NCBI RefSeq assembly: GCF_001747095.1 | Contig: NZ_MDGP01000001.1 | Coordinates: 2,029,001-2,093,000 of the forward strand | Direction of reading: 5' to 3' | DNA: 64,000 nucleotides | Origin: Roseivirga sp. 4D4 | Lineage (GTDB): Bacteria; Bacteroidota; Bacteroidia; Cytophagales; Cyclobacteriaceae | Shown here: one piece after another, positions 1-64,000 of the stretch | Layout: the number at the start of each line of letters is the position of its first letter | Numbering within the stretch: the first letter of the stretch is position 1 | The notes under the pieces: model-generated | Seen by the model: only the letters and a program-made list of their open reading frames with translations | Told to the model about the DNA's origin: nothing | Database searches by the model: none | Made by a program: the position numbers and the translations under genes

Positions 1-1134
1 TCAAACTTCAACCAACTTGTACCTGATTATTTCTATCGGCAAAGACCTGATGGCACTTTTTCAGATGCATCAGCTTGCGGCAATGAAACTGCTTCGGAGA
101 GAGAGATGATGCGTAAGTACATGGTAGAGTCTGTCAAGCATTGGGTGAATGAATACCATTTAGATGGTTTCAGGTTCGACCTTATGGGAATACACGATAT
201 GGAAACCATGAACGAGATAAGTACGGCAGTAAGAGCGATTGATCCTTCTATTTTCGTTTATGGTGAAGGATGGAAAGCTGGTGATTCTCCTCTACCCGAT
301 AATCAACTTGCCCTTAAGGCCAACACCTACCAAATGGAACAAGTCTCTGCCTTCAGCGATGATCTGAGAGATGGTTTGAAAGGAAGTGTTTTTGAGCACG
401 AGCAGAGAGGTTTTGTTAGCCAAGGAAATGGAACTAAGGAGAGTATTAAGTTTGGGGTTGTAGCTTCAACTCAACATCCTCAAATCAATTATGAGGCTGT
501 TAACTATTCAAATGCTCCCTGGGCAACCGACCCTTCCCAGACGATAAGCTATGTTTCATGCCACGATAACCATACGCTGTTTGATCGCCTTCAAATTTCT
601 AACCCTGAAGCTTCGGAGAAAGAGCTTATTAAAATGCATAAGCTGGCTGAAACCATTGTTTTAACCTCGCAGGGAGTCCCATTCATCCATGCAGGTATGG
701 AAATGCTCCGTACGAAAAACGGTGAAGAAAACTCTTACAACTTACCGGATGAAATCAATCAAATCGTTTGGACTCGAAAAGAAGAATACCAAGAGGTCTT
801 CGACTATTACAAAGGCTTGATTGCCCTAAGAAAAGCTCATCCAGCATTCAGAATGCCAGAGACCAAAATGATTCAGGATCACCTAGAGTTTTTGGACATA
901 GAGGGAGAAAACTTCCTTGGATACAGACTTAAGGACAATGCTAATGGGGATACCTGGAAAGAGATATTGGTTCTACTCAATGGAAGTGACCTCAATAAAA
1001 CCCTGGCTTTGCCGAAAGGAAAGTGGACTTTAGTCGGAAATGGAGAGGTAATCAATGAAAATGGAATTGGCCGATCAAGATCAGGAAGTATCACAGTGCC
1101 CGCCATGACCGCGTTCATCCTGAGCCAGGATTAG
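1..1134 (+). CDS. pulA: Type I pullulanase, C-terminal part (5' end outside window)
   Basis: The reading frame is open from base 1, so this is the C-terminal ~377 residues of a longer protein. Hydrolyses alpha-1,6 linkages in pullulan, glycogen or limit dextrins (GH13 debranching enzyme). Seen: CGNETASER and DGFRFDLMG, which carries the catalytic nucleophile Asp; VYGEGW, carrying the acid/base Glu; and SCHDNHTLFDRL, carrying the third catalytic Asp. These are followed by a beta-rich C-terminal domain. The motif set is that of type I pullulanases (PulA) rather than isoamylases. The gene ends convergently with the PhzF-like gene, sharing 4 bases with it. The N-terminal carbohydrate-binding domains and any signal peptide lie upstream and cannot be judged. 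Family assignment is secure; exact substrate is inferred. Confidence 0.93.
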   Translation, partial: SNFNQLVPDYFYRQRPDGTFSDASACGNETASEREMMRKYMVESVKHWVNEYHLDGFRFDLMGIHDMETMNEISTAVRAIDPSIFVYGEGWKAGDSPLPDNQLALKANTYQMEQVSAFSDDLRDGLKGSVFEHEQRGFVSQGNGTKESIKFGVVASTQHPQINYEAVNYSNAPWATDPSQTISYVSCHDNHTLFDRLQISNPEASEKELIKMHKLAETIVLTSQGVPFIHAGMEMLRTKNGEENSYNLPDEINQIVWTRKEEYQEVFDYYKGLIALRKAHPAFRMPETKMIQDHLEFLDIEGENFLGYRLKDNANGDTWKEILVLLNGSDLNKTLALPKGKWTLVGNGEVINENGIGRSRSGSITVPAMTAFILSQD

Positions 1135-1925
1135 ATATTTAATTCTGACTCAAAGACCTTGACAGCATAACCTTCAAGAATAACCCTACCTCCTCGTAGC
1201 TCAGTCGTCATATGGCCCGAGCGTTCGGATGCTTGAAATGCTTTGAATTTCGTTTGATTCATTCTGGAAGACCAGTAAGGGGTCAGTATAGTATGCATAA
1301 AACCAGTCACTGGGTCTTCTTTTATTCCGAGGTTTGGGGCAAAGTACCTTGATGCGAAATCATAGTCATCACTACCTGACCATGCCGAAACGATTACGCC
1401 ATTTACCGCCAGGCTTGCGATGATGCCAGTATCGGGATTTGTATTCAACAGCGTAGACAGCTCGTTAAAAACCACGATCAACTCATTTGGAACTGTCAAT
1501 ACCTCCTTGATTTCTCCTCCAAAAAGCCCCTCAAGTTCGGCCACGGAACCCTCCCATTTTTCAGTTGGCATCAAAGATGGGAAGTCCATGGAAAGACTGT
1601 CATCTTCATTCTGAGTCACGATTAGTTTGCCACTTAGCGTATTAAAGACAATTGGTTCATCTAAGGGTTTATACCCCTCATTGAATAAGACATAAGCTGT
1701 TGCCAGTGTTGCGTGGCCACATAAAGGCACTTCTCTGGCAGGCGTAAACCATCTCAAATCACAAGATTCTGCACTAAGCCTTACAAAGGCCGTTTCAGAC
1801 AGGTTCATCTCTGAAGCAATCTGCTGCATCTGTACATCAGTCAAGGCTTGATCAACAATACAAACCGCAGCCGGATTACCCTTGAAAAGCTCCTTAGTAA
1901 ATGAATCAATTTGAAATAACTTCAT
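1131..1925 (-). CDS. PhzF family isomerase-like protein
   Basis: 264-residue protein of the PhzF/diaminopimelate-epimerase-like fold. The N-terminus MKLFQIDSFT followed by GNPAAVCIVD is typical, LSETAFV carries the conserved general acid/base Glu, and PLCGHATLA and EDPVTGF are the other family landmarks. Known members isomerise small hydrophobic acids (PhzF acts on dihydrohydroxyanthranilate), but most are of unknown substrate. I chose the ATG at 1925 rather than the in-frame start at 1952 because it gives the canonical N-terminus and has AAGAAGA just upstream. It overlaps the upstream EamA gene by 20 bases, suggesting co-transcription. The true substrate cannot be told from sequence. Confidence 0.88.
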   Translation of the reverse strand: MKLFQIDSFTKELFKGNPAAVCIVDQALTDVQMQQIASEMNLSETAFVRLSAESCDLRWFTPAREVPLCGHATLATAYVLFNEGYKPLDEPIVFNTLSGKLIVTQNEDDSLSMDFPSLMPTEKWEGSVAELEGLFGGEIKEVLTVPNELIVVFNELSTLLNTNPDTGIIASLAVNGVIVSAWSGSDDYDFASRYFAPNLGIKEDPVTGFMHTILTPYWSSRMNQTKFKAFQASERSGHMTTELRGGRVILEGYAVKVFESELNI

Positions 1926-2763
1926 TCTTCTTTCTGTTCTTAAATGCAACATTAAGGATCACACCAACCAACACAGCTGACATACCAAGATAGGTCAGGA
2001 AGTTGAAAGTCTCATCGAAAAGGACATATCCAAAGCCTAAGGCATAGATAATACCAATAAAGTTAATATTGGCCACCTTGGCCAACTCTTCTGACTGGTA
2101 CGACTTAGTCATGAAATATTGTGCTACCTGGGTTAACGCTCCAATGGCCAAAAGAATAATCCATTCCTCACCCACCGGCATCACCCAATTAAAGCCAGAA
2201 TAAATTCCGACAATAGGTAGTGTGACTAATGGAAAATAGAAAATGATCACCAGTGGATGCTCAGACGTCTTAAGTTTCCTAATCATATTGTAGGCAATAC
2301 CAGAGAAGAATGCAGCTCCAATACCAAGCAAAGCCATTTCAACTGAAATTCGGGTGTCAAAGCCCTTGATCATAACAATGCCACCAAATGATATGGCAAA
2401 AAACAGCCATTGTAACGGGTTTACTTTTTCCTTCACAATCCAAATACCCAATATAGTGGTGAATATTGGACTCAAGAACATCAGAGTAACCGCACTTGCC
2501 AGAGGTATCTCCTGAAGTGTGATAAAGAACATGATCAAGGCTATCGCTCCGGCTAGGCCTCGAATCAAAAGGGTTTTCCGATTCGTTCCAAAAAGAGGTA
2601 CCCGCTGATATTTCAAAGCCACACCTGACATTACAAACGAAACAATTGAGCGAAACAAAATGATTTCTACAGCAGGTATGTTAGGAACGTATTTTATCAG
2701 AACGTTCATGACCGCAAACACGAATGTGGCCAAGAGCATGTAAATCACTCCTTTTGAAATCAT
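1906..2763 (-). CDS. EamA/DMT superfamily transporter
   Basis: 285-residue integral inner-membrane protein with about ten hydrophobic segments arranged as two EamA repeats (roughly residues 5-135 and 145-280), the standard 10-TMS drug/metabolite transporter layout. Features seen include the repeat-end segments TTILGIWIVKEK in the first half and GYVLFDETFNFLTYLG in the second, matching the family pattern of an acidic residue in a cytoplasmic turn followed by a final helix pair. The substrate is unknown; family members export amino acids, nucleosides or other metabolites. The 3' end overlaps the PhzF-like gene, so both probably form a two-gene operon reading away from the peroxiredoxin gene, with which it shares a 53-base divergent intergenic region. 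Confidence 0.9.
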   Translation of the reverse strand: MISKGVIYMLLATFVFAVMNVLIKYVPNIPAVEIILFRSIVSFVMSGVALKYQRVPLFGTNRKTLLIRGLAGAIALIMFFITLQEIPLASAVTLMFLSPIFTTILGIWIVKEKVNPLQWLFFAISFGGIVMIKGFDTRISVEMALLGIGAAFFSGIAYNMIRKLKTSEHPLVIIFYFPLVTLPIVGIYSGFNWVMPVGEEWIILLAIGALTQVAQYFMTKSYQSEELAKVANINFIGIIYALGFGYVLFDETFNFLTYLGMSAVLVGVILNVAFKNRKKNEVISN

Positions 2764-2816
2764 GTGCGAAGGTCTGTTTTTAGTGTAGATTTAAAAATTA
2801 ATAGACAGAAATACTT

Positions 2817-3260
2817 ATGGCATTAAAACCAGGCGAGAAAGCTCCAAATTTCGAGCTCAAAAGCACGTCCGATCAGAACTTCAAATTAGCAGACAATGTT
2901 CCCTGCATCATCTATTTTTATCCAAAAGACTTCACCCCTGGCTGTACTGAAGAGGCATGTAGTTTTAGAGATGGTTTTGCCGAATTAAGAAACCTATCTA
3001 TCGATGTTTACGGAATTAGTAAAGATTCCATTTCAACACACAAAAAGTTTCGAGAAAAGAATAAGCTCCCCTTTCATTTACTGAGTGATCCGGATGGGAA
3101 GGTATGCAAATCTTACCAGGCATTAATCCCGGTTGTGAGAATACCGAAGAGAATAACCTACCTTATTGACAAAGACATGCGAATAAAAGCCGTTTATGCA
3201 GACCTTTTTGGATTTAAGAAACACTTAGAAAGTATGATTCGCGAATTAAAAACTGAATAA
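2817..3260 (+). CDS. bcp: Thioredoxin-dependent peroxiredoxin (Bcp/PrxQ type)
   Basis: 147-residue cytoplasmic peroxidase of the AhpC/TSA family. The peroxidatic Cys is Cys43 in the motif DFTPGCTEEAC, and Cys48, five residues on, is the resolving Cys typical of alpha-helix-2 PrxQ/Bcp enzymes, so an intramolecular disulfide reduced by thioredoxin is expected. The Pro/Thr of the PxxxTxxC motif are present (Pro36, Thr40), giving a complete active site. Length matches the family (about 150). It is read divergently from the EamA gene. A TAGATTTA sequence just upstream is one base off the Bacteroidota -7 box, so the gene probably has its own promoter. Physiological substrate preference (H2O2 or organic peroxides) is not visible. 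Confidence 0.93.
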   Translation: MALKPGEKAPNFELKSTSDQNFKLADNVPCIIYFYPKDFTPGCTEEACSFRDGFAELRNLSIDVYGISKDSISTHKKFREKNKLPFHLLSDPDGKVCKSYQALIPVVRIPKRITYLIDKDMRIKAVYADLFGFKKHLESMIRELKTE

Positions 3261-3285
3261 AAGTCAAAAATATTCGTTCGAATTA

Positions 3286-3293
3286 TAAATTTG
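3286..3293 (+). promoter_or_regulatory. Candidate -7 promoter element TAAATTTG
   Basis: TAAATTTG matches the Bacteroidota sigma-70 -7 consensus TAnnTTTG exactly and lies just upstream of the barrel-protein gene. No TTTG is seen at the expected -33 spacing, so the call rests on one box. If used, transcription would begin near 3300, which favours translation from the ATG at 3320 over that at 3302. Confidence 0.4.
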
Positions 3294-3301
3294 TACCTCC
3301 T

Positions 3302-4189
3302 ATGCAAAAGAGTCTCATGAGGAAAACCGTGCTGCTAACTTTTTGTCTACTATTGAATGGATGGGCTATGGCCCAGCAGTTCGTGACAACAGGCGATTTT
3401 GATCGTATCTCAAAAGCAAGTATTGGCTTTGGATTGAACACTTATATTGGAGAGTTAAGGAGGATTTCTGACTCGAAATTTCAATCAGGAGCAAGCGTAA
3501 GTATCGGCTATGAGCATCTTTTCACTGACAACATTGCCATTAGGACTTCCTTCAGCGTCTATAGAATTCAGGCAGATGATTCACTTTCGCCTATTGCGGC
3601 CAATAGGCAGAGAAACATAAATTTCAAAGCTGTTAATGTAGAATTTGTGGCTCAGGCCATGTATTATGCATTTAGACATCCAAGATCAGGATACAAAGAC
3701 AGATCTTTCATAAATCCTTATTTCCATCTAGGCCTTGGGGTAACTTCTAATAACCCCAAGACATCTGTGAACCTAACTGATTACAAATTAAGGCCACTCG
3801 CCCTGGAAGGCGTGCAGTATGGCGGGATAGCATTGGCAATACCTTTTGGGGTGGGCACAAGCATTTACGTTTCAAGGTATGTAGACATTCAGTTTGAGGT
3901 TCAATACACTATAGCCTTGACTGGATACTTAGATGATGTCAGTGGAGTATATAGAGATCCGTCATCATTTAGTGATACTAACGGTGTTGATGCGACAACC
4001 TTGGGCATCTTATCAGATCCAAGGGTTACCCTTTCTCCACCACTCGCTCCAGTATCGGCTGGAACAGCACGTGGCGATTTATCAAATGATGCTTACGTGA
4101 GATTTGGCTTTAGGATTGGATACTACCTTCCGAAGTCATTATACGGCAAGTCATCCATCCGTTGTAAAGTGGTCAAGAGGACAAGATAG
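3302..4189 (+). CDS. Secreted outer-membrane beta-barrel-like protein (paralogue of 6377-7327)
   Basis: 295 residues with an N-terminal signal peptide (basic start, hydrophobic core LLTFCLLL, likely cleavage after AMA before QQF). The mature part is rich in alternating hydrophobic/aromatic strands, with phrases such as GFGLNTYIGEL and INPYFHLGLGV, and ends in a strand plus basic tail. These features suggest a small beta-barrel of the kind annotated in Bacteroidota as DUF6089-like outer membrane proteins. It is clearly related to the protein at 6377-7327: both share a central NPY-x3-G-x-G segment followed by N-x-PKT, a TGYLDDVSGVY/TDYLDDVATVY segment, and an NDAY strand near the end. Function unknown. 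The start may be the second ATG at 3320, which gives a cleaner signal peptide. The 3' end overlaps the convergent LolD-like gene by 17 bases. Confidence 0.8.
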   Translation: MQKSLMRKTVLLTFCLLLNGWAMAQQFVTTGDFDRISKASIGFGLNTYIGELRRISDSKFQSGASVSIGYEHLFTDNIAIRTSFSVYRIQADDSLSPIAANRQRNINFKAVNVEFVAQAMYYAFRHPRSGYKDRSFINPYFHLGLGVTSNNPKTSVNLTDYKLRPLALEGVQYGGIALAIPFGVGTSIYVSRYVDIQFEVQYTIALTGYLDDVSGVYRDPSSFSDTNGVDATTLGILSDPRVTLSPPLAPVSAGTARGDLSNDAYVRFGFRIGYYLPKSLYGKSSIRCKVVKRTR

Positions 4190-4841
4190 ATCCGTCTACT
4201 ATCTCTACTTTTCTGTCCGACATTTCAGCTAGCTCACTATTGTGAGTTACGATTACAAAGGTTTTATTCAATTCATCGCGTAAGCTGAAGAATAAGTTGT
4301 GAAGTTCTGCTGCATTCTTCGAATCTAGATTCCCGCTAGGTTCATCAGCAAAAATGATCGAGGGATCATTAATTAAGGCACGCGCAACCGCTACACGTTG
4401 TTGCTCACCTCCTGAAAGTTCAGAGGGCTTATGGTCAAGCCGACCAACTAAACCAAGCATACTTAGAAGTTCATGAGCCTTCTTCCGTACATCAGTTTCC
4501 AGTCTATCGCCAATAAAGCCTGGTAAACAAACATTCTCCAAGGCAGTAAACTCCGGAAGCAAATTGTGAAACTGAAAGATGAAGCCTATCCGTTTATTCC
4601 TAAAGGCTGCTAATTGTTGAAATGACAACTTAGATATTTCCGTCCCGTCAATTTCGAGCGACCCCATATCGGCAGAATCGAGTGTTCCTAGAATATGTAG
4701 TAGCGTGCTTTTGCCGGCACCCGAGGCACCAATTATGGACAAAACCTCTTCCCTTTCTACGGTAAGATCCACGCCCTTTAAAACATTCAAGGCACCATAA
4801 GACTTTCTTAGATTAGTCGCTTTTAACATAAGCTGATCCAT
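4173..4841 (-). CDS. lolD: ABC transporter ATP-binding protein, LolD/MacB type
   Basis: 222-residue ABC ATPase. Walker A is GASGAGKST, the signature is [15 protein letters not shown] and Walker B is [12 protein letters not shown], followed by the H-loop VTHN. The ADEPSGNLD form and short length are typical of the LolD/MacB/FtsE subgroup that powers lipoprotein release or other mechanotransmission rather than substrate translocation. No permease gene is next to it, so the partner (LolC/E-like or MacB-like) must be elsewhere; the Lol assignment is therefore inferred from subgroup only. An internal ATG four codons in (4829) is an alternative start. It is read divergently from sucC across a 114-base gap. 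Confidence 0.85.
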
Positions 4842-4848
4842 AGCTGGT

Positions 4849-4856
4849 CAAACATA
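4849..4856 (-). promoter_or_regulatory. Candidate -7 promoter element for the LolD-like gene
   Basis: On the minus strand this reads TATGTTTG, an exact match to TAnnTTTG, 7 bases before the annotated start of the ABC ATPase gene. The expected -33 TTTG is only loosely matched (TTAGG region). Its closeness to the first ATG would favour the internal start at 4829. Confidence 0.35.
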
Positions 4857-4909
4857 ATGATTAATGTCGTATTGTTCCTAAATGCTTGAATGTATTAGTA
4901 TGAATTCGC

Positions 4910-4940
4910 TTGTTATTATAAGCCCAAAGATTTAGCTTCG
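4910..4940 (+). promoter_or_regulatory. Candidate sucC promoter (TTG - 20 bp - TAGCTTCG)
   Basis: TTG at 4910-4912 is followed after 20 bases by TAGCTTCG at 4933-4940. This fits the Bacteroidota -33/-7 layout with one mismatch in the -7 box. The start codon of sucC lies 15 bases after the -7 box, leaving a short leader without an obvious Shine-Dalgarno sequence. Confidence 0.45.
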
Positions 4941-4955
4941 CACAAAATTTGAGAC

Positions 4956-6164
4956 ATGAATATTCACGAGTACCAAGCCAAAGAATTACTTAAAGGATAC
5001 GGAGTTAAGATACAAGAAGGTATTGTTGCCGATTCTGCAGATAGTGCTACTGAAGCCGCAAAAAGACTTAATGCCGACACTGGTACAAGTTGGTATGTAG
5101 TGAAAGCCCAGATTCACGCAGGTGGAAGAGGAAAAGGGAAAGTTCAAGAAACAGATTCTAATGGTGTAGTGTTAGCCAAAAGTTTGGACGAAGTGGGACC
5201 AAAATCAGCAGCCATTCTTGGAGGTACCTTGGTTACTCACCAAACTGGCCCAGAGGGCAAAAAAGTTAATAAGGTCTTAATTGCACAGGACGTATACTAC
5301 CCAGGTGATTCTGAACCAAAGGAGTACTACCTGTCCATATTGCTGGACAGAGCGAAAGGGTGCAACGTTATAATGGCATCTACTGAAGGAGGAATGGACA
5401 TTGAAACCGTTGCTGAAGAGACTCCGGAAAAAATCATTAAGGAATGGATCGATCCTAGAGTTGGATTGCAAGGTTTCCAAGCCAGAAAAGTCGCTTTCAA
5501 ACTTGGTTTGGAAGGTCAAGCCTTCAAGGAAATGGTGAAATTCATTTACTCCCTTTATACGGCTTATGAAGATAGTGATGCCTCTCAATTCGAAATCAAT
5601 CCCGTTTTAAAGACCTCAGACAATCAAATTCTCGCAGTTGACGCCAAAGTAAACTTGGATGACAATGGTCTTTTTAGACACAAGGACCTGTTGGAGTTGC
5701 GAGATATTACTGAAGAAGATCCGTCTGAAGTAGAAGCTGGTAAGTATGGCCTCAGCTATGTGAAGCTTGATGGAAACGTTGGCTGTATGGTTAACGGTGC
5801 TGGCCTAGCAATGGCTACGATGGACATTATTAAGCTTTCAGGTGGGGAACCTGCTAACTTTCTGGATGTTGGAGGTACGGCAAACGCGGAGACTGTTGAG
5901 GCAGGCTTCCGAATCATCATGAAAGACCCTAATGTGAAGGCTATATTGATCAATATCTTCGGTGGTATTGTGAGATGTGATAGAGTAGCTAATGGAGTAG
6001 TAGAAGCTTATAAGAAGATTGGTAATATTGAGATACCAATTATCGTAAGACTTCAGGGAACAAATGCCGAAGAAGCAGCCAAAATAATTAACGAAAGTGG
6101 TTTGGCAGTACAATCAGCTATTGTATTGAAGGACGCTGCACTAAAAGTACAAGAAGCTCTTTAA
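4956..6164 (+). CDS. sucC: Succinyl-CoA synthetase (ADP-forming) beta subunit
   Basis: 402 residues. Catalyses, with the alpha subunit SucD, succinyl-CoA + ADP/GDP + Pi to succinate + ATP/GTP in the TCA cycle. The N-terminus [17 protein letters not shown] is diagnostic, followed by the ATP-grasp fold with [13 protein letters not shown], the nucleotide-binding region, the metal-binding QFEINPV segment, and the C-terminal CoA-ligase-like domain with the [11 protein letters not shown] loop and [11 protein letters not shown]. Length equals that of typical SucC (about 390-405). sucD is not adjacent, so the two subunits are encoded apart, as is common in Bacteroidota. It is followed directly by tRNA-Arg and a shared terminator. 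Confidence 0.97.
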
Positions 6165-6170
6165 GAGTTT

Positions 6171-6244
6171 GCACCCGTAGCTCAACTGGATAGAGCACCA
6201 GATTTCGGCTCTGGGGGTTGAGGGTTCGACTCCTTCCGGGTGCG
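6171..6244 (+). tRNA. tRNA-Arg (anticodon UCG)
   Basis: A full cloverleaf can be drawn. The 7-bp acceptor stem is GCACCCG with CGGGTGC (6237-6243), and the discriminator is G at 6244. The D arm is GCTC/GAGC. The anticodon stem is CCAGA/TCTGG around the loop TTTCGGC, placing TCG at 6205-6207. The T arm is GAGGG/CCTTC around TTCGACT. The 3' CCA is not encoded. It reads CGA (and possibly other CGN) codons. It lies 6 bases after sucC and just before a strong terminator, so it may be co-transcribed with sucC and processed out. Confidence 0.96.
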
Positions 6245-6245
6245 C

Positions 6246-6285
6246 AAAAGTCCTCAAGAATGATCTTGAGGACTTTTTATTTTTC
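6246..6285 (+). terminator. Rho-independent terminator after tRNA-Arg
   Basis: An inverted repeat with left arm AAAAGTCCTCAAGA (6246-6259), loop ATGA and a perfectly matched right arm TCTTGAGGACTTTT, running into a T-rich tract. It ends the sucC/tRNA transcript. Confidence 0.92.
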
Positions 6286-6324
6286 TCAATTAGTTGTAGT
6301 TTTGAGTTCCTCGACCGAGATTTT

Positions 6325-6356
6325 TTTGCTCTAACCCCATCATTTAATTAATTTTG
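6325..6356 (+). promoter_or_regulatory. Bacteroidota-type promoter (TTTG - 20 bp - TAATTTTG)
   Basis: TTTG at 6325-6328 and TAATTTTG at 6349-6356 match both halves of the Bacteroidota consensus with ideal 20-base spacing. It lies 20 bases before the ATG of the barrel-protein gene at 6377 and directly after the tRNA terminator, so that gene is its own transcription unit. Confidence 0.72.
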
Positions 6357-6376
6357 TATTAATTGAGTTAATCTCG

Positions 6377-7327
6377 ATGAGAAAATTCGCTTTCATCTTA
6401 TGCCTGTTTCTAGTATTTGCAGAGTTTGCAGATGCTCAGAGTTTCTACTCCAGAAGAAGAGACCGCTTGTGGATGCTATCCTACGGCATAGGATATTCTC
6501 TGTACAATGGAGACATGTACGATTTCTTGTATGACGGCTTCTCTGCCGCTGCAAACCCTACCATTGGTGCTGGAATAAGAAGGAAATTTGGTTCACAATT
6601 ATCATTAAGATTTGATGTGAACTGGTATCAACTAGGTGGTAATGATGCCGAGGGTGGCGCTAGTGCAATAATCAATCGTCCAGCAGGAAGAGCTTCTGGC
6701 GAGGCCGATACACGCTTTGTTAGAAACTTAAATTTTAGAGCTCGAAACTTGGAAATGTCTCTAATGGCTGTTTTCAATTTAATCCCTGTAGACGGAAGTT
6801 ATACTCGAAGACCAATTGTAAACCCTTATCTAATGTTCGGTATTGGCCGGACAACAAATCGACCAAAAACTTATCTCCCCGGTCAAGAAGGCAATTATAC
6901 TGTTAATCTATGGGAAATCCAGACTGAAGCGGCTGCTCCTGTATCCAGTTACCCAAAAAATGTCACTGTCATCCCCTTTGGGATTGGAGTTAGAATCAAA
7001 GCCAGTCGTCAAATTGACATACTTTTAGAAGGCGCTAGACGCTTTACTTTCACCGATTATTTAGATGATGTTGCGACTGTTTATCCCAGTGTGGATGAGA
7101 TAATTGAATGGAATGGTGGAATTGGTTCACCACAGGCCCAAGTGGCATTGCAAGTATTTGACCGATCGGTAGAGGGTGGGTTTGAGCAACGAAAACCTGG
7201 TAATACAAGGGGAAGGGAAAACAACGATGCCTATTATATATTCCAAATTCGACTTGAAATGTATTTGCCTGACAACTTCCTTTCCGAACTGCTTTCCCCT
7301 TCTCGAAGAAAGCCAAAGTTCAGGTAA
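6377..7327 (+). CDS. Secreted outer-membrane beta-barrel-like protein (paralogue of 3302-4189)
   Basis: 316 residues with a signal peptide (MRKFAFILCLFLVFAEFADA, cleavage probably before QSF). The mature protein alternates hydrophobic and polar residues and has glycine/tyrosine-rich strands (LSYGIGYSLYNGDMYDF at the front, NDAYYIFQIRLEMYLP at the end), consistent with an outer-membrane barrel of the DUF6089-like group. It shares with the protein at 3302-4189 the NPY/GIG/NRPKT block, the long insertion after it and the DYLDDVATVY segment, so the two are paralogues about 2.2 kb apart. Function unknown. It has a clear own promoter upstream. It converges on the dehydratase gene at the end of the polysaccharide locus with only a 7-base gap and no visible terminator. 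Confidence 0.8.
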   Translation: MRKFAFILCLFLVFAEFADAQSFYSRRRDRLWMLSYGIGYSLYNGDMYDFLYDGFSAAANPTIGAGIRRKFGSQLSLRFDVNWYQLGGNDAEGGASAIINRPAGRASGEADTRFVRNLNFRARNLEMSLMAVFNLIPVDGSYTRRPIVNPYLMFGIGRTTNRPKTYLPGQEGNYTVNLWEIQTEAAAPVSSYPKNVTVIPFGIGVRIKASRQIDILLEGARRFTFTDYLDDVATVYPSVDEIIEWNGGIGSPQAQVALQVFDRSVEGGFEQRKPGNTRGRENNDAYYIFQIRLEMYLPDNFLSELLSPSRRKPKFR

Positions 7328-7334
7328 TTGTTGT

Positions 7335-9227
7335 CTAGTCTAAGACTTCGAACTGTGAAGCCTTACTCTTATATTCCGCTATAAAAGATTTTAATTGACG
7401 AACTAGGTCAAATTCAATTTCGGTACTACCTCCTTCTAAAGTTTCGGAAATGCTGTCAATGTTTGCCTTAACATCTGAAAACTCAATAACCCTCGTTTTG
7501 GCAATCATTATCTTCGGATGATGTGTGGACATATTGTTCTCCTCATTGTCCAACAACTCTTCAAAAAGTTTTTCACCAGGCCTAAGACCAGTAAAAGCGA
7601 TTTCGATATCTTTTCCTTCAACCAAGCCTGATAACTGAATCATTCGTTTGGCTAGGTCAACGATCTTCACAGACCGTCCCATATCGAATACAAAGATCTC
7701 ACCGCCATTGCCCATAGTAGCAGCTTCAAGTACTAGGCTACAGGCTTCAGGAATGGTCATAAAGAATCGAGTAATATCTGGATGCGTAACCGTAATTGGA
7801 CCACCATTTTGAATCTGCTTCTTGAAGATTGGGATAACTGAGCCATTCGATCCTAATACATTGCCAAATCTGGTAGTAATGAACTTAGTGCTTGTTGTCT
7901 TGTCTAATGTTCCAAGAAAATCGTTCAAAGACTGTACATAGATTTCAGCCGCCCGTTTTGTAGCACCCATTACGCTAGTGGGGTTCACGGCCTTGTCTGT
8001 AGAAATCATGACAAATTTTTGAACATTAAACTCTACTGAAACATCAGCGAGGTTTTTGGTTCCCATGACATTACATTCAATGGCCTCTGGAACATTAGTC
8101 TCCATCATAGGAACATGCTTGTAGGCAGCGGCATGAAATACCATATCTGGTTTATATATATCAAAACAAGCCCTTACTCTTTGGTCGTTTGTCACGTCTG
8201 CAACGAAGCAAACGAGTCGTTCCTCAAGCTTCAAAATAGATCTTAATTCATTCTCTATTTCAAACAAACCTGTCTCCCACTGATCAAGTAATATGATTTT
8301 TGAAGGATTGTACCTAACCACTTGCCGTGCTATCTCACTTCCAATTGACCCAGCTGCTCCAGTAATGAGCACCGATTTATTCAGTACCTCTCTGGCAACA
8401 TATTCATTGTTTAATACTATCGCACTTCTTCCCAGCAAATCTTCGATTCTCACTTCCTTGATTTGTGAGATATCAAACTCGCCACCAATCCACTTGTCCG
8501 TAGATGGCACGGCCGAAACTTTAATACCAAACTCCAAACAGCGATCTACTAAGTCATTCTTTTTCTCTAGGGATAAATTAGTGACAGCAATAATTAACTC
8601 AGTCGGGCTTTGTTTAAGTACTACCTTTTCAAACTCCTCAGTAGCAGAGTATATCCTTACCCCACCGATTACATTTCCGATTTTCCGTTCATTATCCTCA
8701 AGGAAGCCAACTACTTTGATATTTGACTTTGTATCATTATCAAGCAGTTGCTTAGTCATCATTCCGGATCGGCCTGCCCCCATAATGAGTATCTTTCGCT
8801 GGGCCCTCGGAGCTGTTCGATAAAAGGCAAAGAGTTCTTTTACCAAAAGCCTGTAACTTATTGATATCACCAAGGAGACTAGAAAAGCAATCAGAGCTAC
8901 AGAATATGGCAAAGAGTTCTCCGACAAATAGTTAACCGCAAAAACGATCAGGAGAGTAACCAAATTGGCATAAAGAACCCTGAGTGTATCTTGAATGCCA
9001 GTATACCTTATAATACCAGCAAAGCTTCTCGTAATCAATGAGGCGATAAACCCTGAAATTGTAAAGATGAGTATCCCCCTTAGAAAGTCAAATTCATAGA
9101 GTTGATCAACAAGAAAATTAAGCCTTAGTAAGTACGCCACCAATGCAGACACAGAGAACACGATCAAATCAATGAAGACAATGATCCACCTTGGAAGTAC
9201 GTTCAGGGTTTTAATTCTACTTATCAT
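7335..9227 (-). CDS. pglF: Membrane-anchored UDP-GlcNAc 4,6-dehydratase (PglF/WbpM-like)
   Basis: 630 residues. Four N-terminal membrane helices (about residues 12-125) precede a first Rossmann-like domain with a second nucleotide-binding-like glycine motif (MGAGRSGMMT). The C-terminal SDR domain has NAD-binding TGAAGSIGSEI, catalytic STDKAVNPTSVMGATKR and the substrate segment RFGNVLGSNGSVIP. This is the layout of PglF/WbpM/CapD enzymes that convert UDP-GlcNAc to the 4-keto-6-deoxy sugar at the inner membrane. Followed downstream-to-upstream by PglE-, PglD-, PglC- and PglA-like genes, which supports the bacillosamine-type pathway. Last gene of the locus; overlaps the aminotransferase gene by 4 bases (ATGA). 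The product stereochemistry is inferred. Confidence 0.9.
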   Translation of the reverse strand: MISRIKTLNVLPRWIIVFIDLIVFSVSALVAYLLRLNFLVDQLYEFDFLRGILIFTISGFIASLITRSFAGIIRYTGIQDTLRVLYANLVTLLIVFAVNYLSENSLPYSVALIAFLVSLVISISYRLLVKELFAFYRTAPRAQRKILIMGAGRSGMMTKQLLDNDTKSNIKVVGFLEDNERKIGNVIGGVRIYSATEEFEKVVLKQSPTELIIAVTNLSLEKKNDLVDRCLEFGIKVSAVPSTDKWIGGEFDISQIKEVRIEDLLGRSAIVLNNEYVAREVLNKSVLITGAAGSIGSEIARQVVRYNPSKIILLDQWETGLFEIENELRSILKLEERLVCFVADVTNDQRVRACFDIYKPDMVFHAAAYKHVPMMETNVPEAIECNVMGTKNLADVSVEFNVQKFVMISTDKAVNPTSVMGATKRAAEIYVQSLNDFLGTLDKTTSTKFITTRFGNVLGSNGSVIPIFKKQIQNGGPITVTHPDITRFFMTIPEACSLVLEAATMGNGGEIFVFDMGRSVKIVDLAKRMIQLSGLVEGKDIEIAFTGLRPGEKLFEELLDNEENNMSTHHPKIMIAKTRVIEFSDVKANIDSISETLEGGSTEIEFDLVRQLKSFIAEYKSKASQFEVLD

Positions 9228-10369
9228 CTTTTCAAAAATAGCCTATTTAAGCTCTTCTCAATTCTGGCCCGTTCCAGATCTCCGAGGTTCGATCCTGAAG
9301 GCATACACAATCCAATTGCAAAAAGGCTCTCAGAAAGTCGGTCTCCGTAATATGGGAAACCCTTGAATACAGGTTGGGTATGCATAGGTTTCCACAGAGG
9401 GCGCGATTCAATATCATCAGCTAAGAGATGTAGTCGCATTTCCTCACGATCGAAACCCGCAATACGCTTGTCAATAGTCAGTGCTGTAAGCCAATGATTT
9501 GAGAAATAATCAGCATTTGGCTCACTGAAAAGTTCTATCCCGTCAATCTCTCCAAAAAGGCGTTGATAGAATTCGTGCATTTTTCGCCTCTTCTCGACCC
9601 ATTGGTCTAACACAAGCATTTGGCCTCTGCCAATACCCGCGATTATATTTGACATCCTATAATTATAGCCAAGAGTACTATGCTCATAGTGCACGGCTTT
9701 ATCTCTTGCCTGTGTGGCTAGGAAACGAGCTTTGACTATCCAATCTTCATTTTCTGATAACAGCGCTCCTCCTCCTGAGGTGGTTATAATTTTGTTACCA
9801 TTAAATGAGTAAACACTCAAGTCACCGAAAGCACCTAGTTTTTTACCTTTATACGAACTCCCAAGAGCTTCAGCTGCATCCTCAATAATTGGTATTTCAT
9901 ACCTTGTACAAATCTCGATGATCTCGTCTAGTTTGGCTGGCATTCCATAGAGGTGAACCAAAATCAAGGCTTTTGGCTTATTACCAGTTTTTGCTATTCT
10001 GTCAAGAATCGCCTTTTCCAAATACTGAGGTGACATATTCCAAGTATCTGGTTCGCTATCTACCATAATTGGGATAGCTCCTTGATAAATTATTGGATTG
10101 ATTGAGCCAGAAAAAGTAAAGGTTGAAACTAACACTTCATCTTGCTGTTTTATTCCTAGGATAATTAAGGCGAGGTGAATTGCCGCTGTACCACTCGTTA
10201 AAGCAGCGGCATGAGGAACTCCAGAATAATTCTGAAGGTCAGATTCAAAACCATCCACATTTGGTCCTAATGGCGCTACCCAGTTTGTATCGAAAGCAGA
10301 TTGGACAAACTCTTGTTCATGTCCTCCCATGTGTGGTGAAGACAGCCAAATTTTCGGTAATTCACTCAT
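9224..10369 (-). CDS. pglE: DegT/DnrJ/EryC1 aminotransferase (PglE-like)
   Basis: 381-residue PLP-dependent sugar aminotransferase. The PLP Lys is Lys193 in SFNGNKIITTSGGG, preceded by the IIEDAAEALGSSYKG cofactor segment. The N-terminus carries the LTSGTAAIHLAL loop that contacts the cofactor phosphate. With the PglF-like dehydratase it would transfer an amino group from glutamate to C4 of the 4-keto sugar, giving UDP-4-amino-4,6-dideoxy-GlcNAc. A second DegT-type enzyme of the LegC class occurs at 25867, so two different 4-keto sugars may be aminated. Overlaps its upstream acetyltransferase gene by 8 bases. Confidence 0.9.
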   Translation of the reverse strand: MSELPKIWLSSPHMGGHEQEFVQSAFDTNWVAPLGPNVDGFESDLQNYSGVPHAAALTSGTAAIHLALIILGIKQQDEVLVSTFTFSGSINPIIYQGAIPIMVDSEPDTWNMSPQYLEKAILDRIAKTGNKPKALILVHLYGMPAKLDEIIEICTRYEIPIIEDAAEALGSSYKGKKLGAFGDLSVYSFNGNKIITTSGGGALLSENEDWIVKARFLATQARDKAVHYEHSTLGYNYRMSNIIAGIGRGQMLVLDQWVEKRRKMHEFYQRLFGEIDGIELFSEPNADYFSNHWLTALTIDKRIAGFDREEMRLHLLADDIESRPLWKPMHTQPVFKGFPYYGDRLSESLFAIGLCMPSGSNLGDLERARIEKSLNRLFLKR

Positions 10370-10964
10370 TATACCTAATCATCCTTCCTGGATTTCCGAC
10401 CACGACCGCTCGATCTGGGACATCCTTAATAATAACGGTACCTGCGCCAATAGTGGCCCATTCTCCAATTGAGAGATTCGGTGCTATTGTAGCACCTGCT
10501 CCAATGTGTGTCCCCTCGCCAACTGTCACTGTTCCACAAAGGGTGGCATTCGGTGAAATATGTACATAATCAGCAATAGAACAATCATGATCTATAGAAC
10601 ACGCGGTATTGATGATCGCGTGATTACCTATTTCGGTAGAACTATTGACAACAGCCGCTGCCATGATTACTGTGCCTTGACCAATTGTGACATCATCACC
10701 CAAAATTGAAGATGGATGCACTGCCCAGCCAAACTCGCTTTTCAACTGTTCGGAAAGCTCTTTTCTGATCTTATTATCGCCTATAGAAATAATAATCTCC
10801 TGATCGAGGAGATACGAATCGATTTCCGATTCATTAATAACACGATAGGATTGAAGAGACTTGATTTCAGGGTTTGCATCGACCAAAAAGCCGACCTCAA
10901 CACCCTGCTTTTCCAGAATATCAATAATCACCTTAGCATGTCCTGAAGCACCAAATAATATCAT
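10362..10964 (-). CDS. pglD: Sugar O/N-acetyltransferase, PglD/NeuD-like
   Basis: 200 residues. The N-terminal Rossmann-like half begins ILFGASGHAKVIIDIL and binds the nucleotide sugar. The C-terminal half is a left-handed beta-helix of hexapeptide repeats (for example GQGTVIMAAAVVNSSTEIG and a later IGAGATIAPN stretch) that binds acetyl-CoA. The His in CSIDHDCSI is the catalytic base position in PglD. By context it acetylates the C4 amine to yield UDP-N,N'-diacetylbacillosamine. It is also the only candidate in the window for the LegH-type N-acetylation needed by a legionaminic pathway. 4-base overlap with the PglC-like gene. Confidence 0.88.
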   Translation of the reverse strand: MILFGASGHAKVIIDILEKQGVEVGFLVDANPEIKSLQSYRVINESEIDSYLLDQEIIISIGDNKIRKELSEQLKSEFGWAVHPSSILGDDVTIGQGTVIMAAAVVNSSTEIGNHAIINTACSIDHDCSIADYVHISPNATLCGTVTVGEGTHIGAGATIAPNLSIGEWATIGAGTVIIKDVPDRAVVVGNPGRMIRYNE

Positions 10965-11569
10965 CTTCGATTTCCAGTAAATTTTTCCATTGTTGCCGAA
11001 GTGGCTGAACTTATCTCCTTTGTCCTAAATACTTTTAAGAATGTTAAAAGTAAGATTTTGAGATCTAAGCCGAAAGATAAATGATCAACATACCAAACAT
11101 CGTATTCAAACTTCTTTTCCCAGCTAATTGTATTTCTACCATTAACTTGAGCCCATCCAGTTATACCTGGTCTCACACTATGCCTTCGACTTTGTTCCTC
11201 ACTGTAGAGTGGTAGATATTCTACCAGAAGAGGCCTCGGGCCTACAAACGACATGTCTCCTTTTATTACATTCAATAGTTGTGGTAGTTCATCCAGTGAG
11301 AGCTTTCTAATGATTTTCCCCAATCCTGTTAGACGATCCGCATCCGGCAACAATTCTCCATCTTTTCCTCGTTTATCATTCATTGTCTTAAGCTTGGCTA
11401 TTGTAAATACCTCACCAAACTTTCCTGGCCTTTTTTGAAAGAAGAATGGCTTGCCTGAATTAGCAAACGAAAGAAGTATGACCACAATGATAAAGAAAGG
11501 GAAAGAGATGAACATTAAGATTATTGCCAGAATCAAGTCGATTAGCCTTTTAAAGAATGATCTATACAT
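10961..11569 (-). CDS. pglC: Undecaprenyl-phosphate sugar phosphotransferase (PglC-like)
   Basis: 202-residue monotopic phosphoglycosyl transferase of the bacterial sugar transferase family. One N-terminal re-entrant/hydrophobic helix (residues about 9-36) is followed by the catalytic block KLRTMND-like (here KLKTMNDKRGKDG), the LSLDELPQLLNVIKGDMS segment and VGPRPLLVEYLPLY, ending with RPGITGWAQVNGR. The DE pair is the catalytic dyad. It transfers a phospho-sugar, by context diNAc-bacillosamine phosphate, to undecaprenyl phosphate, starting glycan assembly. Small size (about 200) fits PglC rather than WcaJ-type enzymes with extra helices. Confidence 0.92.
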   Translation of the reverse strand: MYRSFFKRLIDLILAIILMFISFPFFIIVVILLSFANSGKPFFFQKRPGKFGEVFTIAKLKTMNDKRGKDGELLPDADRLTGLGKIIRKLSLDELPQLLNVIKGDMSFVGPRPLLVEYLPLYSEEQSRRHSVRPGITGWAQVNGRNTISWEKKFEYDVWYVDHLSFGLDLKILLLTFLKVFRTKEISSATSATMEKFTGNRR

Positions 11570-12713
11570 TTTTCAATCTCATAAAGTCTAACAACTGTTC
11601 ATTGATCTTATGGACATCAAATCTCTCGATTGCCATTTTATAACTCTCCTCTCCCATTCTTTCGATTTCAGATGGGCTATCCATAAAATATTGCATTGCT
11701 TTAGCTAGGGAATCAGCATCATTAATTGACACCAAAAACCCGTTACTACCTTCTTCAACAGTCTCTCGGCAACCGGGATGGTCCGTAGTAATAATTGGTT
11801 TACCCATTGCCATTGCCTCTTGAATAGTGCGTGGTAAACCTTCATTGTAATAACTAGGAAGTACGAAGACGTCAGCAGCATCCATATATGGACGGATATC
11901 ATCTGTTGTTCCCAAGTAATTAATCAAACCAGATGCATGTAGGTCATCAATTTCCTTTTTCGAGATACCTCCTGGATTAGGATCAATCCAACCCAACAAT
12001 TGTACCTCAAAGCCTTGATAAATCTTTTTCAATAATGCAGTCGCCTCTAAAAGCTCAGGAATGCCTTTTTCTCGAATTAACCTTGCTATAAAAAGAAAAA
12101 CAACCTTGTTACCTTTTTGCGCTTTGTCTGTTCTTAGATAGTGATTCAAATCAACCCCGGTTCCCTTAATTACAGTAGACCTAGACACTTTCGAAAGAAT
12201 TCCTTCTGATTCAAAGAACACCTTATCCTGATCATTTTGAAAAATAACACCATCTACCGATCTCAAAGTGCTCCGGTATAGAAACTTTACAAAGAATCTA
12301 ATTATTCGATTCTTGAAAGTTGATTGATCAAACCCAGAGCCTTTTCCTGTTATCAATGCAAACCTTGAAGCATTTGTAAATTTTGTCGCCCTTAGACCAA
12401 AAATTACTGGCTTGATGGTATAAGCCAAAACATGATCTGGCTTAACACTCTTCAATTGTCTTTTGAATCTGAAGTAGGCTTTGACATCCTTGATTGGGTT
12501 CAGCCCGGTTCTATCAAACTCTGTAGAAATGCACTGAACGCCTATATCTTCAACTAAACTTCTTGTTTTTGCATCTATGAAGGGGGCTGCTGCATAAACC
12601 TCAAAATCCTTTACTAGTCTCTTCAGCAAAGGCCCTCTAAAGTTAATCAAGGATGAGGCAAAGCCCCCTATTAACAAAAACCTAGGCTTTCTGGAGTTTT
12701 GCAATACTATCAA
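11562..12713 (-). CDS. Glycosyltransferase family 4 (PglA-like)
   Basis: 383-residue GT-B transferase. The N-terminal acceptor domain has a glycine-rich start (LLIGGFASSLINF); the C-terminal donor domain has FIARLIREKGI and the EX7E motif EGLPRTIQEAMAMGKP. The overall pattern resembles PglA, which adds the second sugar to Und-PP-diNAcBac; adjacency to the PglC-like gene supports this. The gene must start with a non-ATG codon: TTG at 12713 (or TTG at 12704), as no early ATG exists. It overlaps the Wzy-like gene by about 30 bases. Sugar donor (GalNAc in Campylobacter) is not determinable here. Confidence 0.88.
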   Translation of the reverse strand: MIVLQNSRKPRFLLIGGFASSLINFRGPLLKRLVKDFEVYAAAPFIDAKTRSLVEDIGVQCISTEFDRTGLNPIKDVKAYFRFKRQLKSVKPDHVLAYTIKPVIFGLRATKFTNASRFALITGKGSGFDQSTFKNRIIRFFVKFLYRSTLRSVDGVIFQNDQDKVFFESEGILSKVSRSTVIKGTGVDLNHYLRTDKAQKGNKVVFLFIARLIREKGIPELLEATALLKKIYQGFEVQLLGWIDPNPGGISKKEIDDLHASGLINYLGTTDDIRPYMDAADVFVLPSYYNEGLPRTIQEAMAMGKPIITTDHPGCRETVEEGSNGFLVSINDADSLAKAMQYFMDSPSEIERMGEESYKMAIERFDVHKINEQLLDFMRLKNV

Positions 12714-13929
12714 GTTTGTTTTGATACAACTTGCGCCTTTTTCTTCTTACAAGGGCCATCCTCTTGTCTGAATATGCATAGATGACCATAAACATAAATG
12801 GATATAGGATAATTCTCTGCCTCGCAATCAGTCCTAAATTACTTAATGCTAAGCCGGCACCAACAGAGAAAAGCAATATGAAGATTATACTGAATGCGAT
12901 CAAACGATCCTTCCTTATCATTCCAATCGATCTTCTTACGGCTTTCCAATTTCTGAAAGCCATGAACCAAATGATATAGATATCAAAAAAACTAATGATT
13001 TGAAGAATTCCACCCACTTCCCAAGGAAAAGGCCTGAAAAGTATATTAACTGGAGCCTGGACAAAGGCTAAAGGTCCTTGAACAAGAGTAATTTCACTCC
13101 CACCATATGATGATTTTCTCCTTTGATCAACGGCAAAATCTGTAACCTCTGTTATATCACTAACCCCTACCACTGAAAGAAAATAAAGTGCTCCTGCCGA
13201 AGCTACTACTAGGATAACTACATTCTGGAATGTGAACTTTTTAAATGACCCCAAAAAATAAGCTCCTGCAAGAGAAAAGGCTAACATTGCTGCAACTTGT
13301 GGCCTAACGAGATAACACCAAAATAGACCGAAAGCCATTACGACAATGCTCTGCCTTCTCTGTTTATTTACCATGCCCAGCAAAAATATTCCTACCCCAA
13401 ATATCATCCATGTATCCTTACTAACGTTGGCCGTCCAAAACCAAAGGGATGGGTAAAGTAGCACTGCAAAAAGGTAATTTTTATAATCAGTTATGCCATA
13501 GGCCCTGAAAAATACTTTAGCAAAATAAAGTAGTCCAATCGCGCATAATGATGAAAACATTAGCCAAGTACCTCGAAAGCTCTCCCCTACCAATAAAATC
13601 ATAAGGGCAGATGGGTAACCCACAAAGTTGGTACCGGTAAATGCCGGCCCACGCCAAGTAGATTTATCGAAGAAAGGTGAAAGATCAAACTGCTTGAAAT
13701 AATCTGCAAAACGCTGACCCCATCTGAAATAGACAACAGGATCTGCCCCGCCTCTGTATATAGCAAAAGCAACAAAAGAGTAAGCAAGGACTCCTATTAT
13801 TCTAACAAGAATTGAGACCCCAATAACACTCCGGTTTTGTGCTGGCACATGTCGTTGTCCAAAAAAATACACCAAAACCGAGAAGAAGATAATGGCGATA
13901 AAAAAACCTGGAAACTCAAATGAGGCCAT
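12682..13929 (-). CDS. Polytopic membrane protein, possible Wzy-like polysaccharide polymerase
   Basis: 415 residues with about ten hydrophobic helices and a large central loop (roughly residues 255-295, containing VTDFAVDQRRKSSYGG). The general plan (many helices, one long periplasmic loop, Arg-rich loop motifs, position in an O-antigen/capsule locus) suits a Wzy/EpsG-like polymerase or O-antigen ligase-like protein. No specific motif was recognised, so the role is inferred from topology and context. It sits between a GT4 gene and the PglA-like gene, adjacent to but not overlapping the former (stop immediately follows). If it is a polymerase it conflicts with the ABC-exporter mode indicated by the Wzm/Wzt pair. 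Confidence 0.6.
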   Translation of the reverse strand: MASFEFPGFFIAIIFFSVLVYFFGQRHVPAQNRSVIGVSILVRIIGVLAYSFVAFAIYRGGADPVVYFRWGQRFADYFKQFDLSPFFDKSTWRGPAFTGTNFVGYPSALMILLVGESFRGTWLMFSSLCAIGLLYFAKVFFRAYGITDYKNYLFAVLLYPSLWFWTANVSKDTWMIFGVGIFLLGMVNKQRRQSIVVMAFGLFWCYLVRPQVAAMLAFSLAGAYFLGSFKKFTFQNVVILVVASAGALYFLSVVGVSDITEVTDFAVDQRRKSSYGGSEITLVQGPLAFVQAPVNILFRPFPWEVGGILQIISFFDIYIIWFMAFRNWKAVRRSIGMIRKDRLIAFSIIFILLFSVGAGLALSNLGLIARQRIILYPFMFMVIYAYSDKRMALVRRKRRKLYQNKLDSIAKLQKA

Positions 13930-15075
13930 TTACTCTTCTATTGCCGTTTTATAGAACATAATTGTCTCCTCTGTCATCCTAGAGAGATTGAAGTAACTAG
14001 TCAGCTTTAAGTAAGCCCCTTCAGTTATTGGACCTTGACTTTCTAGGTTCTCAAGCACGTCAATTATCTGATCGGCAAGTAAACTAATCTCATATGGTGG
14101 GACAAGGTATCCTGTCTCATTATGTTGCATTAACTCGTTGCCAGCAGGTACATCCCATGAGATCACAGGAGTTTTTGATGCAAATGCTTCTAAGAATACT
14201 ACTCCGAAACCCTCAGATATTGAGGGGACGATAACGACATCTGAATTGGCCATATAAGCTCCTACCTCCTTGCTATATCCTAGAAACTCTACATTTCGAA
14301 TTAACCCTAATTCCTTAACCTTTGCCCTTAGTTCACTTTCTAGGGCTCCAGTTCCGGCAACTAACAATTTAACATCATCTCCAAATCGTTCTCTCACTAA
14401 AGTCATAGCCGACAATAAATAGTTATGCCCTTTAAAAGCTACAAGCCTTCCCGCGATAATCAATTGTTTTGAGGATAGTCTGTATTCTTGTTCTCCTTTT
14501 CGGAGAAAGTGATCTTCTAAATCAAAGCCATAGTGGATAAGCTTCATCTTTCCTTTTCTGGTCAGTCCAGTCTCATTGAAGAAGTTAAGTAAACCATGTG
14601 AAATTGTAAACGAAGACTTCATTCTTCTTTCTGCCCATTTGCTTATTACAAAATAAGGTGTCATCCTTTGTTTTGTTGCATCAAAACCATGACGAGACGT
14701 AAAACTGTTGTCATAGCCATGCTTGGTAGAAACTAGACAAACCTTCAATCCTAAGAGAGTCTTAATCAAAGCTAGATGAAAATCGGCATGAATGAGGTGA
14801 GTGTGAACAATATCAAAGTCTCCATTATCGACAACTTTCTTAATATATCTTAGGGCTCTGAGTTTAGGGTATCTCCCGATATTAACCTGATGTGTGTTGA
14901 CATTAAGTTCTTTTAACTTTTCAATAAAAAGTCCATCTACCCCACCTTGATAGTCAGTATACAATCTGAGAAATTCTATCTGGATACCTTTGGCTTGTAA
15001 GCCAGGGATAACTTTCAATTGATAGTTCTCCGCACCAAATATTCCTCCTTCTTTCTGGACAAAGAGTATCTTCAT
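13930..15075 (-). CDS. Glycosyltransferase family 4
   Basis: 381 residues, GT-B fold. N-terminal KILFVQKEGGIFGAENYQ is a typical acceptor-domain start. The donor domain has IIAGRLVAFKGHNYLL, the segment VVIVPSISEGFGVVFLEAF with the two Glu of EX7E, and the nucleotide-sugar contact PVISWDVPAG. The ATG at 15075 was preferred over the TTG at 15084. Upstream lies the longest gap in the locus (167 bases, 15085-15251) with no exact TAnnTTTG match; it could still hold an internal promoter. Linkage and donor are unknown. Confidence 0.88.
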   Translation of the reverse strand: MKILFVQKEGGIFGAENYQLKVIPGLQAKGIQIEFLRLYTDYQGGVDGLFIEKLKELNVNTHQVNIGRYPKLRALRYIKKVVDNGDFDIVHTHLIHADFHLALIKTLLGLKVCLVSTKHGYDNSFTSRHGFDATKQRMTPYFVISKWAERRMKSSFTISHGLLNFFNETGLTRKGKMKLIHYGFDLEDHFLRKGEQEYRLSSKQLIIAGRLVAFKGHNYLLSAMTLVRERFGDDVKLLVAGTGALESELRAKVKELGLIRNVEFLGYSKEVGAYMANSDVVIVPSISEGFGVVFLEAFASKTPVISWDVPAGNELMQHNETGYLVPPYEISLLADQIIDVLENLESQGPITEGAYLKLTSYFNLSRMTEETIMFYKTAIEE

Positions 15076-15251
15076 TCTTATCAATTACAAGCCCGCTGAT
15101 TTAGTAGATATCATGATCATTCATCAATAGCATAAAATTTGAACTAAACAAGCTGATGTGTATTACATTTTCTTTATGTGGATACACCATTATAATACCG
15201 ATCTGTTCCTTAACTAGAAGAAGCTTTAACTGGTATCACCAACTAAATCTC

Positions 15252-16190
15252 TTACTTTAAGAATCCCCGCTCCTCCAAAACAGAAATAAGTAATCGATTA
15301 AACTTGTCCACTCCACTTTGCCTCAAGTGATGTAAGTCATACAAGTCCTCAGGATAGGACAGGTTCATCAGGTTGTTTAGGTTAATATAATCTCCTTCTG
15401 ATTCAAACACCTTATCAATTTCCTCTTGGTTCCTAATTGACCTAAAATTGATGCTATCTACAGGCGATTGAATCATTAAGAAATCAATATTTTTCATTTC
15501 TACAAAATCCGAAATATCAGATAGAAGATTGAGTTGGTCTTGACGTAATTTCCATGACGACTTCTCCCTACGAGTCTGTTGTCGCGTATAATTATCACTT
15601 TTTTCCACATAACCTCCAGAAACATACAAATCATCTCCTCTAGTTAGAGGTTCTTGATAAGAGTCGTAGAGACCCAATGATTCTACAAAAACATCGAAAA
15701 TTAGTGTATTATATGTTTTTAAATGATTGACTGTCAAAGCCATGTCTATTGTCCTCCAATTGAGTGGCTCATTTGCAATAATATCTAGAGATGATTCAAC
15801 CCCGTCATGTTGAAAAATACCCGGATAAACTTCGTAAATCACCAACTGAGGATTCAATCGATCAATGTAAGTTTTCAACAAAGACAGTGCTTGCTTTGGT
15901 GTTTGATTACTTGAACCCATATTAAAAATTTCAATCCCACTTTCACGAAAAATTCGAGGATCAAAACCTCTATAAGCGTGAGATGATCCAAGTATTAGAA
16001 CATCTATCTCTTTTACTTGTCGGACTTCTTTCATCCTTGTATGCATATGACCATAGGAGCCTACTCTATAATTCATATTTTTCTTCAATGCATCGAATGG
16101 AATTAGATATGACCAAACGCATAAAATAAGGCAGTAGCCTATGCCTGTAAACCCTAAGAACAGAATGAAATTCTTAAGAAATCTGTCCAT
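15252..16190 (-). CDS. SGNH-fold (AlgJ/DltD-like) accessory acyltransferase protein
   Basis: 312 residues with one N-terminal membrane helix (about residues 8-32) and an extracytoplasmic domain. Motifs suggest an SGNH hydrolase fold: LILGSSHAYRGFD carries the nucleophile Ser, FNMGSSNQT the glycine/Asn block, and DLYDLHHLRQ near the end the Asp-His pair. In alginate, D-alanine and other O-acylation systems such proteins work with an MBOAT partner to move acyl groups onto a polymer outside the membrane. The MBOAT gene lies directly upstream and the two share a single base (TGATG), implying translational coupling. Catalytic roles are inferred from motifs. Confidence 0.72.
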   Translation of the reverse strand: MDRFLKNFILFLGFTGIGYCLILCVWSYLIPFDALKKNMNYRVGSYGHMHTRMKEVRQVKEIDVLILGSSHAYRGFDPRIFRESGIEIFNMGSSNQTPKQALSLLKTYIDRLNPQLVIYEVYPGIFQHDGVESSLDIIANEPLNWRTIDMALTVNHLKTYNTLIFDVFVESLGLYDSYQEPLTRGDDLYVSGGYVEKSDNYTRQQTRREKSSWKLRQDQLNLLSDISDFVEMKNIDFLMIQSPVDSINFRSIRNQEEIDKVFESEGDYINLNNLMNLSYPEDLYDLHHLRQSGVDKFNRLLISVLEERGFLK

Positions 16191-17641
16191 CAGAATTGGA
16201 AATAAATAAAAGGTGATTCTTTAGTTTCCATAAACATTCCTATTAAAAAAATGATGAAAGTATATGCACCCCATCTGGCAACTCTTGGATAGCTTTCAAA
16301 AAGACATTCAATTGCGAATTGTCTTCTTCTACCAATCCATTCTACAATGACGAAACCAGCGATGAGAAGGACTGCGACAAACATTTTGGGAGAAAATAAC
16401 CCCTGAGGAATGGAAAACAAGGTCTTACTAAATATGGCCTGGTAGATCTCGATTGCATGATGAATATCCTCAGCTCTAAAGGATATCCAAGCAATGGTTG
16501 CTAGAAAAAAGGTGCTCAAAATCTGAACAAACTCTCTCAAGCTAGGTAGGTGACGATTCCCACCGGCTATTTCTAAGTTAGATCTATTTCTATTGAGCAA
16601 GAGCAAGGGGATAAAATAGAGTGCATTGAGAACTCCCCAAAAAATGAATGTCCAATTGGCACCATGCCAGAAACCGCTTACAACGAATATTACAAAGACA
16701 TTTCTCACTTGTCTCAACTTTGTACCTTTGCTCCCCCCAAGGGGTATATATAAATAGTCTCTAAACCAGGTTGAAAGTGAAATATGCCACCTCCTCCAAA
16801 ACTCGGCAATGTCTCTTGAAAAATAGGGAAAGGCAAAATTTCTCATTAGATCAAAACCAAAAAGTCTCGAAACTCCAATAGCGATATCTGAATAGCCGGA
16901 AAAGTCACCATAAATCTGAAAGGCAAAAAACACTCCACCTAAAAACAAAGCGCTTCCACCGTAACCTTCTGAACTATTAAAAATTTGATTTGCATAGATG
17001 GCGCAAGTGTCCGCGATAACAAGTTTTTTGAAGAATCCCCATAAAATTTGTCTCATCCCATTAACTGCTAGCGAATAATTAAAGACCCTTTGTCTACCAA
17101 ACTGCGGTAAAAGATGTGTTGCCCTCTCAATTGGACCAGCAACCAATTGAGGGAAAAAACTCACGAAGGCAGAAAAGGAGATAAAGTCAGAGGTTGGTTG
17201 GAGCTTACCCCGATAGACATCTATGGTATAGCTAAGTGTTTGGAATGTATAGAAACTAATACCTACAGGTAGCACAACATTGAGCATGGTGCCACCTACT
17301 TCAAATCCAGCAAATGAAAATGCTGATTGGAAGGTATCAAGGAAAAAGTTGAAATATTTGAAAAAGCCCAGGAATCCAAGGTTAATAGAGATACTCAGCC
17401 AGAGTAATCTTTTCCTCTGGACACTATCTTTCACAACTCCCATTCTTCTTCCAATCAAATAATCTGCAAGGGTGCTGAAAATAATTAGGGATAAAAACCT
17501 CCAATCCCACCAGCCATAGAAGAGGTAACTAGAAACTACTATCAGGGCATTTTGAAGCCTTAGGCTATTTTTAAATACCCACCAATAGAAAAGGAAAACT
17601 ATTGGTAGAAAAATTGCAAAGTCAATGGAATTAAAGAGCAT
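16190..17641 (-). CDS. MBOAT-family O-acyltransferase (AlgI/DltB-like)
   Basis: 483 residues, about 11-12 membrane helices. The family signature is complete: FPQLVAGPIERA, then SLSTWFRDYLYIPLGG, and the catalytic His326 in SGFWHGANW. It carries an acyl group, most often acetyl, from a cytoplasmic donor across the membrane for polymer O-acylation together with the adjacent SGNH-type protein. It starts at an ATG separated by two bases from the stop of the upstream GT4 gene. The polymer acceptor is presumably the glycan of this locus. Confidence 0.92.
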   Translation of the reverse strand: MLFNSIDFAIFLPIVFLFYWWVFKNSLRLQNALIVVSSYLFYGWWDWRFLSLIIFSTLADYLIGRRMGVVKDSVQRKRLLWLSISINLGFLGFFKYFNFFLDTFQSAFSFAGFEVGGTMLNVVLPVGISFYTFQTLSYTIDVYRGKLQPTSDFISFSAFVSFFPQLVAGPIERATHLLPQFGRQRVFNYSLAVNGMRQILWGFFKKLVIADTCAIYANQIFNSSEGYGGSALFLGGVFFAFQIYGDFSGYSDIAIGVSRLFGFDLMRNFAFPYFSRDIAEFWRRWHISLSTWFRDYLYIPLGGSKGTKLRQVRNVFVIFVVSGFWHGANWTFIFWGVLNALYFIPLLLLNRNRSNLEIAGGNRHLPSLREFVQILSTFFLATIAWISFRAEDIHHAIEIYQAIFSKTLFSIPQGLFSPKMFVAVLLIAGFVIVEWIGRRRQFAIECLFESYPRVARWGAYTFIIFLIGMFMETKESPFIYFQF

Positions 17642-17643
17642 TA

Positions 17644-18705
17644 CTAATTCTCAAATAGTTTCAGGTGTTGTTCTATTACCGCAGCCTCTCGGTACTGCAC
17701 AGGCACCGAAGCCCTTATAAATTCCTCATCCAATGCATCATTAATAATCAATTCGCACAATTTATCGATTTTCATAGCAAGGCTTACGTGGTCGCCACGC
17801 CTGGCAACGAGTCCATTCAAGCCAGGTTCGATTAAGTTTAGTGGGCCAGCACAATCGGTTGAAACCACAGGTAAACCAACATTGAAAGCCTCCACTACAG
17901 CATTGCCAAAAGTCTCTGATAAAGATGGTAAAATTAGAAAATCGTATTTTGAGAGTGTTTCATCTACATTCAATACCGGAGCTTTAAATTCAATATTGCG
18001 AAGCTGCAATTGGTCAATCCTTTTAACCAACTCATTTTTCAAGGGACCATCACCGAAAACATCCACTTTCACATCAAACTTGACCAAAGAGAGCGCTTCA
18101 ACCAGAGTCTGAATCCCTTTTTCAACTGAAAGCCTTCCAAGACAAATCGCGTTTAATCGAGAGTCCGATCTGATATAAGACCTTTTTGGAGCCTCTGGAA
18201 AAAAATTCGGTATATGCCTTACATTTCTAGTCTTAAATGATTGCGAATGTTCCTTTTTCTGGTTTTCCGACATTGCCAGAATTCTCACTCTGTTCTGGCC
18301 GAAAAGCTGTCTCATCTCAAACCTCTTAAACATTGAAAGAAAAGAAGGCTTGATGATAATATCATTGTGCAATCTAAAAATCAACTTCCATCTCCTTGAA
18401 AAGAAATTTAGACGTGCCAATTGCCTGAAGTTATTAGGGCCATTTACAAATACCATTGAATCGCGTTCAATAGTATTCTTCATTTTTCTATTCAAACCCA
18501 AAAGCTTGATCGGATTATTCGTGTTTGGAATCTTGAACTGCTGAACTTGCACATCTTCACTGAGCAACTCTTTTAGTGATCCATGATCGTCAGCAACTAA
18601 AATTGTGACAGAATGGCCTTTTCTCTGGTAAGCATTAGCCAGTTTTACTACAAATTTTTGAGCTCCTCCAAAAGCGAAATTCCAGATAAGTATATAAACT
18701 CTCAA
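17644..18705 (-). CDS. Glycosyltransferase family 4 (TTG start)
   Basis: 353-residue GT-B protein. N-terminal WNFAFGGAQKFVVKLANAY is a classic GT4 acceptor-side glycine loop; the donor domain has AICLGRLSVEKGIQTL and EX7E within SLSETFGNAVVEAFNVG, then PVVSTDCAGP. The start is TTG, overlapping the TGA stop of the upstream gene as TTGA; no ATG is available. Part of a run of four transferase genes (17644-22001). Donor and linkage unknown. Confidence 0.88.
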   Translation of the reverse strand: MRVYILIWNFAFGGAQKFVVKLANAYQRKGHSVTILVADDHGSLKELLSEDVQVQQFKIPNTNNPIKLLGLNRKMKNTIERDSMVFVNGPNNFRQLARLNFFSRRWKLIFRLHNDIIIKPSFLSMFKRFEMRQLFGQNRVRILAMSENQKKEHSQSFKTRNVRHIPNFFPEAPKRSYIRSDSRLNAICLGRLSVEKGIQTLVEALSLVKFDVKVDVFGDGPLKNELVKRIDQLQLRNIEFKAPVLNVDETLSKYDFLILPSLSETFGNAVVEAFNVGLPVVSTDCAGPLNLIEPGLNGLVARRGDHVSLAMKIDKLCELIINDALDEEFIRASVPVQYREAAVIEQHLKLFEN

Positions 18706-19814
18706 CCCAAAATTCGATTTAAAAAATTTGCAGTTACTTCTATTGGACCATGGTTTTTCCTTGTCAGTTTTAAGGAGTTTTGACCCTGGCTGACAATACG
18801 ATTTTTGTTTTGAATCAACTCTTTCAGCTTTGAGACTAACTCCCTGAGATTCCCTTTGGGAATAATAAACCCGTTGAAACCATCAGTTATATATCCAGCA
18901 GAACCGTCTACATCCGTAGTCAATGTTGCGAGACCGTATGACATAGCCTCGAGGACCGTGAATGATGCAGGGTCATGATTAGTAGGCAATACAAATATAT
19001 CGTGACCTATGTATAACCTCTCCATTTGTTGTTGTGGTTGGTTAATTAGAATGTCAACGTACTCCTCTGCTTGGCTGTCTCTCACTTTTGCCAACATCTC
19101 ATTAAAGTAAGGTCCATTGTCATCTCCTGTACCTACTATAGTGAGCTTTATTCCTGTTTCTGTTTTGAGTAACTCCAAAAATGCGTCAAGCATCAATTTT
19201 GGGTTCTTGTTTTCGAAATATTTGGCTACACACAAAATGTTGACTCTGTTTCCATTGAAGTAATCACGCTCGTTTTGATTGGACCTGATTGTAAACGGCA
19301 TATAAATTAATCGCTTAGAACTCAATTTATAACGCGATTCATCTCCTCTACATGGGGAAATCCAGTACGCTCCTAATAGAGTCATAAATGATTTAAAGGC
19401 AATAAGCTTCAAAGGGTCGAAGTGTCGATAAATCGCTATTCTGGAGTGAAATACAACTTTGACCCTTAAAAGAAGACTTAGGGCAAGTAGAAGGTAACCA
19501 AATCGAGTAAAAACGGGCCTGATAACGATCACATCTGGTTTACATGTTCTGAAAAACTCGTAAAGATTACGAATAGATGGAAAGTAAAATGGAGAGAAAG
19601 AGTCAACTCCATCACCACGGGTTCTCTTTCTCTTGTTCATCAATTTTTTTGACAGTTTTGAAGGCTCGAGAAATGTAGATTTCGGAAGACCTTCAATGTC
19701 TTTATCATCGGGACGGTAAACAATTAATTGGACATTTGCCTGATTCCCTTGCAGGCCTTCAAACCATCCATAGAGGTTGGAATGATATCTATGTTGAATA
19801 AACAGAATATTCAA
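18702..19814 (-). CDS. Glycosyltransferase family 4
   Basis: About 370 residues. GT4 donor-domain features: VNILCVAKYFENKNPKLML, then DIFVLPTNHDPASFTVLEAMSYG, in which the first Glu of EX7E is replaced (DPASFTVLE), a variation seen in some GT4 subgroups. The likely start is the TTG at 19814, which makes a TTGA overlap with the upstream stop as at other junctions here and gives the N-terminus (M)NILFIQHRYHSN; a GTG at 19844 would extend it by ten residues. No substrate can be assigned. Confidence 0.82.
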   Translation of the reverse strand: MNILFIQHRYHSNLYGWFEGLQGNQANVQLIVYRPDDKDIEGLPKSTFLEPSKLSKKLMNKRKRTRGDGVDSFSPFYFPSIRNLYEFFRTCKPDVIVIRPVFTRFGYLLLALSLLLRVKVVFHSRIAIYRHFDPLKLIAFKSFMTLLGAYWISPCRGDESRYKLSSKRLIYMPFTIRSNQNERDYFNGNRVNILCVAKYFENKNPKLMLDAFLELLKTETGIKLTIVGTGDDNGPYFNEMLAKVRDSQAEEYVDILINQPQQQMERLYIGHDIFVLPTNHDPASFTVLEAMSYGLATLTTDVDGSAGYITDGFNGFIIPKGNLRELVSKLKELIQNKNRIVSQGQNSLKLTRKNHGPIEVTANFLNRILG

Positions 19815-20794
19815 TTCAGTATCTTTTTTACCTGTTCTTGCCACAAAAAGTACTTGGGGCTTGCATGTCGCACTTCATTTTTCCTTATCAATTCTTCAGC
19901 TTGATCCAAGCTAATCAAGTCTTCAGTATTCTTGAAAATCTCCTGCATTGCGGTCCTGTGATCCGATATAACCGTACAATTCGATAAGGCCGCCTCAAGT
20001 GCGGGCCATCCAAAACCTTCTGTTAAAGAGGGAAACAGTAGATATTCAGCAGAACTATACACCAGTTTTAGTTCCTCATCACTAATATTCTCTACACTCA
20101 CTATTCTGTTTCGAAGACCTAGCTGATCAATCAATTTCTCATTCTCCCTAGAAAAATCGCCTACTCTCAACATGGTGTAACCATCACCGAGTTTACCCAA
20201 TAAATCTATAGACCAACTATTATTTTTATACCACGCATCAGTGCCCACAGAGGCTAATACTATTTTATCTTTCAACTTAGGTGACCATTCAACCTGCTCC
20301 CTTTTCAATTTCGCAGGCCGCAACCAAAAGTCTTCTATACCGTTGTGAACTACCGTAAGACGGTCCGGTCTCCTGACGTTGCCAAGGAACCTTTCCAGAT
20401 CCGATTTGGTATGATTAGAAACACAGACTACCTTATCAGCTTTCAGCATCAATTTCAAAAAAACTTTATAAAGCAATTTATGAACGAGTGGAGTTCTTGC
20501 TTCTGGATAAAGAGTATGCAAGTCGTGACAGATAACAGTAGCTCTATTCTTTAAAAACGGCAATAAATAAGCATATCGTTCACTGATAATAATATGTTGA
20601 CCTCTTTTCCCATAATTCAAAGCCAACCTTGGATAATGATAATACTTACCTACTAAGGTTTTTAGCTTTGGCTCTATAACTTCATACGAAATTCCATTTC
20701 TCTCAAAACCAACTTTCAGCCCTTCTAAATACCTTTTCATGCTGTAACTTGGCCCTAAGCTTGGATATAAATAGACTTTTTCTTCTCTACTCAT
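19811..20794 (-). CDS. Glycosyltransferase family 4
   Basis: 327-residue GT-B transferase, short for the family. The N-terminal half contains VICHDLHTLYPEAR and VVCVSNHTKSDLERF, and the donor half DKIVLASVGTDAWYKNN and FPSLTEGFGWPALEAALSN, where the EX7E motif spans EGFGWPALE. This arrangement (CHDL, VSN-T, GWPALEA) resembles GT4 mannosyl/rhamnosyltransferases such as those with the EGFG(L/W)P signature, but the donor is not certain. ATG start. Ten-base gap to the upstream HP-motif transferase gene. Confidence 0.86.
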   Translation of the reverse strand: MSREEKVYLYPSLGPSYSMKRYLEGLKVGFERNGISYEVIEPKLKTLVGKYYHYPRLALNYGKRGQHIIISERYAYLLPFLKNRATVICHDLHTLYPEARTPLVHKLLYKVFLKLMLKADKVVCVSNHTKSDLERFLGNVRRPDRLTVVHNGIEDFWLRPAKLKREQVEWSPKLKDKIVLASVGTDAWYKNNSWSIDLLGKLGDGYTMLRVGDFSRENEKLIDQLGLRNRIVSVENISDEELKLVYSSAEYLLFPSLTEGFGWPALEAALSNCTVISDHRTAMQEIFKNTEDLISLDQAEELIRKNEVRHASPKYFLWQEQVKKILN

Positions 20795-20804
20795 TAGTGA
20801 GTTA

Positions 20805-22001
20805 CTACGCTGACATTAGCACCCTTAACCTATCAATTGATTTACCATCAAGGGAGTAAAAATAGTCCTCAATAAATTTATCCACATGACGACCTTCTTG
20901 AATATGCAGGTCTTGGCTTGATAAAGTACCATTCTCAAAATCATGAATCCAGGCCATTTTTAAGCTCTTTATATGATCGAGAAATATAGAAGGAGAAACT
21001 TTGAATAAAACGACTGGTTTGTAAAGCATTGCAGGTAAGGCTAGTGTGGAAAAAAAACTTGAACAACCTTTCGCACCTGCAATCAAAGAAGGTAGGTCAT
21101 GATGCTGTCTGATATACTTGATATTCGCATCTTGAGGGAACCAACCTCCACTATAACTTTCAGGGTGAAGCTTTATTAATAACCTTAATCCTTCTTGCTT
21201 ACAAAAAGCATTGAGCTTTTTGTAGAAATTAACCATCTGGACTTTGCTAAATAAGTGTTCTCCATATTGATTCTCTGCCAGAGGTTGGTCAATATGTAAA
21301 TAGTACTCTTGAAAATTGTCCTCTTGTAGGTTTAGGTTGAGAAACTTATCCAATTCAGGGTTTCCTATATAATGGAACTTTGTTTCTTTGGGATTGTCCA
21401 GCTGTCTATGGTATTGAGCATTCACGCTGGTATAACATATATATTTGTCTGGTATTCTTGCAGAAAATCGCACCCATTTTGCTGCGAGACGTTCATCGAA
21501 TTTGTTTCGAAGGATCAGAAAAGGAATCAACTTCCAAAAGTAAAAAAGGTCACTTTTTCTGATAGACTTTTTAAGGAATCCAGTGGCACTAAATGATGAT
21601 ATTTGTGGCTCTGTTTTCCTTAATGATTTACTTTTTTCAATGGCTTGGTTTAGATACAACTTTTGTCTTTGACGATACTCTCTATAGTCATTGAAAAAGC
21701 CGTGTTGCAGAATGTAAGTAGATATACCTTTTTTTCTTGCTACATAGTTGAGAGCAATAGCCACCACTGAAGATAAATCCATAAAAACCACCTTATCTGG
21801 CTTTATTTGATCTAATAGGTCTTGAGCACTTTCGAACTCAGACCAATAAACCTTTTTCTGATGAGTATTTGAACTTACCTCCTGACGCTGATCAACATAG
21901 AAGATATAAGTAATGTCAAAGTGATCAGTAAGTCGCTCTATGGGGTAAATCCAACTACTTCTAGAATACCCAAAATTAAATAGTAATTTAAGCTTGCTCA
22001 C
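20805..22001 (-). CDS. Putative GT-B transferase with HP and SS motifs; candidate nonulosonate transferase
   Basis: About 398 residues with no membrane helix. I do not recognise a named family with certainty. Visible: an N-terminal Rossmann-like start (KLKLLFNFGYSRSS), KVVFMDLSSVVAIAL, YILQHGFFNDY, and in the C-terminal half LLIKLHPESYSGG followed by a CSSFFSTLALPAMLYKP segment. The HP and SS/T pair is a hallmark of several bacterial sialyl-, polysialyl- and Kdo-transferase groups. It lies immediately after the CMP-nonulosonate synthetase gene, so it may transfer that sugar (inference). Start is GTG at 22001 or TTG at 22007; both overlap the upstream gene. Confidence 0.6.
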   Translation of the reverse strand: MSKLKLLFNFGYSRSSWIYPIERLTDHFDITYIFYVDQRQEVSSNTHQKKVYWSEFESAQDLLDQIKPDKVVFMDLSSVVAIALNYVARKKGISTYILQHGFFNDYREYRQRQKLYLNQAIEKSKSLRKTEPQISSFSATGFLKKSIRKSDLFYFWKLIPFLILRNKFDERLAAKWVRFSARIPDKYICYTSVNAQYHRQLDNPKETKFHYIGNPELDKFLNLNLQEDNFQEYYLHIDQPLAENQYGEHLFSKVQMVNFYKKLNAFCKQEGLRLLIKLHPESYSGGWFPQDANIKYIRQHHDLPSLIAGAKGCSSFFSTLALPAMLYKPVVLFKVSPSIFLDHIKSLKMAWIHDFENGTLSSQDLHIQEGRHVDKFIEDYFYSLDGKSIDRLRVLMSA

Positions 22002-22680
22002 TTGCAACTAGGTTCATGTAATACTCCGCCAAAACCCAGTCAATCTCCGTATCGAGGTCTATAGAGTATTTCTCTTCCATTAGATATTTGATCATATTCA
22101 CACCGAACAGCCCATGTTCTTTAAAGGCGTCAATAGAGAATATATATATTGCCCCATTGAACTCATAAACCAAGGGGCAGTCTTGTCTCCTGTTAAATTC
22201 TCCCTTTTTAGATTTCACCAGAAAAGCACCTTCATTCTCTTCGTATAATGAATAATAAGGATTAGCCTTGCTTAAATTTACTGAGACAACCATTTCCTTT
22301 TTTTGCTTGTATACATCAAGTGCTTCCTTAACATGACCTTCAGTTCTTAGCGGGGAAGTTGGCTGGAGTAATACCACTGTTTCGTAACGTAAACCAGACT
22401 GTAGAAAGTGATCGATAGCATGCTCTATGACTTCTTCCGTACCGGCTTTGTCAGTGGCCAATTCGGCTGGGCGTATGAACGGAACATTCAATCCATAACT
22501 CTCAACTACTTTCTTAATTTCCTCAGAATCAGTTGACACACAGATGTTTATATCTTCAGTCAACCCCCGAGCAACATCAATAGTATGGCAAATGAGTGGC
22601 TTGCCGTTAAGTTGTTTAATATTCTTGCCAGGAATCCCCTTCGATCCACCTCTGGCTGGAATGAGAAAAAGAGTCTTCAT
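21988..22680 (-). CDS. legF: CMP-nonulosonate (acylneuraminate/legionaminate) cytidylyltransferase
   Basis: 230 residues, NeuA/LegF family. Activates a nine-carbon 2-keto sugar acid with CTP to give the CMP donor. Seen: N-terminal FLIPARGGSKGIPGKNIKQL (CTP-binding loop), ICVSTDSEEI, VVLLQPTSPLRT, and the metal-binding C-terminal DLDTEIDWVLAEYY. These motifs are complete. Context (PtmE-, NeuC-, NeuB- and LegC-like genes upstream) makes legionaminic acid or a close relative the likely substrate rather than N-acetylneuraminate, though the sequence alone does not decide. Starts exactly next to the stop of the nucleotidyltransferase gene. Confidence 0.92.
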   Translation of the reverse strand: MKTLFLIPARGGSKGIPGKNIKQLNGKPLICHTIDVARGLTEDINICVSTDSEEIKKVVESYGLNVPFIRPAELATDKAGTEEVIEHAIDHFLQSGLRYETVVLLQPTSPLRTEGHVKEALDVYKQKKEMVVSVNLSKANPYYSLYEENEGAFLVKSKKGEFNRRQDCPLVYEFNGAIYIFSIDAFKEHGLFGVNMIKYLMEEKYSIDLDTEIDWVLAEYYMNLVASEQA

Positions 22681-23726
22681 TAAAATCTAATATTCTTTAT
22701 GTCCTCTTTTGCCTTATCAAAATCTTCCTTCCTACCAATGTCCAACCAATATCCTTGAAAGTTAAAAGAAGAAACTCTCCCCCCGCTTTTCATTACACTT
22801 TCCAGTAGATCAGTAGCATTGTAGAAAGTACCCTTAGGAATTCTATCCAGTATTCGGCTTTTAATTAGGTAGATTCCAGCATTGCTATAATAAGTATAAG
22901 TTGGTTTCTCCTTAAAACCCACAATTAGATCATCACCAGTCTCAACCACTGCATATGGTATATTTACTTGATATGGGATTGTGACAACTGATATATCGGC
23001 TTCCTGATCCTGAAAGTGCAGATAGAATTCTTCATAGTCCAAATTGGTCAACAAATCTGAATTGGTCACTAATACAGTATCATGTTTGTAGTCATTCTTG
23101 CCAGCCAATGCCCCAATCGTGCCTAAAGGTTCATCTTCGTTTAGATATTCTATTTCTATATTTTTATCCGAGCCATCTTTGAAATAATCAACTATTTGAG
23201 CGCCTAAATACCTAATACTTATAGAAAAATGGTCTATACCAAAAGTCCTCAATCGATCCAGGTTATGCTCAATAATTGGTTTATCTCCAATACTTAACAT
23301 AGGTTTTGGTGTGGAATCAGTCAGAGGTTTCAGCCGAGAACCTCGACCTCCAGCCATGATCACAGCATGAATCGGGAGGTATGATTTGAAGAAGTCAAAG
23401 TTGACGACATTGACAACCTGTTTAGACTTATTAAGTACTGGAATAACACGAATGTGTTGCTTTCTATAAGCTATAATTTCTTCAAGAGTAAAACTGTCCT
23501 TTCGAATAAACCTTGGCCTATCATTCATGAACTTCTCTGGTTTATCTTCGAGATTTAGGCCTTTTATTAGTCCTCTTCTGATGTCTCCATCTGTAATAGC
23601 ACCAAGTAGTCTATTTTCTTCATTTACCAAAAAGACAATTGCCTCTGATGCAAGGAAGTCTAGCCGCAAAAGTATCTCCTTGACGGTGTTGTACTTTGTT
23701 ACCAAGTGTTTCGTATAGTTACTCAC
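22680..23726 (-). CDS. ptmE: CBS-domain sugar nucleotidyltransferase (PtmE/LegE-like)
   Basis: 348 residues. Two CBS motifs (about residues 1-120, with AITDGDIRRGLI) precede a sugar-phosphate nucleotidyltransferase domain beginning AVIMAGGRGSRLKPLT with STPKPMLSIGDKPIIEH. In Campylobacter, PtmE makes GDP-GlcN from glucosamine-1-phosphate for legionaminic acid synthesis; the same CBS + NTP-transferase architecture in a LegF/G/I/C neighbourhood strongly suggests this role here. The gene starts at GTG (23726), overlapping the upstream gene by 8 bases. PtmA and PtmF homologues were not seen in the window. Confidence 0.87.
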   Translation of the reverse strand: MSNYTKHLVTKYNTVKEILLRLDFLASEAIVFLVNEENRLLGAITDGDIRRGLIKGLNLEDKPEKFMNDRPRFIRKDSFTLEEIIAYRKQHIRVIPVLNKSKQVVNVVNFDFFKSYLPIHAVIMAGGRGSRLKPLTDSTPKPMLSIGDKPIIEHNLDRLRTFGIDHFSISIRYLGAQIVDYFKDGSDKNIEIEYLNEDEPLGTIGALAGKNDYKHDTVLVTNSDLLTNLDYEEFYLHFQDQEADISVVTIPYQVNIPYAVVETGDDLIVGFKEKPTYTYYSNAGIYLIKSRILDRIPKGTFYNATDLLESVMKSGGRVSSFNFQGYWLDIGRKEDFDKAKEDIKNIRF

Positions 23727-24861
23727 CTTTACTCAAATAAGAATCCACTTCTTGCATGATCAATTTAGAACTGCCAGTTCTATGATAAATATTTCCACCC
23801 GTATAAGGACTCATGCCTGCCAGGTTTTCAACTTTTCTCATGATAGCTTCGGTATCAAAATCCACATGATGGACATTATCACCTGAGATACGTCCATCTT
23901 GTCTTTTACCCAAATTAATGACATTCTTTTCAAATGAAGCTGCCTCAATGATGCCACTAGAAGTGTTACCTAAAAGAAAGCTGCAGTATTTCATAGATGT
24001 GAAATATGACTGCGTGCCAAGGTTTTCAATTGTAAATACAGATGTTGAATGCTCAGCGGCTAGTGCTAAAAAAGCCTTACGATATGCCGAAGCCTTAGTA
24101 TCAGCGTTAGGCATGGTAATTAGTAGTTGAAATCGATTTACTATGTGTTCTAAACTTTTAATAAGTTCATCAGCAAAGTGTGCATTATTTTCGTACTCTA
24201 TGGTCTCAGGATGTACTGTGACCAAAACAGTAGGCTTTCGCAAATCAACCCCCCATTTTTCGAGAAACTCTTCAGGCGATAAGAGCTTTACTGTTCCAAC
24301 ATTCTCTAAACTCAGCGCACCTACAATATGAATATTTTCACTCGATTCAATCAATTTGGAGACCCTAGAGGCATATTCGGGCAAGGAAGTAAAGTGAATT
24401 TTGGAAAAATGAGATATACAGTGTCTGAAAGAATTGTCCATAGCACCTAGAGTTTTTTCTCCTCCATGAACGTGGGCAAAGGTAATGCCATAAGGAACTG
24501 CTGCTAGAACAGCGGCAAGCATTTCAAACCTATCTCCTAGGCAAAACACCAAAGCAAATCTACTATGATGTACCTCCCAAAAATCTGAAAACTTTAAAAG
24601 AGTAATCCCCATACTCGTGGACACATCGTTTGGTTCATCGTTTCCAGTTTGAGTTTTTAATTTATAGTCAACTTCAAAGCCATCAGCTTCGATAGCATCT
24701 ATTGTGTATCCATGAAGCTTTGATGTATGACTCCCAAATGCGATTAAGCTTAGGTCATATTCTGCTGAATCTGCTATTCTCTTGAGCAACGGGTAATAAA
24801 TACCATAGTCCGCTCTAGAGCTAGTCAGTACACCAATAACCTTTTTATGCTTTGAAATCAT
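23719..24861 (-). CDS. legG: Hydrolysing UDP/GDP-sugar 2-epimerase (NeuC/LegG-like)
   Basis: 380 residues. Releases the nucleotide while inverting C2, giving a 2,4-diamino mannose-type sugar for NeuB. The family pattern is intact: GVLTSSRADYGIYYPLL at the N-terminus, LVFCLGDRFEMLAA, FAHVHGGEKTLGAMDN, LVTVHPETIEYENN and LLGNTSSGIIEAASF. In Legionella the homologue acts on UDP-diNAc-bacillosamine; in Campylobacter LegG acts on the GDP form. Both are conceivable here because the locus has both a PglF/E/D cassette and a PtmE-like enzyme. 17-base overlap with the NeuB gene. Confidence 0.92.
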   Translation of the reverse strand: MISKHKKVIGVLTSSRADYGIYYPLLKRIADSAEYDLSLIAFGSHTSKLHGYTIDAIEADGFEVDYKLKTQTGNDEPNDVSTSMGITLLKFSDFWEVHHSRFALVFCLGDRFEMLAAVLAAVPYGITFAHVHGGEKTLGAMDNSFRHCISHFSKIHFTSLPEYASRVSKLIESSENIHIVGALSLENVGTVKLLSPEEFLEKWGVDLRKPTVLVTVHPETIEYENNAHFADELIKSLEHIVNRFQLLITMPNADTKASAYRKAFLALAAEHSTSVFTIENLGTQSYFTSMKYCSFLLGNTSSGIIEAASFEKNVINLGKRQDGRISGDNVHHVDFDTEAIMRKVENLAGMSPYTGGNIYHRTGSSKLIMQEVDSYLSKGE

Positions 24862-25870
24862 CTAGTTCGAGTTTGTGTCCGGCATCCAAACTTTTATTAT
24901 AGAACATGCCGATATAATCTTCGAAATTCATTGGCGACAGCCCATCACCCGGTCGAAGCATAATAAAATCGTCCTTCTTCACTCTCTGTCCCTCTGTGAC
25001 CGGATTAGATAAGTGAATACTCTTCCTGGCAACAACCATATTTGGCCTTTCTGACGAGCTGACCTCCTTATTGCTACTACCCATTGCCTGTTCAATATTT
25101 CTAATACTTCTCACCATACTAATCAATTCCTCAGGCTCGAGCGATGCTTTATGATCTGGTCCAGGAAGGCTCCTATCGAGCGTGAAGTGTTTCTCAATTA
25201 CCAAAGCTCCTAAGGCCACTGCCGCTATTGGCACTTCTATACCCATGGTATGATCTGAGTAGCCAACTTCAACGCCAAATGTATTTTTGATGGTGAGCAT
25301 CGCATTCAAATTCACGTCTACCATAGGTGTTGGATATTGAGTATTACAGTGTAATATGGTAATATCTTTTTTATTCAAACCATTCTCTAATAATACATCC
25401 AATGCATCCCGAATCTCGATAAGGTTAGCCATTCCGGTAGAAAGAATAACCGGAAGGCCTTTAGACGCCACTTGCTGTATCAATGGTTTATTCGTTATTT
25501 CCCCTGATGGAATCTTGAAAAAATCTAGGTCATATTTTGTTAGCTTATCTACACTTTCTAGGTCAAAACCTGTGGACAAGAACTTTATATCTACTTCTTC
25601 ACAATGTCTCTTGAGAAGGGCATGGTCTGAATCCGATAATTCAAGTCTTCTCAGCATAGAGAATTGGGTATCCTCCTCTTCACTCTGTTCTAATTGGTAG
25701 GTTGCTTTTTTCGCAAGTTTACTGCTGATTTTATCTGCTTTGAATGTTTGAAATTTTACATAATCAGCACCTGCCTTTTTTGCTACATCGATCAAGGCCT
25801 TTGCTTGATCCATATCGCCATTGTGGTTGACTCCTGCTTCTGCTATTATAACTGTTCGACTCACCTTCAA
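24845..25870 (-). CDS. legI: Nonulosonic acid synthase (NeuB/LegI-like)
   Basis: 341 residues. Condenses PEP with a mannosamine-type aldose to form a nonulosonic acid. The N-terminal TIM barrel starts VIIAEAGVNHNGDMDQA and includes VKFQTFKAD, LSTGMANL, CNTQYPTP and GYSDHTMGIEVPIAAVALGA followed by EKHFTLD; the C-terminal ~60 residues form the SAF antifreeze-like lid (KSIHLSNPVTEGQ, LRPGDGLSP). Complete and of normal length. Starts with TTG overlapping the TGA of the LegC gene (TTGA); a GTG two codons later is an alternative. Confidence 0.94.
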   Translation of the reverse strand: MKVSRTVIIAEAGVNHNGDMDQAKALIDVAKKAGADYVKFQTFKADKISSKLAKKATYQLEQSEEEDTQFSMLRRLELSDSDHALLKRHCEEVDIKFLSTGFDLESVDKLTKYDLDFFKIPSGEITNKPLIQQVASKGLPVILSTGMANLIEIRDALDVLLENGLNKKDITILHCNTQYPTPMVDVNLNAMLTIKNTFGVEVGYSDHTMGIEVPIAAVALGALVIEKHFTLDRSLPGPDHKASLEPEELISMVRSIRNIEQAMGSSNKEVSSSERPNMVVARKSIHLSNPVTEGQRVKKDDFIMLRPGDGLSPMNFEDYIGMFYNKSLDAGHKLELDDFKA

Positions 25871-27018
25871 AGACTGTCTATTCTTACACTACTTGGAATG
25901 TTGACCAAACGTTCTTCCAACCACTTACTGTTTGCGAGACCGTCATGTTGACAATCACTAAACATGTCAAGCTCGTTCATAAGAATCCAGGCTGGCCTAG
26001 TCATCACACCATCAGCATTTGTCTCATCCAGAAAATCATTTCTCGCCATGAGATCTTTGAAAATTAAAACATTCAGCCAATAATTCGCCTTGCTCCCTTC
26101 ATTTTCAGTAAAGAATTTCATCTCTTTTTGCTGAATAAAAAAATCGGCATAGCACAAACCTAATTCACGCTTGTTTTTAATAAATGAGTCAAGTTGTTCT
26201 AATTGAGCACATGCGAGTGCTGCATTTATATTTGGCATTCTATAATTGTATCCTATTTCGTCATGCCTGAACTCCCAGCGGTGTGGTACCTTAGCCTGGG
26301 TAGTCAGGTGTTTGGCTTTTTTTGCAATCTCTTCGTCATCTGTCACAATAGCGCCACCGCCACCACAGGTTAGCGTCTTGTTCCCGTTAAAACTAAAAGT
26401 CCCCATAATTCCATATGTACCAGTATGCTTGTCCTTATAGTGACTACCTAGAGATTCCGCTGCATCTTCTATGACAGGAATACTGTAATGATTGCAAACG
26501 CTCACTATTCGGTCTATTTCACATGGAAAACCATATGTATGCATAGGCACACATGCTGAAATTTTCTTTCCTGTGACCTTATTAATCAAATCATCACCAA
26601 CCTGCTCTGCGTTTTCGGATAAGAAAGCCTCGAGTTTTTCCGGACACATACCCATTGTCTTCAGAGAAACATCAGTAAATACTGGCTTGGCTCCCAGATA
26701 GCTTATGGCATTGGCTGTAGCAACAAAGGTAAAAGCCTGTGTAATTACTTCATGACCTGAACTGACACCTGCAAGCTTTAATGCGATGTGTAAAGCACCT
26801 GTACCATTAGCTATTGCAACTGCATATCGAGCACCAGTAAGGTCAGCCATTTCATCTTCGAATTTATTGACATAAGCACCAACAGATGATACAAAAGTTG
26901 AATCAATTGCATCTGTCAGGTACTCTTTTTCTCTACCAATAAATCGAGGTTCGTGCAAGGGTATAAAATCCTGGCGAGGATAAAGGGTTTTAATAAAATC
27001 AATTGTGTCTTTATACAT
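25867..27018 (-). CDS. legC: LegC-type 4-keto-sugar aminotransferase
   Basis: 383 residues, DegT/DnrJ/EryC1 family. The N-terminus (IDFIKTLY, then FIPLHEPRFIGREKEYL and DSTFVSSVGAYV) is characteristic of LegC aminotransferases of nonulosonate pathways. The cofactor Lys is in SFNGNKTLTCGGGGAI, with VIEDAAESLGSHYKD upstream of it. It would aminate C4 of the GDP- or UDP-4-keto-6-deoxy-GlcNAc. I placed the start at the ATG at 27018 (the frame is open to 27036), which fits the family N-terminus and gives an 8-base overlap with the SDR gene. Confidence 0.9.
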   Translation of the reverse strand: MYKDTIDFIKTLYPRQDFIPLHEPRFIGREKEYLTDAIDSTFVSSVGAYVNKFEDEMADLTGARYAVAIANGTGALHIALKLAGVSSGHEVITQAFTFVATANAISYLGAKPVFTDVSLKTMGMCPEKLEAFLSENAEQVGDDLINKVTGKKISACVPMHTYGFPCEIDRIVSVCNHYSIPVIEDAAESLGSHYKDKHTGTYGIMGTFSFNGNKTLTCGGGGAIVTDDEEIAKKAKHLTTQAKVPHRWEFRHDEIGYNYRMPNINAALACAQLEQLDSFIKNKRELGLCYADFFIQQKEMKFFTENEGSKANYWLNVLIFKDLMARNDFLDETNADGVMTRPAWILMNELDMFSDCQHDGLANSKWLEERLVNIPSSVRIDSL

Positions 27019-27988
27019 TCTTGTATTTTGGGTCATCAGGATTCAAGATAAAGCCTTCTTTGAGCACTTTAATAGTCTGTCTTATTCCATCTGGTACCTT
27101 GAGCTTAACTTCAAAGTCTAACCTTTCTTTGATTTTATCAAATGACACTCTGTAATCCCTAGGGTCTTCATTTTTAGACACATACTTGACTTTTGCATCT
27201 GGCAATTGTTTGACTATCTCATTCACAATCATTTGCTTTTGATAGTTCTCAGAGGTGTCACCTACATTAAAAACATCGAAAGCTACTTTTTCTTGATCAG
27301 CTCCGATAGTCGCCATAACTGATCGGCACAAATCCAAGACGTGACAATAAGGTCTCCAAAACTGCTCACCAAAGACTAACAATTCTCTTCCTAGGGCAAC
27401 CTCTTTGGTAAATTCATTGACTGTAAGGTCAAAACGTGGTCTGGGAGATAAGCCATACACTGTAGAAAATCTCAGGGCCGTAGGTTTACATTTGTTTTCC
27501 CGAGGTTGTTCCATTAAGAATTGTTCAAATGCCACCTTGGTTTCTGCATAAAGAGAGACTGGAGCAAGTGTAGAACCCTCATGTACATATGATTCTGGGT
27601 CATCCATTTTACCATAGTTGCTGCAAGTAGAAGCGAAAACAAACCTACTTGTGCCTTGATTTTCGGCCGCTTTATATAGCAGTTTACTTCCTTCCAAATT
27701 GGTACTTCTTGCTAAGTCTGGACTTTTTGCGCATGCCGGATCGCCAACTATTGCGGCCAAATGGGCTACCGCAAAAACATTTTGGGTAGCCATGGTAACT
27801 GATTCAGGATCGCGAACATCTCCCTTGATAAACTCAAAATCTTCTTCATTTAGCAAATCGATGATAGGCTCACCTCCATACATAAGGTTATCAAGTACCC
27901 TTACCTTATAGTCATTTCTTAGTAATAGTCTGCATAACACTGAGCCTATGTAACCAGCCCCACCAGTAACCAAAATTCGTTTCTTCAT
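27011..27988 (-). CDS. NAD-dependent sugar epimerase/dehydratase (extended SDR)
   Basis: 325 residues. NAD-binding TGGAGYIGSVLCRLL, the GDVRDP loop, AHLAAIVGDPACA, the active-site segment STCSNYG, YAETK with the catalytic Tyr/Lys, and the substrate loop FSTVYGLSPRPRFDL. In 4,6-dehydratases such as LegB the segment reads S-T-D-E-x-YG; here the Asp and Glu are Cys and Ser, so it is more likely an epimerase or reductase-type SDR than a dehydratase. It occupies the place where legB would be expected, upstream of legC. Substrate unknown. First gene after a short 39-base gap. Confidence 0.85.
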   Translation of the reverse strand: MKKRILVTGGAGYIGSVLCRLLLRNDYKVRVLDNLMYGGEPIIDLLNEEDFEFIKGDVRDPESVTMATQNVFAVAHLAAIVGDPACAKSPDLARSTNLEGSKLLYKAAENQGTSRFVFASTCSNYGKMDDPESYVHEGSTLAPVSLYAETKVAFEQFLMEQPRENKCKPTALRFSTVYGLSPRPRFDLTVNEFTKEVALGRELLVFGEQFWRPYCHVLDLCRSVMATIGADQEKVAFDVFNVGDTSENYQKQMIVNEIVKQLPDAKVKYVSKNEDPRDYRVSFDKIKERLDFEVKLKVPDGIRQTIKVLKEGFILNPDDPKYKNV

Positions 27989-28027
27989 CTTATCTATTTG
28001 TTCGTCTTTATTTTTTATTTCAATAAG

Positions 28028-29275
28028 TCATCTACCAGCCGTGCCCTTCAGGCTAGCAAAAAAAACATGTAGATAGCTTTTTAAAAGGGTAGCCATGGGT
28101 ACTCGAGACCTTTTTTTTGAACCAGTGCCCTGCTGAAGGTATTGGATCATTTTTTCACCTACCTCTTCACTATTTTCAAATACTTCACTAAAATTATTTA
28201 GTTGCTCGGTTCTGACTTCATCTATATTATCGTTCATTTTTTTCAAGGCTGCTCTTAGGCTATTCTTATCTCTAGCTTGTAATGTCAAGCCTAGCTTGTC
28301 AAAGAAAGAAGTCTGCGCATTATCCCTAGTTCTTAACCACAAACTGCAGCTTCCATTGAAGCTAAAATACTCGATAGTCGGAGTCCCAATTGCAAGAAAA
28401 TCTGTAATTGCTGAGGACCAGAAACTCACTGAAAAGTCGGTCATCCTCCCCAAAACAAAGGTATTATAGTCCACAACCTTGAATCGATTTTTAGGTAAAG
28501 AATCAAGATATTTTTCAACTTCCGAAATATCTTGTCTAGGATGTGGTTTGACATATATAAATGTGTTTGACATATTGGCAAACTCGGTAATTGCCTCGGC
28601 CATTAAGCGTTGATAATCTTCTTCAGACAAATATTGACCGTTTGGTCCACGTAAAATAAAAGCAATTACTTGATCAAACTTGCCGGTAAATTTCCTTTCT
28701 GCATCTACTAAATCTTGAGTTTCCATAGCAACTATTCGCTGCCACCAAGCAGAATAACCCAATGGACCCAAAACTTTTATTCGATCATGCGCAATACGTT
28801 CCGACCAATAATTGATATCATAAGCTGAATTCAAAACAAGGCCGTCATACACTAGCTCGTCATGCTTTTTAGAATTATGTATGTAAGGACTTAGTTTGTT
28901 ACTTACACTGTACAGAGCATAGGCATGAGGATAAAGTATCAGCTGAGCACTTGAAGAAATACTCCGGATAGAAGCAGCAAGGCTTTTACTGGTAATCGGC
29001 CAAAAATCCTTGAATATGTAGGCAATTCGTGAGCTATTGCCAAGCAGAAAACCCAAGAGTTGACGTTTTCTTATCACCCTAGAATTCTGATCAAGCATCT
29101 TGTAAAGCATCCCTTCATTTCTAGCGCTCTCAAGTAATTTATCAGAAAAGAACAATGTGACGATATCGTAATTATCCTGATTTTCCTTTAAATAGCTTAT
29201 AAAAGGAAGTATCCAATTTAGCTCCCCAAGTGAACTATGAATGATTACAAGTATAATCTTCTTTGGTGAATTCAT
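28028..29275 (-). CDS. Putative surface-glycan transferase with KPHP and SS motifs
   Basis: 415 residues, soluble, not confidently assigned. Visible: an N-terminal Rossmann-like start (KKIILVIIHSSLGELNW), a middle FILRGPNGQYLSEEDY, then FIYVKPHPRQDI and SVSFWSSAITDFLAIG followed by TPTIEYF. The K-P-H-P and S-S elements in a C-terminal GT-B half recall capsule Kdo- and sialyl-type transferases and CDP-glycerol transferases. It ends a module with a CMP-sugar synthetase-like and an aldolase gene, so a role in transferring that CMP-activated sugar is plausible. I took the ATG at 29275, one base after the upstream stop, over an upstream in-frame start at 29296. Confidence 0.6.
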   Translation of the reverse strand: MNSPKKIILVIIHSSLGELNWILPFISYLKENQDNYDIVTLFFSDKLLESARNEGMLYKMLDQNSRVIRKRQLLGFLLGNSSRIAYIFKDFWPITSKSLAASIRSISSSAQLILYPHAYALYSVSNKLSPYIHNSKKHDELVYDGLVLNSAYDINYWSERIAHDRIKVLGPLGYSAWWQRIVAMETQDLVDAERKFTGKFDQVIAFILRGPNGQYLSEEDYQRLMAEAITEFANMSNTFIYVKPHPRQDISEVEKYLDSLPKNRFKVVDYNTFVLGRMTDFSVSFWSSAITDFLAIGTPTIEYFSFNGSCSLWLRTRDNAQTSFFDKLGLTLQARDKNSLRAALKKMNDNIDEVRTEQLNNFSEVFENSEEVGEKMIQYLQQGTGSKKRSRVPMATLLKSYLHVFFASLKGTAGR

Positions 29276-29276
29276 G

Positions 29277-29933
29277 TCACTGGCTATGCCCAGCAAGAAC
29301 CATCTTTACTTGGCTTAACTGATCAATATAGTATTGACCAACACCTCTTAGTTTTTCATTATTGTAGCCACCAAATAAGATCTGATTTTCATTTGCAGCT
29401 TCATAATCGTTAATAGAATCGCCTATAAGTATAGTCTTTTTCCTATCATACTGATGCTCGGCTAAAACCTGTCTAACAAGGTCCTTCTTCGTGGTAGGTG
29501 ATCCCTTTATAGACACAAATGACCTACTCAATTCAAGGCTCTCACAAATATGGATCAGCTCGTTTTGATCAGAGCCTGAGACAATATGCATCTTAAGTTG
29601 ATCAGCATACTGTTTTACAAATTGATTTGAATCGAACAACAAGAGGTCAGGGTTGATTAAGGATTTAATCATTATGCTGGAAAACTTTGAAGCCCACTGA
29701 TTCACTTCTTCATTTGTAATCGGTTCTTCTCTAATCTCTTCAAAAAAGTACCTGAACTTGACATACCTGGATAGCCCTCCATTTGCTAAATGAAATTCCA
29801 TTAATGAATCTACCTGATCCTTAGGATAATCAGCCAGCACTGTTCTAAAACCTGCATTTCTTACAGGCATAGAATCCATAAGGACACCGTCAAAGTCCCA
29901 GAAAATCGCTTCAAGAGGTCCTATGCTTCTCAT
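29277..29933 (-). CDS. HAD-superfamily hydrolase (probable sugar phosphatase)
   Basis: 218 residues. HAD motif I is FWDFDGVLMDS (nucleophile and acid Asp), motif II HIVSGSDQNEL, motif III a Lys in the GSPTTKKDLV region, and motif IV LIGDSINDYEAAN. The C1 cap lies between motifs I and II, making it a beta-phosphoglucomutase/phosphoglycolate-phosphatase-like member. Between a CMP-sugar synthetase-like gene and a putative transferase gene, it may dephosphorylate a sugar-acid phosphate the way KdsC does for Kdo-8-P (inference). Start set at ATG 29933; an earlier in-frame start at 29948 would lengthen the overlap with the upstream gene. Confidence 0.82.
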   Translation of the reverse strand: MRSIGPLEAIFWDFDGVLMDSMPVRNAGFRTVLADYPKDQVDSLMEFHLANGGLSRYVKFRYFFEEIREEPITNEEVNQWASKFSSIMIKSLINPDLLLFDSNQFVKQYADQLKMHIVSGSDQNELIHICESLELSRSFVSIKGSPTTKKDLVRQVLAEHQYDRKKTILIGDSINDYEAANENQILFGGYNNEKLRGVGQYYIDQLSQVKMVLAGHSQ

Positions 29934-30606
29934 ATATACTCTCTGCAATTAAAAAATCGTCTCCCCAATCAATGTCAAAGGATGTTACGGTGTCTTGAAC
30001 ATGGTATCTTTTCCTCTTTCCGATACGATCATGTAAGTCTTCATATACATTCAAAGAAGTAACAAAAGCCACGTGATTAACTTCATAAAGTAAATCTAAA
30101 TCTTGTGTCCTAGGCCATCGACCTGACTGACCTTTCAAAGAATTAATCATTTCTCCAGTTTTAGGGTCAATCAAGAAATTCTGAAGTTCTTTTACTGTGA
30201 CCAAAGAGTCATAACCCTCATCACAACCTTTGAAGTAATTGTCTATTATGCGATCATATTCCTGACCTTCGACAAAAGGTGTCGTTACGTGCCCCCAAAT
30301 GACATGTTCGCACCTGACCACTTCAGGGACATATTTAATCAGTGCTGTCAGAGGCGTGGTATCAAGACATAGTTGATCCGGCCTCTCAATAATTCTTAAC
30401 CTCGGGTCCTTAAACTTTGAGGCAATTTCAATACATAACTCATCATTGGTAGAGAGAATAATCTCTCCAATGAGCTTCGAACCTATCAATTGAGATAACT
30501 TTAGGGCCAAGAGCCCACCATCAATACCTGCAAAACTGCGAGTATTCTTGTTTTCAACCCTGTTACTTCCTTTACGTGTAGGAAGAAAAAAGGAAATATC
30601 GCTCAT
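29911..30606 (-). CDS. Second CMP-sugar acid cytidylyltransferase-like protein
   Basis: 231 residues of the acylneuraminate cytidylyltransferase family, but divergent from the LegF-like protein at 21988. Seen: FFLPTRKGSNRVENKNTR (CTP loop; R-x-GS and K-N retained), EIILSTNDELC, HVIWGHVTTPFVEG in place of the usual QPTSP, and the metal-binding FDIDWGDDFLIAE near the C-terminus. It would activate a 2-keto sugar acid as CMP ester. Three-base gap from the aldolase gene and overlap with the HAD gene make these a tight cassette. The substrate is unlikely to be the same as that of LegF. Confidence 0.8.
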   Translation of the reverse strand: MSDISFFLPTRKGSNRVENKNTRSFAGIDGGLLALKLSQLIGSKLIGEIILSTNDELCIEIASKFKDPRLRIIERPDQLCLDTTPLTALIKYVPEVVRCEHVIWGHVTTPFVEGQEYDRIIDNYFKGCDEGYDSLVTVKELQNFLIDPKTGEMINSLKGQSGRWPRTQDLDLLYEVNHVAFVTSLNVYEDLHDRIGKRKRYHVQDTVTSFDIDWGDDFLIAESIYEKHRTS

Positions 30607-30609
30607 TGA

Positions 30610-32157
30610 TCAAATGTTGGAGTAAACTGAGTCTTCATCTAGAATTTCATATCTGGTAGGCGTCAGAGATACAATTTTCACACCTATATTCTTGAAGTCA
30701 TCGAACAATTGTTCATTTTCATGAGACAATTCGATCTCCACTTGTTTCACTGAGTCTCCGAAATAGCCATCATAACCAGTTACAAATACCTCTGCTGCCT
30801 TAAGTTCTAATGCGGTTTGTAGGGCAAGAACTGTATGAGAGTCATTGACTTTGTTGGTAAAGTTGATTGTCTTTAGTTCAAAACACTTCTCGCGTAGGCC
30901 AGATGGTATATATGTTCCCATTTTCCTGGGAAAAGGAGGTAGAACACATTCTGAGACAAACTCAAAACCTTCTGCAGCATTAGATTCTAATCTATGCCCT
31001 TCATTGCCTACAAGACAAAAGTACTGTTGAATCGACATCCCCTTAAAAAAAATGGAATTCTTTGAGCTTGCATGAACTATAGCCAAGTTGTCCTGACTTT
31101 CACACCATTTCCTTAAGGCTTCTGCATGCTTTGATACAGAAGGGCCTCCACCAATAAGAAGAATTTTGTCATACCCTTCTTCGGGAAGAAAGGTTTCCAA
31201 TTTGATGTTGTCTTCAACACCGATGCTCTGATTATGGAGTGTTTGAACAATACTGTTCATAGAATAGAAGCGTTTGCCCACCCAATCCATCACATCTTTC
31301 TGAGGAAGGGAGTTAGCACCAGAAACCATGTAAGGCAAGTTCGTACCCCACTTGTGCTGAGACTGCAAGTGTTCAAATGAGTCGACAACCGTTCCCAAGG
31401 CATTAAAATTCACGTCCCAGCCATAACGCGCATTCATTGTGGTAAGTAGTAATTCCGTTTTTAAATTACCCGCTCCCCTTCCCATACCGGTGACAGTGGC
31501 ATCAACTATATCTACCCCTGCGTCAAGAGCAGTTAGTGTATTTATTAACCCTAACTCCAAATTATTGTGACCATGAAATCCAATTTTACAATCTAATCGG
31601 GCTTTTACTTTAAGGATCATTTCTTCCACCTCACTAGGTAAAACACCTCCATAAGAATCAACGAGATAAAAGTAATCTATGGTACCATTCAAAGTTTCAA
31701 TCTGATCAAAAAAGCCATCAATCTTGGACCAATTAGACATGTACATAACATTGAAAGCTACATCAAAACCCATCTCTTTTATCTTCCTTGATACCTCAAT
31801 AGCCCTATTGAGGTTTTCGGGTGCAACCGCAATTCTTATTAGGTCAATTAATCTGCTACAATCTTGAAGAAGCTCCTCAGCGTTTTCGGCAGGCACATCC
31901 TTTTCATTTAGAATAATGGCCAATTTCTTTGTTGTTTTAGACTTAATTTCCTCCATCACACTCTTGGGGCAATAGAAGTATTTCCCTAAGTACTCAGGCT
32001 TTTTAGGACTGCGATATCCAATCTCAATGAAATCAACCACTAGACTGTTCATTGATTTAAGGTATGCATCAACCAAGCTGTCTTCAAAATCCCAATTGGT
32101 ATAATATCCTCCATCCCTGAGTGTACAGTCTAAAACTTGAATCTTTTTATTCATCAT
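30610..32157 (-). CDS. DRE-TIM aldolase fused to a GT42/MAF-like domain
   Basis: 515 residues in two parts. Residues ~5-300 form a pyruvate-type DRE-TIM metallolyase: LDCTLRDGGYY (Arg14, Asp15), VDSYGG, metal ligands His195 and His197 in GFHGHNN, and the TGMGRGAGN loop, as in 4-hydroxy-2-oxovalerate aldolases. Residues ~330-515 form a Rossmann-like domain: ILLIGGGPSVSKHAEAL, a segment TVLALQTALELKAAEVFVTG, YDGYF, and a His (479) followed by KIVSLTPTRY. This order recalls the GT42 (CstI/II) sialyltransferase and MAF_flag10 folds. No acylating aldehyde dehydrogenase partner, usual for catabolic aldolases, is present. A biosynthetic role making a 3-deoxy-2-keto sugar acid is my inference. ATG start; the second codon is also ATG. 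Confidence 0.78.
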   Translation of the reverse strand: MMNKKIQVLDCTLRDGGYYTNWDFEDSLVDAYLKSMNSLVVDFIEIGYRSPKKPEYLGKYFYCPKSVMEEIKSKTTKKLAIILNEKDVPAENAEELLQDCSRLIDLIRIAVAPENLNRAIEVSRKIKEMGFDVAFNVMYMSNWSKIDGFFDQIETLNGTIDYFYLVDSYGGVLPSEVEEMILKVKARLDCKIGFHGHNNLELGLINTLTALDAGVDIVDATVTGMGRGAGNLKTELLLTTMNARYGWDVNFNALGTVVDSFEHLQSQHKWGTNLPYMVSGANSLPQKDVMDWVGKRFYSMNSIVQTLHNQSIGVEDNIKLETFLPEEGYDKILLIGGGPSVSKHAEALRKWCESQDNLAIVHASSKNSIFFKGMSIQQYFCLVGNEGHRLESNAAEGFEFVSECVLPPFPRKMGTYIPSGLREKCFELKTINFTNKVNDSHTVLALQTALELKAAEVFVTGYDGYFGDSVKQVEIELSHENEQLFDDFKNIGVKIVSLTPTRYEILDEDSVYSNI

Positions 32158-32176
32158 AAGCTTTCAGCACCTAAAC

Positions 32177-33232
32177 CTACTTATATAAAATGTCTTGAAT
32201 TTCTTTCTCTAATAATATTGGCGAAGTCAATATTAACTCTCTTTCATTTGGATTAAACAAGCGCTTAGGACAAATAAATTTGGCCGTACGGTAGGCTAAT
32301 CCACTCAAAAAAGATAAACCCAACCTTCTCAACCAAAACTGAAGAATAAGATATATCTTAATCTGCCTCCCTGTTTTCCCATAATAAGTACTAGACTTTT
32401 TCCAATACTCATACAACAACCTGAAATCGTCATAACTGTGATATAATACAGATTCTTTTAGATGTTTTAAATAGTGCTTATCTAGATATTTTATACTCGC
32501 GCCTTTGCCAACTTGAGACAAAAGCTCCTCAATTTTAAGAAAGGTAGTAAATCGATTCATTACCCTTTTAGAAGACCCATTTTTTAGAGATATTCGATCC
32601 CCGTGTCCTGATCTAATGTATACATCGGGATCTGAATTTGCATATTTTACATATTTGGGTGAGTCTTGGAGGATTCTCAAATGATAGTCCCAGTCTTGAA
32701 GTGAAGCTGCGGTTTCATCAAAAGCATATTGCTTTGCAAATTTGGCGAGGAAAAATGTTGATGAAATACACCAGCCCTCAAGTCGCATGAAAGCCTCGGT
32801 GTCGTCCATATGCAAGAGTGAGCTCCAATATTTTTTAACCAGTTTGTGTTCTTTCCTGATAATTCCGGTTTGAGTAACAATAAAATCTTCATCCTCAATT
32901 AACCTTAACCTATTTTGGAGACATTGAGGGGCGAGTAAGTCATCTGAATCAAGGAACATTAAGAAGTCTCCTTTAGCCTTGCCAACACCAATATTTCTAC
33001 ATGTCGAAGCACCTTTAGGCTCCCTATTTCTTTTTTCAATGATGATCCTACTGTCCCTGATTGACCAATCATTTAACAATTCCAATGAACCATCAGTGGA
33101 ACCATCATCCACGATAACCCATTCCCAGTTTTCATATGTCTGCTGTCGTACACTCTCAATGGTTAGCGAAACGTCCTCAACCCGATTGAACAATGGGGTA
33201 ACGATAGAAACAATGCTTTCAGTAGTATACAT
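32177..33232 (-). CDS. Glycosyltransferase family 2
   Basis: 351 residues. GT-A domain at the N-terminus: VSIVTPLFNRVEDVSLTIES, WVIVDDGSTDGS, then GDFLMFLDSDDLLAP with the DxD-type metal motif. The acceptor/catalytic region includes SLQDWDYHLRIL, resembling the E/D-W-x-(L/W) motif of the family. The C-terminal ~100 residues are basic and amphipathic and may bind the membrane. The last bases of the upstream GT4 stop codon overlap the start (TAATG). Donor unknown. Confidence 0.88.
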   Translation of the reverse strand: MYTTESIVSIVTPLFNRVEDVSLTIESVRQQTYENWEWVIVDDGSTDGSLELLNDWSIRDSRIIIEKRNREPKGASTCRNIGVGKAKGDFLMFLDSDDLLAPQCLQNRLRLIEDEDFIVTQTGIIRKEHKLVKKYWSSLLHMDDTEAFMRLEGWCISSTFFLAKFAKQYAFDETAASLQDWDYHLRILQDSPKYVKYANSDPDVYIRSGHGDRISLKNGSSKRVMNRFTTFLKIEELLSQVGKGASIKYLDKHYLKHLKESVLYHSYDDFRLLYEYWKKSSTYYGKTGRQIKIYLILQFWLRRLGLSFLSGLAYRTAKFICPKRLFNPNERELILTSPILLEKEIQDILYK

Positions 33233-34368
33233 TAGCGAGCTGAAATGAGCTTATTATATGCATTAAACATCTCCTCAGGTCTAAACTCTGCCATTACGTG
33301 CTGTCGGTTAACCTCACCTAACCTTATTCTTAGTGCTTTATTTTTTTCAAGAAAACACATTTGTCGCGCCAAGCCTCGAATGTCATCAAAGCCTGTCAAT
33401 ATGACCTTATTTTCTTCTGGTAGTACTTCTCTAATGCCAGGTATATCTCTAGCCAAAACCGGCAGGCCAGCTCCCATGTATTCAAGAACGGCATTAGGGC
33501 AACCCTCTGTTCTTGACGTCAAGAGACCAATAGATGCAATTGACAACAGATGTTGAGTTGCCCCAGTAGCACCCAAAAAAAACACCTGATCATCCAAACC
33601 ATTATTTTTAACAAATTCTTGAGCTTCGTGATAGTTTTGACGACACTTGTCAGTACCTCCACCACCTACCAAAAGCAATAAAGATTCAGTCATATTGGAC
33701 ATTTGCCATGCCTTTAGCAGAAACGTATGGTCTTTCTGATCAAAGAAATTCGCCAACATAATAAACACAACCTTGTCTGACAAATCAACCTCAACTGGCA
33801 AGTGATCCGATACAGAGAGGTCTGGAATCACATAGGCGTTCGGAATGACATGAATTTTCCTAATGGGAATATTTCTAATTTTAGCTAAAGCAAGGGCGCC
33901 ATGATTCGAATTAGCCACATACGTAGGTTGAGAGAGCTTTTTTAATCTTCTCAACCAATTCAGCTTTTCTCTTTTAGGATGTAAATACCCGCCTCTCTCA
34001 AAACTAAAACTCAGCTTAGCCCCTGTGAATCTCCAAACTGCATTCGTCAAATCATCAATGCGCTGGGTATACGGAGCAATAACGGAAGGTTTGAAACTCT
34101 TTAAAAAACGAATATAGTCAAACCAAAAAACACACTTCTCTACTACAGAGTAACTATCGTATCTAGTAAGCCTTTCCCCAATTTCTGGACTAAAACGAAC
34201 ATCAAATCCTATTTTTTTCAATAAGCTCAAGTACGACTCATCTTTCGTATGGAAGCCGACAATAGAAACAGTGAAGCCCCTCTCCCTCATTAAATAGTTA
34301 CCCAATGATAATACCTGAGTCTGAATTCCACCTCGAGTAATGTTAGGTATTAAATAAAGAACTCTCAA
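33232..34368 (-). CDS. Glycosyltransferase family 4 (TTG start)
   Basis: 378-residue GT-B enzyme. VLYLIPNITRGGIQTQVLSL is the N-terminal glycine loop; the donor half has VFIMLANFFDQKDHTFLL and TSRTEGCPNAVLEYMGAG (EX7E: EGCPNAVLE), then PVLARDIPGI. Initiation must be TTG at 34368, overlapping the upstream stop as TTGA. Lies within a block of transferase genes between the modification genes and the aldolase module. Donor and linkage unknown. Confidence 0.88.
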   Translation of the reverse strand: MRVLYLIPNITRGGIQTQVLSLGNYLMRERGFTVSIVGFHTKDESYLSLLKKIGFDVRFSPEIGERLTRYDSYSVVEKCVFWFDYIRFLKSFKPSVIAPYTQRIDDLTNAVWRFTGAKLSFSFERGGYLHPKREKLNWLRRLKKLSQPTYVANSNHGALALAKIRNIPIRKIHVIPNAYVIPDLSVSDHLPVEVDLSDKVVFIMLANFFDQKDHTFLLKAWQMSNMTESLLLLVGGGGTDKCRQNYHEAQEFVKNNGLDDQVFFLGATGATQHLLSIASIGLLTSRTEGCPNAVLEYMGAGLPVLARDIPGIREVLPEENKVILTGFDDIRGLARQMCFLEKNKALRIRLGEVNRQHVMAEFRPEEMFNAYNKLISAR

Positions 34369-35252
34369 TTACGTGCTTTCATAAAAGTACCCAACGAGAT
34401 GAGTCTCCATCCCACCCAACTTTTGACTCGCATGAGAAAGCTTAACTTCCTTTTGGGGAGCTCTTTATAACGAAGTTTTGATATAGAGATATTTGACGAA
34501 AGCTCATCGGCCTGATTCATATATTCTAAGAACAAATCTGATGATATCTCCTTCAAAGGATCAATGCTCTCTTCTAGATTTAAACTTTTAAAAAAATCAA
34601 TATCAACCCTATATTCTGAACTCTTTTTACCTAATAGCCAACCCCTTAATAGACATTCTAACTCAGGAAAAGTAGTCATATTGTTAGCCCAGTAAGTAAG
34701 AAACCCAAAGTTTTCCTTATCACTTGAACTCTTTATTGAATGAAAATACCCTTTCCGAAAATAATCATGGTGAAATTGATAATAATCATGTAATCCAAAG
34801 AGATGACTATCAACGACCGTATAAATGCCTTGCTCTGCTAATGCCCGATAAGTATCTGACTCTGGTCTCAAAACGCTCACGTCACTTTTAACGAAGCCCA
34901 ATGCATTCTTCAAGTAACTAGTATTATATAAATGTGGGCCACCGTCTCTTGCCCTACCAAAAACAAAATCCATTACATAACCTTGATAACAAAACAGTGG
35001 TTTTTTAACTTTTGATGCCAGAGTAATAAGCCTTTCTATCCCGTCTGAGCTGACTAAAACATCTGCATCTACTGCTAAAGTCCATTTTCTACCTTCTTCA
35101 ACACCAATTTCAAATGTTCTTTTAACAGCTTTCCAAAAAGGTCTTTCATGTATTAAGAATACTTGCTCTTTAGGTACTTGTCGCTCAATAATATAACGAC
35201 AGAGCTCTTCAGTCCTTTCTCCCGCAGCGCGAATGACAACAGTAACATCCAT
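34365..35252 (-). CDS. Unassigned protein with GT-A-like features
   Basis: 295 residues; I do not recognise the family. The N-terminus (MDVTVVIRAAGERTEELCRY) resembles the first strand of a GT-A nucleotide-diphospho-sugar fold, and WTLAVDADVLVSSDGI contains a D-x-D after a hydrophobic strand, as in metal-dependent GT-A transferases. A His-rich stretch follows (HLFGLHDYYQFHHDYF). No membrane helix. The start ATG overlaps the methyltransferase stop (TAATG), and the stop overlaps the next gene, so it is translated as part of the operon. A glycosyltransferase is the best guess. Confidence 0.5.
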   Translation of the reverse strand: MDVTVVIRAAGERTEELCRYIIERQVPKEQVFLIHERPFWKAVKRTFEIGVEEGRKWTLAVDADVLVSSDGIERLITLASKVKKPLFCYQGYVMDFVFGRARDGGPHLYNTSYLKNALGFVKSDVSVLRPESDTYRALAEQGIYTVVDSHLFGLHDYYQFHHDYFRKGYFHSIKSSSDKENFGFLTYWANNMTTFPELECLLRGWLLGKKSSEYRVDIDFFKSLNLEESIDPLKEISSDLFLEYMNQADELSSNISISKLRYKELPKRKLSFLMRVKSWVGWRLISLGTFMKARN

Positions 35253-35983
35253 TACACGAGCTTAAGCTTTCTCTTGAGTTTATTAAACAGACTATTCCGG
35301 TTCATAAAGTTTTTATTATCAATAGCATGGCAACCTACCCAATCTTGAGAAGTGTCAAAAGTAGGTGTAGGGTCTTCAAAAGAAAAATGAAAAGGTATTT
35401 GGGCTTTGTATGGTGAATCTGGTTTTAACCCAATACAGAAAAGATATACTGAAGCATTCTTATGACCATTGAAACTCAAATAATGGAGGTCAAACCCATT
35501 CTCTTCATACATGTTTTTCATGACTAGCGGGGTAAATCTCCAAAAATCACCATAATCAGCATGCATTTCTTGTAAAAAAGGTACAACAACAATCACAACA
35601 TCTTTTGATAGCAAGCACAGGTTCTTGAAGGCCTTTTGCACTTCATAAACATGTTCAAGTACAGTATGATTAAAAACCACATCAAAACGGTTTGATTCTT
35701 GTTCAGGTAAATCCGCAGTCAAATCTAAAAACACCTCATCTTTCCCACCTTGAAATCCACGTGCCTCAGATTTGTAATTAGTAATAGTGTAAGATTCAGC
35801 ACTACTAAAATATTCACGATAATTTTTACCCTCTTTATCAATATCTTTCCACCCACTAACATTGGCAATATCACCTTTAAAAAGATGGGCAAACTTAGCT
35901 AACTCCCTGTTACTCCACACCCTTGGGAGCCTAAACCTTCTATCAATATAGGGCCCGTATTCTTCATTATTCTTCAGTGTCAT
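35252..35983 (-). CDS. Class I SAM-dependent methyltransferase-like protein
   Basis: 243 residues. The central part shows a methyltransferase core: VFLDLTADLPEQ, then RFDVVFNHTVLEHVYEVQ (motif resembling post-II/III of methyltransf_11) and VVIVVVPFLQEMHADYGDFWRFTP, which is typical of polysaccharide-locus methyltransferases acting on glycans or lipid-linked sugars. The classical GxGxG loop is degenerate (IANVSGWKD), so SAM binding should be regarded as likely, not proved. I set the start at ATG 35983, which overlaps the asnB stop as ATGA; the frame is open to a TTG at 36001. Confidence 0.7.
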   Translation of the reverse strand: MTLKNNEEYGPYIDRRFRLPRVWSNRELAKFAHLFKGDIANVSGWKDIDKEGKNYREYFSSAESYTITNYKSEARGFQGGKDEVFLDLTADLPEQESNRFDVVFNHTVLEHVYEVQKAFKNLCLLSKDVVIVVVPFLQEMHADYGDFWRFTPLVMKNMYEENGFDLHYLSFNGHKNASVYLFCIGLKPDSPYKAQIPFHFSFEDPTPTFDTSQDWVGCHAIDNKNFMNRNSLFNKLKRKLKLV

Positions 35984-37752
35984 AGATTCTGTTTTATCCA
36001 AATGGAGAGTACTAATAACTTAAAATTCATTAGGGGAGATAAATTATCATAGCTGAAACTATGATTAAAAATATTTGGCAACCGAACAAGTTGCTCTTCA
36101 ATTAGCTGTTGAGATTCTTTTGATTTAAACCAGTCTAAGAATTGAAAACTAAACCCTCTTTTGGGTAAATTCAAAATAAACGAGGCTGGCGTATCATTTA
36201 ATATTTTATTCAGAAATGGCTTTTTCGCATGCCTATCAAAATAAGAGGAAGGGTGTAAGCCAAAAGTAAATTCAAATAGTTCATGATCTAAAAAAGGAAC
36301 TCTTACTTCTATCGAGTGTGCCATGCTCATTCTATCGGCTCTAGTAAGAGCCGGTTCTGGTAAAAAAGTAGCCATATCAAGGTACTGCATATCCTTAACC
36401 ATGCTCCCAGTATCCCTCATGTTCCCTTTATAAAAGTCCAGTTGCCGTTGCTTAATTTTTTTTTCTATGCGTGGCTTAAATACTGACAAGTCTTCTTTGC
36501 TTAAAGTCCCCATAACTTTTGCATACCTTTTGGACAAGTAATTGCGATAACCTCCGCCTTTCAAAAATCTAGCTTGCTTCTTTAACCAAAACTCCCTTTC
36601 GGTCCTAGCTATATGGTAATGCCAATTGTAGCCTCCCAGCAATTCGTCACCTCCATCTCCTACCATCACAACCTTATTCTGATTAGAAGCCAATTTTGAT
36701 ACTAAGTAATATGGAATCATCGAACTAATGGCGTAGGGCTCATCAAGAAACCTCACTAATTCGTGTAAATCTCCAAGAACATCATCATCCTTATCTACTA
36801 ATAGTGTTTGATGATTAGTTTTGAATTTGGAAGCCAATTCTTCTGCTACAAGATGTTCAGATCGGTCAGAATCCTTAAAACCAATTGAGAAAGTATTTAT
36901 CTGTTTTACTCTTGATGACATCTTTGCTAAAACAGTGCTAGAATCGTATCCACCACTTAAAAAAAGACCAATTGGGACATCGGCCACCAAATGATCATCA
37001 ATTGACCGATCCAGCATCGATTCGAATTGCTCACAGGCTTTATTAAATGGGAGTTTCACACTGCTAATGGCAAGTTCCCAATAGCGCTCCACCTTTAATA
37101 TTGTTGTTTCTAACGAGTATTCGAAAAAATGAGCTGGAGGCAACTTATTACATGACTCCCAGATACAGTCTGGATTTGGCACATATCCTAGGTTCAAAAA
37201 ATCTAAAAGAGCATTCTCATTTAATGTATTCTCTTCTCTCTCTAGTAACACTTTTAAAGACTTCAAGTTCGAGGAAAACCCAAATCCTTGAAAATCATTA
37301 GAGTAATAGAAAGGCTTAATACCAAAACGATCACGAGCTCCAATAATAACGCCTAACTCCTTGTCGTAAATGGCAAAGGAAAACATCCCCTTAATTTTAT
37401 TCAAAAGGAGTGGCAAACCCCATTCCTTGTACCCGAGAAGTAAGACCTCAGTGTCCGAGTTAGAGAAAAAAACTTGCCCATCATTAATTAATTGATTTCT
37501 TAATGCCTGATAATTATAAATTTCGCCATTGAAAACGATAGAGAGTTTACCGTCATGACTTTCCATAGGTTGATGCCCAGCAGACGTCAAATCTATAATG
37601 GCGAGGCGCTTTTGACCTAGGTATATTTGATCGTTATAAATCTCTACTCCAGAATCATCAGGACCTCTAAACTCCATCAATTCTAAAGATTTCTCGAATA
37701 AGACCTTATTCAACCCTCGTTGCGTATCGTAAAAACCAAGTATGCCACACAT
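35980..37752 (-). CDS. asnB: Glutamine-hydrolysing asparagine synthase-like amidotransferase
   Basis: 590 residues. N-terminal class II glutaminase with Cys2 nucleophile (MCGILGFYD) and IVFNGEIYNYQALR; C-terminal AsnB synthase domain with the PP-loop FLSGGYDSSTVLAKM and VGDGGDELLGGYNWHY. Full length for an AsnB-type enzyme. Inside a glycan locus such enzymes often amidate sugar carboxyl groups (uronamides) rather than make asparagine, but this cannot be told from sequence. It is located between the HTTM-like gene (5-base gap) and the methyltransferase gene (4-base overlap). Confidence 0.9.
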   Translation of the reverse strand: MCGILGFYDTQRGLNKVLFEKSLELMEFRGPDDSGVEIYNDQIYLGQKRLAIIDLTSAGHQPMESHDGKLSIVFNGEIYNYQALRNQLINDGQVFFSNSDTEVLLLGYKEWGLPLLLNKIKGMFSFAIYDKELGVIIGARDRFGIKPFYYSNDFQGFGFSSNLKSLKVLLEREENTLNENALLDFLNLGYVPNPDCIWESCNKLPPAHFFEYSLETTILKVERYWELAISSVKLPFNKACEQFESMLDRSIDDHLVADVPIGLFLSGGYDSSTVLAKMSSRVKQINTFSIGFKDSDRSEHLVAEELASKFKTNHQTLLVDKDDDVLGDLHELVRFLDEPYAISSMIPYYLVSKLASNQNKVVMVGDGGDELLGGYNWHYHIARTEREFWLKKQARFLKGGGYRNYLSKRYAKVMGTLSKEDLSVFKPRIEKKIKQRQLDFYKGNMRDTGSMVKDMQYLDMATFLPEPALTRADRMSMAHSIEVRVPFLDHELFEFTFGLHPSSYFDRHAKKPFLNKILNDTPASFILNLPKRGFSFQFLDWFKSKESQQLIEEQLVRLPNIFNHSFSYDNLSPLMNFKLLVLSIWIKQNL

Positions 37753-37757
37753 TTAGA

Positions 37758-39308
37758 TCAAAAAAAGAAGTATTGATGCTTTTTAAAAAGAGTCCTAAAA
37801 CTGTTAGACGGAAGTGTCAATAACTCTTCGTAGGTTAGTTTGATACCAACAATATTTTCTTCAATACTGATATTCTGTTGATTAGCTCCTTGATGGATAT
37901 GCATGGGAGCATCTATCCAACTAACCCATTTGACATCATTTTGAAGTTTATTCTGAACGAAAGTTTGAACAAAAAACAAGAAATCTTCTTTCTTACTCTC
38001 AGAGTATTGTATATCACCTCTAGTACTAAATGCCGGAAGTCTCACTTCCTCAACTGCCAAATTAGCTTCCTTGAGCGTTTCTAACGAAGTGGTAGAACCG
38101 TAAGTCCCGGTATAAACAGGCCTTTCCGACAAGAAGGCAAATCTATTCTGTGCAAAGATCACATCATAAGGAGAAAAAAAACTAGGATCTAGATTATATT
38201 CCAGCTTCTTGTCATCCACAAGAGAGAGAGTATACTTTTGAACAAATGGTGTATCATACCAAACTAGAGAAGTTGTAGGAGAAATTAAATAAGTAATAAT
38301 TAGTAAAGAAACATAAGAAAGAAGGTAGCTCTTTTCCCCAAACTGGATCATATCAGCGTACCTCCATGTGAGTGCCATGAGAACAAATTCTAGAACTGCC
38401 CACTTCCAGAAAAAAATACCGCTTGTAATAAATACCGTTAGGTGAAAAACTATAAACGCACCAATAACAATTCTAAACCAGCTTCTTTTCCAAAATAAGA
38501 TAAGAGGAAACAAAAATTCAATTACCAATGTTGCATATTCAATAACACCCCTGGAGTGCGAAAGTGTCTTTGCTAATACTGTTTTCAATTCTGGAAATTG
38601 ATACAGCCAATCATAGGCCGTACTTGCCATAAACAGATTGTAAAGTGAATTATGATGTTGCCAACCAACAAGTATTTTTCCCAGGCCAGCTTTAAAATAC
38701 CAATTGCATATAATAAGCAGAACCAGCATTGTAAAGGTAGACCACAAGACATTTTTAGCTATGGTAGTCTTTAGAAAATAGAAAACTGAAAATCCGAAAA
38801 GTATATCAAAGATAATTTGTTTATCGGTATAGGTATATGCTGAAGGTAATGCGAAGGAGAACTGCTTAGAGAGTAGATAAGCCTGCAAGAGAAAAACTGG
38901 AATGAATTGTGGTCTAAAGAAAGCAGCTAAACCAATTATTACAAAAAGTGCCTTGTCAAGTAAAAAAGACCGATCATAAAAATAGTTATGTTCTGAGCAA
39001 GCATACGCCCAGAGCAGAAGTAAAACGCATGTCATTACAACTACTTTGACCCAAGGAGGAATGCTACTCCAATCCCGAATTTTATTCCATGAAAGACTTA
39101 AAAAAGCAGCATAAGCGGTAACACATATAGCTACTAGTAATGAGAGTTTACTCAAAGACCAGTAGTTGAAAAACAATTGATCTTCTTCGAAAAAATGTTT
39201 ATTCAAAGGTTTAAAGATAAATGGCTGCAGGTACCAAATAGATAAGAGTACTGTTAAAACGAAGCCACCTTCATAGAGTATTTTAACAGACTTAGTATTG
39301 AAAATCAT
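37758..39308 (-). CDS. Polytopic membrane protein, HTTM-like (gamma-carboxylase-related)
   Basis: 516 residues with about ten hydrophobic helices in the first ~340 residues and a soluble C-terminal part of ~170 residues. The stretch NWYFKAGLGKILVGWQHH, then FELP-like loop and IEYATLVIEFLFPLILF, fits my recollection of the HTTM family (horizontally transferred transmembrane domain, related to vitamin-K-dependent gamma-carboxylase). Function in bacteria is largely unknown. Its gene overlaps the Wzt-like gene (ATGA), so it is part of the export/modification block. Assignment is tentative; a generic glycan-modifying membrane protein is the alternative. Confidence 0.55.
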   Translation of the reverse strand: MIFNTKSVKILYEGGFVLTVLLSIWYLQPFIFKPLNKHFFEEDQLFFNYWSLSKLSLLVAICVTAYAAFLSLSWNKIRDWSSIPPWVKVVVMTCVLLLLWAYACSEHNYFYDRSFLLDKALFVIIGLAAFFRPQFIPVFLLQAYLLSKQFSFALPSAYTYTDKQIIFDILFGFSVFYFLKTTIAKNVLWSTFTMLVLLIICNWYFKAGLGKILVGWQHHNSLYNLFMASTAYDWLYQFPELKTVLAKTLSHSRGVIEYATLVIEFLFPLILFWKRSWFRIVIGAFIVFHLTVFITSGIFFWKWAVLEFVLMALTWRYADMIQFGEKSYLLSYVSLLIITYLISPTTSLVWYDTPFVQKYTLSLVDDKKLEYNLDPSFFSPYDVIFAQNRFAFLSERPVYTGTYGSTTSLETLKEANLAVEEVRLPAFSTRGDIQYSESKKEDFLFFVQTFVQNKLQNDVKWVSWIDAPMHIHQGANQQNISIEENIVGIKLTYEELLTLPSNSFRTLFKKHQYFFF

Positions 39309-40579
39309 TCTATTCTATCTATTCGCCATTCAGATTTCTTCGACACAAGAACACCATGTTTTTGTGCCTTTAGCATATAACCCGAGTTATAATAATCCGA
39401 GGTTAGCACATCGAATGCGGCTCCACTCACAACATAATCTAAAACATCACTGTTTCCAGCCATCCATAGATTCACTTGATATTCGTTGGGTAAGAGCATT
39501 ACTTCTGGCATTGAGATACGAAGATTATTTACTCCTGCTGATAAGTTGATAGCAATGCCTTGAGAAACGTTGTCAATAACAGTTACACGCTCTTCAAAGC
39601 CTCTACAAATTGTTAAAGCAATTTGAACATTCGCAAAATTCTCCGTTGAGTTAATTACTAATTCAATGTCCAATGGCGTACCAATGTTCACTGGGCGTCC
39701 TTGATTGAATTTAATAGTAGAAAATAAGGCTTTCTGATTTCCTGTTCGGTTCGAGTTTTGTGATAAATCAGACTTAGCATTTGCCAAAGTCAACTTTTGA
39801 TAAGTCGAGATCATTTCATTAACCTGACCTTCCGAGTGAATAGTCCCGTTCTCCAATACCAACACTCTTGAACATAAGCTCTCAACTGCTGCCATATTAT
39901 GACTTACGAACAAAACAGTACGTCCTTCCCCCTTACTCACATCCTGCATTTTACCTATTGCCTTTTTCTGGAACTCTGCGTCACCCACAGCTAGCACCTC
40001 ATCCACTATCAATATCTCAGGCTCCAAAAATGCTGCAACGGCAAAAGCCAAGCGTACCTTCATGCCAGAAGAATAACGCTTTACAGGAGTGTCTGCATAC
40101 CGAGAGCATCCCGAAAAATCAATTATTTCCTCCAGTTTGGTTTTAATCTCGCCCTTGGTCATACCAAGTATAGCCCCGTTAAGAAAGATGTTTTCTCTCC
40201 CCGTTAATTCTGGGTGAAAACCAGTACCTACCTCTAGTAATGCTCCTATTCGTCCATTTGCCATGATTCGACCTGTAGTAGGACCTGTCACTTTTGAGAG
40301 AATCTTCAACAAAGTACTTTTGCCAGCCCCATTTTTACCAATAATGCCCAATACCTCTCCACGCCTAACTTCAAAGTTGATATCCTTTAATGACCATACG
40401 TAATCCGAATTTCCTTTCAGACTTCTGTCGTTAGTCTCTCCAATTTTTAGAAATGGATCCTCTTTCCCTCGAATTCTGGCCCACCATCTATTCAAATCAT
40501 GGCTTATTGTACCAGTTCCTACCAAGCCCAAACGGTACTGCTTGGATAGATTCTCGACTTTAATTGAAGTGTTTGACAT
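39305..40579 (-). CDS. wzt: Polysaccharide ABC exporter ATPase with C-terminal glycan-binding domain (Wzt-like)
   Basis: 424 residues. ATPase domain: [15 protein letters not shown] (Walker A), YSSGMKVRLAFAVA (signature), EILIVDEVLAVGD (Walker B) and VSHNMAAVESLC. The C-terminal ~170 residues form a beta-rich domain like the carbohydrate-binding module of Wzt that recognises the capped chain end. The N-terminal QYRLG motif and PFLKIGE insert are also typical of this TagH/Wzt group. It works with the permease encoded just upstream (33-base gap) to export lipid-linked polysaccharide across the inner membrane. Confidence 0.93.
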   Translation of the reverse strand: MSNTSIKVENLSKQYRLGLVGTGTISHDLNRWWARIRGKEDPFLKIGETNDRSLKGNSDYVWSLKDINFEVRRGEVLGIIGKNGAGKSTLLKILSKVTGPTTGRIMANGRIGALLEVGTGFHPELTGRENIFLNGAILGMTKGEIKTKLEEIIDFSGCSRYADTPVKRYSSGMKVRLAFAVAAFLEPEILIVDEVLAVGDAEFQKKAIGKMQDVSKGEGRTVLFVSHNMAAVESLCSRVLVLENGTIHSEGQVNEMISTYQKLTLANAKSDLSQNSNRTGNQKALFSTIKFNQGRPVNIGTPLDIELVINSTENFANVQIALTICRGFEERVTVIDNVSQGIAINLSAGVNNLRISMPEVMLLPNEYQVNLWMAGNSDVLDYVVSGAAFDVLTSDYYNSGYMLKAQKHGVLVSKKSEWRIDRIE

Positions 40580-40611
40580 ATTAGACTGATGTAGCTCTAG
40601 CTATCATAAAA

Positions 40612-41460
40612 TCATACAGTATCCATAAAGTTCTTTTCGGTTCGATTGAAGATGGCCAAACCCAAAATAAATAAGGCAAGAGCAAATACTGTAGCATAGC
40701 CTAAATATAGGTAACTGAGTTGCCCTGAGCCCAAAAAGATAAACCGAAAAGTCTCAATAATAGGTGTCATAGGGTTGGCCAGTATAAAAACTTTATACTG
40801 CTCTGGAATGCTGGAGAGAGGATAAATTACCGGAGTCCCATACATAAGAAGTTGAACTCCAAAAGTGATTAAAAACTTAAGATCGCGATACTTTGTGGTA
40901 AGCGCTGAAAGGATGAAACCAAAGCCCAAACCCAAAAGCATCATAATCAAAACAAGCAAAGGAAATAGAAACAGTTCTTTTTGTATCCTTAACTCGAAAC
41001 CTTCTACGAAAACAAAATAAGCGTAGAAACCAAAAAAGAGTACCAACTGAACACCGTATGTCACAAGGTTAGTGATGGTAGTAGAAATTGGCATTATGGC
41101 CCGTGGGAAATAAACTTTACCAAAAATTTGAGCATTTTTCGTAAAGGTCTCAGAGGTTTTGGTAAGAGAGTCAGAAAAGTACCTCCACGAAGTCACTCCA
41201 GCGAGGTAAAATAACACTTTGGGCAATCCATCTGTAGAAAGCCCTGCCACATTACCAAAAATCACAGTAAATGTGAGGGTGGTGAGAATTGGCTGAATAA
41301 AATACCAAAGAGGACCAAGTATGGTCTGCTTATATTGAGCCACAAGATCTCTTCTAACGAATAACAATAGCAGATCTTTATACCTTCTGATCTCCTTTAT
41401 CTTTAGATCGAAGGTTGCCGATTTCGGCTCAATTATCGTATCCCAATCGGGGTGAATCAA
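40612..41460 (-). CDS. wzm: Polysaccharide ABC exporter permease (Wzm-like)
   Basis: 282 residues, six membrane helices. Family landmarks: RRDLVAQYKQTILGPLWYFIQP near the N-terminus (a QT-LG-LW motif of ABC-2 polysaccharide permeases), FGNVAGL, and YLSSIPEQYK-like (here YPLSSIPEQYKVFILANP). Forms the channel with Wzt. It has to start at TTG (41460), overlapping the wzc stop as TTGA; the next in-frame ATG is far inside. Confidence 0.92.
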   Translation of the reverse strand: MIHPDWDTIIEPKSATFDLKIKEIRRYKDLLLLFVRRDLVAQYKQTILGPLWYFIQPILTTLTFTVIFGNVAGLSTDGLPKVLFYLAGVTSWRYFSDSLTKTSETFTKNAQIFGKVYFPRAIMPISTTITNLVTYGVQLVLFFGFYAYFVFVEGFELRIQKELFLFPLLVLIMMLLGLGFGFILSALTTKYRDLKFLITFGVQLLMYGTPVIYPLSSIPEQYKVFILANPMTPIIETFRFIFLGSGQLSYLYLGYATVFALALFILGLAIFNRTEKNFMDTV

Positions 41461-43880
41461 TTTTTGAAAAATTTAAATAGTGAACGTTTTTCGTTCAATT
41501 TCTCTTCATCAGAGTAATACCCCGAGCCGTAGCTACCGTAGCCGTAACCATAGCCATAGCCGTAACCATAACCATAGCCGTAACCATAACCATAGCCATA
41601 GCCTCTATTGACCTTGAAATCATTTAAAAGTAAAGTTGCATTCTTAACTAGATCTTTATTGGTAATATCATTTAAAAAGGGGAATACCTGCTTAGCTGTG
41701 TAATTCTGTCTGACAACAAAAATATTTAGGTCTGCCAAGGAAGTAAGGTTAAAAGTATCAGCCACTATACCTACAGGTGGAGTATCTATCACCACATGAT
41801 CATAACTTTCTTTCAAATATGCTATCAAATCCCTGAGTTGATCTGAAATTAGGAGTTCAGCAGGATTCGGAGGTACCGGCCCCGCAGCTATTAAATCAAG
41901 ATTCTCGTAATCAGTGGCCTGAATAATTTTTTCTCTACTAACGAAACCAGCCAAATAGTTCGAGACCCCAAAATCATTCGTAAGGCCAAAGTCATTGAAT
42001 AACTTAGGCTTCCTTAGATCTAGGCCTATTAAAACGGTCTTCTTACCAGATAAAGCGAGCATCGAGGCAAGATTCAGAGAACAGAAGGATTTACCTTCCC
42101 CTGATGCATTTGAGGTAACTAGAATTGTCTTTATAGCCTTCTCGCGGCCAAAGAAGGCCATATTTGACCTGATTGCCCTAAAAGACTCCGACATGATTGA
42201 TTTTGGGTGTTCTAAAATTGTCAAATTTCCATCGTATTTATTATGTCCTATCATTCCGATTATTGGAATTTGAGTATACTTCTCTATTTGTTTTCGGAAT
42301 TCTATCTTATCATTCAACAATTCTCTTATGACCAAAAAGACTAATGGAATGGCCAAACCTAGACCAGCTCCTAGAACATAATTAAAAGGTTTATTTGGGA
42401 ATATTGAACCTACATTACCGGTCGCTAAATCCACCACTTGGGCATTGGCCTCATTACTTGCTTTTGAAATACCGGACTCTGCTCTTTTCTCACTAAAGAA
42501 ACTATACATACGCACATAGACATCATAAATTCTCTGAATATCACTGAGTCTGCGTTGCTTTTCGGGGTAGTTCTTGAAATCCGCATTTGATCTGAGAATC
42601 TCGGCATCTAAAATTTCAATTTCACTCCTAAGATCATTGATCTGTATCTCAGCGGTATTTCTTATCAAATTAACTAAACTTGTAATCTCAAAGTCCTTGG
42701 CCTTTACCAACTCATTAATTGGAGACAAGTTTTCTAGCAAGTCGTTTTTCTCAATTAGAAGCTGCTGTAGTCTACTGATATAACTGTTCAAATTTGTGTT
42801 TTGTGTTACAGAAATCGGTATGAAGACTTTTTGATAATTGGCAGTATCATTCAAAAACTCCAAGTTTTCTGATAAAGACCTTAAGGAAGCCTTGGCAATT
42901 TCTCTCTCTCCTTCAAGTCGAGTTAATTTGGCTAAGACTTTGTCACCGATGTTATCTAAAGTCAAAGTTTTCTCCTGAACTTTCACCTTATCTAATTGAC
43001 CCTCATAAAGGGACAGCGTGTCATCCAAAACGTTGAGCTCACGATTGATATAATCTATCGTCTTATCAGCCAACTCATTCTTCCTGTCTAATTCCTGATC
43101 TCGATAAGCACTCATAATCTCATTAATAAACCTTGCTCCTTTTCTAGGTTCACTATGAGTTAATTTTAGGACGGCAATGGTGGTAAACTCTCTCAAAAAG
43201 GTCACATTTAACCTCTTATTCCACTCCTTGACTAGGCTTTCTTTATCGCGAAACCGAAATGTATAACTCTTACCTGTCAAAGAACTAGACTTATTAAAAA
43301 ACATAGAAAAACTGTAGCCATCAGTTTCTATCAGACTATTTGGCGGATACAAGGTACTTTCTTCATGTCCATCATCATTAGCAAGTGTCAACCTAAATTG
43401 ATTATTGTCATAAAAAGTGATAAGAAACTCGCGATTATATAGCTGACTGTGGTTTTCAGTCTTGATTATTTCAAAAGGCAATGTATTGTACTCTTCTATT
43501 GACTTAATTCGGCCCTTAGAAAAGTACTCGATATCAAAATCTAATGAGTCTATTGCCGCCCTTGTGATCCCCTCACTTCTCAAAACCTCCAACTCATTTA
43601 AAAAATTAGCCGCGAAACCACCACCAATGAAATCTTGCAGAAAGTTAGATGCTATATTAGGATTAGTCTCTGGAATTAAGATTGAACCTCTGACAGAAAA
43701 TCGCTCAGTGGTGTACCTGTGGTAGGTGAACATTATAAGTAAACCCAGCAGAATCGAAATGAGTATTAATGGCCAATTTCGAACTACTTTGATCAGAATC
43801 AATATTGGGTCGATGGCTTGACTGGAACCTGAACTAGGCCCACTTTGGAAATCATCTAAAGAATCAAATTCGCTTGCCAT
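41457..43880 (-). CDS. wzc: Wzc-like polysaccharide co-polymerase / BY tyrosine kinase with GY-repeat tail
   Basis: 807 residues. Wzz domain with a first TM helix at ~residues 36-52 and a second at ~500-520, a long coiled-coil periplasmic part between, then the cytoplasmic BY-kinase: Walker A SGEGKSFCSLNLA with Lys597, Walker A' VLIGLDLRKP, Walker B VVIDTPPVG. The C-terminus is exceptional: residues 760-781 are eleven Gly-Tyr pairs, followed by GSYGSGYYSDEEK and a basic end. These tyrosines would be the autophosphorylation cluster controlling polymer length and export. Overlaps the Wzm gene (TTGA). ATG start, 19 bases after the upstream stop. Confidence 0.94.
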   Translation of the reverse strand: MASEFDSLDDFQSGPSSGSSQAIDPILILIKVVRNWPLILISILLGLLIMFTYHRYTTERFSVRGSILIPETNPNIASNFLQDFIGGGFAANFLNELEVLRSEGITRAAIDSLDFDIEYFSKGRIKSIEEYNTLPFEIIKTENHSQLYNREFLITFYDNNQFRLTLANDDGHEESTLYPPNSLIETDGYSFSMFFNKSSSLTGKSYTFRFRDKESLVKEWNKRLNVTFLREFTTIAVLKLTHSEPRKGARFINEIMSAYRDQELDRKNELADKTIDYINRELNVLDDTLSLYEGQLDKVKVQEKTLTLDNIGDKVLAKLTRLEGEREIAKASLRSLSENLEFLNDTANYQKVFIPISVTQNTNLNSYISRLQQLLIEKNDLLENLSPINELVKAKDFEITSLVNLIRNTAEIQINDLRSEIEILDAEILRSNADFKNYPEKQRRLSDIQRIYDVYVRMYSFFSEKRAESGISKASNEANAQVVDLATGNVGSIFPNKPFNYVLGAGLGLAIPLVFLVIRELLNDKIEFRKQIEKYTQIPIIGMIGHNKYDGNLTILEHPKSIMSESFRAIRSNMAFFGREKAIKTILVTSNASGEGKSFCSLNLASMLALSGKKTVLIGLDLRKPKLFNDFGLTNDFGVSNYLAGFVSREKIIQATDYENLDLIAAGPVPPNPAELLISDQLRDLIAYLKESYDHVVIDTPPVGIVADTFNLTSLADLNIFVVRQNYTAKQVFPFLNDITNKDLVKNATLLLNDFKVNRGYGYGYGYGYGYGYGYGYGYGYGSYGSGYYSDEEKLNEKRSLFKFFKN
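41538..41603 (-). repeat. Hexanucleotide coding repeat (11 units) in wzc
   Basis: Eleven in-frame units of a degenerate hexamer (read on the minus strand: GG[C/T]TA[C/T]) encode (Gly-Tyr)11. Only third-codon-position C/T changes separate the units, so slippage would add or remove whole Gly-Tyr pairs without frameshift. The mixed C/T use at Tyr and Gly codons argues against very recent expansion of one unit. Confidence 0.95.
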
Positions 43881-43899
43881 TTTAGTTTGTCAATGTCTG

Positions 43900-44739
43900 T
43901 TATCGCGTCAAGACTCCAATGATAACAGCAGTACCTGATATCACACTAATGATAGTCGCGAAAGTCTGGAGTGCTGTCTCTCCAGTCCCTAACTCTCTTA
44001 TTTTCAGGGGTGGTACATAGATAATATCATCGGGTTGAATGAAAAAGTATTCTGTATTAATAAACTCTCTTCCAGTCACATCAATCTCATGAATTCTAAT
44101 CCCTTCTGGATATTGGCGTAGGATACTCACATGACTTCTATCTGCATTAATTGTAAGGTCTCCGGAAGCCGCGATAGCTTCAAGAAGATTCACTTCATAC
44201 TGCCGAATCAGGTTTGGTCCAACACCATTTACCTCTCCATAAATCGTATAAGGAATACCGCTCAACTTTACACCCACTAAAATATCTGTAACACCATCTT
44301 TTTCTCTTATTTGTCGCTCAATTTCATATTTCAATTCTGAAGTAGTCAATCCTGAGGCTTTAACCCTGCCAAGAGCGTTAATTTCAATATTACCTTCCTT
44401 ATCTACATTATAACCTGTTAAATAAGGATCGAGACCTCCTCCTGCTCCTGCTCCATTATTGCCCTGAGCATTTATACCTGAGTTTGGGCGAGCAAAAATT
44501 GGGTAGTACTTTTCAACAGCCTCTTCAACGCCACTATAAAAGTTGATCAATAAAATATCATTTGGTTGCAACCTATAGTCTATTCTTTTAAGTGCGATTA
44601 ATGAATCGTTCACTAATTTTGGGTTTAATTCTTTATTCTGAAGGTATAGCACTTTTTCATTAGGAATACAGCCACTTGCTAGAAAAAGGATAAATAGGAA
44701 ACCGACTACTAATTTTAGTTCAGATTTTTTCTTTGTCAT
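43900..44739 (-). CDS. wza: Wza-like outer-membrane polysaccharide export lipoprotein
   Basis: 279 residues with a lipoprotein signal: a basic N-terminus, a hydrophobic stretch and lipobox LASGC (Cys lipidation). The mature protein has the Poly_export domain (NDILLINFYSG, then VDKEGNIEINALGRVKASG, typical of export proteins) and an SLBB domain (IYGEVNGVGPNLI). It ends in a hydrophobic segment (ATIISVISGTAVIIGVL) that could insert in the outer membrane. It forms the outer-membrane part of the export channel and pairs with Wzc. ATGA overlap with kdsA upstream. Confidence 0.92.
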   Translation of the reverse strand: MTKKKSELKLVVGFLFILFLASGCIPNEKVLYLQNKELNPKLVNDSLIALKRIDYRLQPNDILLINFYSGVEEAVEKYYPIFARPNSGINAQGNNGAGAGGGLDPYLTGYNVDKEGNIEINALGRVKASGLTTSELKYEIERQIREKDGVTDILVGVKLSGIPYTIYGEVNGVGPNLIRQYEVNLLEAIAASGDLTINADRSHVSILRQYPEGIRIHEIDVTGREFINTEYFFIQPDDIIYVPPLKIRELGTGETALQTFATIISVISGTAVIIGVLTR

Positions 44740-45581
44740 TCAACTGAGTTTTGAGCTTTTTGGCCTAGTTCAAAGGCTTGCATACTCATTGTTAGAAAAT
44801 CATTCATCTTATGCAGAGGAATCATATTTGGTCCGTCACTTAAAGCAACTTTTGGATCAGGGTGCGTCTCGATAAAGAACCCATCAACTCCTGCTGCGCC
44901 AGCCGCTCTAGCCAAGTACGGGGCAAACTCTTTTTGACCTCCAGAACTTCCACCAGCACCACCTGGTTGCTGAACGCTATGCGTGACATCAAAAATTACG
45001 GGAGCATATTGTCTCATAGTTGGCAGTGCTCTCATATCAACAACCAAATTGTGGTAACCAAAAGAAGCCCCTCTTTCTGTTAGGCAAACCTTGTCATTTC
45101 CTGTAGACTTGACCTTGTTGACTGCATACTGCATGTCTTCTGGCGCCATAAACTGTCCACGTTTAATTTTCACTGTTTTACCTGTCTCTCCTGCTGCTAC
45201 CAATAAATCCGTTTGTCTGCATAAATAAGCCGGAATTTGCAATGCTTGCGCCACGTCACTCACAGGTTTTGCCTGATTAGGCTCGTGAATGTCGGTGACT
45301 ATTGGAAGGTCAAATTCGCGTCTAATCCTGTCTAGTACGCTTAACCCTTCGTCCAACCCTACTGATCTGTATGAATTTACTGAAGTTCGGTTGGCTTTGT
45401 CAAATGATGCCTTAAATATATACTGAATATCCAGCCGTTCACAAGTTTCTTTAAGGCTTTCCGCAACCCTTGCGCATACGTCATAACTCTCGATTGCGCA
45501 TGGCCCTGAGAACAAGACCATTTTACCTTTGCCAAGTGATATTTTGTCTGTTATCTGAAAGCCTTCCTTAAAAATCTCCAT
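44736..45581 (-). CDS. kdsA: 3-deoxy-8-phosphooctulonate (Kdo-8-P) synthase
   Basis: 281 residues. Condenses arabinose-5-phosphate and PEP to Kdo-8-phosphate. Family landmarks: LFSGPCAIESYDV at the N-terminus, FKASFDKANRTSVNSYRS, TDIHEPNQAK, IPAYLCRQTDLLVAA, KIKRGQFMAP, DVTHSVQQPGG and FIETHPDPKVALSDGPN. Length normal. It lies immediately after kdsC (14-base overlap), an arrangement frequent in Bacteroidota. It may serve LPS Kdo rather than the glycan of this locus. Confidence 0.96.
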   Translation of the reverse strand: MEIFKEGFQITDKISLGKGKMVLFSGPCAIESYDVCARVAESLKETCERLDIQYIFKASFDKANRTSVNSYRSVGLDEGLSVLDRIRREFDLPIVTDIHEPNQAKPVSDVAQALQIPAYLCRQTDLLVAAGETGKTVKIKRGQFMAPEDMQYAVNKVKSTGNDKVCLTERGASFGYHNLVVDMRALPTMRQYAPVIFDVTHSVQQPGGAGGSSGGQKEFAPYLARAAGAAGVDGFFIETHPDPKVALSDGPNMIPLHKMNDFLTMSMQAFELGQKAQNSVE

Positions 45582-46116
45582 TGCTTGTTAAGTCATTGAT
45601 TATTTGATCATAATAGCCTTGACTGTAGAGCACAAGGTCCGCCAATTCTCTTAAGACTCCTTTACCGCCCTCCACTTTTGTGATATGATCAACATATTTC
45701 TTTACTGCATTATGACCATCGGCTGGTGTGGTACTTAATCCACAGTTAACTAAGATTGGTAGATCGTTGATGTCGTCACCAACATAGGCCACCTCATCCT
45801 TTGACAACTTGAACTCGTCAAGTACTTTCTTGAATACGTCAACCTTGTTTTCGATTCCATGATGATGGAAATCAATCTTGAGTTCATTACATCGATTTCT
45901 GACCACTTGTGAATCACGGCCAGTGATTACTCCTGTGAGGATATTGAATTCTCTCAGGTACTTGATGATTTGTCCGTCCTTTACATTGAACCTTTTGTAC
46001 TCCTGACCAGCATTATCATAGATAATACCCCCATCTGTCAGTACACCATCAACATCAAAGATGATTAGCTTAATTCGCTTTGCCTTTTCAAGAATTTCAG
46101 GCGAGATGTCCTTCAT
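45568..46116 (-). CDS. kdsC: Kdo-8-phosphate phosphatase (KdsC)
   Basis: 182 residues in the KdsC subfamily of HAD phosphatases lacking a cap domain. Motif I is IIFDVDGVLTDGGI, motif II GVITGRDSQVV, and motif IV YVGDDINDLPIL. It removes the phosphate from Kdo-8-P before CMP activation. I set the start at ATG 46116 because it gives the usual KdsC N-terminus; an open frame up to 46185 is not conserved-looking. First gene of the minus-strand locus, read divergently from the penicillin acylase gene. Confidence 0.93.
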   Translation of the reverse strand: MKDISPEILEKAKRIKLIIFDVDGVLTDGGIIYDNAGQEYKRFNVKDGQIIKYLREFNILTGVITGRDSQVVRNRCNELKIDFHHHGIENKVDVFKKVLDEFKLSKDEVAYVGDDINDLPILVNCGLSTTPADGHNAVKKYVDHITKVEGGKGVLRELADLVLYSQGYYDQIINDLTSNGDF

Positions 46117-46129
46117 ATTATGATTTAAA

Positions 46130-46137
46130 CAAAAGTA
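46130..46137 (-). promoter_or_regulatory. Candidate promoter of the polysaccharide locus (-7 box TACTTTTG)
   Basis: On the minus strand TACTTTTG fits TAnnTTTG exactly, 13 bases before the kdsC start; a loose TTGG lies at about the right -33 distance. It is the only consensus-like -7 box I found directly before the first gene of the 35-gene series, so it may drive the locus or at least its first part. Confidence 0.5.
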
Positions 46138-46238
46138 AAAGGAAATTCCAGTTTGACCCAATAACAGACAATAGGATATCTTCATAATGTGTCGCTGCCG
46201 AATTTATTATATTAACGACTGTATCTCTTTCTCAGACC

Positions 46239-48659
46239 ATGAAGCAATTTAAATTCATATTATCCTTAGTGTTGACTATTGCCATTTTCTATGGCATGGA
46301 CAACAAGTTTGGATCCATCCCTCCTATCGGTAAATTCCTAAATCCTTATACTGGGGTTTGGCAAAATGAGACATCAACTGAGGGCTTTCAAGACCTACAA
46401 AATCTTGAAGGGCTTTCTCAGCCTGTTAATGTTCATTATGATCAAGCACTTATTCCTCACGTATTTGCTCAAAATGATCGGGACCTCTATCGGGCTCAAG
46501 GATATATAACGGCACAGCACAGACTCTGGCAATTGGAGTTTCAAACACATGCTTCAGCTGGGCGCTTATCTGAGATTGTAGGCAGTGCTGCTTTGGATTT
46601 TGATCGTGGGCAACGAAGAAAAGGGATGGTTTTCGGTGCTGAAAATGCCCTCAAAACGATGCAAGAGTTTCCAGAGCTAGTCAAAAACCTTGAAGCTTAT
46701 AGAGATGGAGTCAATAGCTATATAGAAAACCTCTCTCCTGCCGACTACCCACTTGAATACAAGCTACTGGACTACCAGCCTGAACCATGGACATTGAAGA
46801 AGACGGCCTTACTGCTTATGTATATGACAGACATGTTGGCTGGGGGTGAATCTGATTTGGAATACACCAATTTTCTTAAGAAGTACGGTCAAGAAAGGTT
46901 TGACCTATTCTTTCCAGACTTTTATGATGTCAATGATCCTGTGATACCCTCTGAAAGAAATTGGGAGGATTTTGGGGAAGTTGAAGTGCCTGAAGTACCA
47001 GAGGGTGAGCTACCAAAAGAATATGTCTCTGGCCTGTTACCCAAACCACATCCTGACAATGGAAGCAATAACTGGGCGGTTGGACCAGACAAATCGTATT
47101 CTGGCAATCCCATCTTGGCCAATGATCCTCATTTGGGACTCAACCTTCCATCCATCTGGTATGCCATGCAACTCGCGACACCAGAAAAAAACACCTTCGG
47201 AGTAACTCTTCCTGGAGCGGCAGGCATAGTCATTGGGTTTAACAACGACATCTCTTGGGGGGTAACCAATGCTACTCGTGATGTAAAAGATTGGTACAAA
47301 ATCAATTTTGAAGACGAATCAAGAGACAGATATCGACACCGAGATGCTTGGGCAAATACGGATAAAAAGATTGAGGAAATCATAGTGCGAGGCGGAGAAA
47401 CTTATTACGATACAGTTGTTTATACACATCATGGCCCAGTGACTTATGATGCCAGCTTTTCTGGAAATAAAGAGCTGATCGGTTATGCCATGAAATGGGC
47501 GGGGCATCTTGGCGGTAATAATCAGCAGACACTGCTTGAACTAAATAAAGCCAAGAATTATGACGAGTATAAGTCGGCACTTAAGCATTTCGTTGCGCCA
47601 GCGCAGAATTTCATTTTCTCATCTCGAGAAGGAGATATAGCACTTTGGGTTCAAGGTAAATTCCCCAACAAGTGGAAAGGTCAAGGGAAATTTCTATTAG
47701 ACGGGAACAATCCCGATCATGACTGGAGAGCCTTTATCCCCCAAGAACACAATGCGCATATCAAAAACCCTAAGAGAGGCTTTGTCAGCTCTGCCAATCA
47801 GCATCCCACTGATGCTTCATACCCTTATTATGTTTTCAATGATGGATATGAGGCTTATAGAAATCGAGTAATCAATGACTTTTTCAGGTCAAGAGAAAAG
47901 TTTGACGTGCAAGACTTCAAGGACCTTCACAACAACAATTACAATTTGAAGGCAGCCGAACTATTGCCACATATGATAGCAAACATTGACATCACTCAAC
48001 TCAGCCCTGAGGAAGAAAAGCTATTCGGTGAAGTATCTAGCTGGAACTATTACAATGACATTGACAAAAATGGCGCGACAATTTGGGAACGCTGGTGGAT
48101 AAGAATCAGAAATATGGTCTGGGATGAGCTCGCAGAAGATGATGTCGACATGCCCTACCCCTTTGCCTATCAAACCATTTATTTGCTGAAGAACAACCCT
48201 GAGGATAAGTTTATGGACATTATGGAAACGGATAAAGTTGAAACTGCAAACGATCTTTTCCTTTTAAGTTTTAAAGAAGCTGCCAAAGACATTAAGAACT
48301 GGAAAGAAAATAATGAAGGTTTTAACTGGGGTGACTACAAGTCTACTTATGTAGGTCATATTCTTCAGGCCTTACCGGCATTCTCAAGGTTCAATTTACC
48401 AATTGGAGGGAACAGTGGAATTGTCAATGCGACAAGTCGAAATCATGGGCCCTCCTGGCGAATGATAGTCGAGATGTCAGACCCACCAAAAGCTCTAGGC
48501 ATATACCCTGGTGGGCAATCGGGCAACCCTGGCAGTAAATACTATGACAATTTTGTCGACACATGGGCCAATGGAGAGTATTTGGAAATTCTCTTCATGC
48601 AAGACGAGTCTAATACGAGTGGAATCATGTTCTCACAAACTTTAACACCGAAACAATGA
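46239..48659 (+). CDS. Penicillin acylase-family (Ntn) hydrolase
   Basis: 806 residues. An N-terminal hydrophobic segment (residues ~5-19) acts as export signal or anchor. The A-chain-like part (to ~275) is followed by NGSNNWAVGP, in which Ser276 would become the N-terminal nucleophile after autoproteolysis, and by GNPILANDPHLGLNLPSIWY, typical of the family. The B chain contains the conserved region GDIALWVQGKFP and a final GGNSGIVNATSRNHGPSWR. Members hydrolyse penicillins, N-acyl-homoserine lactones or other N-acyl amides; the substrate is not visible. Probably periplasmic. It overlaps the downstream small membrane protein gene (ATGA). Confidence 0.93.
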   Translation: MKQFKFILSLVLTIAIFYGMDNKFGSIPPIGKFLNPYTGVWQNETSTEGFQDLQNLEGLSQPVNVHYDQALIPHVFAQNDRDLYRAQGYITAQHRLWQLEFQTHASAGRLSEIVGSAALDFDRGQRRKGMVFGAENALKTMQEFPELVKNLEAYRDGVNSYIENLSPADYPLEYKLLDYQPEPWTLKKTALLLMYMTDMLAGGESDLEYTNFLKKYGQERFDLFFPDFYDVNDPVIPSERNWEDFGEVEVPEVPEGELPKEYVSGLLPKPHPDNGSNNWAVGPDKSYSGNPILANDPHLGLNLPSIWYAMQLATPEKNTFGVTLPGAAGIVIGFNNDISWGVTNATRDVKDWYKINFEDESRDRYRHRDAWANTDKKIEEIIVRGGETYYDTVVYTHHGPVTYDASFSGNKELIGYAMKWAGHLGGNNQQTLLELNKAKNYDEYKSALKHFVAPAQNFIFSSREGDIALWVQGKFPNKWKGQGKFLLDGNNPDHDWRAFIPQEHNAHIKNPKRGFVSSANQHPTDASYPYYVFNDGYEAYRNRVINDFFRSREKFDVQDFKDLHNNNYNLKAAELLPHMIANIDITQLSPEEEKLFGEVSSWNYYNDIDKNGATIWERWWIRIRNMVWDELAEDDVDMPYPFAYQTIYLLKNNPEDKFMDIMETDKVETANDLFLLSFKEAAKDIKNWKENNEGFNWGDYKSTYVGHILQALPAFSRFNLPIGGNSGIVNATSRNHGPSWRMIVEMSDPPKALGIYPGGQSGNPGSKYYDNFVDTWANGEYLEILFMQDESNTSGIMFSQTLTPKQ

Positions 48660-49018
48660 AAAGCGCACTATCAAACTTTATTCTTACTATAGTTCTCGCC
48701 CTGGTGCTTTCCTTGTTTTTACCTTGGTGGTCTATCATGCTGGCAGCATTTATATCTAGTGCAATCGTTCGCTTAAGAAAAGCATCTGCATTCTTTGTTC
48801 CCTTCTTAGCAATAGCCGTATTTTGGATAATATACGCCTGGTTATTGAGCAGCGCGAACGACTTCATTTTAGCTAAAAAGGTAGCAGTACTACTTAGTCT
48901 TGGAGGAAATGCCTTGGTGCTAATTTTGGTCACAGGGGTCGTTGGCGGACTTGCTGCAGGGGTTGCAGGAGTTTTTGGCAACCAATGCCGGGCAATTTTT
49001 AGCCAGAACGATCAATGA
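48656..49018 (+). CDS. Small integral membrane protein
   Basis: 120 residues with four likely membrane helices (residues ~6-24, 26-42, 44-62, 76-105), the last glycine-rich (VVGGLAAGVAGVFG). No family recognised. It is clearly translated: the start overlaps the penicillin acylase stop as ATGA and its stop overlaps the start of the SerB/SerA fusion gene (ATGA), so all three are translationally coupled. An opposite-strand frame over the same bases has no such signals. Function unknown. Confidence 0.82.
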   Translation: MKSALSNFILTIVLALVLSLFLPWWSIMLAAFISSAIVRLRKASAFFVPFLAIAVFWIIYAWLLSSANDFILAKKVAVLLSLGGNALVLILVTGVVGGLAAGVAGVFGNQCRAIFSQNDQ

Positions 49019-50919
49019 ATCAGACCACATCGGAAGTCCAGCATTTTGTAATTGATTTTGACAGTACATTCACCAAGGTTGAGGCCCTAGATATTCTTGG
49101 TGAAATCTCATTAGAAAACCATCCAGAAAAAGACAAACGCCTTCAGTTGATCAAAGATGTGACTGACAAGGGCATGGCTGGGGAAATGTCTCTAAGAGAA
49201 TCCCTAGAATCAAGGATCAATATTCTTGATGCACACCAGTCTCACTTGGATGAATTAGTTAGGCGCTTGAGCAAATTGGTGTCAAAGTCGATTTCAAGAA
49301 ATCAGACGTTTTTTGAGCACAATGCCGCCAATACCTTCATTGTTTCTAATGGATTCAAGGAATTTATCGTACCCGTGGTAACGCAACTCGGTATACGCCC
49401 TGAACATGTCTTTGCCAATGACTTCATCTTCGATGACAACGGTGCAATCATTGATTTTAATAGGGAAAATGTACTGTCCTCCAATGGAGGGAAAGTGAAA
49501 CAAATAGAGCAGCTAAGCCTTAAGGGAAACGTCCATATGATTGGTGATGGTTACACCGATTATGAGGTAAGGAAAGCTGGTGCCGCCAATACTTTCTATG
49601 CCTATACAGAAAATATCGAACGGGACAGTGTGAAGGCGCATGCTGATCATATAGCCCCTAGTTTTGACGAAATACTATTCCATAATAATATGAGTGGAGC
49701 TTTATCATACCCAAAGAATCGAATCAAGATGCTCTTATTGGAGAGCGTTCACCCCAAAGCCTTAGCCAAACTAAAAGAGGATGGGTTTTCAGTGGAAAGC
49801 TATCCAGCGGGATTAGATGAGGATGAACTATCGGAAAAGATAAAGGGTATTCGAGTGCTCGGTATTAGATCGAAGACCCAAGTCACAGCAAAAGTCCTTG
49901 ATCATGCCGATAAACTCATGGCAATTGGTGCCTTCTGCATTGGCACCAACCAAATTGACTTAGAGGCCGCATTAAATAAAGGTGTGGCAGTTTTTAACGC
50001 TCCATACAGTAATACTAGATCTGTCGTAGAACTTGCCATAGCGGAGATCATTATGCTAATGCGTGGCATCCCTGACAAGAGCAAGGATATGCATCAGGGC
50101 AAATGGTCTAAAACCGCCAATAGCAGTTATGAAATCCGAGGTAAGAAGCTTGGCATCATTGGTTATGGCAACATAGGTGCACAGCTTTCAGTACTGGCAG
50201 AGAACCTCGGGATGAATGTTTTCTACTATGACATTGAAGAACGTTTGGCACTGGGGAATGCTACAAAGTGTAACTCCCTTCAGGAACTTCTTGAACTGGC
50301 TGATGTAGTTTCCCTACATGTCGATGGAAGACCTGAAAACAAGAACATTTTCAGAAAAGAGCATTTCGAAATGATGAAAGATGGAGCCGTCTTTCTAAAC
50401 CTTGCTAGAGGACCTGTGGTGGATATCCCTGCCCTTAAGGAAGCTGTCTCAAGTGGGAAAGTTAGAGGAACTGGTGTAGACGTATTCCCTGAGGAACCAA
50501 AGAGTAATAATGATCCGTTTAATTCTGAGTTAATTGGATTACCGAACACAATTTTAACACCACACATCGGTGGCAGTACTCAAGAAGCCCAAGAGAACAT
50601 TGGTGACTTTGTTCCAGGCAAAATCATGGATTACATTAACACTGGCAACACTGCGCTTAGTGTTAACTTCCCTAATCTCACCCTGCCTCCTCTCGAAAAT
50701 GCGCATAGACTCATTCACATTCATGAGAATAAACCAGGTGTATTGGCGGAGATTAATAATGTTTTGGCCGCACATGAAGCCAACATTGTGGGGCAATACC
50801 TGAAAACCAATGAGTCTATAGGCTATGTGATTACCGATATAGATAAGGAGTACGGCAAAGACCTGGCAAAAGCACTGAAGAAGATCGAACACACGATCAA
50901 ATTCAGAGTCTTATACTAA
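49015..50919 (+). CDS. serA: SerB-like phosphatase / D-3-phosphoglycerate dehydrogenase fusion
   Basis: 634 residues. Residues 1-220 form a HAD phosphoserine-phosphatase-like domain: FVIDFDSTFTKVEALDIL and HMIGDGYTDYEVRKAG. Residues ~235-550 form the dehydrogenase: GIRSKTQVTAKVL, GIIGYGNIGAQLSVLA (NAD), ARGPVVDIPALKEA, GVDVFPEEP and LTPHIGGSTQEAQ with the catalytic His. The last ~75 residues are an ACT domain (IHENKPGVLAEIN) for serine feedback. Thus the first and last steps of serine synthesis may be joined in one protein; the SerC-like enzyme that does the middle step is at 56701. A single frame covers it, so the fusion is real. Confidence 0.92.
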   Translation: MNQTTSEVQHFVIDFDSTFTKVEALDILGEISLENHPEKDKRLQLIKDVTDKGMAGEMSLRESLESRINILDAHQSHLDELVRRLSKLVSKSISRNQTFFEHNAANTFIVSNGFKEFIVPVVTQLGIRPEHVFANDFIFDDNGAIIDFNRENVLSSNGGKVKQIEQLSLKGNVHMIGDGYTDYEVRKAGAANTFYAYTENIERDSVKAHADHIAPSFDEILFHNNMSGALSYPKNRIKMLLLESVHPKALAKLKEDGFSVESYPAGLDEDELSEKIKGIRVLGIRSKTQVTAKVLDHADKLMAIGAFCIGTNQIDLEAALNKGVAVFNAPYSNTRSVVELAIAEIIMLMRGIPDKSKDMHQGKWSKTANSSYEIRGKKLGIIGYGNIGAQLSVLAENLGMNVFYYDIEERLALGNATKCNSLQELLELADVVSLHVDGRPENKNIFRKEHFEMMKDGAVFLNLARGPVVDIPALKEAVSSGKVRGTGVDVFPEEPKSNNDPFNSELIGLPNTILTPHIGGSTQEAQENIGDFVPGKIMDYINTGNTALSVNFPNLTLPPLENAHRLIHIHENKPGVLAEINNVLAAHEANIVGQYLKTNESIGYVITDIDKEYGKDLAKALKKIEHTIKFRVLY

Positions 50920-50977
50920 GTCACCGTTAAAAGTCTATTCCTACTTATTGACATAGTTCCGGTTGCGATCCAGTTAG

Positions 50978-51002
50978 AATTATGCTAGTTTTTAGCATAA
51001 TT
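50978..51002. promoter_or_regulatory. Perfect 10-bp inverted repeat upstream of the amidohydrolase gene
   Basis: AATTATGCTA and TAGCATAATT are separated by five bases (GTTTT). Lies between the serA fusion stop and the next gene, 13 bases before its start. There is no T-run after it on the plus strand, so it is not a typical terminator; operator or mRNA hairpin are alternatives. Confidence 0.45.
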
Positions 51003-51015
51003 GAAACCTTAGACT

Positions 51016-52743
51016 ATGAACAATAAATTCAAGCAACTTCTGTCTTTAGTTGCACTGGCAGCGCTTTTAGTTACCCAGGCCTGCTCTCCCAAAACTGGAC
51101 CCGATACCATATTCATAAATGGCGAGGTCTACACAGTAGACAACGACAATTCCAAAGTCCAAGCAGTGGCTGTGACTAATGGAATGATTGAGGCTGTTGG
51201 AACGACCGATGAGATCAGCAAGCTGGCTGGGTCAAATACAAAGATTGTAGACCTAGCAGGAATGACGATGACACCCGGCATCATTGAATCACATGCCCAT
51301 TTGATGGGAATTGGTTATAACAAGCTTGAGCTCGACTTAATGTATGTCAAAACATATGACGAGTTAGTAGAAAAAGTAGCTGAGGCTGTAGCCAAAGCTG
51401 AACCTGGTCAATGGATTACTGGACGCGGATGGCATCAGGATAAATGGATAGAAAAACCAGACGTAATGGAAAAAGGCTTCCAAACTCATGACAAGATGAG
51501 TGCTGTGAGTCCTGACAACCCAGTATATCTGCGCCATGCTAGTGGACATGCGACCTTCGCAAACGCCAAGGCTATGGAAATGGCCGGCATCAACCGTTTA
51601 AGCATTGAAAGCCTATCGGGCGAAGTTGAAGGTGGAGAAATTATTAAGGATAAGCTTGGCAACCCGACTGGTGTTTTCACCGAAAGGGCCTCCTCGATTG
51701 TTGGTAAGCTGGTACCACAAGAAACACCTGAGCGTGCCGATCAAGCCCTAGAAATGGCTATCCAAGAGCTATTAGAAAAAGGAATTACAAGTTTTCACGA
51801 TGCAGGATCAGGTCAGGCTTTCATTGACAGATTGCAAAGGTTCAAAGCAGAAGGAAAACTAAAGGTCCGTCAGTATGTAATGCTTACAGGTCGTCAACCC
51901 GAGTTGCTCGAAGAATGGTATGAAAAAGGACCAATGATTGACCCTGACCATATGGTTACTGTGCGCTCGATCAAACTCAACTGTGATGGTGCCTTAGGCC
52001 CTAGAGGTGCTTGGTTGTTAGAGGCGTATACTGATCGTCCTGACCATTATGGACACGAGACTCTACCCATGGAAACGGTAAATACTGTTTCAGAAAAGGC
52101 CTTGGCCACAGGTTTTCAGGTTTGTTCTCATGCTATTGGCGATAGAGCAAACCGTGAAATACTGGATCGATACGAAGCCTCATTTAAGAAGTACCCTAAC
52201 ATCAACCCAAAGGATGTAAGGTTTAGAATAGAGCATGCTCAACACTTGAATGTGGATGACATTCCTCGCTTTGGTCAAATGGGCGTGATTGCGGCTATGC
52301 AAGCCGTGCATATGAGTTCTGATAGACCTTGGGCAATTGACCGATTAGGAAAAGCCAGAATTGAAGAGGGTGCTTATGTATGGCAAAAGCTATTGCAATC
52401 AGGCGCTAAGATTATTAACGGAACCGATGCTCCAGTTGAACCAGTTGATCCCCTACCATCATTCTTTGCATCTGTAGCCCGAAAAACACTTCAGGGCTTT
52501 CCTGAAGGAGGCTTTGAGCCTGACCAATCTATGTCAAGAGACGAAGCCTTAAGATCATTTACAATTGATGCTGCTTTTGGTGAGTTTGAAGAAGATTTCA
52601 AAGGATCGATTGAAGTTGGTAAAGCTGCTGATTTTACTGTATTCGATAAGAACATTATGACTATTCCTGAAATGGAAATTCTGGACACAAAAGTGGCTAT
52701 GACTATTATCAATGGAGAAATCCTTTACGAAAAAGGAGAATAG
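51016..52743 (+). CDS. Lipoprotein amidohydrolase (YtcJ/Amidohydro_3-like)
   Basis: 575 residues with a lipoprotein signal and lipobox VTQAC (Cys23). The mature protein is a metal-dependent amidohydrolase: an N-terminal beta-sandwich (DTIFINGEVYTVD), IIESHAHLMGIGY in place of the HxH motif, the barrel with SHAIGDRANRE and RIEHAQHLNVDD, and NGTDAPVEPVDPLPSFFASV with the metal-binding Asp. The C-terminal composite part closes the sandwich (GKAADFTVFDKNIMTIP). YtcJ-like family; substrates include N-substituted formamides but are mostly unknown. Membrane-anchored periplasmic enzyme. It is followed by its own terminator. Confidence 0.92.
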   Translation: MNNKFKQLLSLVALAALLVTQACSPKTGPDTIFINGEVYTVDNDNSKVQAVAVTNGMIEAVGTTDEISKLAGSNTKIVDLAGMTMTPGIIESHAHLMGIGYNKLELDLMYVKTYDELVEKVAEAVAKAEPGQWITGRGWHQDKWIEKPDVMEKGFQTHDKMSAVSPDNPVYLRHASGHATFANAKAMEMAGINRLSIESLSGEVEGGEIIKDKLGNPTGVFTERASSIVGKLVPQETPERADQALEMAIQELLEKGITSFHDAGSGQAFIDRLQRFKAEGKLKVRQYVMLTGRQPELLEEWYEKGPMIDPDHMVTVRSIKLNCDGALGPRGAWLLEAYTDRPDHYGHETLPMETVNTVSEKALATGFQVCSHAIGDRANREILDRYEASFKKYPNINPKDVRFRIEHAQHLNVDDIPRFGQMGVIAAMQAVHMSSDRPWAIDRLGKARIEEGAYVWQKLLQSGAKIINGTDAPVEPVDPLPSFFASVARKTLQGFPEGGFEPDQSMSRDEALRSFTIDAAFGEFEEDFKGSIEVGKAADFTVFDKNIMTIPEMEILDTKVAMTIINGEILYEKGE

Positions 52744-52761
52744 TCACCATAAACTTCTGAT

Positions 52762-52794
52762 AAAAGCACGACCCTAAAGGTTCGTGCTTTTTTT
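52762..52794 (+). terminator. Rho-independent terminator after amidohydrolase gene
   Basis: AAAAGCACGA, a short inner CC/GG with loop, then TCGTGC followed by seven T. Ends the transcript that includes the amidohydrolase gene and separates it from the kinase/aminotransferase fusion gene. Confidence 0.9.
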
Positions 52795-52842
52795 ATCTCC
52801 TTTTTGTCAAGATCACTACGAGCTTTTTTAACTTCACCTTTG

Positions 52843-55098
52843 ATGACGCAAGACCTGTTCGATCACTATCGGCTAACGAACTGCTCACTTAAGACCATGG
52901 AAGGTTATATAAGTGAAAACTACTTGGTCTCATCAGATCAAGGGAAATATGTATTGAAAGTGTATGATTATTCTGCTCAAACCGAAGCAGAAATTATTGC
53001 TGAAACAGAGTTTGTTAATCGTCTGACCCACCTTACAGCCAATCAGGTTTCACGGCCGATAAAGAATCAGGATAATGAATTGCTAACACGAACAGCCGAT
53101 GATAAAATACTTAGGCTACTCTCGTTTGTAGAAGGCACCTTCTTAGCCGAAGCGCAACATACACCTGAGTTATTTCAGTCACTCGGCAGTTTTATGGCAG
53201 AGATAGATTTAAAACTGGCATCATTTAGAAATCCAGGCATAGAAAGCCGAAGGTTAGAATGGGATTTGCAAAACCTGTCGCTTATAAAATCGCTTATTGA
53301 GCACATCAAGGACCCTTCTCGGAGAAAGCTAGTAAAGCACTTTTTTATTCAATGGGATTTGAATGTGGCTCCTGTACGCCCACGACTCAGACAGTCGGTT
53401 ATTCATAACGATGGTAACGATTGGAATGTCCTAACCAAAGACAATCGGGTCACCGGGATAATTGACTTTGGTGACTCAGTCTATACTCAATTGATCAATG
53501 AGTTAGCAATTACCATCACCTATGCCATTTTCGACAAAGAAGACCCATTGACATGGGCAGTGTATACCACAAATGGGTATCACCAAAAATATCCTCTTGA
53601 GAGAAGGGAATTAGAAGTTCTATACTATCTGATTGCCGGGAGACTAATTACAAGTGTTTGCAAATCGGCACAAGAAAAAACAAAGCAACCTAATAGTGAC
53701 TATATCACCATAAGTGAAAAACCAGCCTGGGACTTGCTAGAAAAGTGGGTGAAAATCAACCCAATTAAGGCCAAAAACCAATTCCTTCGAGCGGCAGGGT
53801 TTGAGATTGATAAAGTCGAACCAATCGAAGAGGTGCTATCCAAACGAAAGCGCGTCACCGGATCGAACGTTTCCGTTAGTTACAAAACACCTATCTATAT
53901 GGAAAGTGCAGCTTTCCAATATATGTTCGACAGATACGGAAATACTTATCTAGATGCCTACAATAACATCCCTCATGTCGGACATCAACATCCTGTAGTA
54001 GTAGAAGCTGCTCAGCAACAGATTGGAAAATTAAATACCAATACTAGATATCTATATGATAGCCTCCAAGAATATGCAGAGCAGTTATTAGGGAAGTTCC
54101 CGGCTACATTATCCAAAGTATTCTTTGTTAACTCTGGTAGTGCCGCCAGCGATCTTGCCATTCGGCTTGCTCAGAACTTTACTCAAAAGCAGGCTATAGC
54201 TGTTATGGAACATGGCTACCATGGCAACACTCGACTTGGTATTGACATTAGCCATTACAAGTATGGAGGTTCTGGCGGTTCGGGCAAAGTCGATCAGATT
54301 ATTGAGGCTTCTATCCCTAATGTCTACCGAAGCAAGTTTGGAGAGGGAGAGAATACCGGTGTCCTATATGCCAAAGAATTCATCGAGAAATTGAAGTCAG
54401 CCAATGGTGATGTTGCCGCATTTATCTCCGAACCCATTGTAGGCTGTGGAGGACAGGTTCCTTTGGCACCAGACTACCTCAAAGAAATTTACCCTTATAT
54501 CAGAAGTCAAGGAGGCGTTTGCATCAGCGATGAAGTACAAACAGGATTTGGCCGTTTAGGAGATTATTTTTGGGGATATGATATGCAAGAAGTAATTCCT
54601 GACATCGTAGTCTTAGGCAAACCCATTGCCAATGGACATCCAATGGGTGCAGTGGTAACCACTAATGCCATTGCAGATGCATTTGATAATGGCATGGAGT
54701 TTTTCAGTTCTTTTGGTGGCAATCCGGTATCCTGTGAAATTGCAAAGGCAGTTTTGGACGTTATTGAGGAAGAGGGACTTCAAGAAAATGCCAGAATGGT
54801 AGGTAACTATCAAATGGAATGCCTTCGTCAGCTACAAAAGGAGTTCCCAATCATTGGTGACGTGCGTGGATCTGGTTTGTTCACTGGTATTGAGATTGTT
54901 CAGGAAGGCACTTTGGAACCGCACACGGCACTGGCTCAGCATATAAAAAACACATTCCGAGATAATCATATCCTCATCAGTACTGATGGCCCTTATGACT
55001 CGGTTATTAAGTCTAAACCTCCACTTTGTTTTTCCAAAAGCAATGTGGATGAGGTAATTGAAGTATTGAGGAATACTTTGAAGGGATGGAAAAAATAA
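52843..55098 (+). CDS. APH-type kinase fused to class III aminotransferase/phospholyase
   Basis: 751 residues. Residues 1-320 form an aminoglycoside-phosphotransferase-like kinase: GKYVLKVYDYS (ATP Lys), SVIHNDGNDWNVL (catalytic loop; Brenner-type HxDxxxxN) and GIIDFGDSVYT (metal Asp). Residues ~340-751 form a class III PLP enzyme: FVNSGSAASDLA, VMEHGYHGNT, ISDEVQTGFGR, and the PLP Lys in VLGKPIANGHPMGAV, a form resembling ethanolamine-phosphate and phosphohydroxylysine phospholyases. Such a fusion could phosphorylate a hydroxyl-amine and then eliminate phosphate and ammonia. I used the ATG at 52843; the open frame also has a TTG at 52804. Cytoplasmic. Confidence 0.9.
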   Translation: MTQDLFDHYRLTNCSLKTMEGYISENYLVSSDQGKYVLKVYDYSAQTEAEIIAETEFVNRLTHLTANQVSRPIKNQDNELLTRTADDKILRLLSFVEGTFLAEAQHTPELFQSLGSFMAEIDLKLASFRNPGIESRRLEWDLQNLSLIKSLIEHIKDPSRRKLVKHFFIQWDLNVAPVRPRLRQSVIHNDGNDWNVLTKDNRVTGIIDFGDSVYTQLINELAITITYAIFDKEDPLTWAVYTTNGYHQKYPLERRELEVLYYLIAGRLITSVCKSAQEKTKQPNSDYITISEKPAWDLLEKWVKINPIKAKNQFLRAAGFEIDKVEPIEEVLSKRKRVTGSNVSVSYKTPIYMESAAFQYMFDRYGNTYLDAYNNIPHVGHQHPVVVEAAQQQIGKLNTNTRYLYDSLQEYAEQLLGKFPATLSKVFFVNSGSAASDLAIRLAQNFTQKQAIAVMEHGYHGNTRLGIDISHYKYGGSGGSGKVDQIIEASIPNVYRSKFGEGENTGVLYAKEFIEKLKSANGDVAAFISEPIVGCGGQVPLAPDYLKEIYPYIRSQGGVCISDEVQTGFGRLGDYFWGYDMQEVIPDIVVLGKPIANGHPMGAVVTTNAIADAFDNGMEFFSSFGGNPVSCEIAKAVLDVIEEEGLQENARMVGNYQMECLRQLQKEFPIIGDVRGSGLFTGIEIVQEGTLEPHTALAQHIKNTFRDNHILISTDGPYDSVIKSKPPLCFSKSNVDEVIEVLRNTLKGWKK

Positions 55099-55125
55099 AG
55101 CCCCGATAAATCGGGGCTTTTATAT
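55097..55125 (+). terminator. Rho-independent terminator
   Basis: AAGCCCCGAT with loop AA and ATCGGGGCTT followed by T. The stem starts inside the stop codon of the fusion gene. The core CCCCGA/TCGGGG recurs in a second hairpin 130 bases on. Confidence 0.88.
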
Positions 55126-55514
55126 TATCCCACTTTAAGCCTAAAGGTCTTTCGAACCTCTATGTAAGACAAGATTTGGGCTATCCTTTAGACTCGCAAC
55201 AGTCCACTGTTATCCTTTTCCGAAGAACGAGGCCCCGACAAGTCGGGGTGAGGCCTTGTTTTGAGAGGGATTCACCCGGTATTTGAGTTATAATTGTAAA
55301 GTTCGAAAACTAGTCTAAGCTCAAATGGGAAGTCTTTGTCAAAACTGTTAATTACATACAAACATAACAGGTGTTTGGTTTCAAATAGTGCTTTTTATCA
55401 ATAAATAATGTTACATTTTTCGTGGTCGATGCGTCTCATCGAATAAATGCACAAATCGGTATTTGGCATATAATTTCTTAGCTTGCACGCTTAATTAGGA
55501 GATCAAAAGGCACA
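55126..55514. other. Intergenic region (389 bases) with a second strong hairpin
   Basis: No gene was found. It contains the palindrome CCCCGACAAGTCGGGG at 55233-55248, flanked by ACGAGG and CCTTGT arms that extend the stem. A small AACAGT-CC-ACTGTT palindrome lies around 55198-55211. The second half is AT-rich and precedes the MFS gene, so a promoter is expected there; I found no exact TTTG/TAnnTTTG pair. TAGCTTGC about 30 bases before the start codon is the nearest resemblance. Confidence 0.6.
55226..55260. terminator. Possible second (bidirectional) terminator hairpin
   Basis: A stem with ACGAGG / CCTTGT outer arms and a perfect CCCCGAC / GTCGGGG inner stem with a two-base loop, a short 3' bulge and TTTT after it. 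May back up the terminator at 55097 or block antisense transcription. Confidence 0.5.
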
Positions 55515-56708
55515 TTGAGTTTATCAACCGACAAAATTCTGACGCGAGATTACATCTTGCACTTCACCTCCTACTTCCTGATGGCTTCGGCCTTCTACTT
55601 CTTACTGCCTACGCTACCTACTTACGCTGAAGTAGCCCTAGGAGCTAAAAAGAATCAAATCGGATGGATCATCGGGGTTTATGCCGCATCAGCATTGGCC
55701 ATACGTCCATTCTGTGGGTACGTCCTTGATGCCTATGGCCGAAGAGCTGTTTACTTGATCGCGCTGATACTGTTTACAGTACTCATGTGGCTTTATCACT
55801 ACTCGTTTACCTTTTATATTCTATTGGTTATTCGTGTCTTTCATGGTTTCACTTGGGGAATTATTACCACAGGTGGGAGTACCATCGCTGCTGACCTTAT
55901 TCCAGAAAGCAGAAGAGCAGAAGGGATAGGGTATTTTGGCTTGGCAATGACTTTGGCAATAGCCCTGGCTCCATTCTCAGGTGATCAAATCATGGGGCAA
56001 AACAACTTCTTCAATCTGTTTACGATTTCATTTGCCTTCGCTGTAGCCGCTCTCCTACTAGCGTTCTTAATCAAGGTTCCGAATATCAAAACCGGTGAAA
56101 CCAAAATCGGTATTTCAAAGATGTTCGATAAGCGAGTCAATAGAATCGCCATAGTGATGTTTACTGGTGCATTCCCATATGCAGCCATCTTCTCATTCAT
56201 ACTCTTATACAGTGAGGAACTCAATATAGAACAAGGCTCTCTTTTCTTTATTTTTATGGCCGTTGGAGTTGCGCTCGCGAGAATTTTTGTGGGAAAAATC
56301 ATGGATAAGCGCGGTCCATCAATGCTCGTCTTTGCTGGTCTGGCGGTTACCGTTCTTGGACTTATCTGGTTTAGTTATGTAGATACGTTTTGGCAGTTCA
56401 TGGCTGTGGGTGTTTTAGTCGGCATCGGCAACGGTGTAATTATGCCTACGGTTCAGACCATGGCACTCAATATGGTACCTCTTGAACGCAGAGGAGCCGC
56501 CAACGCTACCTTTTTCTCCGCTGTCGACTTAGGCATCGCAGCCGGCTCAATATCATTAGGTTACATTGCTGAATATTATGGCTTAGCCAATATGTTTTTT
56601 GTCTCGGGAGTAATACTTTTGTTCCCGTTGATCTACTTTTTCCTATTTGTGAAAAAGCACTATGAAAGACACGTTGCTATACTTAAAGAAGCCGAGTTAA
56701 ATGCCTAA
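55515..56708 (+). CDS. MFS transporter (TTG start)
   Basis: 397 residues, 12 membrane helices in two six-helix halves. Seen: the cytoplasmic loop 2-3 region GYVLDAYGRRAVYLI, a variant of the MFS motif A (G-x3-D-x2-GRR), repeated in the second half as GKIMDKRGPSM. The substrate is unknown; the pattern resembles the drug/sugar-efflux (YfcJ/arabinose-efflux-like) groups. The only reasonable start is TTG at 55515, preceded by AAAGG; the next ATG lies within the first helix. It overlaps the SerC-like gene by 8 bases, hinting at co-transcription. Confidence 0.88.
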   Translation: MSLSTDKILTRDYILHFTSYFLMASAFYFLLPTLPTYAEVALGAKKNQIGWIIGVYAASALAIRPFCGYVLDAYGRRAVYLIALILFTVLMWLYHYSFTFYILLVIRVFHGFTWGIITTGGSTIAADLIPESRRAEGIGYFGLAMTLAIALAPFSGDQIMGQNNFFNLFTISFAFAVAALLLAFLIKVPNIKTGETKIGISKMFDKRVNRIAIVMFTGAFPYAAIFSFILLYSEELNIEQGSLFFIFMAVGVALARIFVGKIMDKRGPSMLVFAGLAVTVLGLIWFSYVDTFWQFMAVGVLVGIGNGVIMPTVQTMALNMVPLERRGAANATFFSAVDLGIAAGSISLGYIAEYYGLANMFFVSGVILLFPLIYFFLFVKKHYERHVAILKEAELNA

Positions 56709-57783
56709 GAAGATTTTTTTCACCCCTGGACCTTCAGCACTTTATTTCACAGTAGAAGAACATCTGAAGCAAGCTACCAGGGCTCAGGTGATGGAAATCA
56801 ATCATCGCAGTAAGCAAGCTGAGAGTTATTACAAAGAGGCTTCTGACAACTTGAAAGCCTTAATGGATATACCTGAGGACTATCAAGTTTTCTTTTTGAG
56901 TTCGGCTACTGAAATTTGGGAACGACAACTGCAAAACCTGGTCATTGAAAAATCATTTCACTATTGCCTTGGGGCATTCTCAAACAGGTTTTATGACTTC
57001 GCTGTAAAATGGGGTATTAATGCCGAAAAATCCGAATCACCTTTCGGTGAATTACCCAATACGGATCCAGAATTGATTCCAGACGATACTGAACTCATTA
57101 CCCTCGCGCTTAACGAAACCAGTACGGGCGTTTCATTCCCGCAGGAAGATATCTACAAAATTAGAGAAAGGCACCCTGAGGCATTGATTGCAGTCGATGG
57201 TGTCTCGGCCTTGCCGGTATTAGATTTAGACTTTAACAAGGTAGATAGCGTCTATTTCTCGGTGCAGAAGTGCTTTGGTTTGCCAGCAGGATTGGGTGTA
57301 TGGATTGTAAGCCCAAGGGCAATTCAAAAAGCTGAGAAAAAACTGGCCTTAGGTCATTCCATTGGAGCATATCAGGCACTGCCTAACTTGTTGAAAAATG
57401 GTCTGAAAAATCAAACCACTTTCACCGCAAACGTGCTCAACATATTCTTGTTGTCGCGAGTGACCTCAGATATGCTAGAAAAAGGGATAGATGTAATCAA
57501 ACGTGAGGCAAAATACAAGGCAGCGCTTTTAAATCATCTTGTCGAAAACCATCCAAAGCTCAATCATTTTGTAGCGGATCGAAAGCTAAGATCCAAAACG
57601 GTCACGGTTGCCAATACAATGGAAGGGTCTTCAGAAATCCTGGAGAAACTGGATCAAAAAGGATTTGTATTAGGCAATGGATACGGCAACTATAAGGGCA
57701 AACAGATCAGAATTGCCTCCTTTCCTACCCATTCAAAAGAACAAATGGAATTATTGGTTGACGTGATCAATGCGACAATCTAA
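56701..57783 (+). CDS. serC: Phosphoserine aminotransferase-like class V enzyme
   Basis: 360 residues. The N-terminus FFTPGPSALYF and EINHRSKQ are typical of SerC, the PLP Lys is in YFSVQKCFGLPAGLGV, and LNETSTGVSFP with AVDGVSALPVLDLDF line the cofactor site. This is the SerC form found in Bacteroidota rather than the E. coli type. Converts 3-phosphohydroxypyruvate to phosphoserine using glutamate. With the SerB-like/SerA fusion at 49015 it completes the serine pathway inside this window. Glyoxylate aminotransferase activity is a possible alternative. Confidence 0.85.
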   Translation: MPKKIFFTPGPSALYFTVEEHLKQATRAQVMEINHRSKQAESYYKEASDNLKALMDIPEDYQVFFLSSATEIWERQLQNLVIEKSFHYCLGAFSNRFYDFAVKWGINAEKSESPFGELPNTDPELIPDDTELITLALNETSTGVSFPQEDIYKIRERHPEALIAVDGVSALPVLDLDFNKVDSVYFSVQKCFGLPAGLGVWIVSPRAIQKAEKKLALGHSIGAYQALPNLLKNGLKNQTTFTANVLNIFLLSRVTSDMLEKGIDVIKREAKYKAALLNHLVENHPKLNHFVADRKLRSKTVTVANTMEGSSEILEKLDQKGFVLGNGYGNYKGKQIRIASFPTHSKEQMELLVDVINATI

Positions 57784-57859
57784 TTCGACAACTATTCTTA
57801 TTTAGAATACGATTTCATTATTTTCAAGAAACCAATAATTCGTCATGCGAAAGAAGTGT

Positions 57860-57867
57860 TAATTTTG
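57860..57867 (+). promoter_or_regulatory. Candidate -7 promoter element TAATTTTG
   Basis: Exact match to TAnnTTTG, 19 bases before the start of the universal stress protein gene. No clear -33 TTTG at ideal spacing (TTCG lies 17 bases upstream). Confidence 0.45.
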
Positions 57868-57886
57868 CAGAGAATTTTTTGAGCTT

Positions 57887-58807
57887 ATGCCTTCAAGAGA
57901 AAAAATAATGGTTTTAATGGATACCTCAGATGCGGATAGAACGCTTCTGAAGTTTCTAGAAATTATTGCCACTACTAACGAGACCCAAGAAATCCATTTT
58001 TTCAATAGTATCAGTGAGATGAAAATTCCTGATGAAGTATTGAAGGAATTTCCTGAAATCAAAGAAAAGTCCATTGCTGAGAGGAAAAGCAAAATAGAGG
58101 TGCTTGCCAAGAGCGTTCTCCCTAAAAAGTTAGTAGATATAAGTCAGGTTCATATTAAAGAAGGTGCTCCCTCAAAGGCCATATTGAGATTTGTCGAGAA
58201 AAATGATATCGACCTTATTATTATGGGTAGACACAAAAACTTCATTGGAGGCGGTGTTCTATCTAATAGATTGGCAAGAAGAGCAGCATGCTCATTATTC
58301 ATTATTCCAGAAGGTGCCGAACCGAATACTAGCCTTCTTCATGTTCCTTGTGACTTCTCTAATCACTCTCGAATTGCGATGGAAGAGGCGATAAAAGTGG
58401 CTCGCAAATACAAGGATGTAAAAATCATCTGCCAAAATGTTTATACCGTTCCAGGCGGATATCATTACTCCGGTAAAACTTACGAAGAGTTCGCTGAGGT
58501 AATGCAGAGTAATGCGGCAAGGGATTACAAACGTTTCATGTCAGAAATTGATCATGAAGGTGTGAGTTTAGAGGTGGTTTACTCTCTAGACACCAACGAC
58601 AACCCTGTTACAGATATCATTGATTTTGCTCATGACAATCAACCTGGTGCTATTTTCATTGGTGTAAAAGGACGTACCTCTACGACAGCCCTATTTATTG
58701 GTAGTCGTGCTGAGCAATTAATTCAGTACAACAATGATATTCCAATGATGGTAGTTCGGCCTAAGGGCAAGAACGCTGGTCTAATGGACTTGATTAGAGA
58801 AATCTAA
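57887..58807 (+). CDS. Tandem universal stress protein
   Basis: 306 residues with two UspA domains. The first (residues 1-150) starts KIMVLMDTSDADRTLLKFLE and ends LIIMGRHKNFIGGGVLSNRLARRA, an ATP-binding type G-x2-G-x9-G motif variant. The second (residues ~155-300) has LLHVPCDFSNHSRIAMEEAI and IFIGVKGRTSTTALFIGSRAEQL. Cytoplasmic. Probably stress-related; no partner is seen. It has a candidate promoter upstream and converges on the haem-protein gene with a 2-base gap. Confidence 0.92.
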   Translation: MPSREKIMVLMDTSDADRTLLKFLEIIATTNETQEIHFFNSISEMKIPDEVLKEFPEIKEKSIAERKSKIEVLAKSVLPKKLVDISQVHIKEGAPSKAILRFVEKNDIDLIIMGRHKNFIGGGVLSNRLARRAACSLFIIPEGAEPNTSLLHVPCDFSNHSRIAMEEAIKVARKYKDVKIICQNVYTVPGGYHYSGKTYEEFAEVMQSNAARDYKRFMSEIDHEGVSLEVVYSLDTNDNPVTDIIDFAHDNQPGAIFIGVKGRTSTTALFIGSRAEQLIQYNNDIPMMVVRPKGKNAGLMDLIREI

Positions 58808-58809
58808 GT

Positions 58810-59217
58810 TTACTGACCTTTCAGCCTTTTCTCCTCTTTTTCAGCCCAAGCGAGTAGCGTCTTTGTCTCTTCATCAGTGAGTTTCATTTGAGGCCTTCTT
58901 TCTACTGTTCTTTTAGGAGGCATTTTACCTTCTTCAAGTACCTCAAAAAGTTCTGCTACTAGATGTTCCTGCTCTTCTTTATTCATATCAGGCACTTTAA
59001 CCCACTGTAGTTTCTTTCTAGCTTTCTCATTTCTAGCATCGGGTTTATGGCACCCCATACACTTGGCTTCTATAATTTCCTTGACCTTACCAGTAATTTC
59101 AATTCCATCTTGATCTTGGATGTCATTACGCACTAAGTCACTTCTATTGGAAACAAAACCAGTGTTAAATAACAATACTACTGTAAAGGCTACTGAGGTT
59201 TTAATTAGTTTTTTCAT
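58810..59217 (-). CDS. Small periplasmic c-type haem-binding protein (Haem_bd-like)
   Basis: 135 residues with an N-terminal signal (MKKLIKTSVAFTVVLLF). A single haem-attachment motif CMGCH (in IIEAKCMGCHKPDAR), then a predicted helical part, LEEGKMPPKRTVER with a Met-Pro-Pro that may supply the distal ligand, and the C-terminal LTDEETKTLLAWAEKE, all of which match the Haem_bd family of Bacteroidota. A role in electron transfer or haem-dependent sensing is likely. I took the ATG at 59217 rather than the open frame to 59226. Confidence 0.88.
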   Translation of the reverse strand: MKKLIKTSVAFTVVLLFNTGFVSNRSDLVRNDIQDQDGIEITGKVKEIIEAKCMGCHKPDARNEKARKKLQWVKVPDMNKEEQEHLVAELFEVLEEGKMPPKRTVERRPQMKLTDEETKTLLAWAEKEEKRLKGQ

Positions 59218-59286
59218 AGGACTCATTTTATCAGAAGGAATTTATTCAATTAATCCCACTATTGGACCTCAATTTCTGTGAGAGGT

Positions 59287-60513
59287 TTAGTTATTGATAA
59301 CCTCTTTGGCTGTCAATCGCTTTAGAAAGAACAAGGCTATTAACAAAAGAGCCATTGGAATCAAAGTATATGTAAAGGCCTGATCAGCACCTAGCTCTTT
59401 AAACAAAATGCCAATAATTCTTGAACCAAGAGTTCCTCCTAAAGCCGAGAAAATGATAATCAAACCAGACATTGGGCTGTGCAACTTCTTAGGCAAGGCA
59501 CTCAGCACTACAGAATTTAATAAGGGATAAATTGGTGCAATGAAAAGACCCACCAATGGAAAGGCATAACCTATTGCAGGTACATCTGCCAGCGTCTCTA
59601 CTAACCCAATATCAGCGTTAACCGCCTTTGGCAATACAAACAGTACCACAGCCATAGAGGCGAAAATGCATACCGTTAATACCCATACCCATGAAAATTT
59701 CTTTGCCAGTTGACCCGCCAATATTCTTCCAATACCTAGACTAATGGCCAGAATACTCGCCATCATAATGGCCACGTTCTCTGGCAGATCCAGTACCCTT
59801 TCATTAAAAGTAGGCAACCAGGTCATTATGCCCTGTTCTATCATTACGAATAGGAAAGCAGAGACCACAAAAACGATTACCAGAACTTTAGCGATCAACC
59901 TGAACATTTGCACGAAATCTTCAGCGACATTAGCTCCCGGTACCTCATCTCCTTCCTGAAAATCCGCTCTGAGCAGAAACACAAAAGAAAGCATAGAGAG
60001 CCCTGCAAGTAGCCAATAGACATTGAGCCAAGCATTAGGATCACTTTCGGTATTAAATGCTGGAAAGAGGAAGTAGGCCAAAGCAATTCCGAACATGAAT
60101 ACTCCCTCAATATTACTCATAAGACTGCCATGTTCCTTAGAATCAGAAGTAACCAAGCCAATCACTGAATAAACCGACACCTTGATAATTGCGAAACTTA
60201 CTCCCACCGTAGCAAAAAGCAACTTGGCAGTCCAAAAGGAATTACCAAAGTACATACCTATGCATGCCAGTGAGACAAGGGCCAAAGCAACCAACATTCC
60301 CTTCTTATAGCCTATTCTTGGTAAGAAAGAAGCAATTAGAAAAGAGACTATGGCGATCGGTAAGTCTTTGAATGCCTCTAGTACACTGGCCTGTACTTCG
60401 TCAACACCATAGACATTCTGGGATTTGAGTATGACGATGCCAACACTATTCAGCAGAATAGCAAAGACAAAGTAGTTAATATAAAGCGAGAGCTTAATCG
60501 CATTGTTTTTCAT
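59287..60513 (-). CDS. MFS transporter (FucP/Bacteroidota sugar-permease-like topology)
   Basis: 408 residues with 12 helices. After MKNNAIKLSLYINYFVF comes a typical MFS N-half with ASFLPRIGYKKGML (motif A variant) and, in the C-half, GRILAGQLAKKFSW; the last helices contain GLFIAPIYPLLNS, as in sugar-type MFS permeases. Substrate unknown. The frame is open to 60630, but the first 39 codons do not look like MFS sequence, so I chose the ATG at 60513. It is read in the same direction as the RND genes, with a 143-base gap. Confidence 0.85.
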   Translation of the reverse strand: MKNNAIKLSLYINYFVFAILLNSVGIVILKSQNVYGVDEVQASVLEAFKDLPIAIVSFLIASFLPRIGYKKGMLVALALVSLACIGMYFGNSFWTAKLLFATVGVSFAIIKVSVYSVIGLVTSDSKEHGSLMSNIEGVFMFGIALAYFLFPAFNTESDPNAWLNVYWLLAGLSMLSFVFLLRADFQEGDEVPGANVAEDFVQMFRLIAKVLVIVFVVSAFLFVMIEQGIMTWLPTFNERVLDLPENVAIMMASILAISLGIGRILAGQLAKKFSWVWVLTVCIFASMAVVLFVLPKAVNADIGLVETLADVPAIGYAFPLVGLFIAPIYPLLNSVVLSALPKKLHSPMSGLIIIFSALGGTLGSRIIGILFKELGADQAFTYTLIPMALLLIALFFLKRLTAKEVINN

Positions 60514-60656
60514 AGCGCGTTCCAAGGTTGAAATGGAAGATAGCAAAATGTTGCGAAAGCCGAGGCCTGTAATCATACTCCTGAAGACGATCATCTTTGA
60601 CGTCAATGGAGAATAAAGTGAAGGCCTCATCAGTTCGAAACCGATGAGACCTCCGT

Positions 60657-63600
60657 TTAAGCCAATTCAGGTTTATCCTCTCTTACAAACAGTTTGTATA
60701 GAATAGGAACTATAAACAATGTCAATAAGGTAGATGAAACCATTCCTCCGATGATCGTCCATCCCAAGGGTGACCATAGGCCGCTACTTTGCATAGTCAA
60801 TGGCAAAAGCCCCAAAATGGTTGTTGCCGTTGTTAGAATAATAGGCTTAAACCTTGTAGCTGTCGCCTGATAAATGGCATCTAATTTAGTCATACCTCCA
60901 CCCCTCAATTGGTTAGTGTAGTCCACTAATATGATTGAGTTGTTAACTACTATACCTACTAAGGAGATGAAGCCTACAAAGGCAAAGAATGAGAAGGACC
61001 AACCAGTTAAGAACAAGGCTACCAAAGAACCTGTAATTGCCAAGGGTACCGCAGAGAACACCACCAAGGGCTGAACCAATGAACGAAACTGCAGAACTAG
61101 GACCGCAAATATTCCAAGCATAGCAATGATTAAGAGCGTTCCAAGGTCTCCGAATGTTTCCTGTTGAGATTCATACTCTCCCGCCACATGGTACTCATAG
61201 CCCCTTGGCCAATCATAGGACTCCAGTTTTTCAATGATATTCTGCGTAATAGCTGTCACATCATCAGGATTTACTACTCCAGCTGTCACCGCTGTATTGC
61301 GCTGAAAATTATAATGCTGTATTTCATTAATCGCGGGTTCGAAATGAACATTTGCTACTTGCTTCAATGGCAGGGTTCCTCCTGTTCTAGTCGACAGGTA
61401 AACTTTATCAAAGTCACTAATAGAAGGGTCCTCCTCAAAAGGAATTCTTATTACCAGATCATATTCTTCACCGTTTTCTAGTGTTACGTCATCAACTTTC
61501 AGACCTGCAATACTGGCTCGAATAGCCAAATCGACATCACTCACTGGCACTCCTATCATCGCAGTTTTGTCTTTATTAATAGACACCTTTAGGTCAGTCC
61601 TACTTTGACTTAATGGGTTATCAACATTGAGTGTCCCCTCCGTCTCCTTTATCAGAACCTCTAGGTCGTCAGCTATGATTCTGAGCGTATCTAAGTCCTC
61701 ACCAATGATTTTTATTTCGATTGGAGCTTCAAATGGAGGCCCATTCTTAAGTTCTGAAAATGTAATTAAGGCATCAGGGTATTGCGTAAACTGACTTCTC
61801 AGTGTAGCGAGGGTACCGTAAAACCGTTCAGGGTCCCACTCCTCAAAATTGACTAAGACTTGCGCGTGATTTTTCTGGTAGCTCTCCGGAACTCGATTGT
61901 AATAGACCTGTGGATTGCCGTGCCCTGTATTGCTTGAATAGCTAGTTACGAAATCATTATTAGCTAAAATTGATTCAACAAATGCTACTGCACGATCCGT
62001 CTGATCCAAGTTAGATCCATCAGGAGTATCTACTTCAATAAGTAGAAGCGGCTTGTCTGCATTCGGAAAAAAACTAACCCCAATTGCAGGAAACAGTGAA
62101 AAACTGCCGAGAAAAATCAAGAGAGCTCCTGGCAAAACAAGATACCATCGCTTCACCGCGCCTTTGAGCATTGGCTGATAAATACGATCGATGACCTTTG
62201 TTAAAAACGGCCCAATGGGACCTGATTTAAACTGTTTGTTACGTTTTTTCTTGAGAACTTTACTCGCCATGATAGGCGTAAAAGTCAATGCCAGAATAAG
62301 GGAAGCCACTAATACTAGGATCACTGTGATGGGTAGTGACCTCAAAAACTCTCCTGCTCCTGAATTGAGCAAGGCAAGCGGGGCAAAAGCCAAAAGGGTC
62401 GTAATGGTGGAACTAATGATAGCATAGCCCACTTCTGATGTACCTTTGAAAGCTGCCTCTTTCAACGTATAACCCTCCTGCTGAAAACGGACAATATTCT
62501 CAACCACCACAATGCCATTATCGACCAAAAGGCCTAAGGCGATAACAAGTGCGGCAATCGATATCTGTTGCAGTGCAAACCCGCTAGCATCAAGAGCCGC
62601 GACAGCAATAATGATAGACAATGGAATTACCACCATTATGATGGTAGATGACCTGAAACCGAGAAATAGAAAGATCACTACACCTACCAATACCACACCT
62701 TGAATCAGGTTAACGAAGAAATCATTAATCCGAGCTTTCACAGCCGGAGCCTGTTCAAAAGCCGTTTCAAGTCTTACTTCCTCCGGAAGAAATGACTCGA
62801 ATTCGAGCTTTACTTCTTCAAACTGTTCGGCAATATTTACCAAGTTGACTCCTTCCTTAAGTGTCAAATTGACCCACACAGCTTGTTCTCCCATATACCT
62901 TGCCACCCAAAGATTATCTGCATAGTCCATGCCGACCTCGGCAATATCTCTCAGCTTAACAAGCTTTTCAGCATTCTGATGTACAACTACATCCCTTATC
63001 TCTTCCAGTGTCTTGATTCCCCCACTTGACTTTATATTGAATGATTTTACACTTGATTTTACATCGCCTCCAGGAATATTAAGGTTCTGACTTTGAAGTA
63101 TCTGTATTACAGCACCTAGGTTGACATGCTGAGCCGCCATGCGCTGATAGTCAATAGATACTCTGATTTCTTCTTCAGGATATGCTTCTACTTCTGCATT
63201 TTGAACACCTTTGATCTTTTCCAACTGATAGGAAAAGTCATCAGCCAGAGACTTAAGTTGGGCATAATTGGCAACATCAGAAACAAGGGCGTACTGTAGC
63301 ACCTTCACCTGAAGTCTGGGTCTAAATTGGTCTATGTCAAGGCTAAAGAGGTCGTCTGGTAAGTCGTCTCGAATATTATTGATCTCTCTTAGTATCTCAT
63401 CATATAATGCTTCCGTATCAAGTCCAAACTCCCCCTCTACTCGTAAGATCACTAACCCTTCTTCTATCCGAGTTTCCACTTTCTTGATATCTGTGACTTC
63501 CTCTAGTGCATCTTCTAAAGGTTTCACTACCAATTCTTCTAAATCTGTAGGCCCTACACCAGGGTGAATAGCCACAATACTATAATTAGGGAAATCGGGG

Positions 63601-63716
63601 TTTGGGTCTTCACTTCTAGGCATAGAAGTGTAAGAAGATACTCCCATGAATATGGCTAAAGCGATCAGTATAATAACAAACTGATAATTCTCTATGGCAA
63701 GTTTCGGTAGTCTCAT
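60657..63716 (-). CDS. RND family efflux permease (inner-membrane component)
   Basis: 1019 residues, the usual RND length. N-terminal helix at ~13-30 followed by SMPRSEDPNPDFP and the first periplasmic porter domain (GVGPTDLEELVVKPLEDAL); TM4 contains GLLVDNGIVVVENIVRF, in which only one Asp of the usual Asp pair is present; the second half mirrors the first, with VGFISLVGIVVNNSIILVDY and GGMVSSTLLTLFIVPILY at the end. It drives export of lipophilic compounds or cations by the proton gradient, together with the adaptor gene directly upstream (4-base ATGA overlap). Substrates cannot be predicted. Confidence 0.93.
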   Translation of the reverse strand: MRLPKLAIENYQFVIILIALAIFMGVSSYTSMPRSEDPNPDFPNYSIVAIHPGVGPTDLEELVVKPLEDALEEVTDIKKVETRIEEGLVILRVEGEFGLDTEALYDEILREINNIRDDLPDDLFSLDIDQFRPRLQVKVLQYALVSDVANYAQLKSLADDFSYQLEKIKGVQNAEVEAYPEEEIRVSIDYQRMAAQHVNLGAVIQILQSQNLNIPGGDVKSSVKSFNIKSSGGIKTLEEIRDVVVHQNAEKLVKLRDIAEVGMDYADNLWVARYMGEQAVWVNLTLKEGVNLVNIAEQFEEVKLEFESFLPEEVRLETAFEQAPAVKARINDFFVNLIQGVVLVGVVIFLFLGFRSSTIIMVVIPLSIIIAVAALDASGFALQQISIAALVIALGLLVDNGIVVVENIVRFQQEGYTLKEAAFKGTSEVGYAIISSTITTLLAFAPLALLNSGAGEFLRSLPITVILVLVASLILALTFTPIMASKVLKKKRNKQFKSGPIGPFLTKVIDRIYQPMLKGAVKRWYLVLPGALLIFLGSFSLFPAIGVSFFPNADKPLLLIEVDTPDGSNLDQTDRAVAFVESILANNDFVTSYSSNTGHGNPQVYYNRVPESYQKNHAQVLVNFEEWDPERFYGTLATLRSQFTQYPDALITFSELKNGPPFEAPIEIKIIGEDLDTLRIIADDLEVLIKETEGTLNVDNPLSQSRTDLKVSINKDKTAMIGVPVSDVDLAIRASIAGLKVDDVTLENGEEYDLVIRIPFEEDPSISDFDKVYLSTRTGGTLPLKQVANVHFEPAINEIQHYNFQRNTAVTAGVVNPDDVTAITQNIIEKLESYDWPRGYEYHVAGEYESQQETFGDLGTLLIIAMLGIFAVLVLQFRSLVQPLVVFSAVPLAITGSLVALFLTGWSFSFFAFVGFISLVGIVVNNSIILVDYTNQLRGGGMTKLDAIYQATATRFKPIILTTATTILGLLPLTMQSSGLWSPLGWTIIGGMVSSTLLTLFIVPILYKLFVREDKPELA

Positions 63717-64000
63717 GGTTGCTCTTTTAAAATCTCCACAATTTCACCTGGTTTAGCGTATGCACTCCCTTGGGTGACCACCTGATCAATAGATATCGAG
63801 TTATCAGCAGATATGATAAAGTAATCATCTCCCACCACTATTGGGGTGACTTTCATCCGTTCGACCGATTGATCCTTAGGAATGTAGATTGTGGCCTCAT
63901 CTTCATTCGCTTCCACCAATGCAGTCATAGGGATCTTGTAATATGGCGCTTGGCTCGAAGGATATAGTCTCAGTTTGGCTACGAAACCATCTTTGAATAC
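63713..64000 (-). CDS. RND efflux adaptor (membrane-fusion protein), C-terminal fragment
   Basis: The frame is open to the end of the window and continues beyond it; 95 residues are visible. The visible part is the membrane-proximal beta region of an HlyD-type adaptor: PYYKIPMTALVEAN (the P-x-x-A-L-V turn is common in MFP sequences), then TIYIPKDQSVERMKVTPIVVGDDYFI and PGEIVEILKEQP at the end. The apparent internal ATG at 63928 is not the true start. Overlaps the permease gene by 4 bases. Confidence 0.88.
   Translation of the reverse strand, partial: VFKDGFVAKLRLYPSSQAPYYKIPMTALVEANEDEATIYIPKDQSVERMKVTPIVVGDDYFIISADNSISIDQVVTQGSAYAKPGEIVEILKEQP

Follow-up and report, generated by a model that had tools for sequence, protein, structure and literature searches.

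A conserved aldolase, cytidylyltransferase and HAD phosphatase gene set that looks like a pyruvate-based route to a CMP-activated surface sugar acid

We analysed a window of 64,000 nucleotides (the whole stretch of DNA studied here) from Roseivirga sp. 4D4 and detected in it four neighbouring genes for a DRE-TIM aldolase, a cytidylyltransferase (CMPT), a HAD phosphatase and a polysialyltransferase-like protein. The first three form a set that looks like an undescribed, pyruvate-based pathway for making and activating an acidic sugar of the cell-surface coat, recurring in distantly related bacteria; searches of an open-access library turned up no description of the aldolase-cytidylyltransferase-HAD set. 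It is probable that the set is a module for the CMP-activated 3-deoxy-2-ulosonic acid of an exported surface polysaccharide. We see an even chance that it represents a third, pyruvate-dependent route to CMP-3-deoxy-2-ulosonic acids beside the PEP-dependent ones of KdsA and NeuB/PseI, with an aldolase that always carries a fused Maf/GT42-like domain for CMP-sugar binding, and that it is the sole source of such sugars in some bacteria lacking KdsA and NeuB.

The ORF listing of the window places the four genes side by side on the same strand (Table 1), in agreement with the adjacency reported in an earlier note on this DNA. Their spacing is operon-like, with a gap of 3 bases between aldolase and CMPT and overlaps of 38 bases between CMPT and HAD and of 20 bases between HAD and the fourth gene, sizes that depend on mechanically assigned ORF starts. 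CMPT is indeed, as had been noted, the second CMP-sugar-acid synthetase-like gene here, the first being the LegF-like gene of a legionaminic-acid-like set. The KdsA and KdsC-like HAD genes are a separate, known Kdo route inside the same window. Since the window already has KdsA-KdsC and a NeuB pathway, the aldolase set would be a third route.

Table 1. Features of the window, with positions counted from its first nucleotide
Feature	Positions	Strand	Length (aa)	Transcription order	Assignment and profile scores
Aldolase ORF	30610-32157	minus	515	1st	
Aldolase N-terminal domain, residues 1-299	31261-32157	minus			HMGL/DRE-TIM barrel, proposed pyruvate aldolase
Aldolase C-terminal domain, residues 300-515	30610-31260	minus			Maf/GT42/HPPK-like Rossmann fold; GGGPS and GYDGY motifs; proposed CMP-sugar-acid binder
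Cytidylyltransferase (CMPT) ORF	29911-30606	minus	231	2nd	
HAD phosphatase ORF	29277-29948	minus	223	3rd	
Polysialyltransferase-like ORF	28028-29296	minus	422	4th	
LegF-like	21988-22680	minus			Legionaminic-acid-like PEP-type set
CBS-nucleotidyltransferase	22680-23726	minus			Legionaminic-acid-like set
NeuC	23719-24861	minus			TIGR03568, 350 bits (cut-off 236)
NeuB	24845-25870	minus			TIGR03569, 465 bits (cut-off 400)
LegC	25867-27036	minus			TIGR04181, 538 bits (cut-off 420)
Epimerase/dehydratase	27011-27988	minus			Legionaminic-acid-like set
Wzt-like ATPase, polysaccharide ABC exporter	39305-40579	minus			PF00005 above cut-off; PF14524 (Wzt_C) below cut-off
Permease, polysaccharide ABC exporter	40612-41460	minus			PF01061 above cut-off
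KdsA, canonical, PEP-type	44736-45581	minus			TIGR01362, 375.4 bits (cut-off 314); PF00793
KdsC-like HAD	45568-46185	minus			PF08282

A cytidylyltransferase adjoins the aldolase (within 3.5 kb) in 61 of 63 loci, mostly from Bacteroidota and Alphaproteobacteria; 58 of these were recognised by HMM, with KdsB taken on either strand, and three (L033, L040 and L071) by PF02348. The 63 loci include the longer stretches L069-L077 in place of L005-L013 and leave out L053, which is from the same genome as G202 (L077). Counting same-strand genes up to 3.5 kb away, 56 loci have a HAD and seven (five from Dysgonomonas, L046 and L048) do not. The aldolases of L055 and L057 are the two for which no neighbouring cytidylyltransferase was found. 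As a control, 414 ORFs of 150 aa or longer and 6 kb or more away were scored, overlapping ones counted: six lay near a cytidylyltransferase, four near a HAD and none near both, all on the same strand; under this same-strand rule the HMM count for the aldolase is 56 rather than 58 loci (41 with CMPT and 16 with KdsB, L031 having both). A very distant aldolase relative (G779/L120, 31% identity) is also encoded in a row with CMPT and HAD. Of 395 genomes of the phylum, five have close CMPT homologues (E ≤ 5.4e-50), in each case beside the aldolase; the next match has an E-value of 1.5e-23. At E ≤ 1e-10, CMPT matches were identified in 24 genomes, 19 of which have weak matches only (E 1.5e-23 or worse), and one of the weak matches sits in the aldolase locus of G054. 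These comparisons support the aldolase, cytidylyltransferase and HAD phosphatase as a conserved set. The co-occurrence of all four families anticipated in the earlier note holds for these three but not for the fourth gene, whose only homologues found next to the set occupy the same place in two close loci, L015 (250 bits) and L074 (215 bits).

Nineteen of the 63 loci contain a paralogue of the KdsB family (CMP-Kdo synthetases), on the opposite strand in three (L060, L061 and L066). In one scan of the loci, with a KdsB profile built from five sequences, it directly follows the aldolase on its strand in 14. Four linked KdsBs scored against NCBIfam (L019, L034, L043 and L047) all exceed the KdsB subfamily cut-off (NF009905). 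In a midpoint-rooted tree, in which the housekeeping row L095 has a very long branch, one branch (100/99) parts the linked KdsBs from the housekeeping KdsBs of the same genomes, with the exception of three rows labelled housekeeping that fall on the linked side. Two of these duplicate genes already in the tree under the aldolase loci L061 and L066; the third comes from the genome of L057, on a contig of 3657 bases. On the aldolase tree, where partner labels were set by hand and long branches were flagged (L059, L065, L054, L043 and others), the KdsB label requires 12 changes, at least nine of them forced by starred branches, and is somewhat clustered (15 of 500 shuffles are as low), whereas the HpcH label is not (6 changes, shuffled mean 5.9). 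Judging by these trees, a KdsB-family paralogue is repeatedly swapped in as the partner of the aldolase. CMPT and KdsB may differ in job, because two loci (L031 and L061) carry both types.

The N-terminal half of the aldolase matches HMGL-like (PF00682, residues 5-251, 83.8 bits, cut-off 29) and, over residues 6-315, the "putative aldolase" 3dxi_A (E 3e-116, 392 bits), a member of the same family whose solved chain of 320 residues lacks the C-terminal domain and whose PDB record names no function. Residues R14, D15, H195, H197 and N231 are invariant in 64 of 64 aligned aldolase rows (63 distinct genes, L007 and L053 being the same), and in alignment with 1nvm the Asp-His-His metal site (D15, H195 and H197) is kept in the HMGL-like barrel. 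The PEP-type domains of KdsA and NeuB (PF00793 and PF03102) are absent from the protein, which at E ≤ 1 matches only PF00682 and, weakly, an MptE-like family.

The aldolase had been described as DmpG/BphI-type, an assignment that we had to abandon. It is like DmpG/BphI in its barrel, metal ligands and RDG motif, and its best NCBIfam profiles are 4-hydroxy-2-oxovalerate aldolases, but all of these score below their curated cut-offs (for the DmpG/BphI profile TIGR03217, 97.7 bits against 286). Furthermore, Tyr18 stands in 64 of 64 rows where 1nvm has a His, three residues past the metal Asp, and a different, fused C-terminal domain had been overlooked; a plain DmpG/BphI aldolase was rejected on these three grounds. 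We take the His at this position to be the catalytic His of DmpG/BphI. Because it is a Tyr in all rows, we infer pyruvate aldol chemistry from the superfamily. It also counts against the proposal that pyruvate aldolases work in both directions and serve catabolism more often than synthesis. The aldehyde dehydrogenase that normally partners catabolic aldolases (DmpF in the DmpG system) is missing, as previously observed: TIGR03215 has no match in the whole genome at E ≤ 0.001.

Residues 300-515 have the fold of Maf and GT42 CMP-sugar-acid transferases, and share the GxDxY motif with the Maf glycosyltransferase (5mu5) and GT42 sialyltransferases. Unlike these, the domain scores below the Pfam cut-off (PF01973, 16.6 bits against 34.6 in the window's aldolase), is fused to an aldolase and lacks a conserved His, none being found among the invariant or nearly invariant columns of the 64 rows, while GT42 enzymes have a conserved catalytic His. 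Most likely the domain binds the CMP-sugar, either to transfer it or to sense it as the product. That it is a working Maf/GT42-type glycosyltransferase, so that one protein would make and transfer the sugar acid, is a tentative possibility. Somewhat doubtful is a role as feedback sensor for the CMP-sugar product, by analogy with the C-terminal regulation of 2-isopropylmalate synthase, one example of the allosteric C-terminal domains that occur in this superfamily. Conservation of GGGPS and GYDGY without a conserved His and the presence of both domains in all aligned relatives (63 rows) speak for a sensor; we count against it that the fold, as we understand it, differs from the leucine-binding regulatory domain.

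The window's CMPT matches PF02348 (27.5 bits, cut-off 22.6) and falls short of the PseF profile TIGR03584 (E 1.4e-10, 41.2 bits, cut-off 205.7). We propose that it is a distant NeuA/PseF relative and a putative CMP-ulosonate synthetase; with a PF02348 score this weak, its substrate could also be something other than a sugar acid. Its R11, K20-N21, D211 and D213 are shared by at least 95% of 39 rows, among which the window's own gene appears more than once, and the two Asp residues presumably fit the metal site of CMP-sugar-acid synthetases. The HAD matches PF13419 (49.2 bits, cut-off 23.8) and scores best with beta-phosphoglucomutase- and phosphoglycolate-phosphatase-type models, HADs from which KdsC differs. 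Its motifs DFDG, SGS, K154 and GDS-ND (D18, D20, S124-S126, K154, G176-D177 and D181) are conserved in at least 95% of 41 rows, again with the window's gene present more than once, and we propose that it takes the phosphate off the aldol product.

The fourth gene matches polysialyltransferase PF07388 over residues 219-278 only (25.1 bits, cut-off 23.3). We propose a polysialyltransferase-like GT-B protein with HP and SS motifs and a candidate acceptor transferase. Of its two homologues, the one in L074 scores below the PF07388 cut-off, and the L015 protein matches no Pfam family at E ≤ 0.01. Among 98 genes scanned downstream of the set, 25 of 56 families were considered and included eight PF07388 polysialyltransferases, three GT29 sialyltransferases and two MptE-like proteins. 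PF07388 and GT29 were not among the 25 of 96 families considered (down to two members) for 78 upstream control genes (same strand, 150-900 aa, mostly at positions -4 and -3).

Three genomes that are 98-99% complete (G112, G123 and G054) have no KdsA and no NeuB at E ≤ 0.001, and each carries the aldolase set with a cytidylyltransferase. In G123, the sole PF02348 protein is the KdsB beside the aldolase. KdsA is absent from 6 of 19 aldolase genomes (all nine from the 395-genome phylum search and ten picked by hand among the genomes of 54 named loci) and canonical KdsA is kept in the other 13, including the window's. An extra HpcH/HpaI aldolase directly follows the DRE-TIM aldolase in 6 of 63 loci, as scanned with a profile built from two sequences. 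G054 and G112 are among these six loci, in which HpcH/HpaI could be the real pyruvate aldolase.

The conserved set, the KdsB paralogue swap and the genomes without KdsA or NeuB together make a CMP-activated 3-deoxy-2-ulosonic acid from pyruvate the most likely product. They also strengthen the earlier note's likening of the genes to KdsA-KdsC-KdsB or NeuB-NeuA logic; of that note's reading, the DmpG/BphI identity and a wider occurrence of the fourth gene drop out. We infer the reactions, substrate, product and fused-domain role as follows. The N-terminal metal-dependent TIM barrel would join pyruvate and an aldose, most likely phosphorylated and from central metabolism, to a 3-deoxy-2-ulosonate phosphate, from which the HAD would remove the phosphate. 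The aldol step, otherwise reversible, would become one-way because of this removal. The cytidylyltransferase, NeuA-like in the window and KdsB-like in other species, would then form the CMP-sugar, and a transferase would pass the sugar to a glycan.

It is improbable that the set makes Kdo itself as a KdsA-independent duplicate of the Kdo route. The KdsB-family partners and the six genomes without KdsA fit such a duplicate, but the majority of the 19 genomes retain canonical KdsA, the linked KdsBs stand apart from housekeeping KdsBs, and inspection of the set, as opposed to a profile search, brought up no arabinose-5-phosphate isomerase. We regard it as similarly unlikely that the DRE-TIM domain does other chemistry (such as a Claisen condensation with acetyl-CoA or the lyase-type cleavage of a sugar acid) and that NeuB, KdsA or the HpcH aldolase supplies the ulosonic acid. 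HMGL-like relatives do include Claisen enzymes, the DmpG His is lost, and HpcH/HpaI follows in the six loci; however, the nearest NCBIfam profiles are the 4-hydroxy-2-oxovalerate aldolases, no HpcH was found within 3.5 kb in 57 of 63 loci, G123 has neither KdsA nor NeuB nor, in the 20 kb read at its locus, HpcH, and the aldolase heads a biosynthetic rather than a catabolic core.

The pyruvate-based set shares condensation, a HAD phosphatase and CMP activation with the KdsA-KdsC-KdsB route, but its first enzyme is DRE-TIM pyruvate-aldolase-like and not a PEP-dependent synthase. With NeuB-NeuA, LegI-LegF and PseI-PseF it shares PF02348 CMP activation, and sialyltransferase-like transferases lie near some set loci; it differs as a three-gene set without NeuB, and the window's CMPT, at 41 bits, stays below the PseF cut-off of 206. 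To our knowledge, the known bacterial routes to CMP-activated 3-deoxy-ulosonic acids all start from PEP.

The three-gene core is small enough for a one-tube test and, if the proposal is true, would be a source of aldolases for making rare sugar acids. A pyruvate route may also bear on sugars without a known activated form such as plant Dha, the nucleotide form of which is called undefined in a 2025 review (PMC12168206). If true, the proposal would account for the CMP-sugar-acid synthetases of genomes that lack KdsA or NeuB, and the set would be a marker for unusual acidic sugars in the glycans of Bacteroidota and Alphaproteobacteria.

The four adjacent genes proposed in the earlier note are present as claimed, close-packed on the minus strand and transcribed from right to left in the order aldolase, cytidylyltransferase, HAD phosphatase and transferase. 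They lie within a large surface-polysaccharide locus that, by family matches, also holds an ABC exporter, a Wzc-like protein with a long GYGYGY repeat close to its C-terminus, a Poly_export protein and a legionaminic-acid-like gene set, with a canonical KdsA and a KdsC-like HAD at its head. The housekeeping KdsB is encoded outside this locus (L121, near 676-679 kb of the same genome), in a trio resembling the KdnB-KdsB-KdnA set that makes 8-amino-Kdo in Shewanella.

Coordinates of features in the window and in compared loci
Locus	Position	Feature
Window	30610-32157 (-)	HMGL-like aldolase, 515 aa (family profile)
Window	29911-30606 (-)	NeuA-like cytidylyltransferase (family profile)
Window	29277-29948 (-)	HAD phosphatase (family profile)
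Window	28028-29296 (-)	Polysialyltransferase-like transferase (family profile)
Window	41457-43880	Wzc-like protein
Window	49015-50919	634-aa ORF, SerB-like phosphatase fused to phosphoglycerate dehydrogenase-like protein (by eye)
L121	4265-7268	Iron-containing alcohol dehydrogenase (PF00465), KdsB, LegC-like aminotransferase, side by side
L031	10004-14424 and next gene	Both cytidylyltransferase types after the aldolase, two cluster c40 genes
L033	11546-12262	HpcH/HpaI-type gene
L040	11536-12303	HpcH/HpaI-type gene
L051	57 bases past aldolase	HpcH/HpaI-type gene
L069	8760-9476	HpcH/HpaI-type gene
L070	8889-9599	HpcH/HpaI-type gene
L071	7843-8619	HpcH/HpaI-type gene

The locus holds a real, widely conserved module. 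A single scan of genome contigs gave 54 named aldolase loci, and gene grouping was counted over 63 non-duplicate loci. A cytidylyltransferase is near the aldolase in 61 of these (58 by HMM; L033, L040 and L071 by Pfam) and was found by neither method in L055 and L057, and a HAD is nearby in 56; none of 414 control ORFs had both. Most Bacteroidota loci have the order aldolase-cytidylyltransferase (either type)-HAD and six of the 12 alphaproteobacterial loci (L056, L061-L064 and L068) have aldolase-HAD-cytidylyltransferase, thus the grouping is retained although the order is not. Both partners are again in a row with a very distant aldolase (31% identity). The aldolase occurs in 9/395 genomes of the window's phylum and in 2/398 of the phylum of G396, itself one of the two. 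The co-occurrence that the earlier note proposed to look for among all four families holds for three. Homologues of the fourth gene occupy its position in L015 and in the same-genus L074, which shares the order GT2-aldolase-cytidylyltransferase-HAD-GT; other loci carry different transferases. PF07388 and GT29 match eight and three of 98 downstream genes, respectively, and are absent among the 25 families listed for 78 upstream genes.

All five Dysgonomonas loci (L036-L039 and L067) lack a HAD near the aldolase and encode a cluster c34 gene two or three genes upstream. The L037 member is a calcineurin-like phosphoesterase (PF00149) that might substitute for the missing HAD.

The strongest hint to the product comes from the cytidylyltransferase, NeuA-like (as in the window) in 41/63 loci and KdsB-like, counting either strand, in 19/63. 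Four KdsB-like partners were scored against NCBIfam, and each lies above the curated threshold for the KdsB subfamily (NF009905). In the KdsB tree a branch (100/99) separates linked from housekeeping KdsBs of the same genomes, with three rows labelled housekeeping on the linked side, two of them genes from aldolase loci (L061, L066). Mapping the KdsB label onto the aldolase tree requires 12 changes, at least nine of them forced. Both PF02348 branches are familiar from CMP-sugar-acid synthesis, and because they repeatedly fill the same place, the product would be a Kdo-like or sialic-acid-like 2-keto-3-deoxy acid. The two types occur together in L061 and L031, the latter as if to produce two different CMP-sugar acids; the c40 member of L017 is a GT29.

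Among 19 genomes carrying the aldolase, KdsA is present in 13 and NeuB in nine; neither was found in G054, G112 and G123, each 98-99% complete, nor in G395 (Patescibacteria locus L043, 0.6 Mb) and G404 (L066), to which this completeness figure does not extend. A CMP-sugar-acid synthetase without a PEP-dependent synthase requires another supplier, for which the aldolase is the candidate. The only PF02348 protein of G123 is the KdsB beside the aldolase, and that of G395 coincides in position with the L043 KdsB; G112 has two, which lie beside its two aldolases. Since G054 and G112 carry an extra HpcH aldolase, G123 is the cleanest case.

Against the proposed pathway, a Tyr takes the place of the catalytic His of DmpG in 64/64 aldolase rows. 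In six of 63 loci an HpcH/HpaI-type gene, a putative second pyruvate-type aldolase, directly follows, thus the DRE-TIM barrel might perform a different step there; some of these loci also encode an NAD-dependent epimerase. The C-terminal domain, whose Maf/GT42-like fold is shared by pyrophosphokinases, has no conserved His, which speaks against GT42-type catalysis.

The aldol acceptor would be a phosphorylated aldose, as the HAD belongs to the core and its dephosphorylation step would pull an otherwise reversible aldol reaction forward. Gene clustering across loci revealed no other gene as constant as the core, which makes a common metabolite the probable aldose. We found no report on the chemistry of any family member in the open-access literature searched. 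Most probably, the module is a novel version of the CMP-ulosonic acid pathways that depends on pyruvate.
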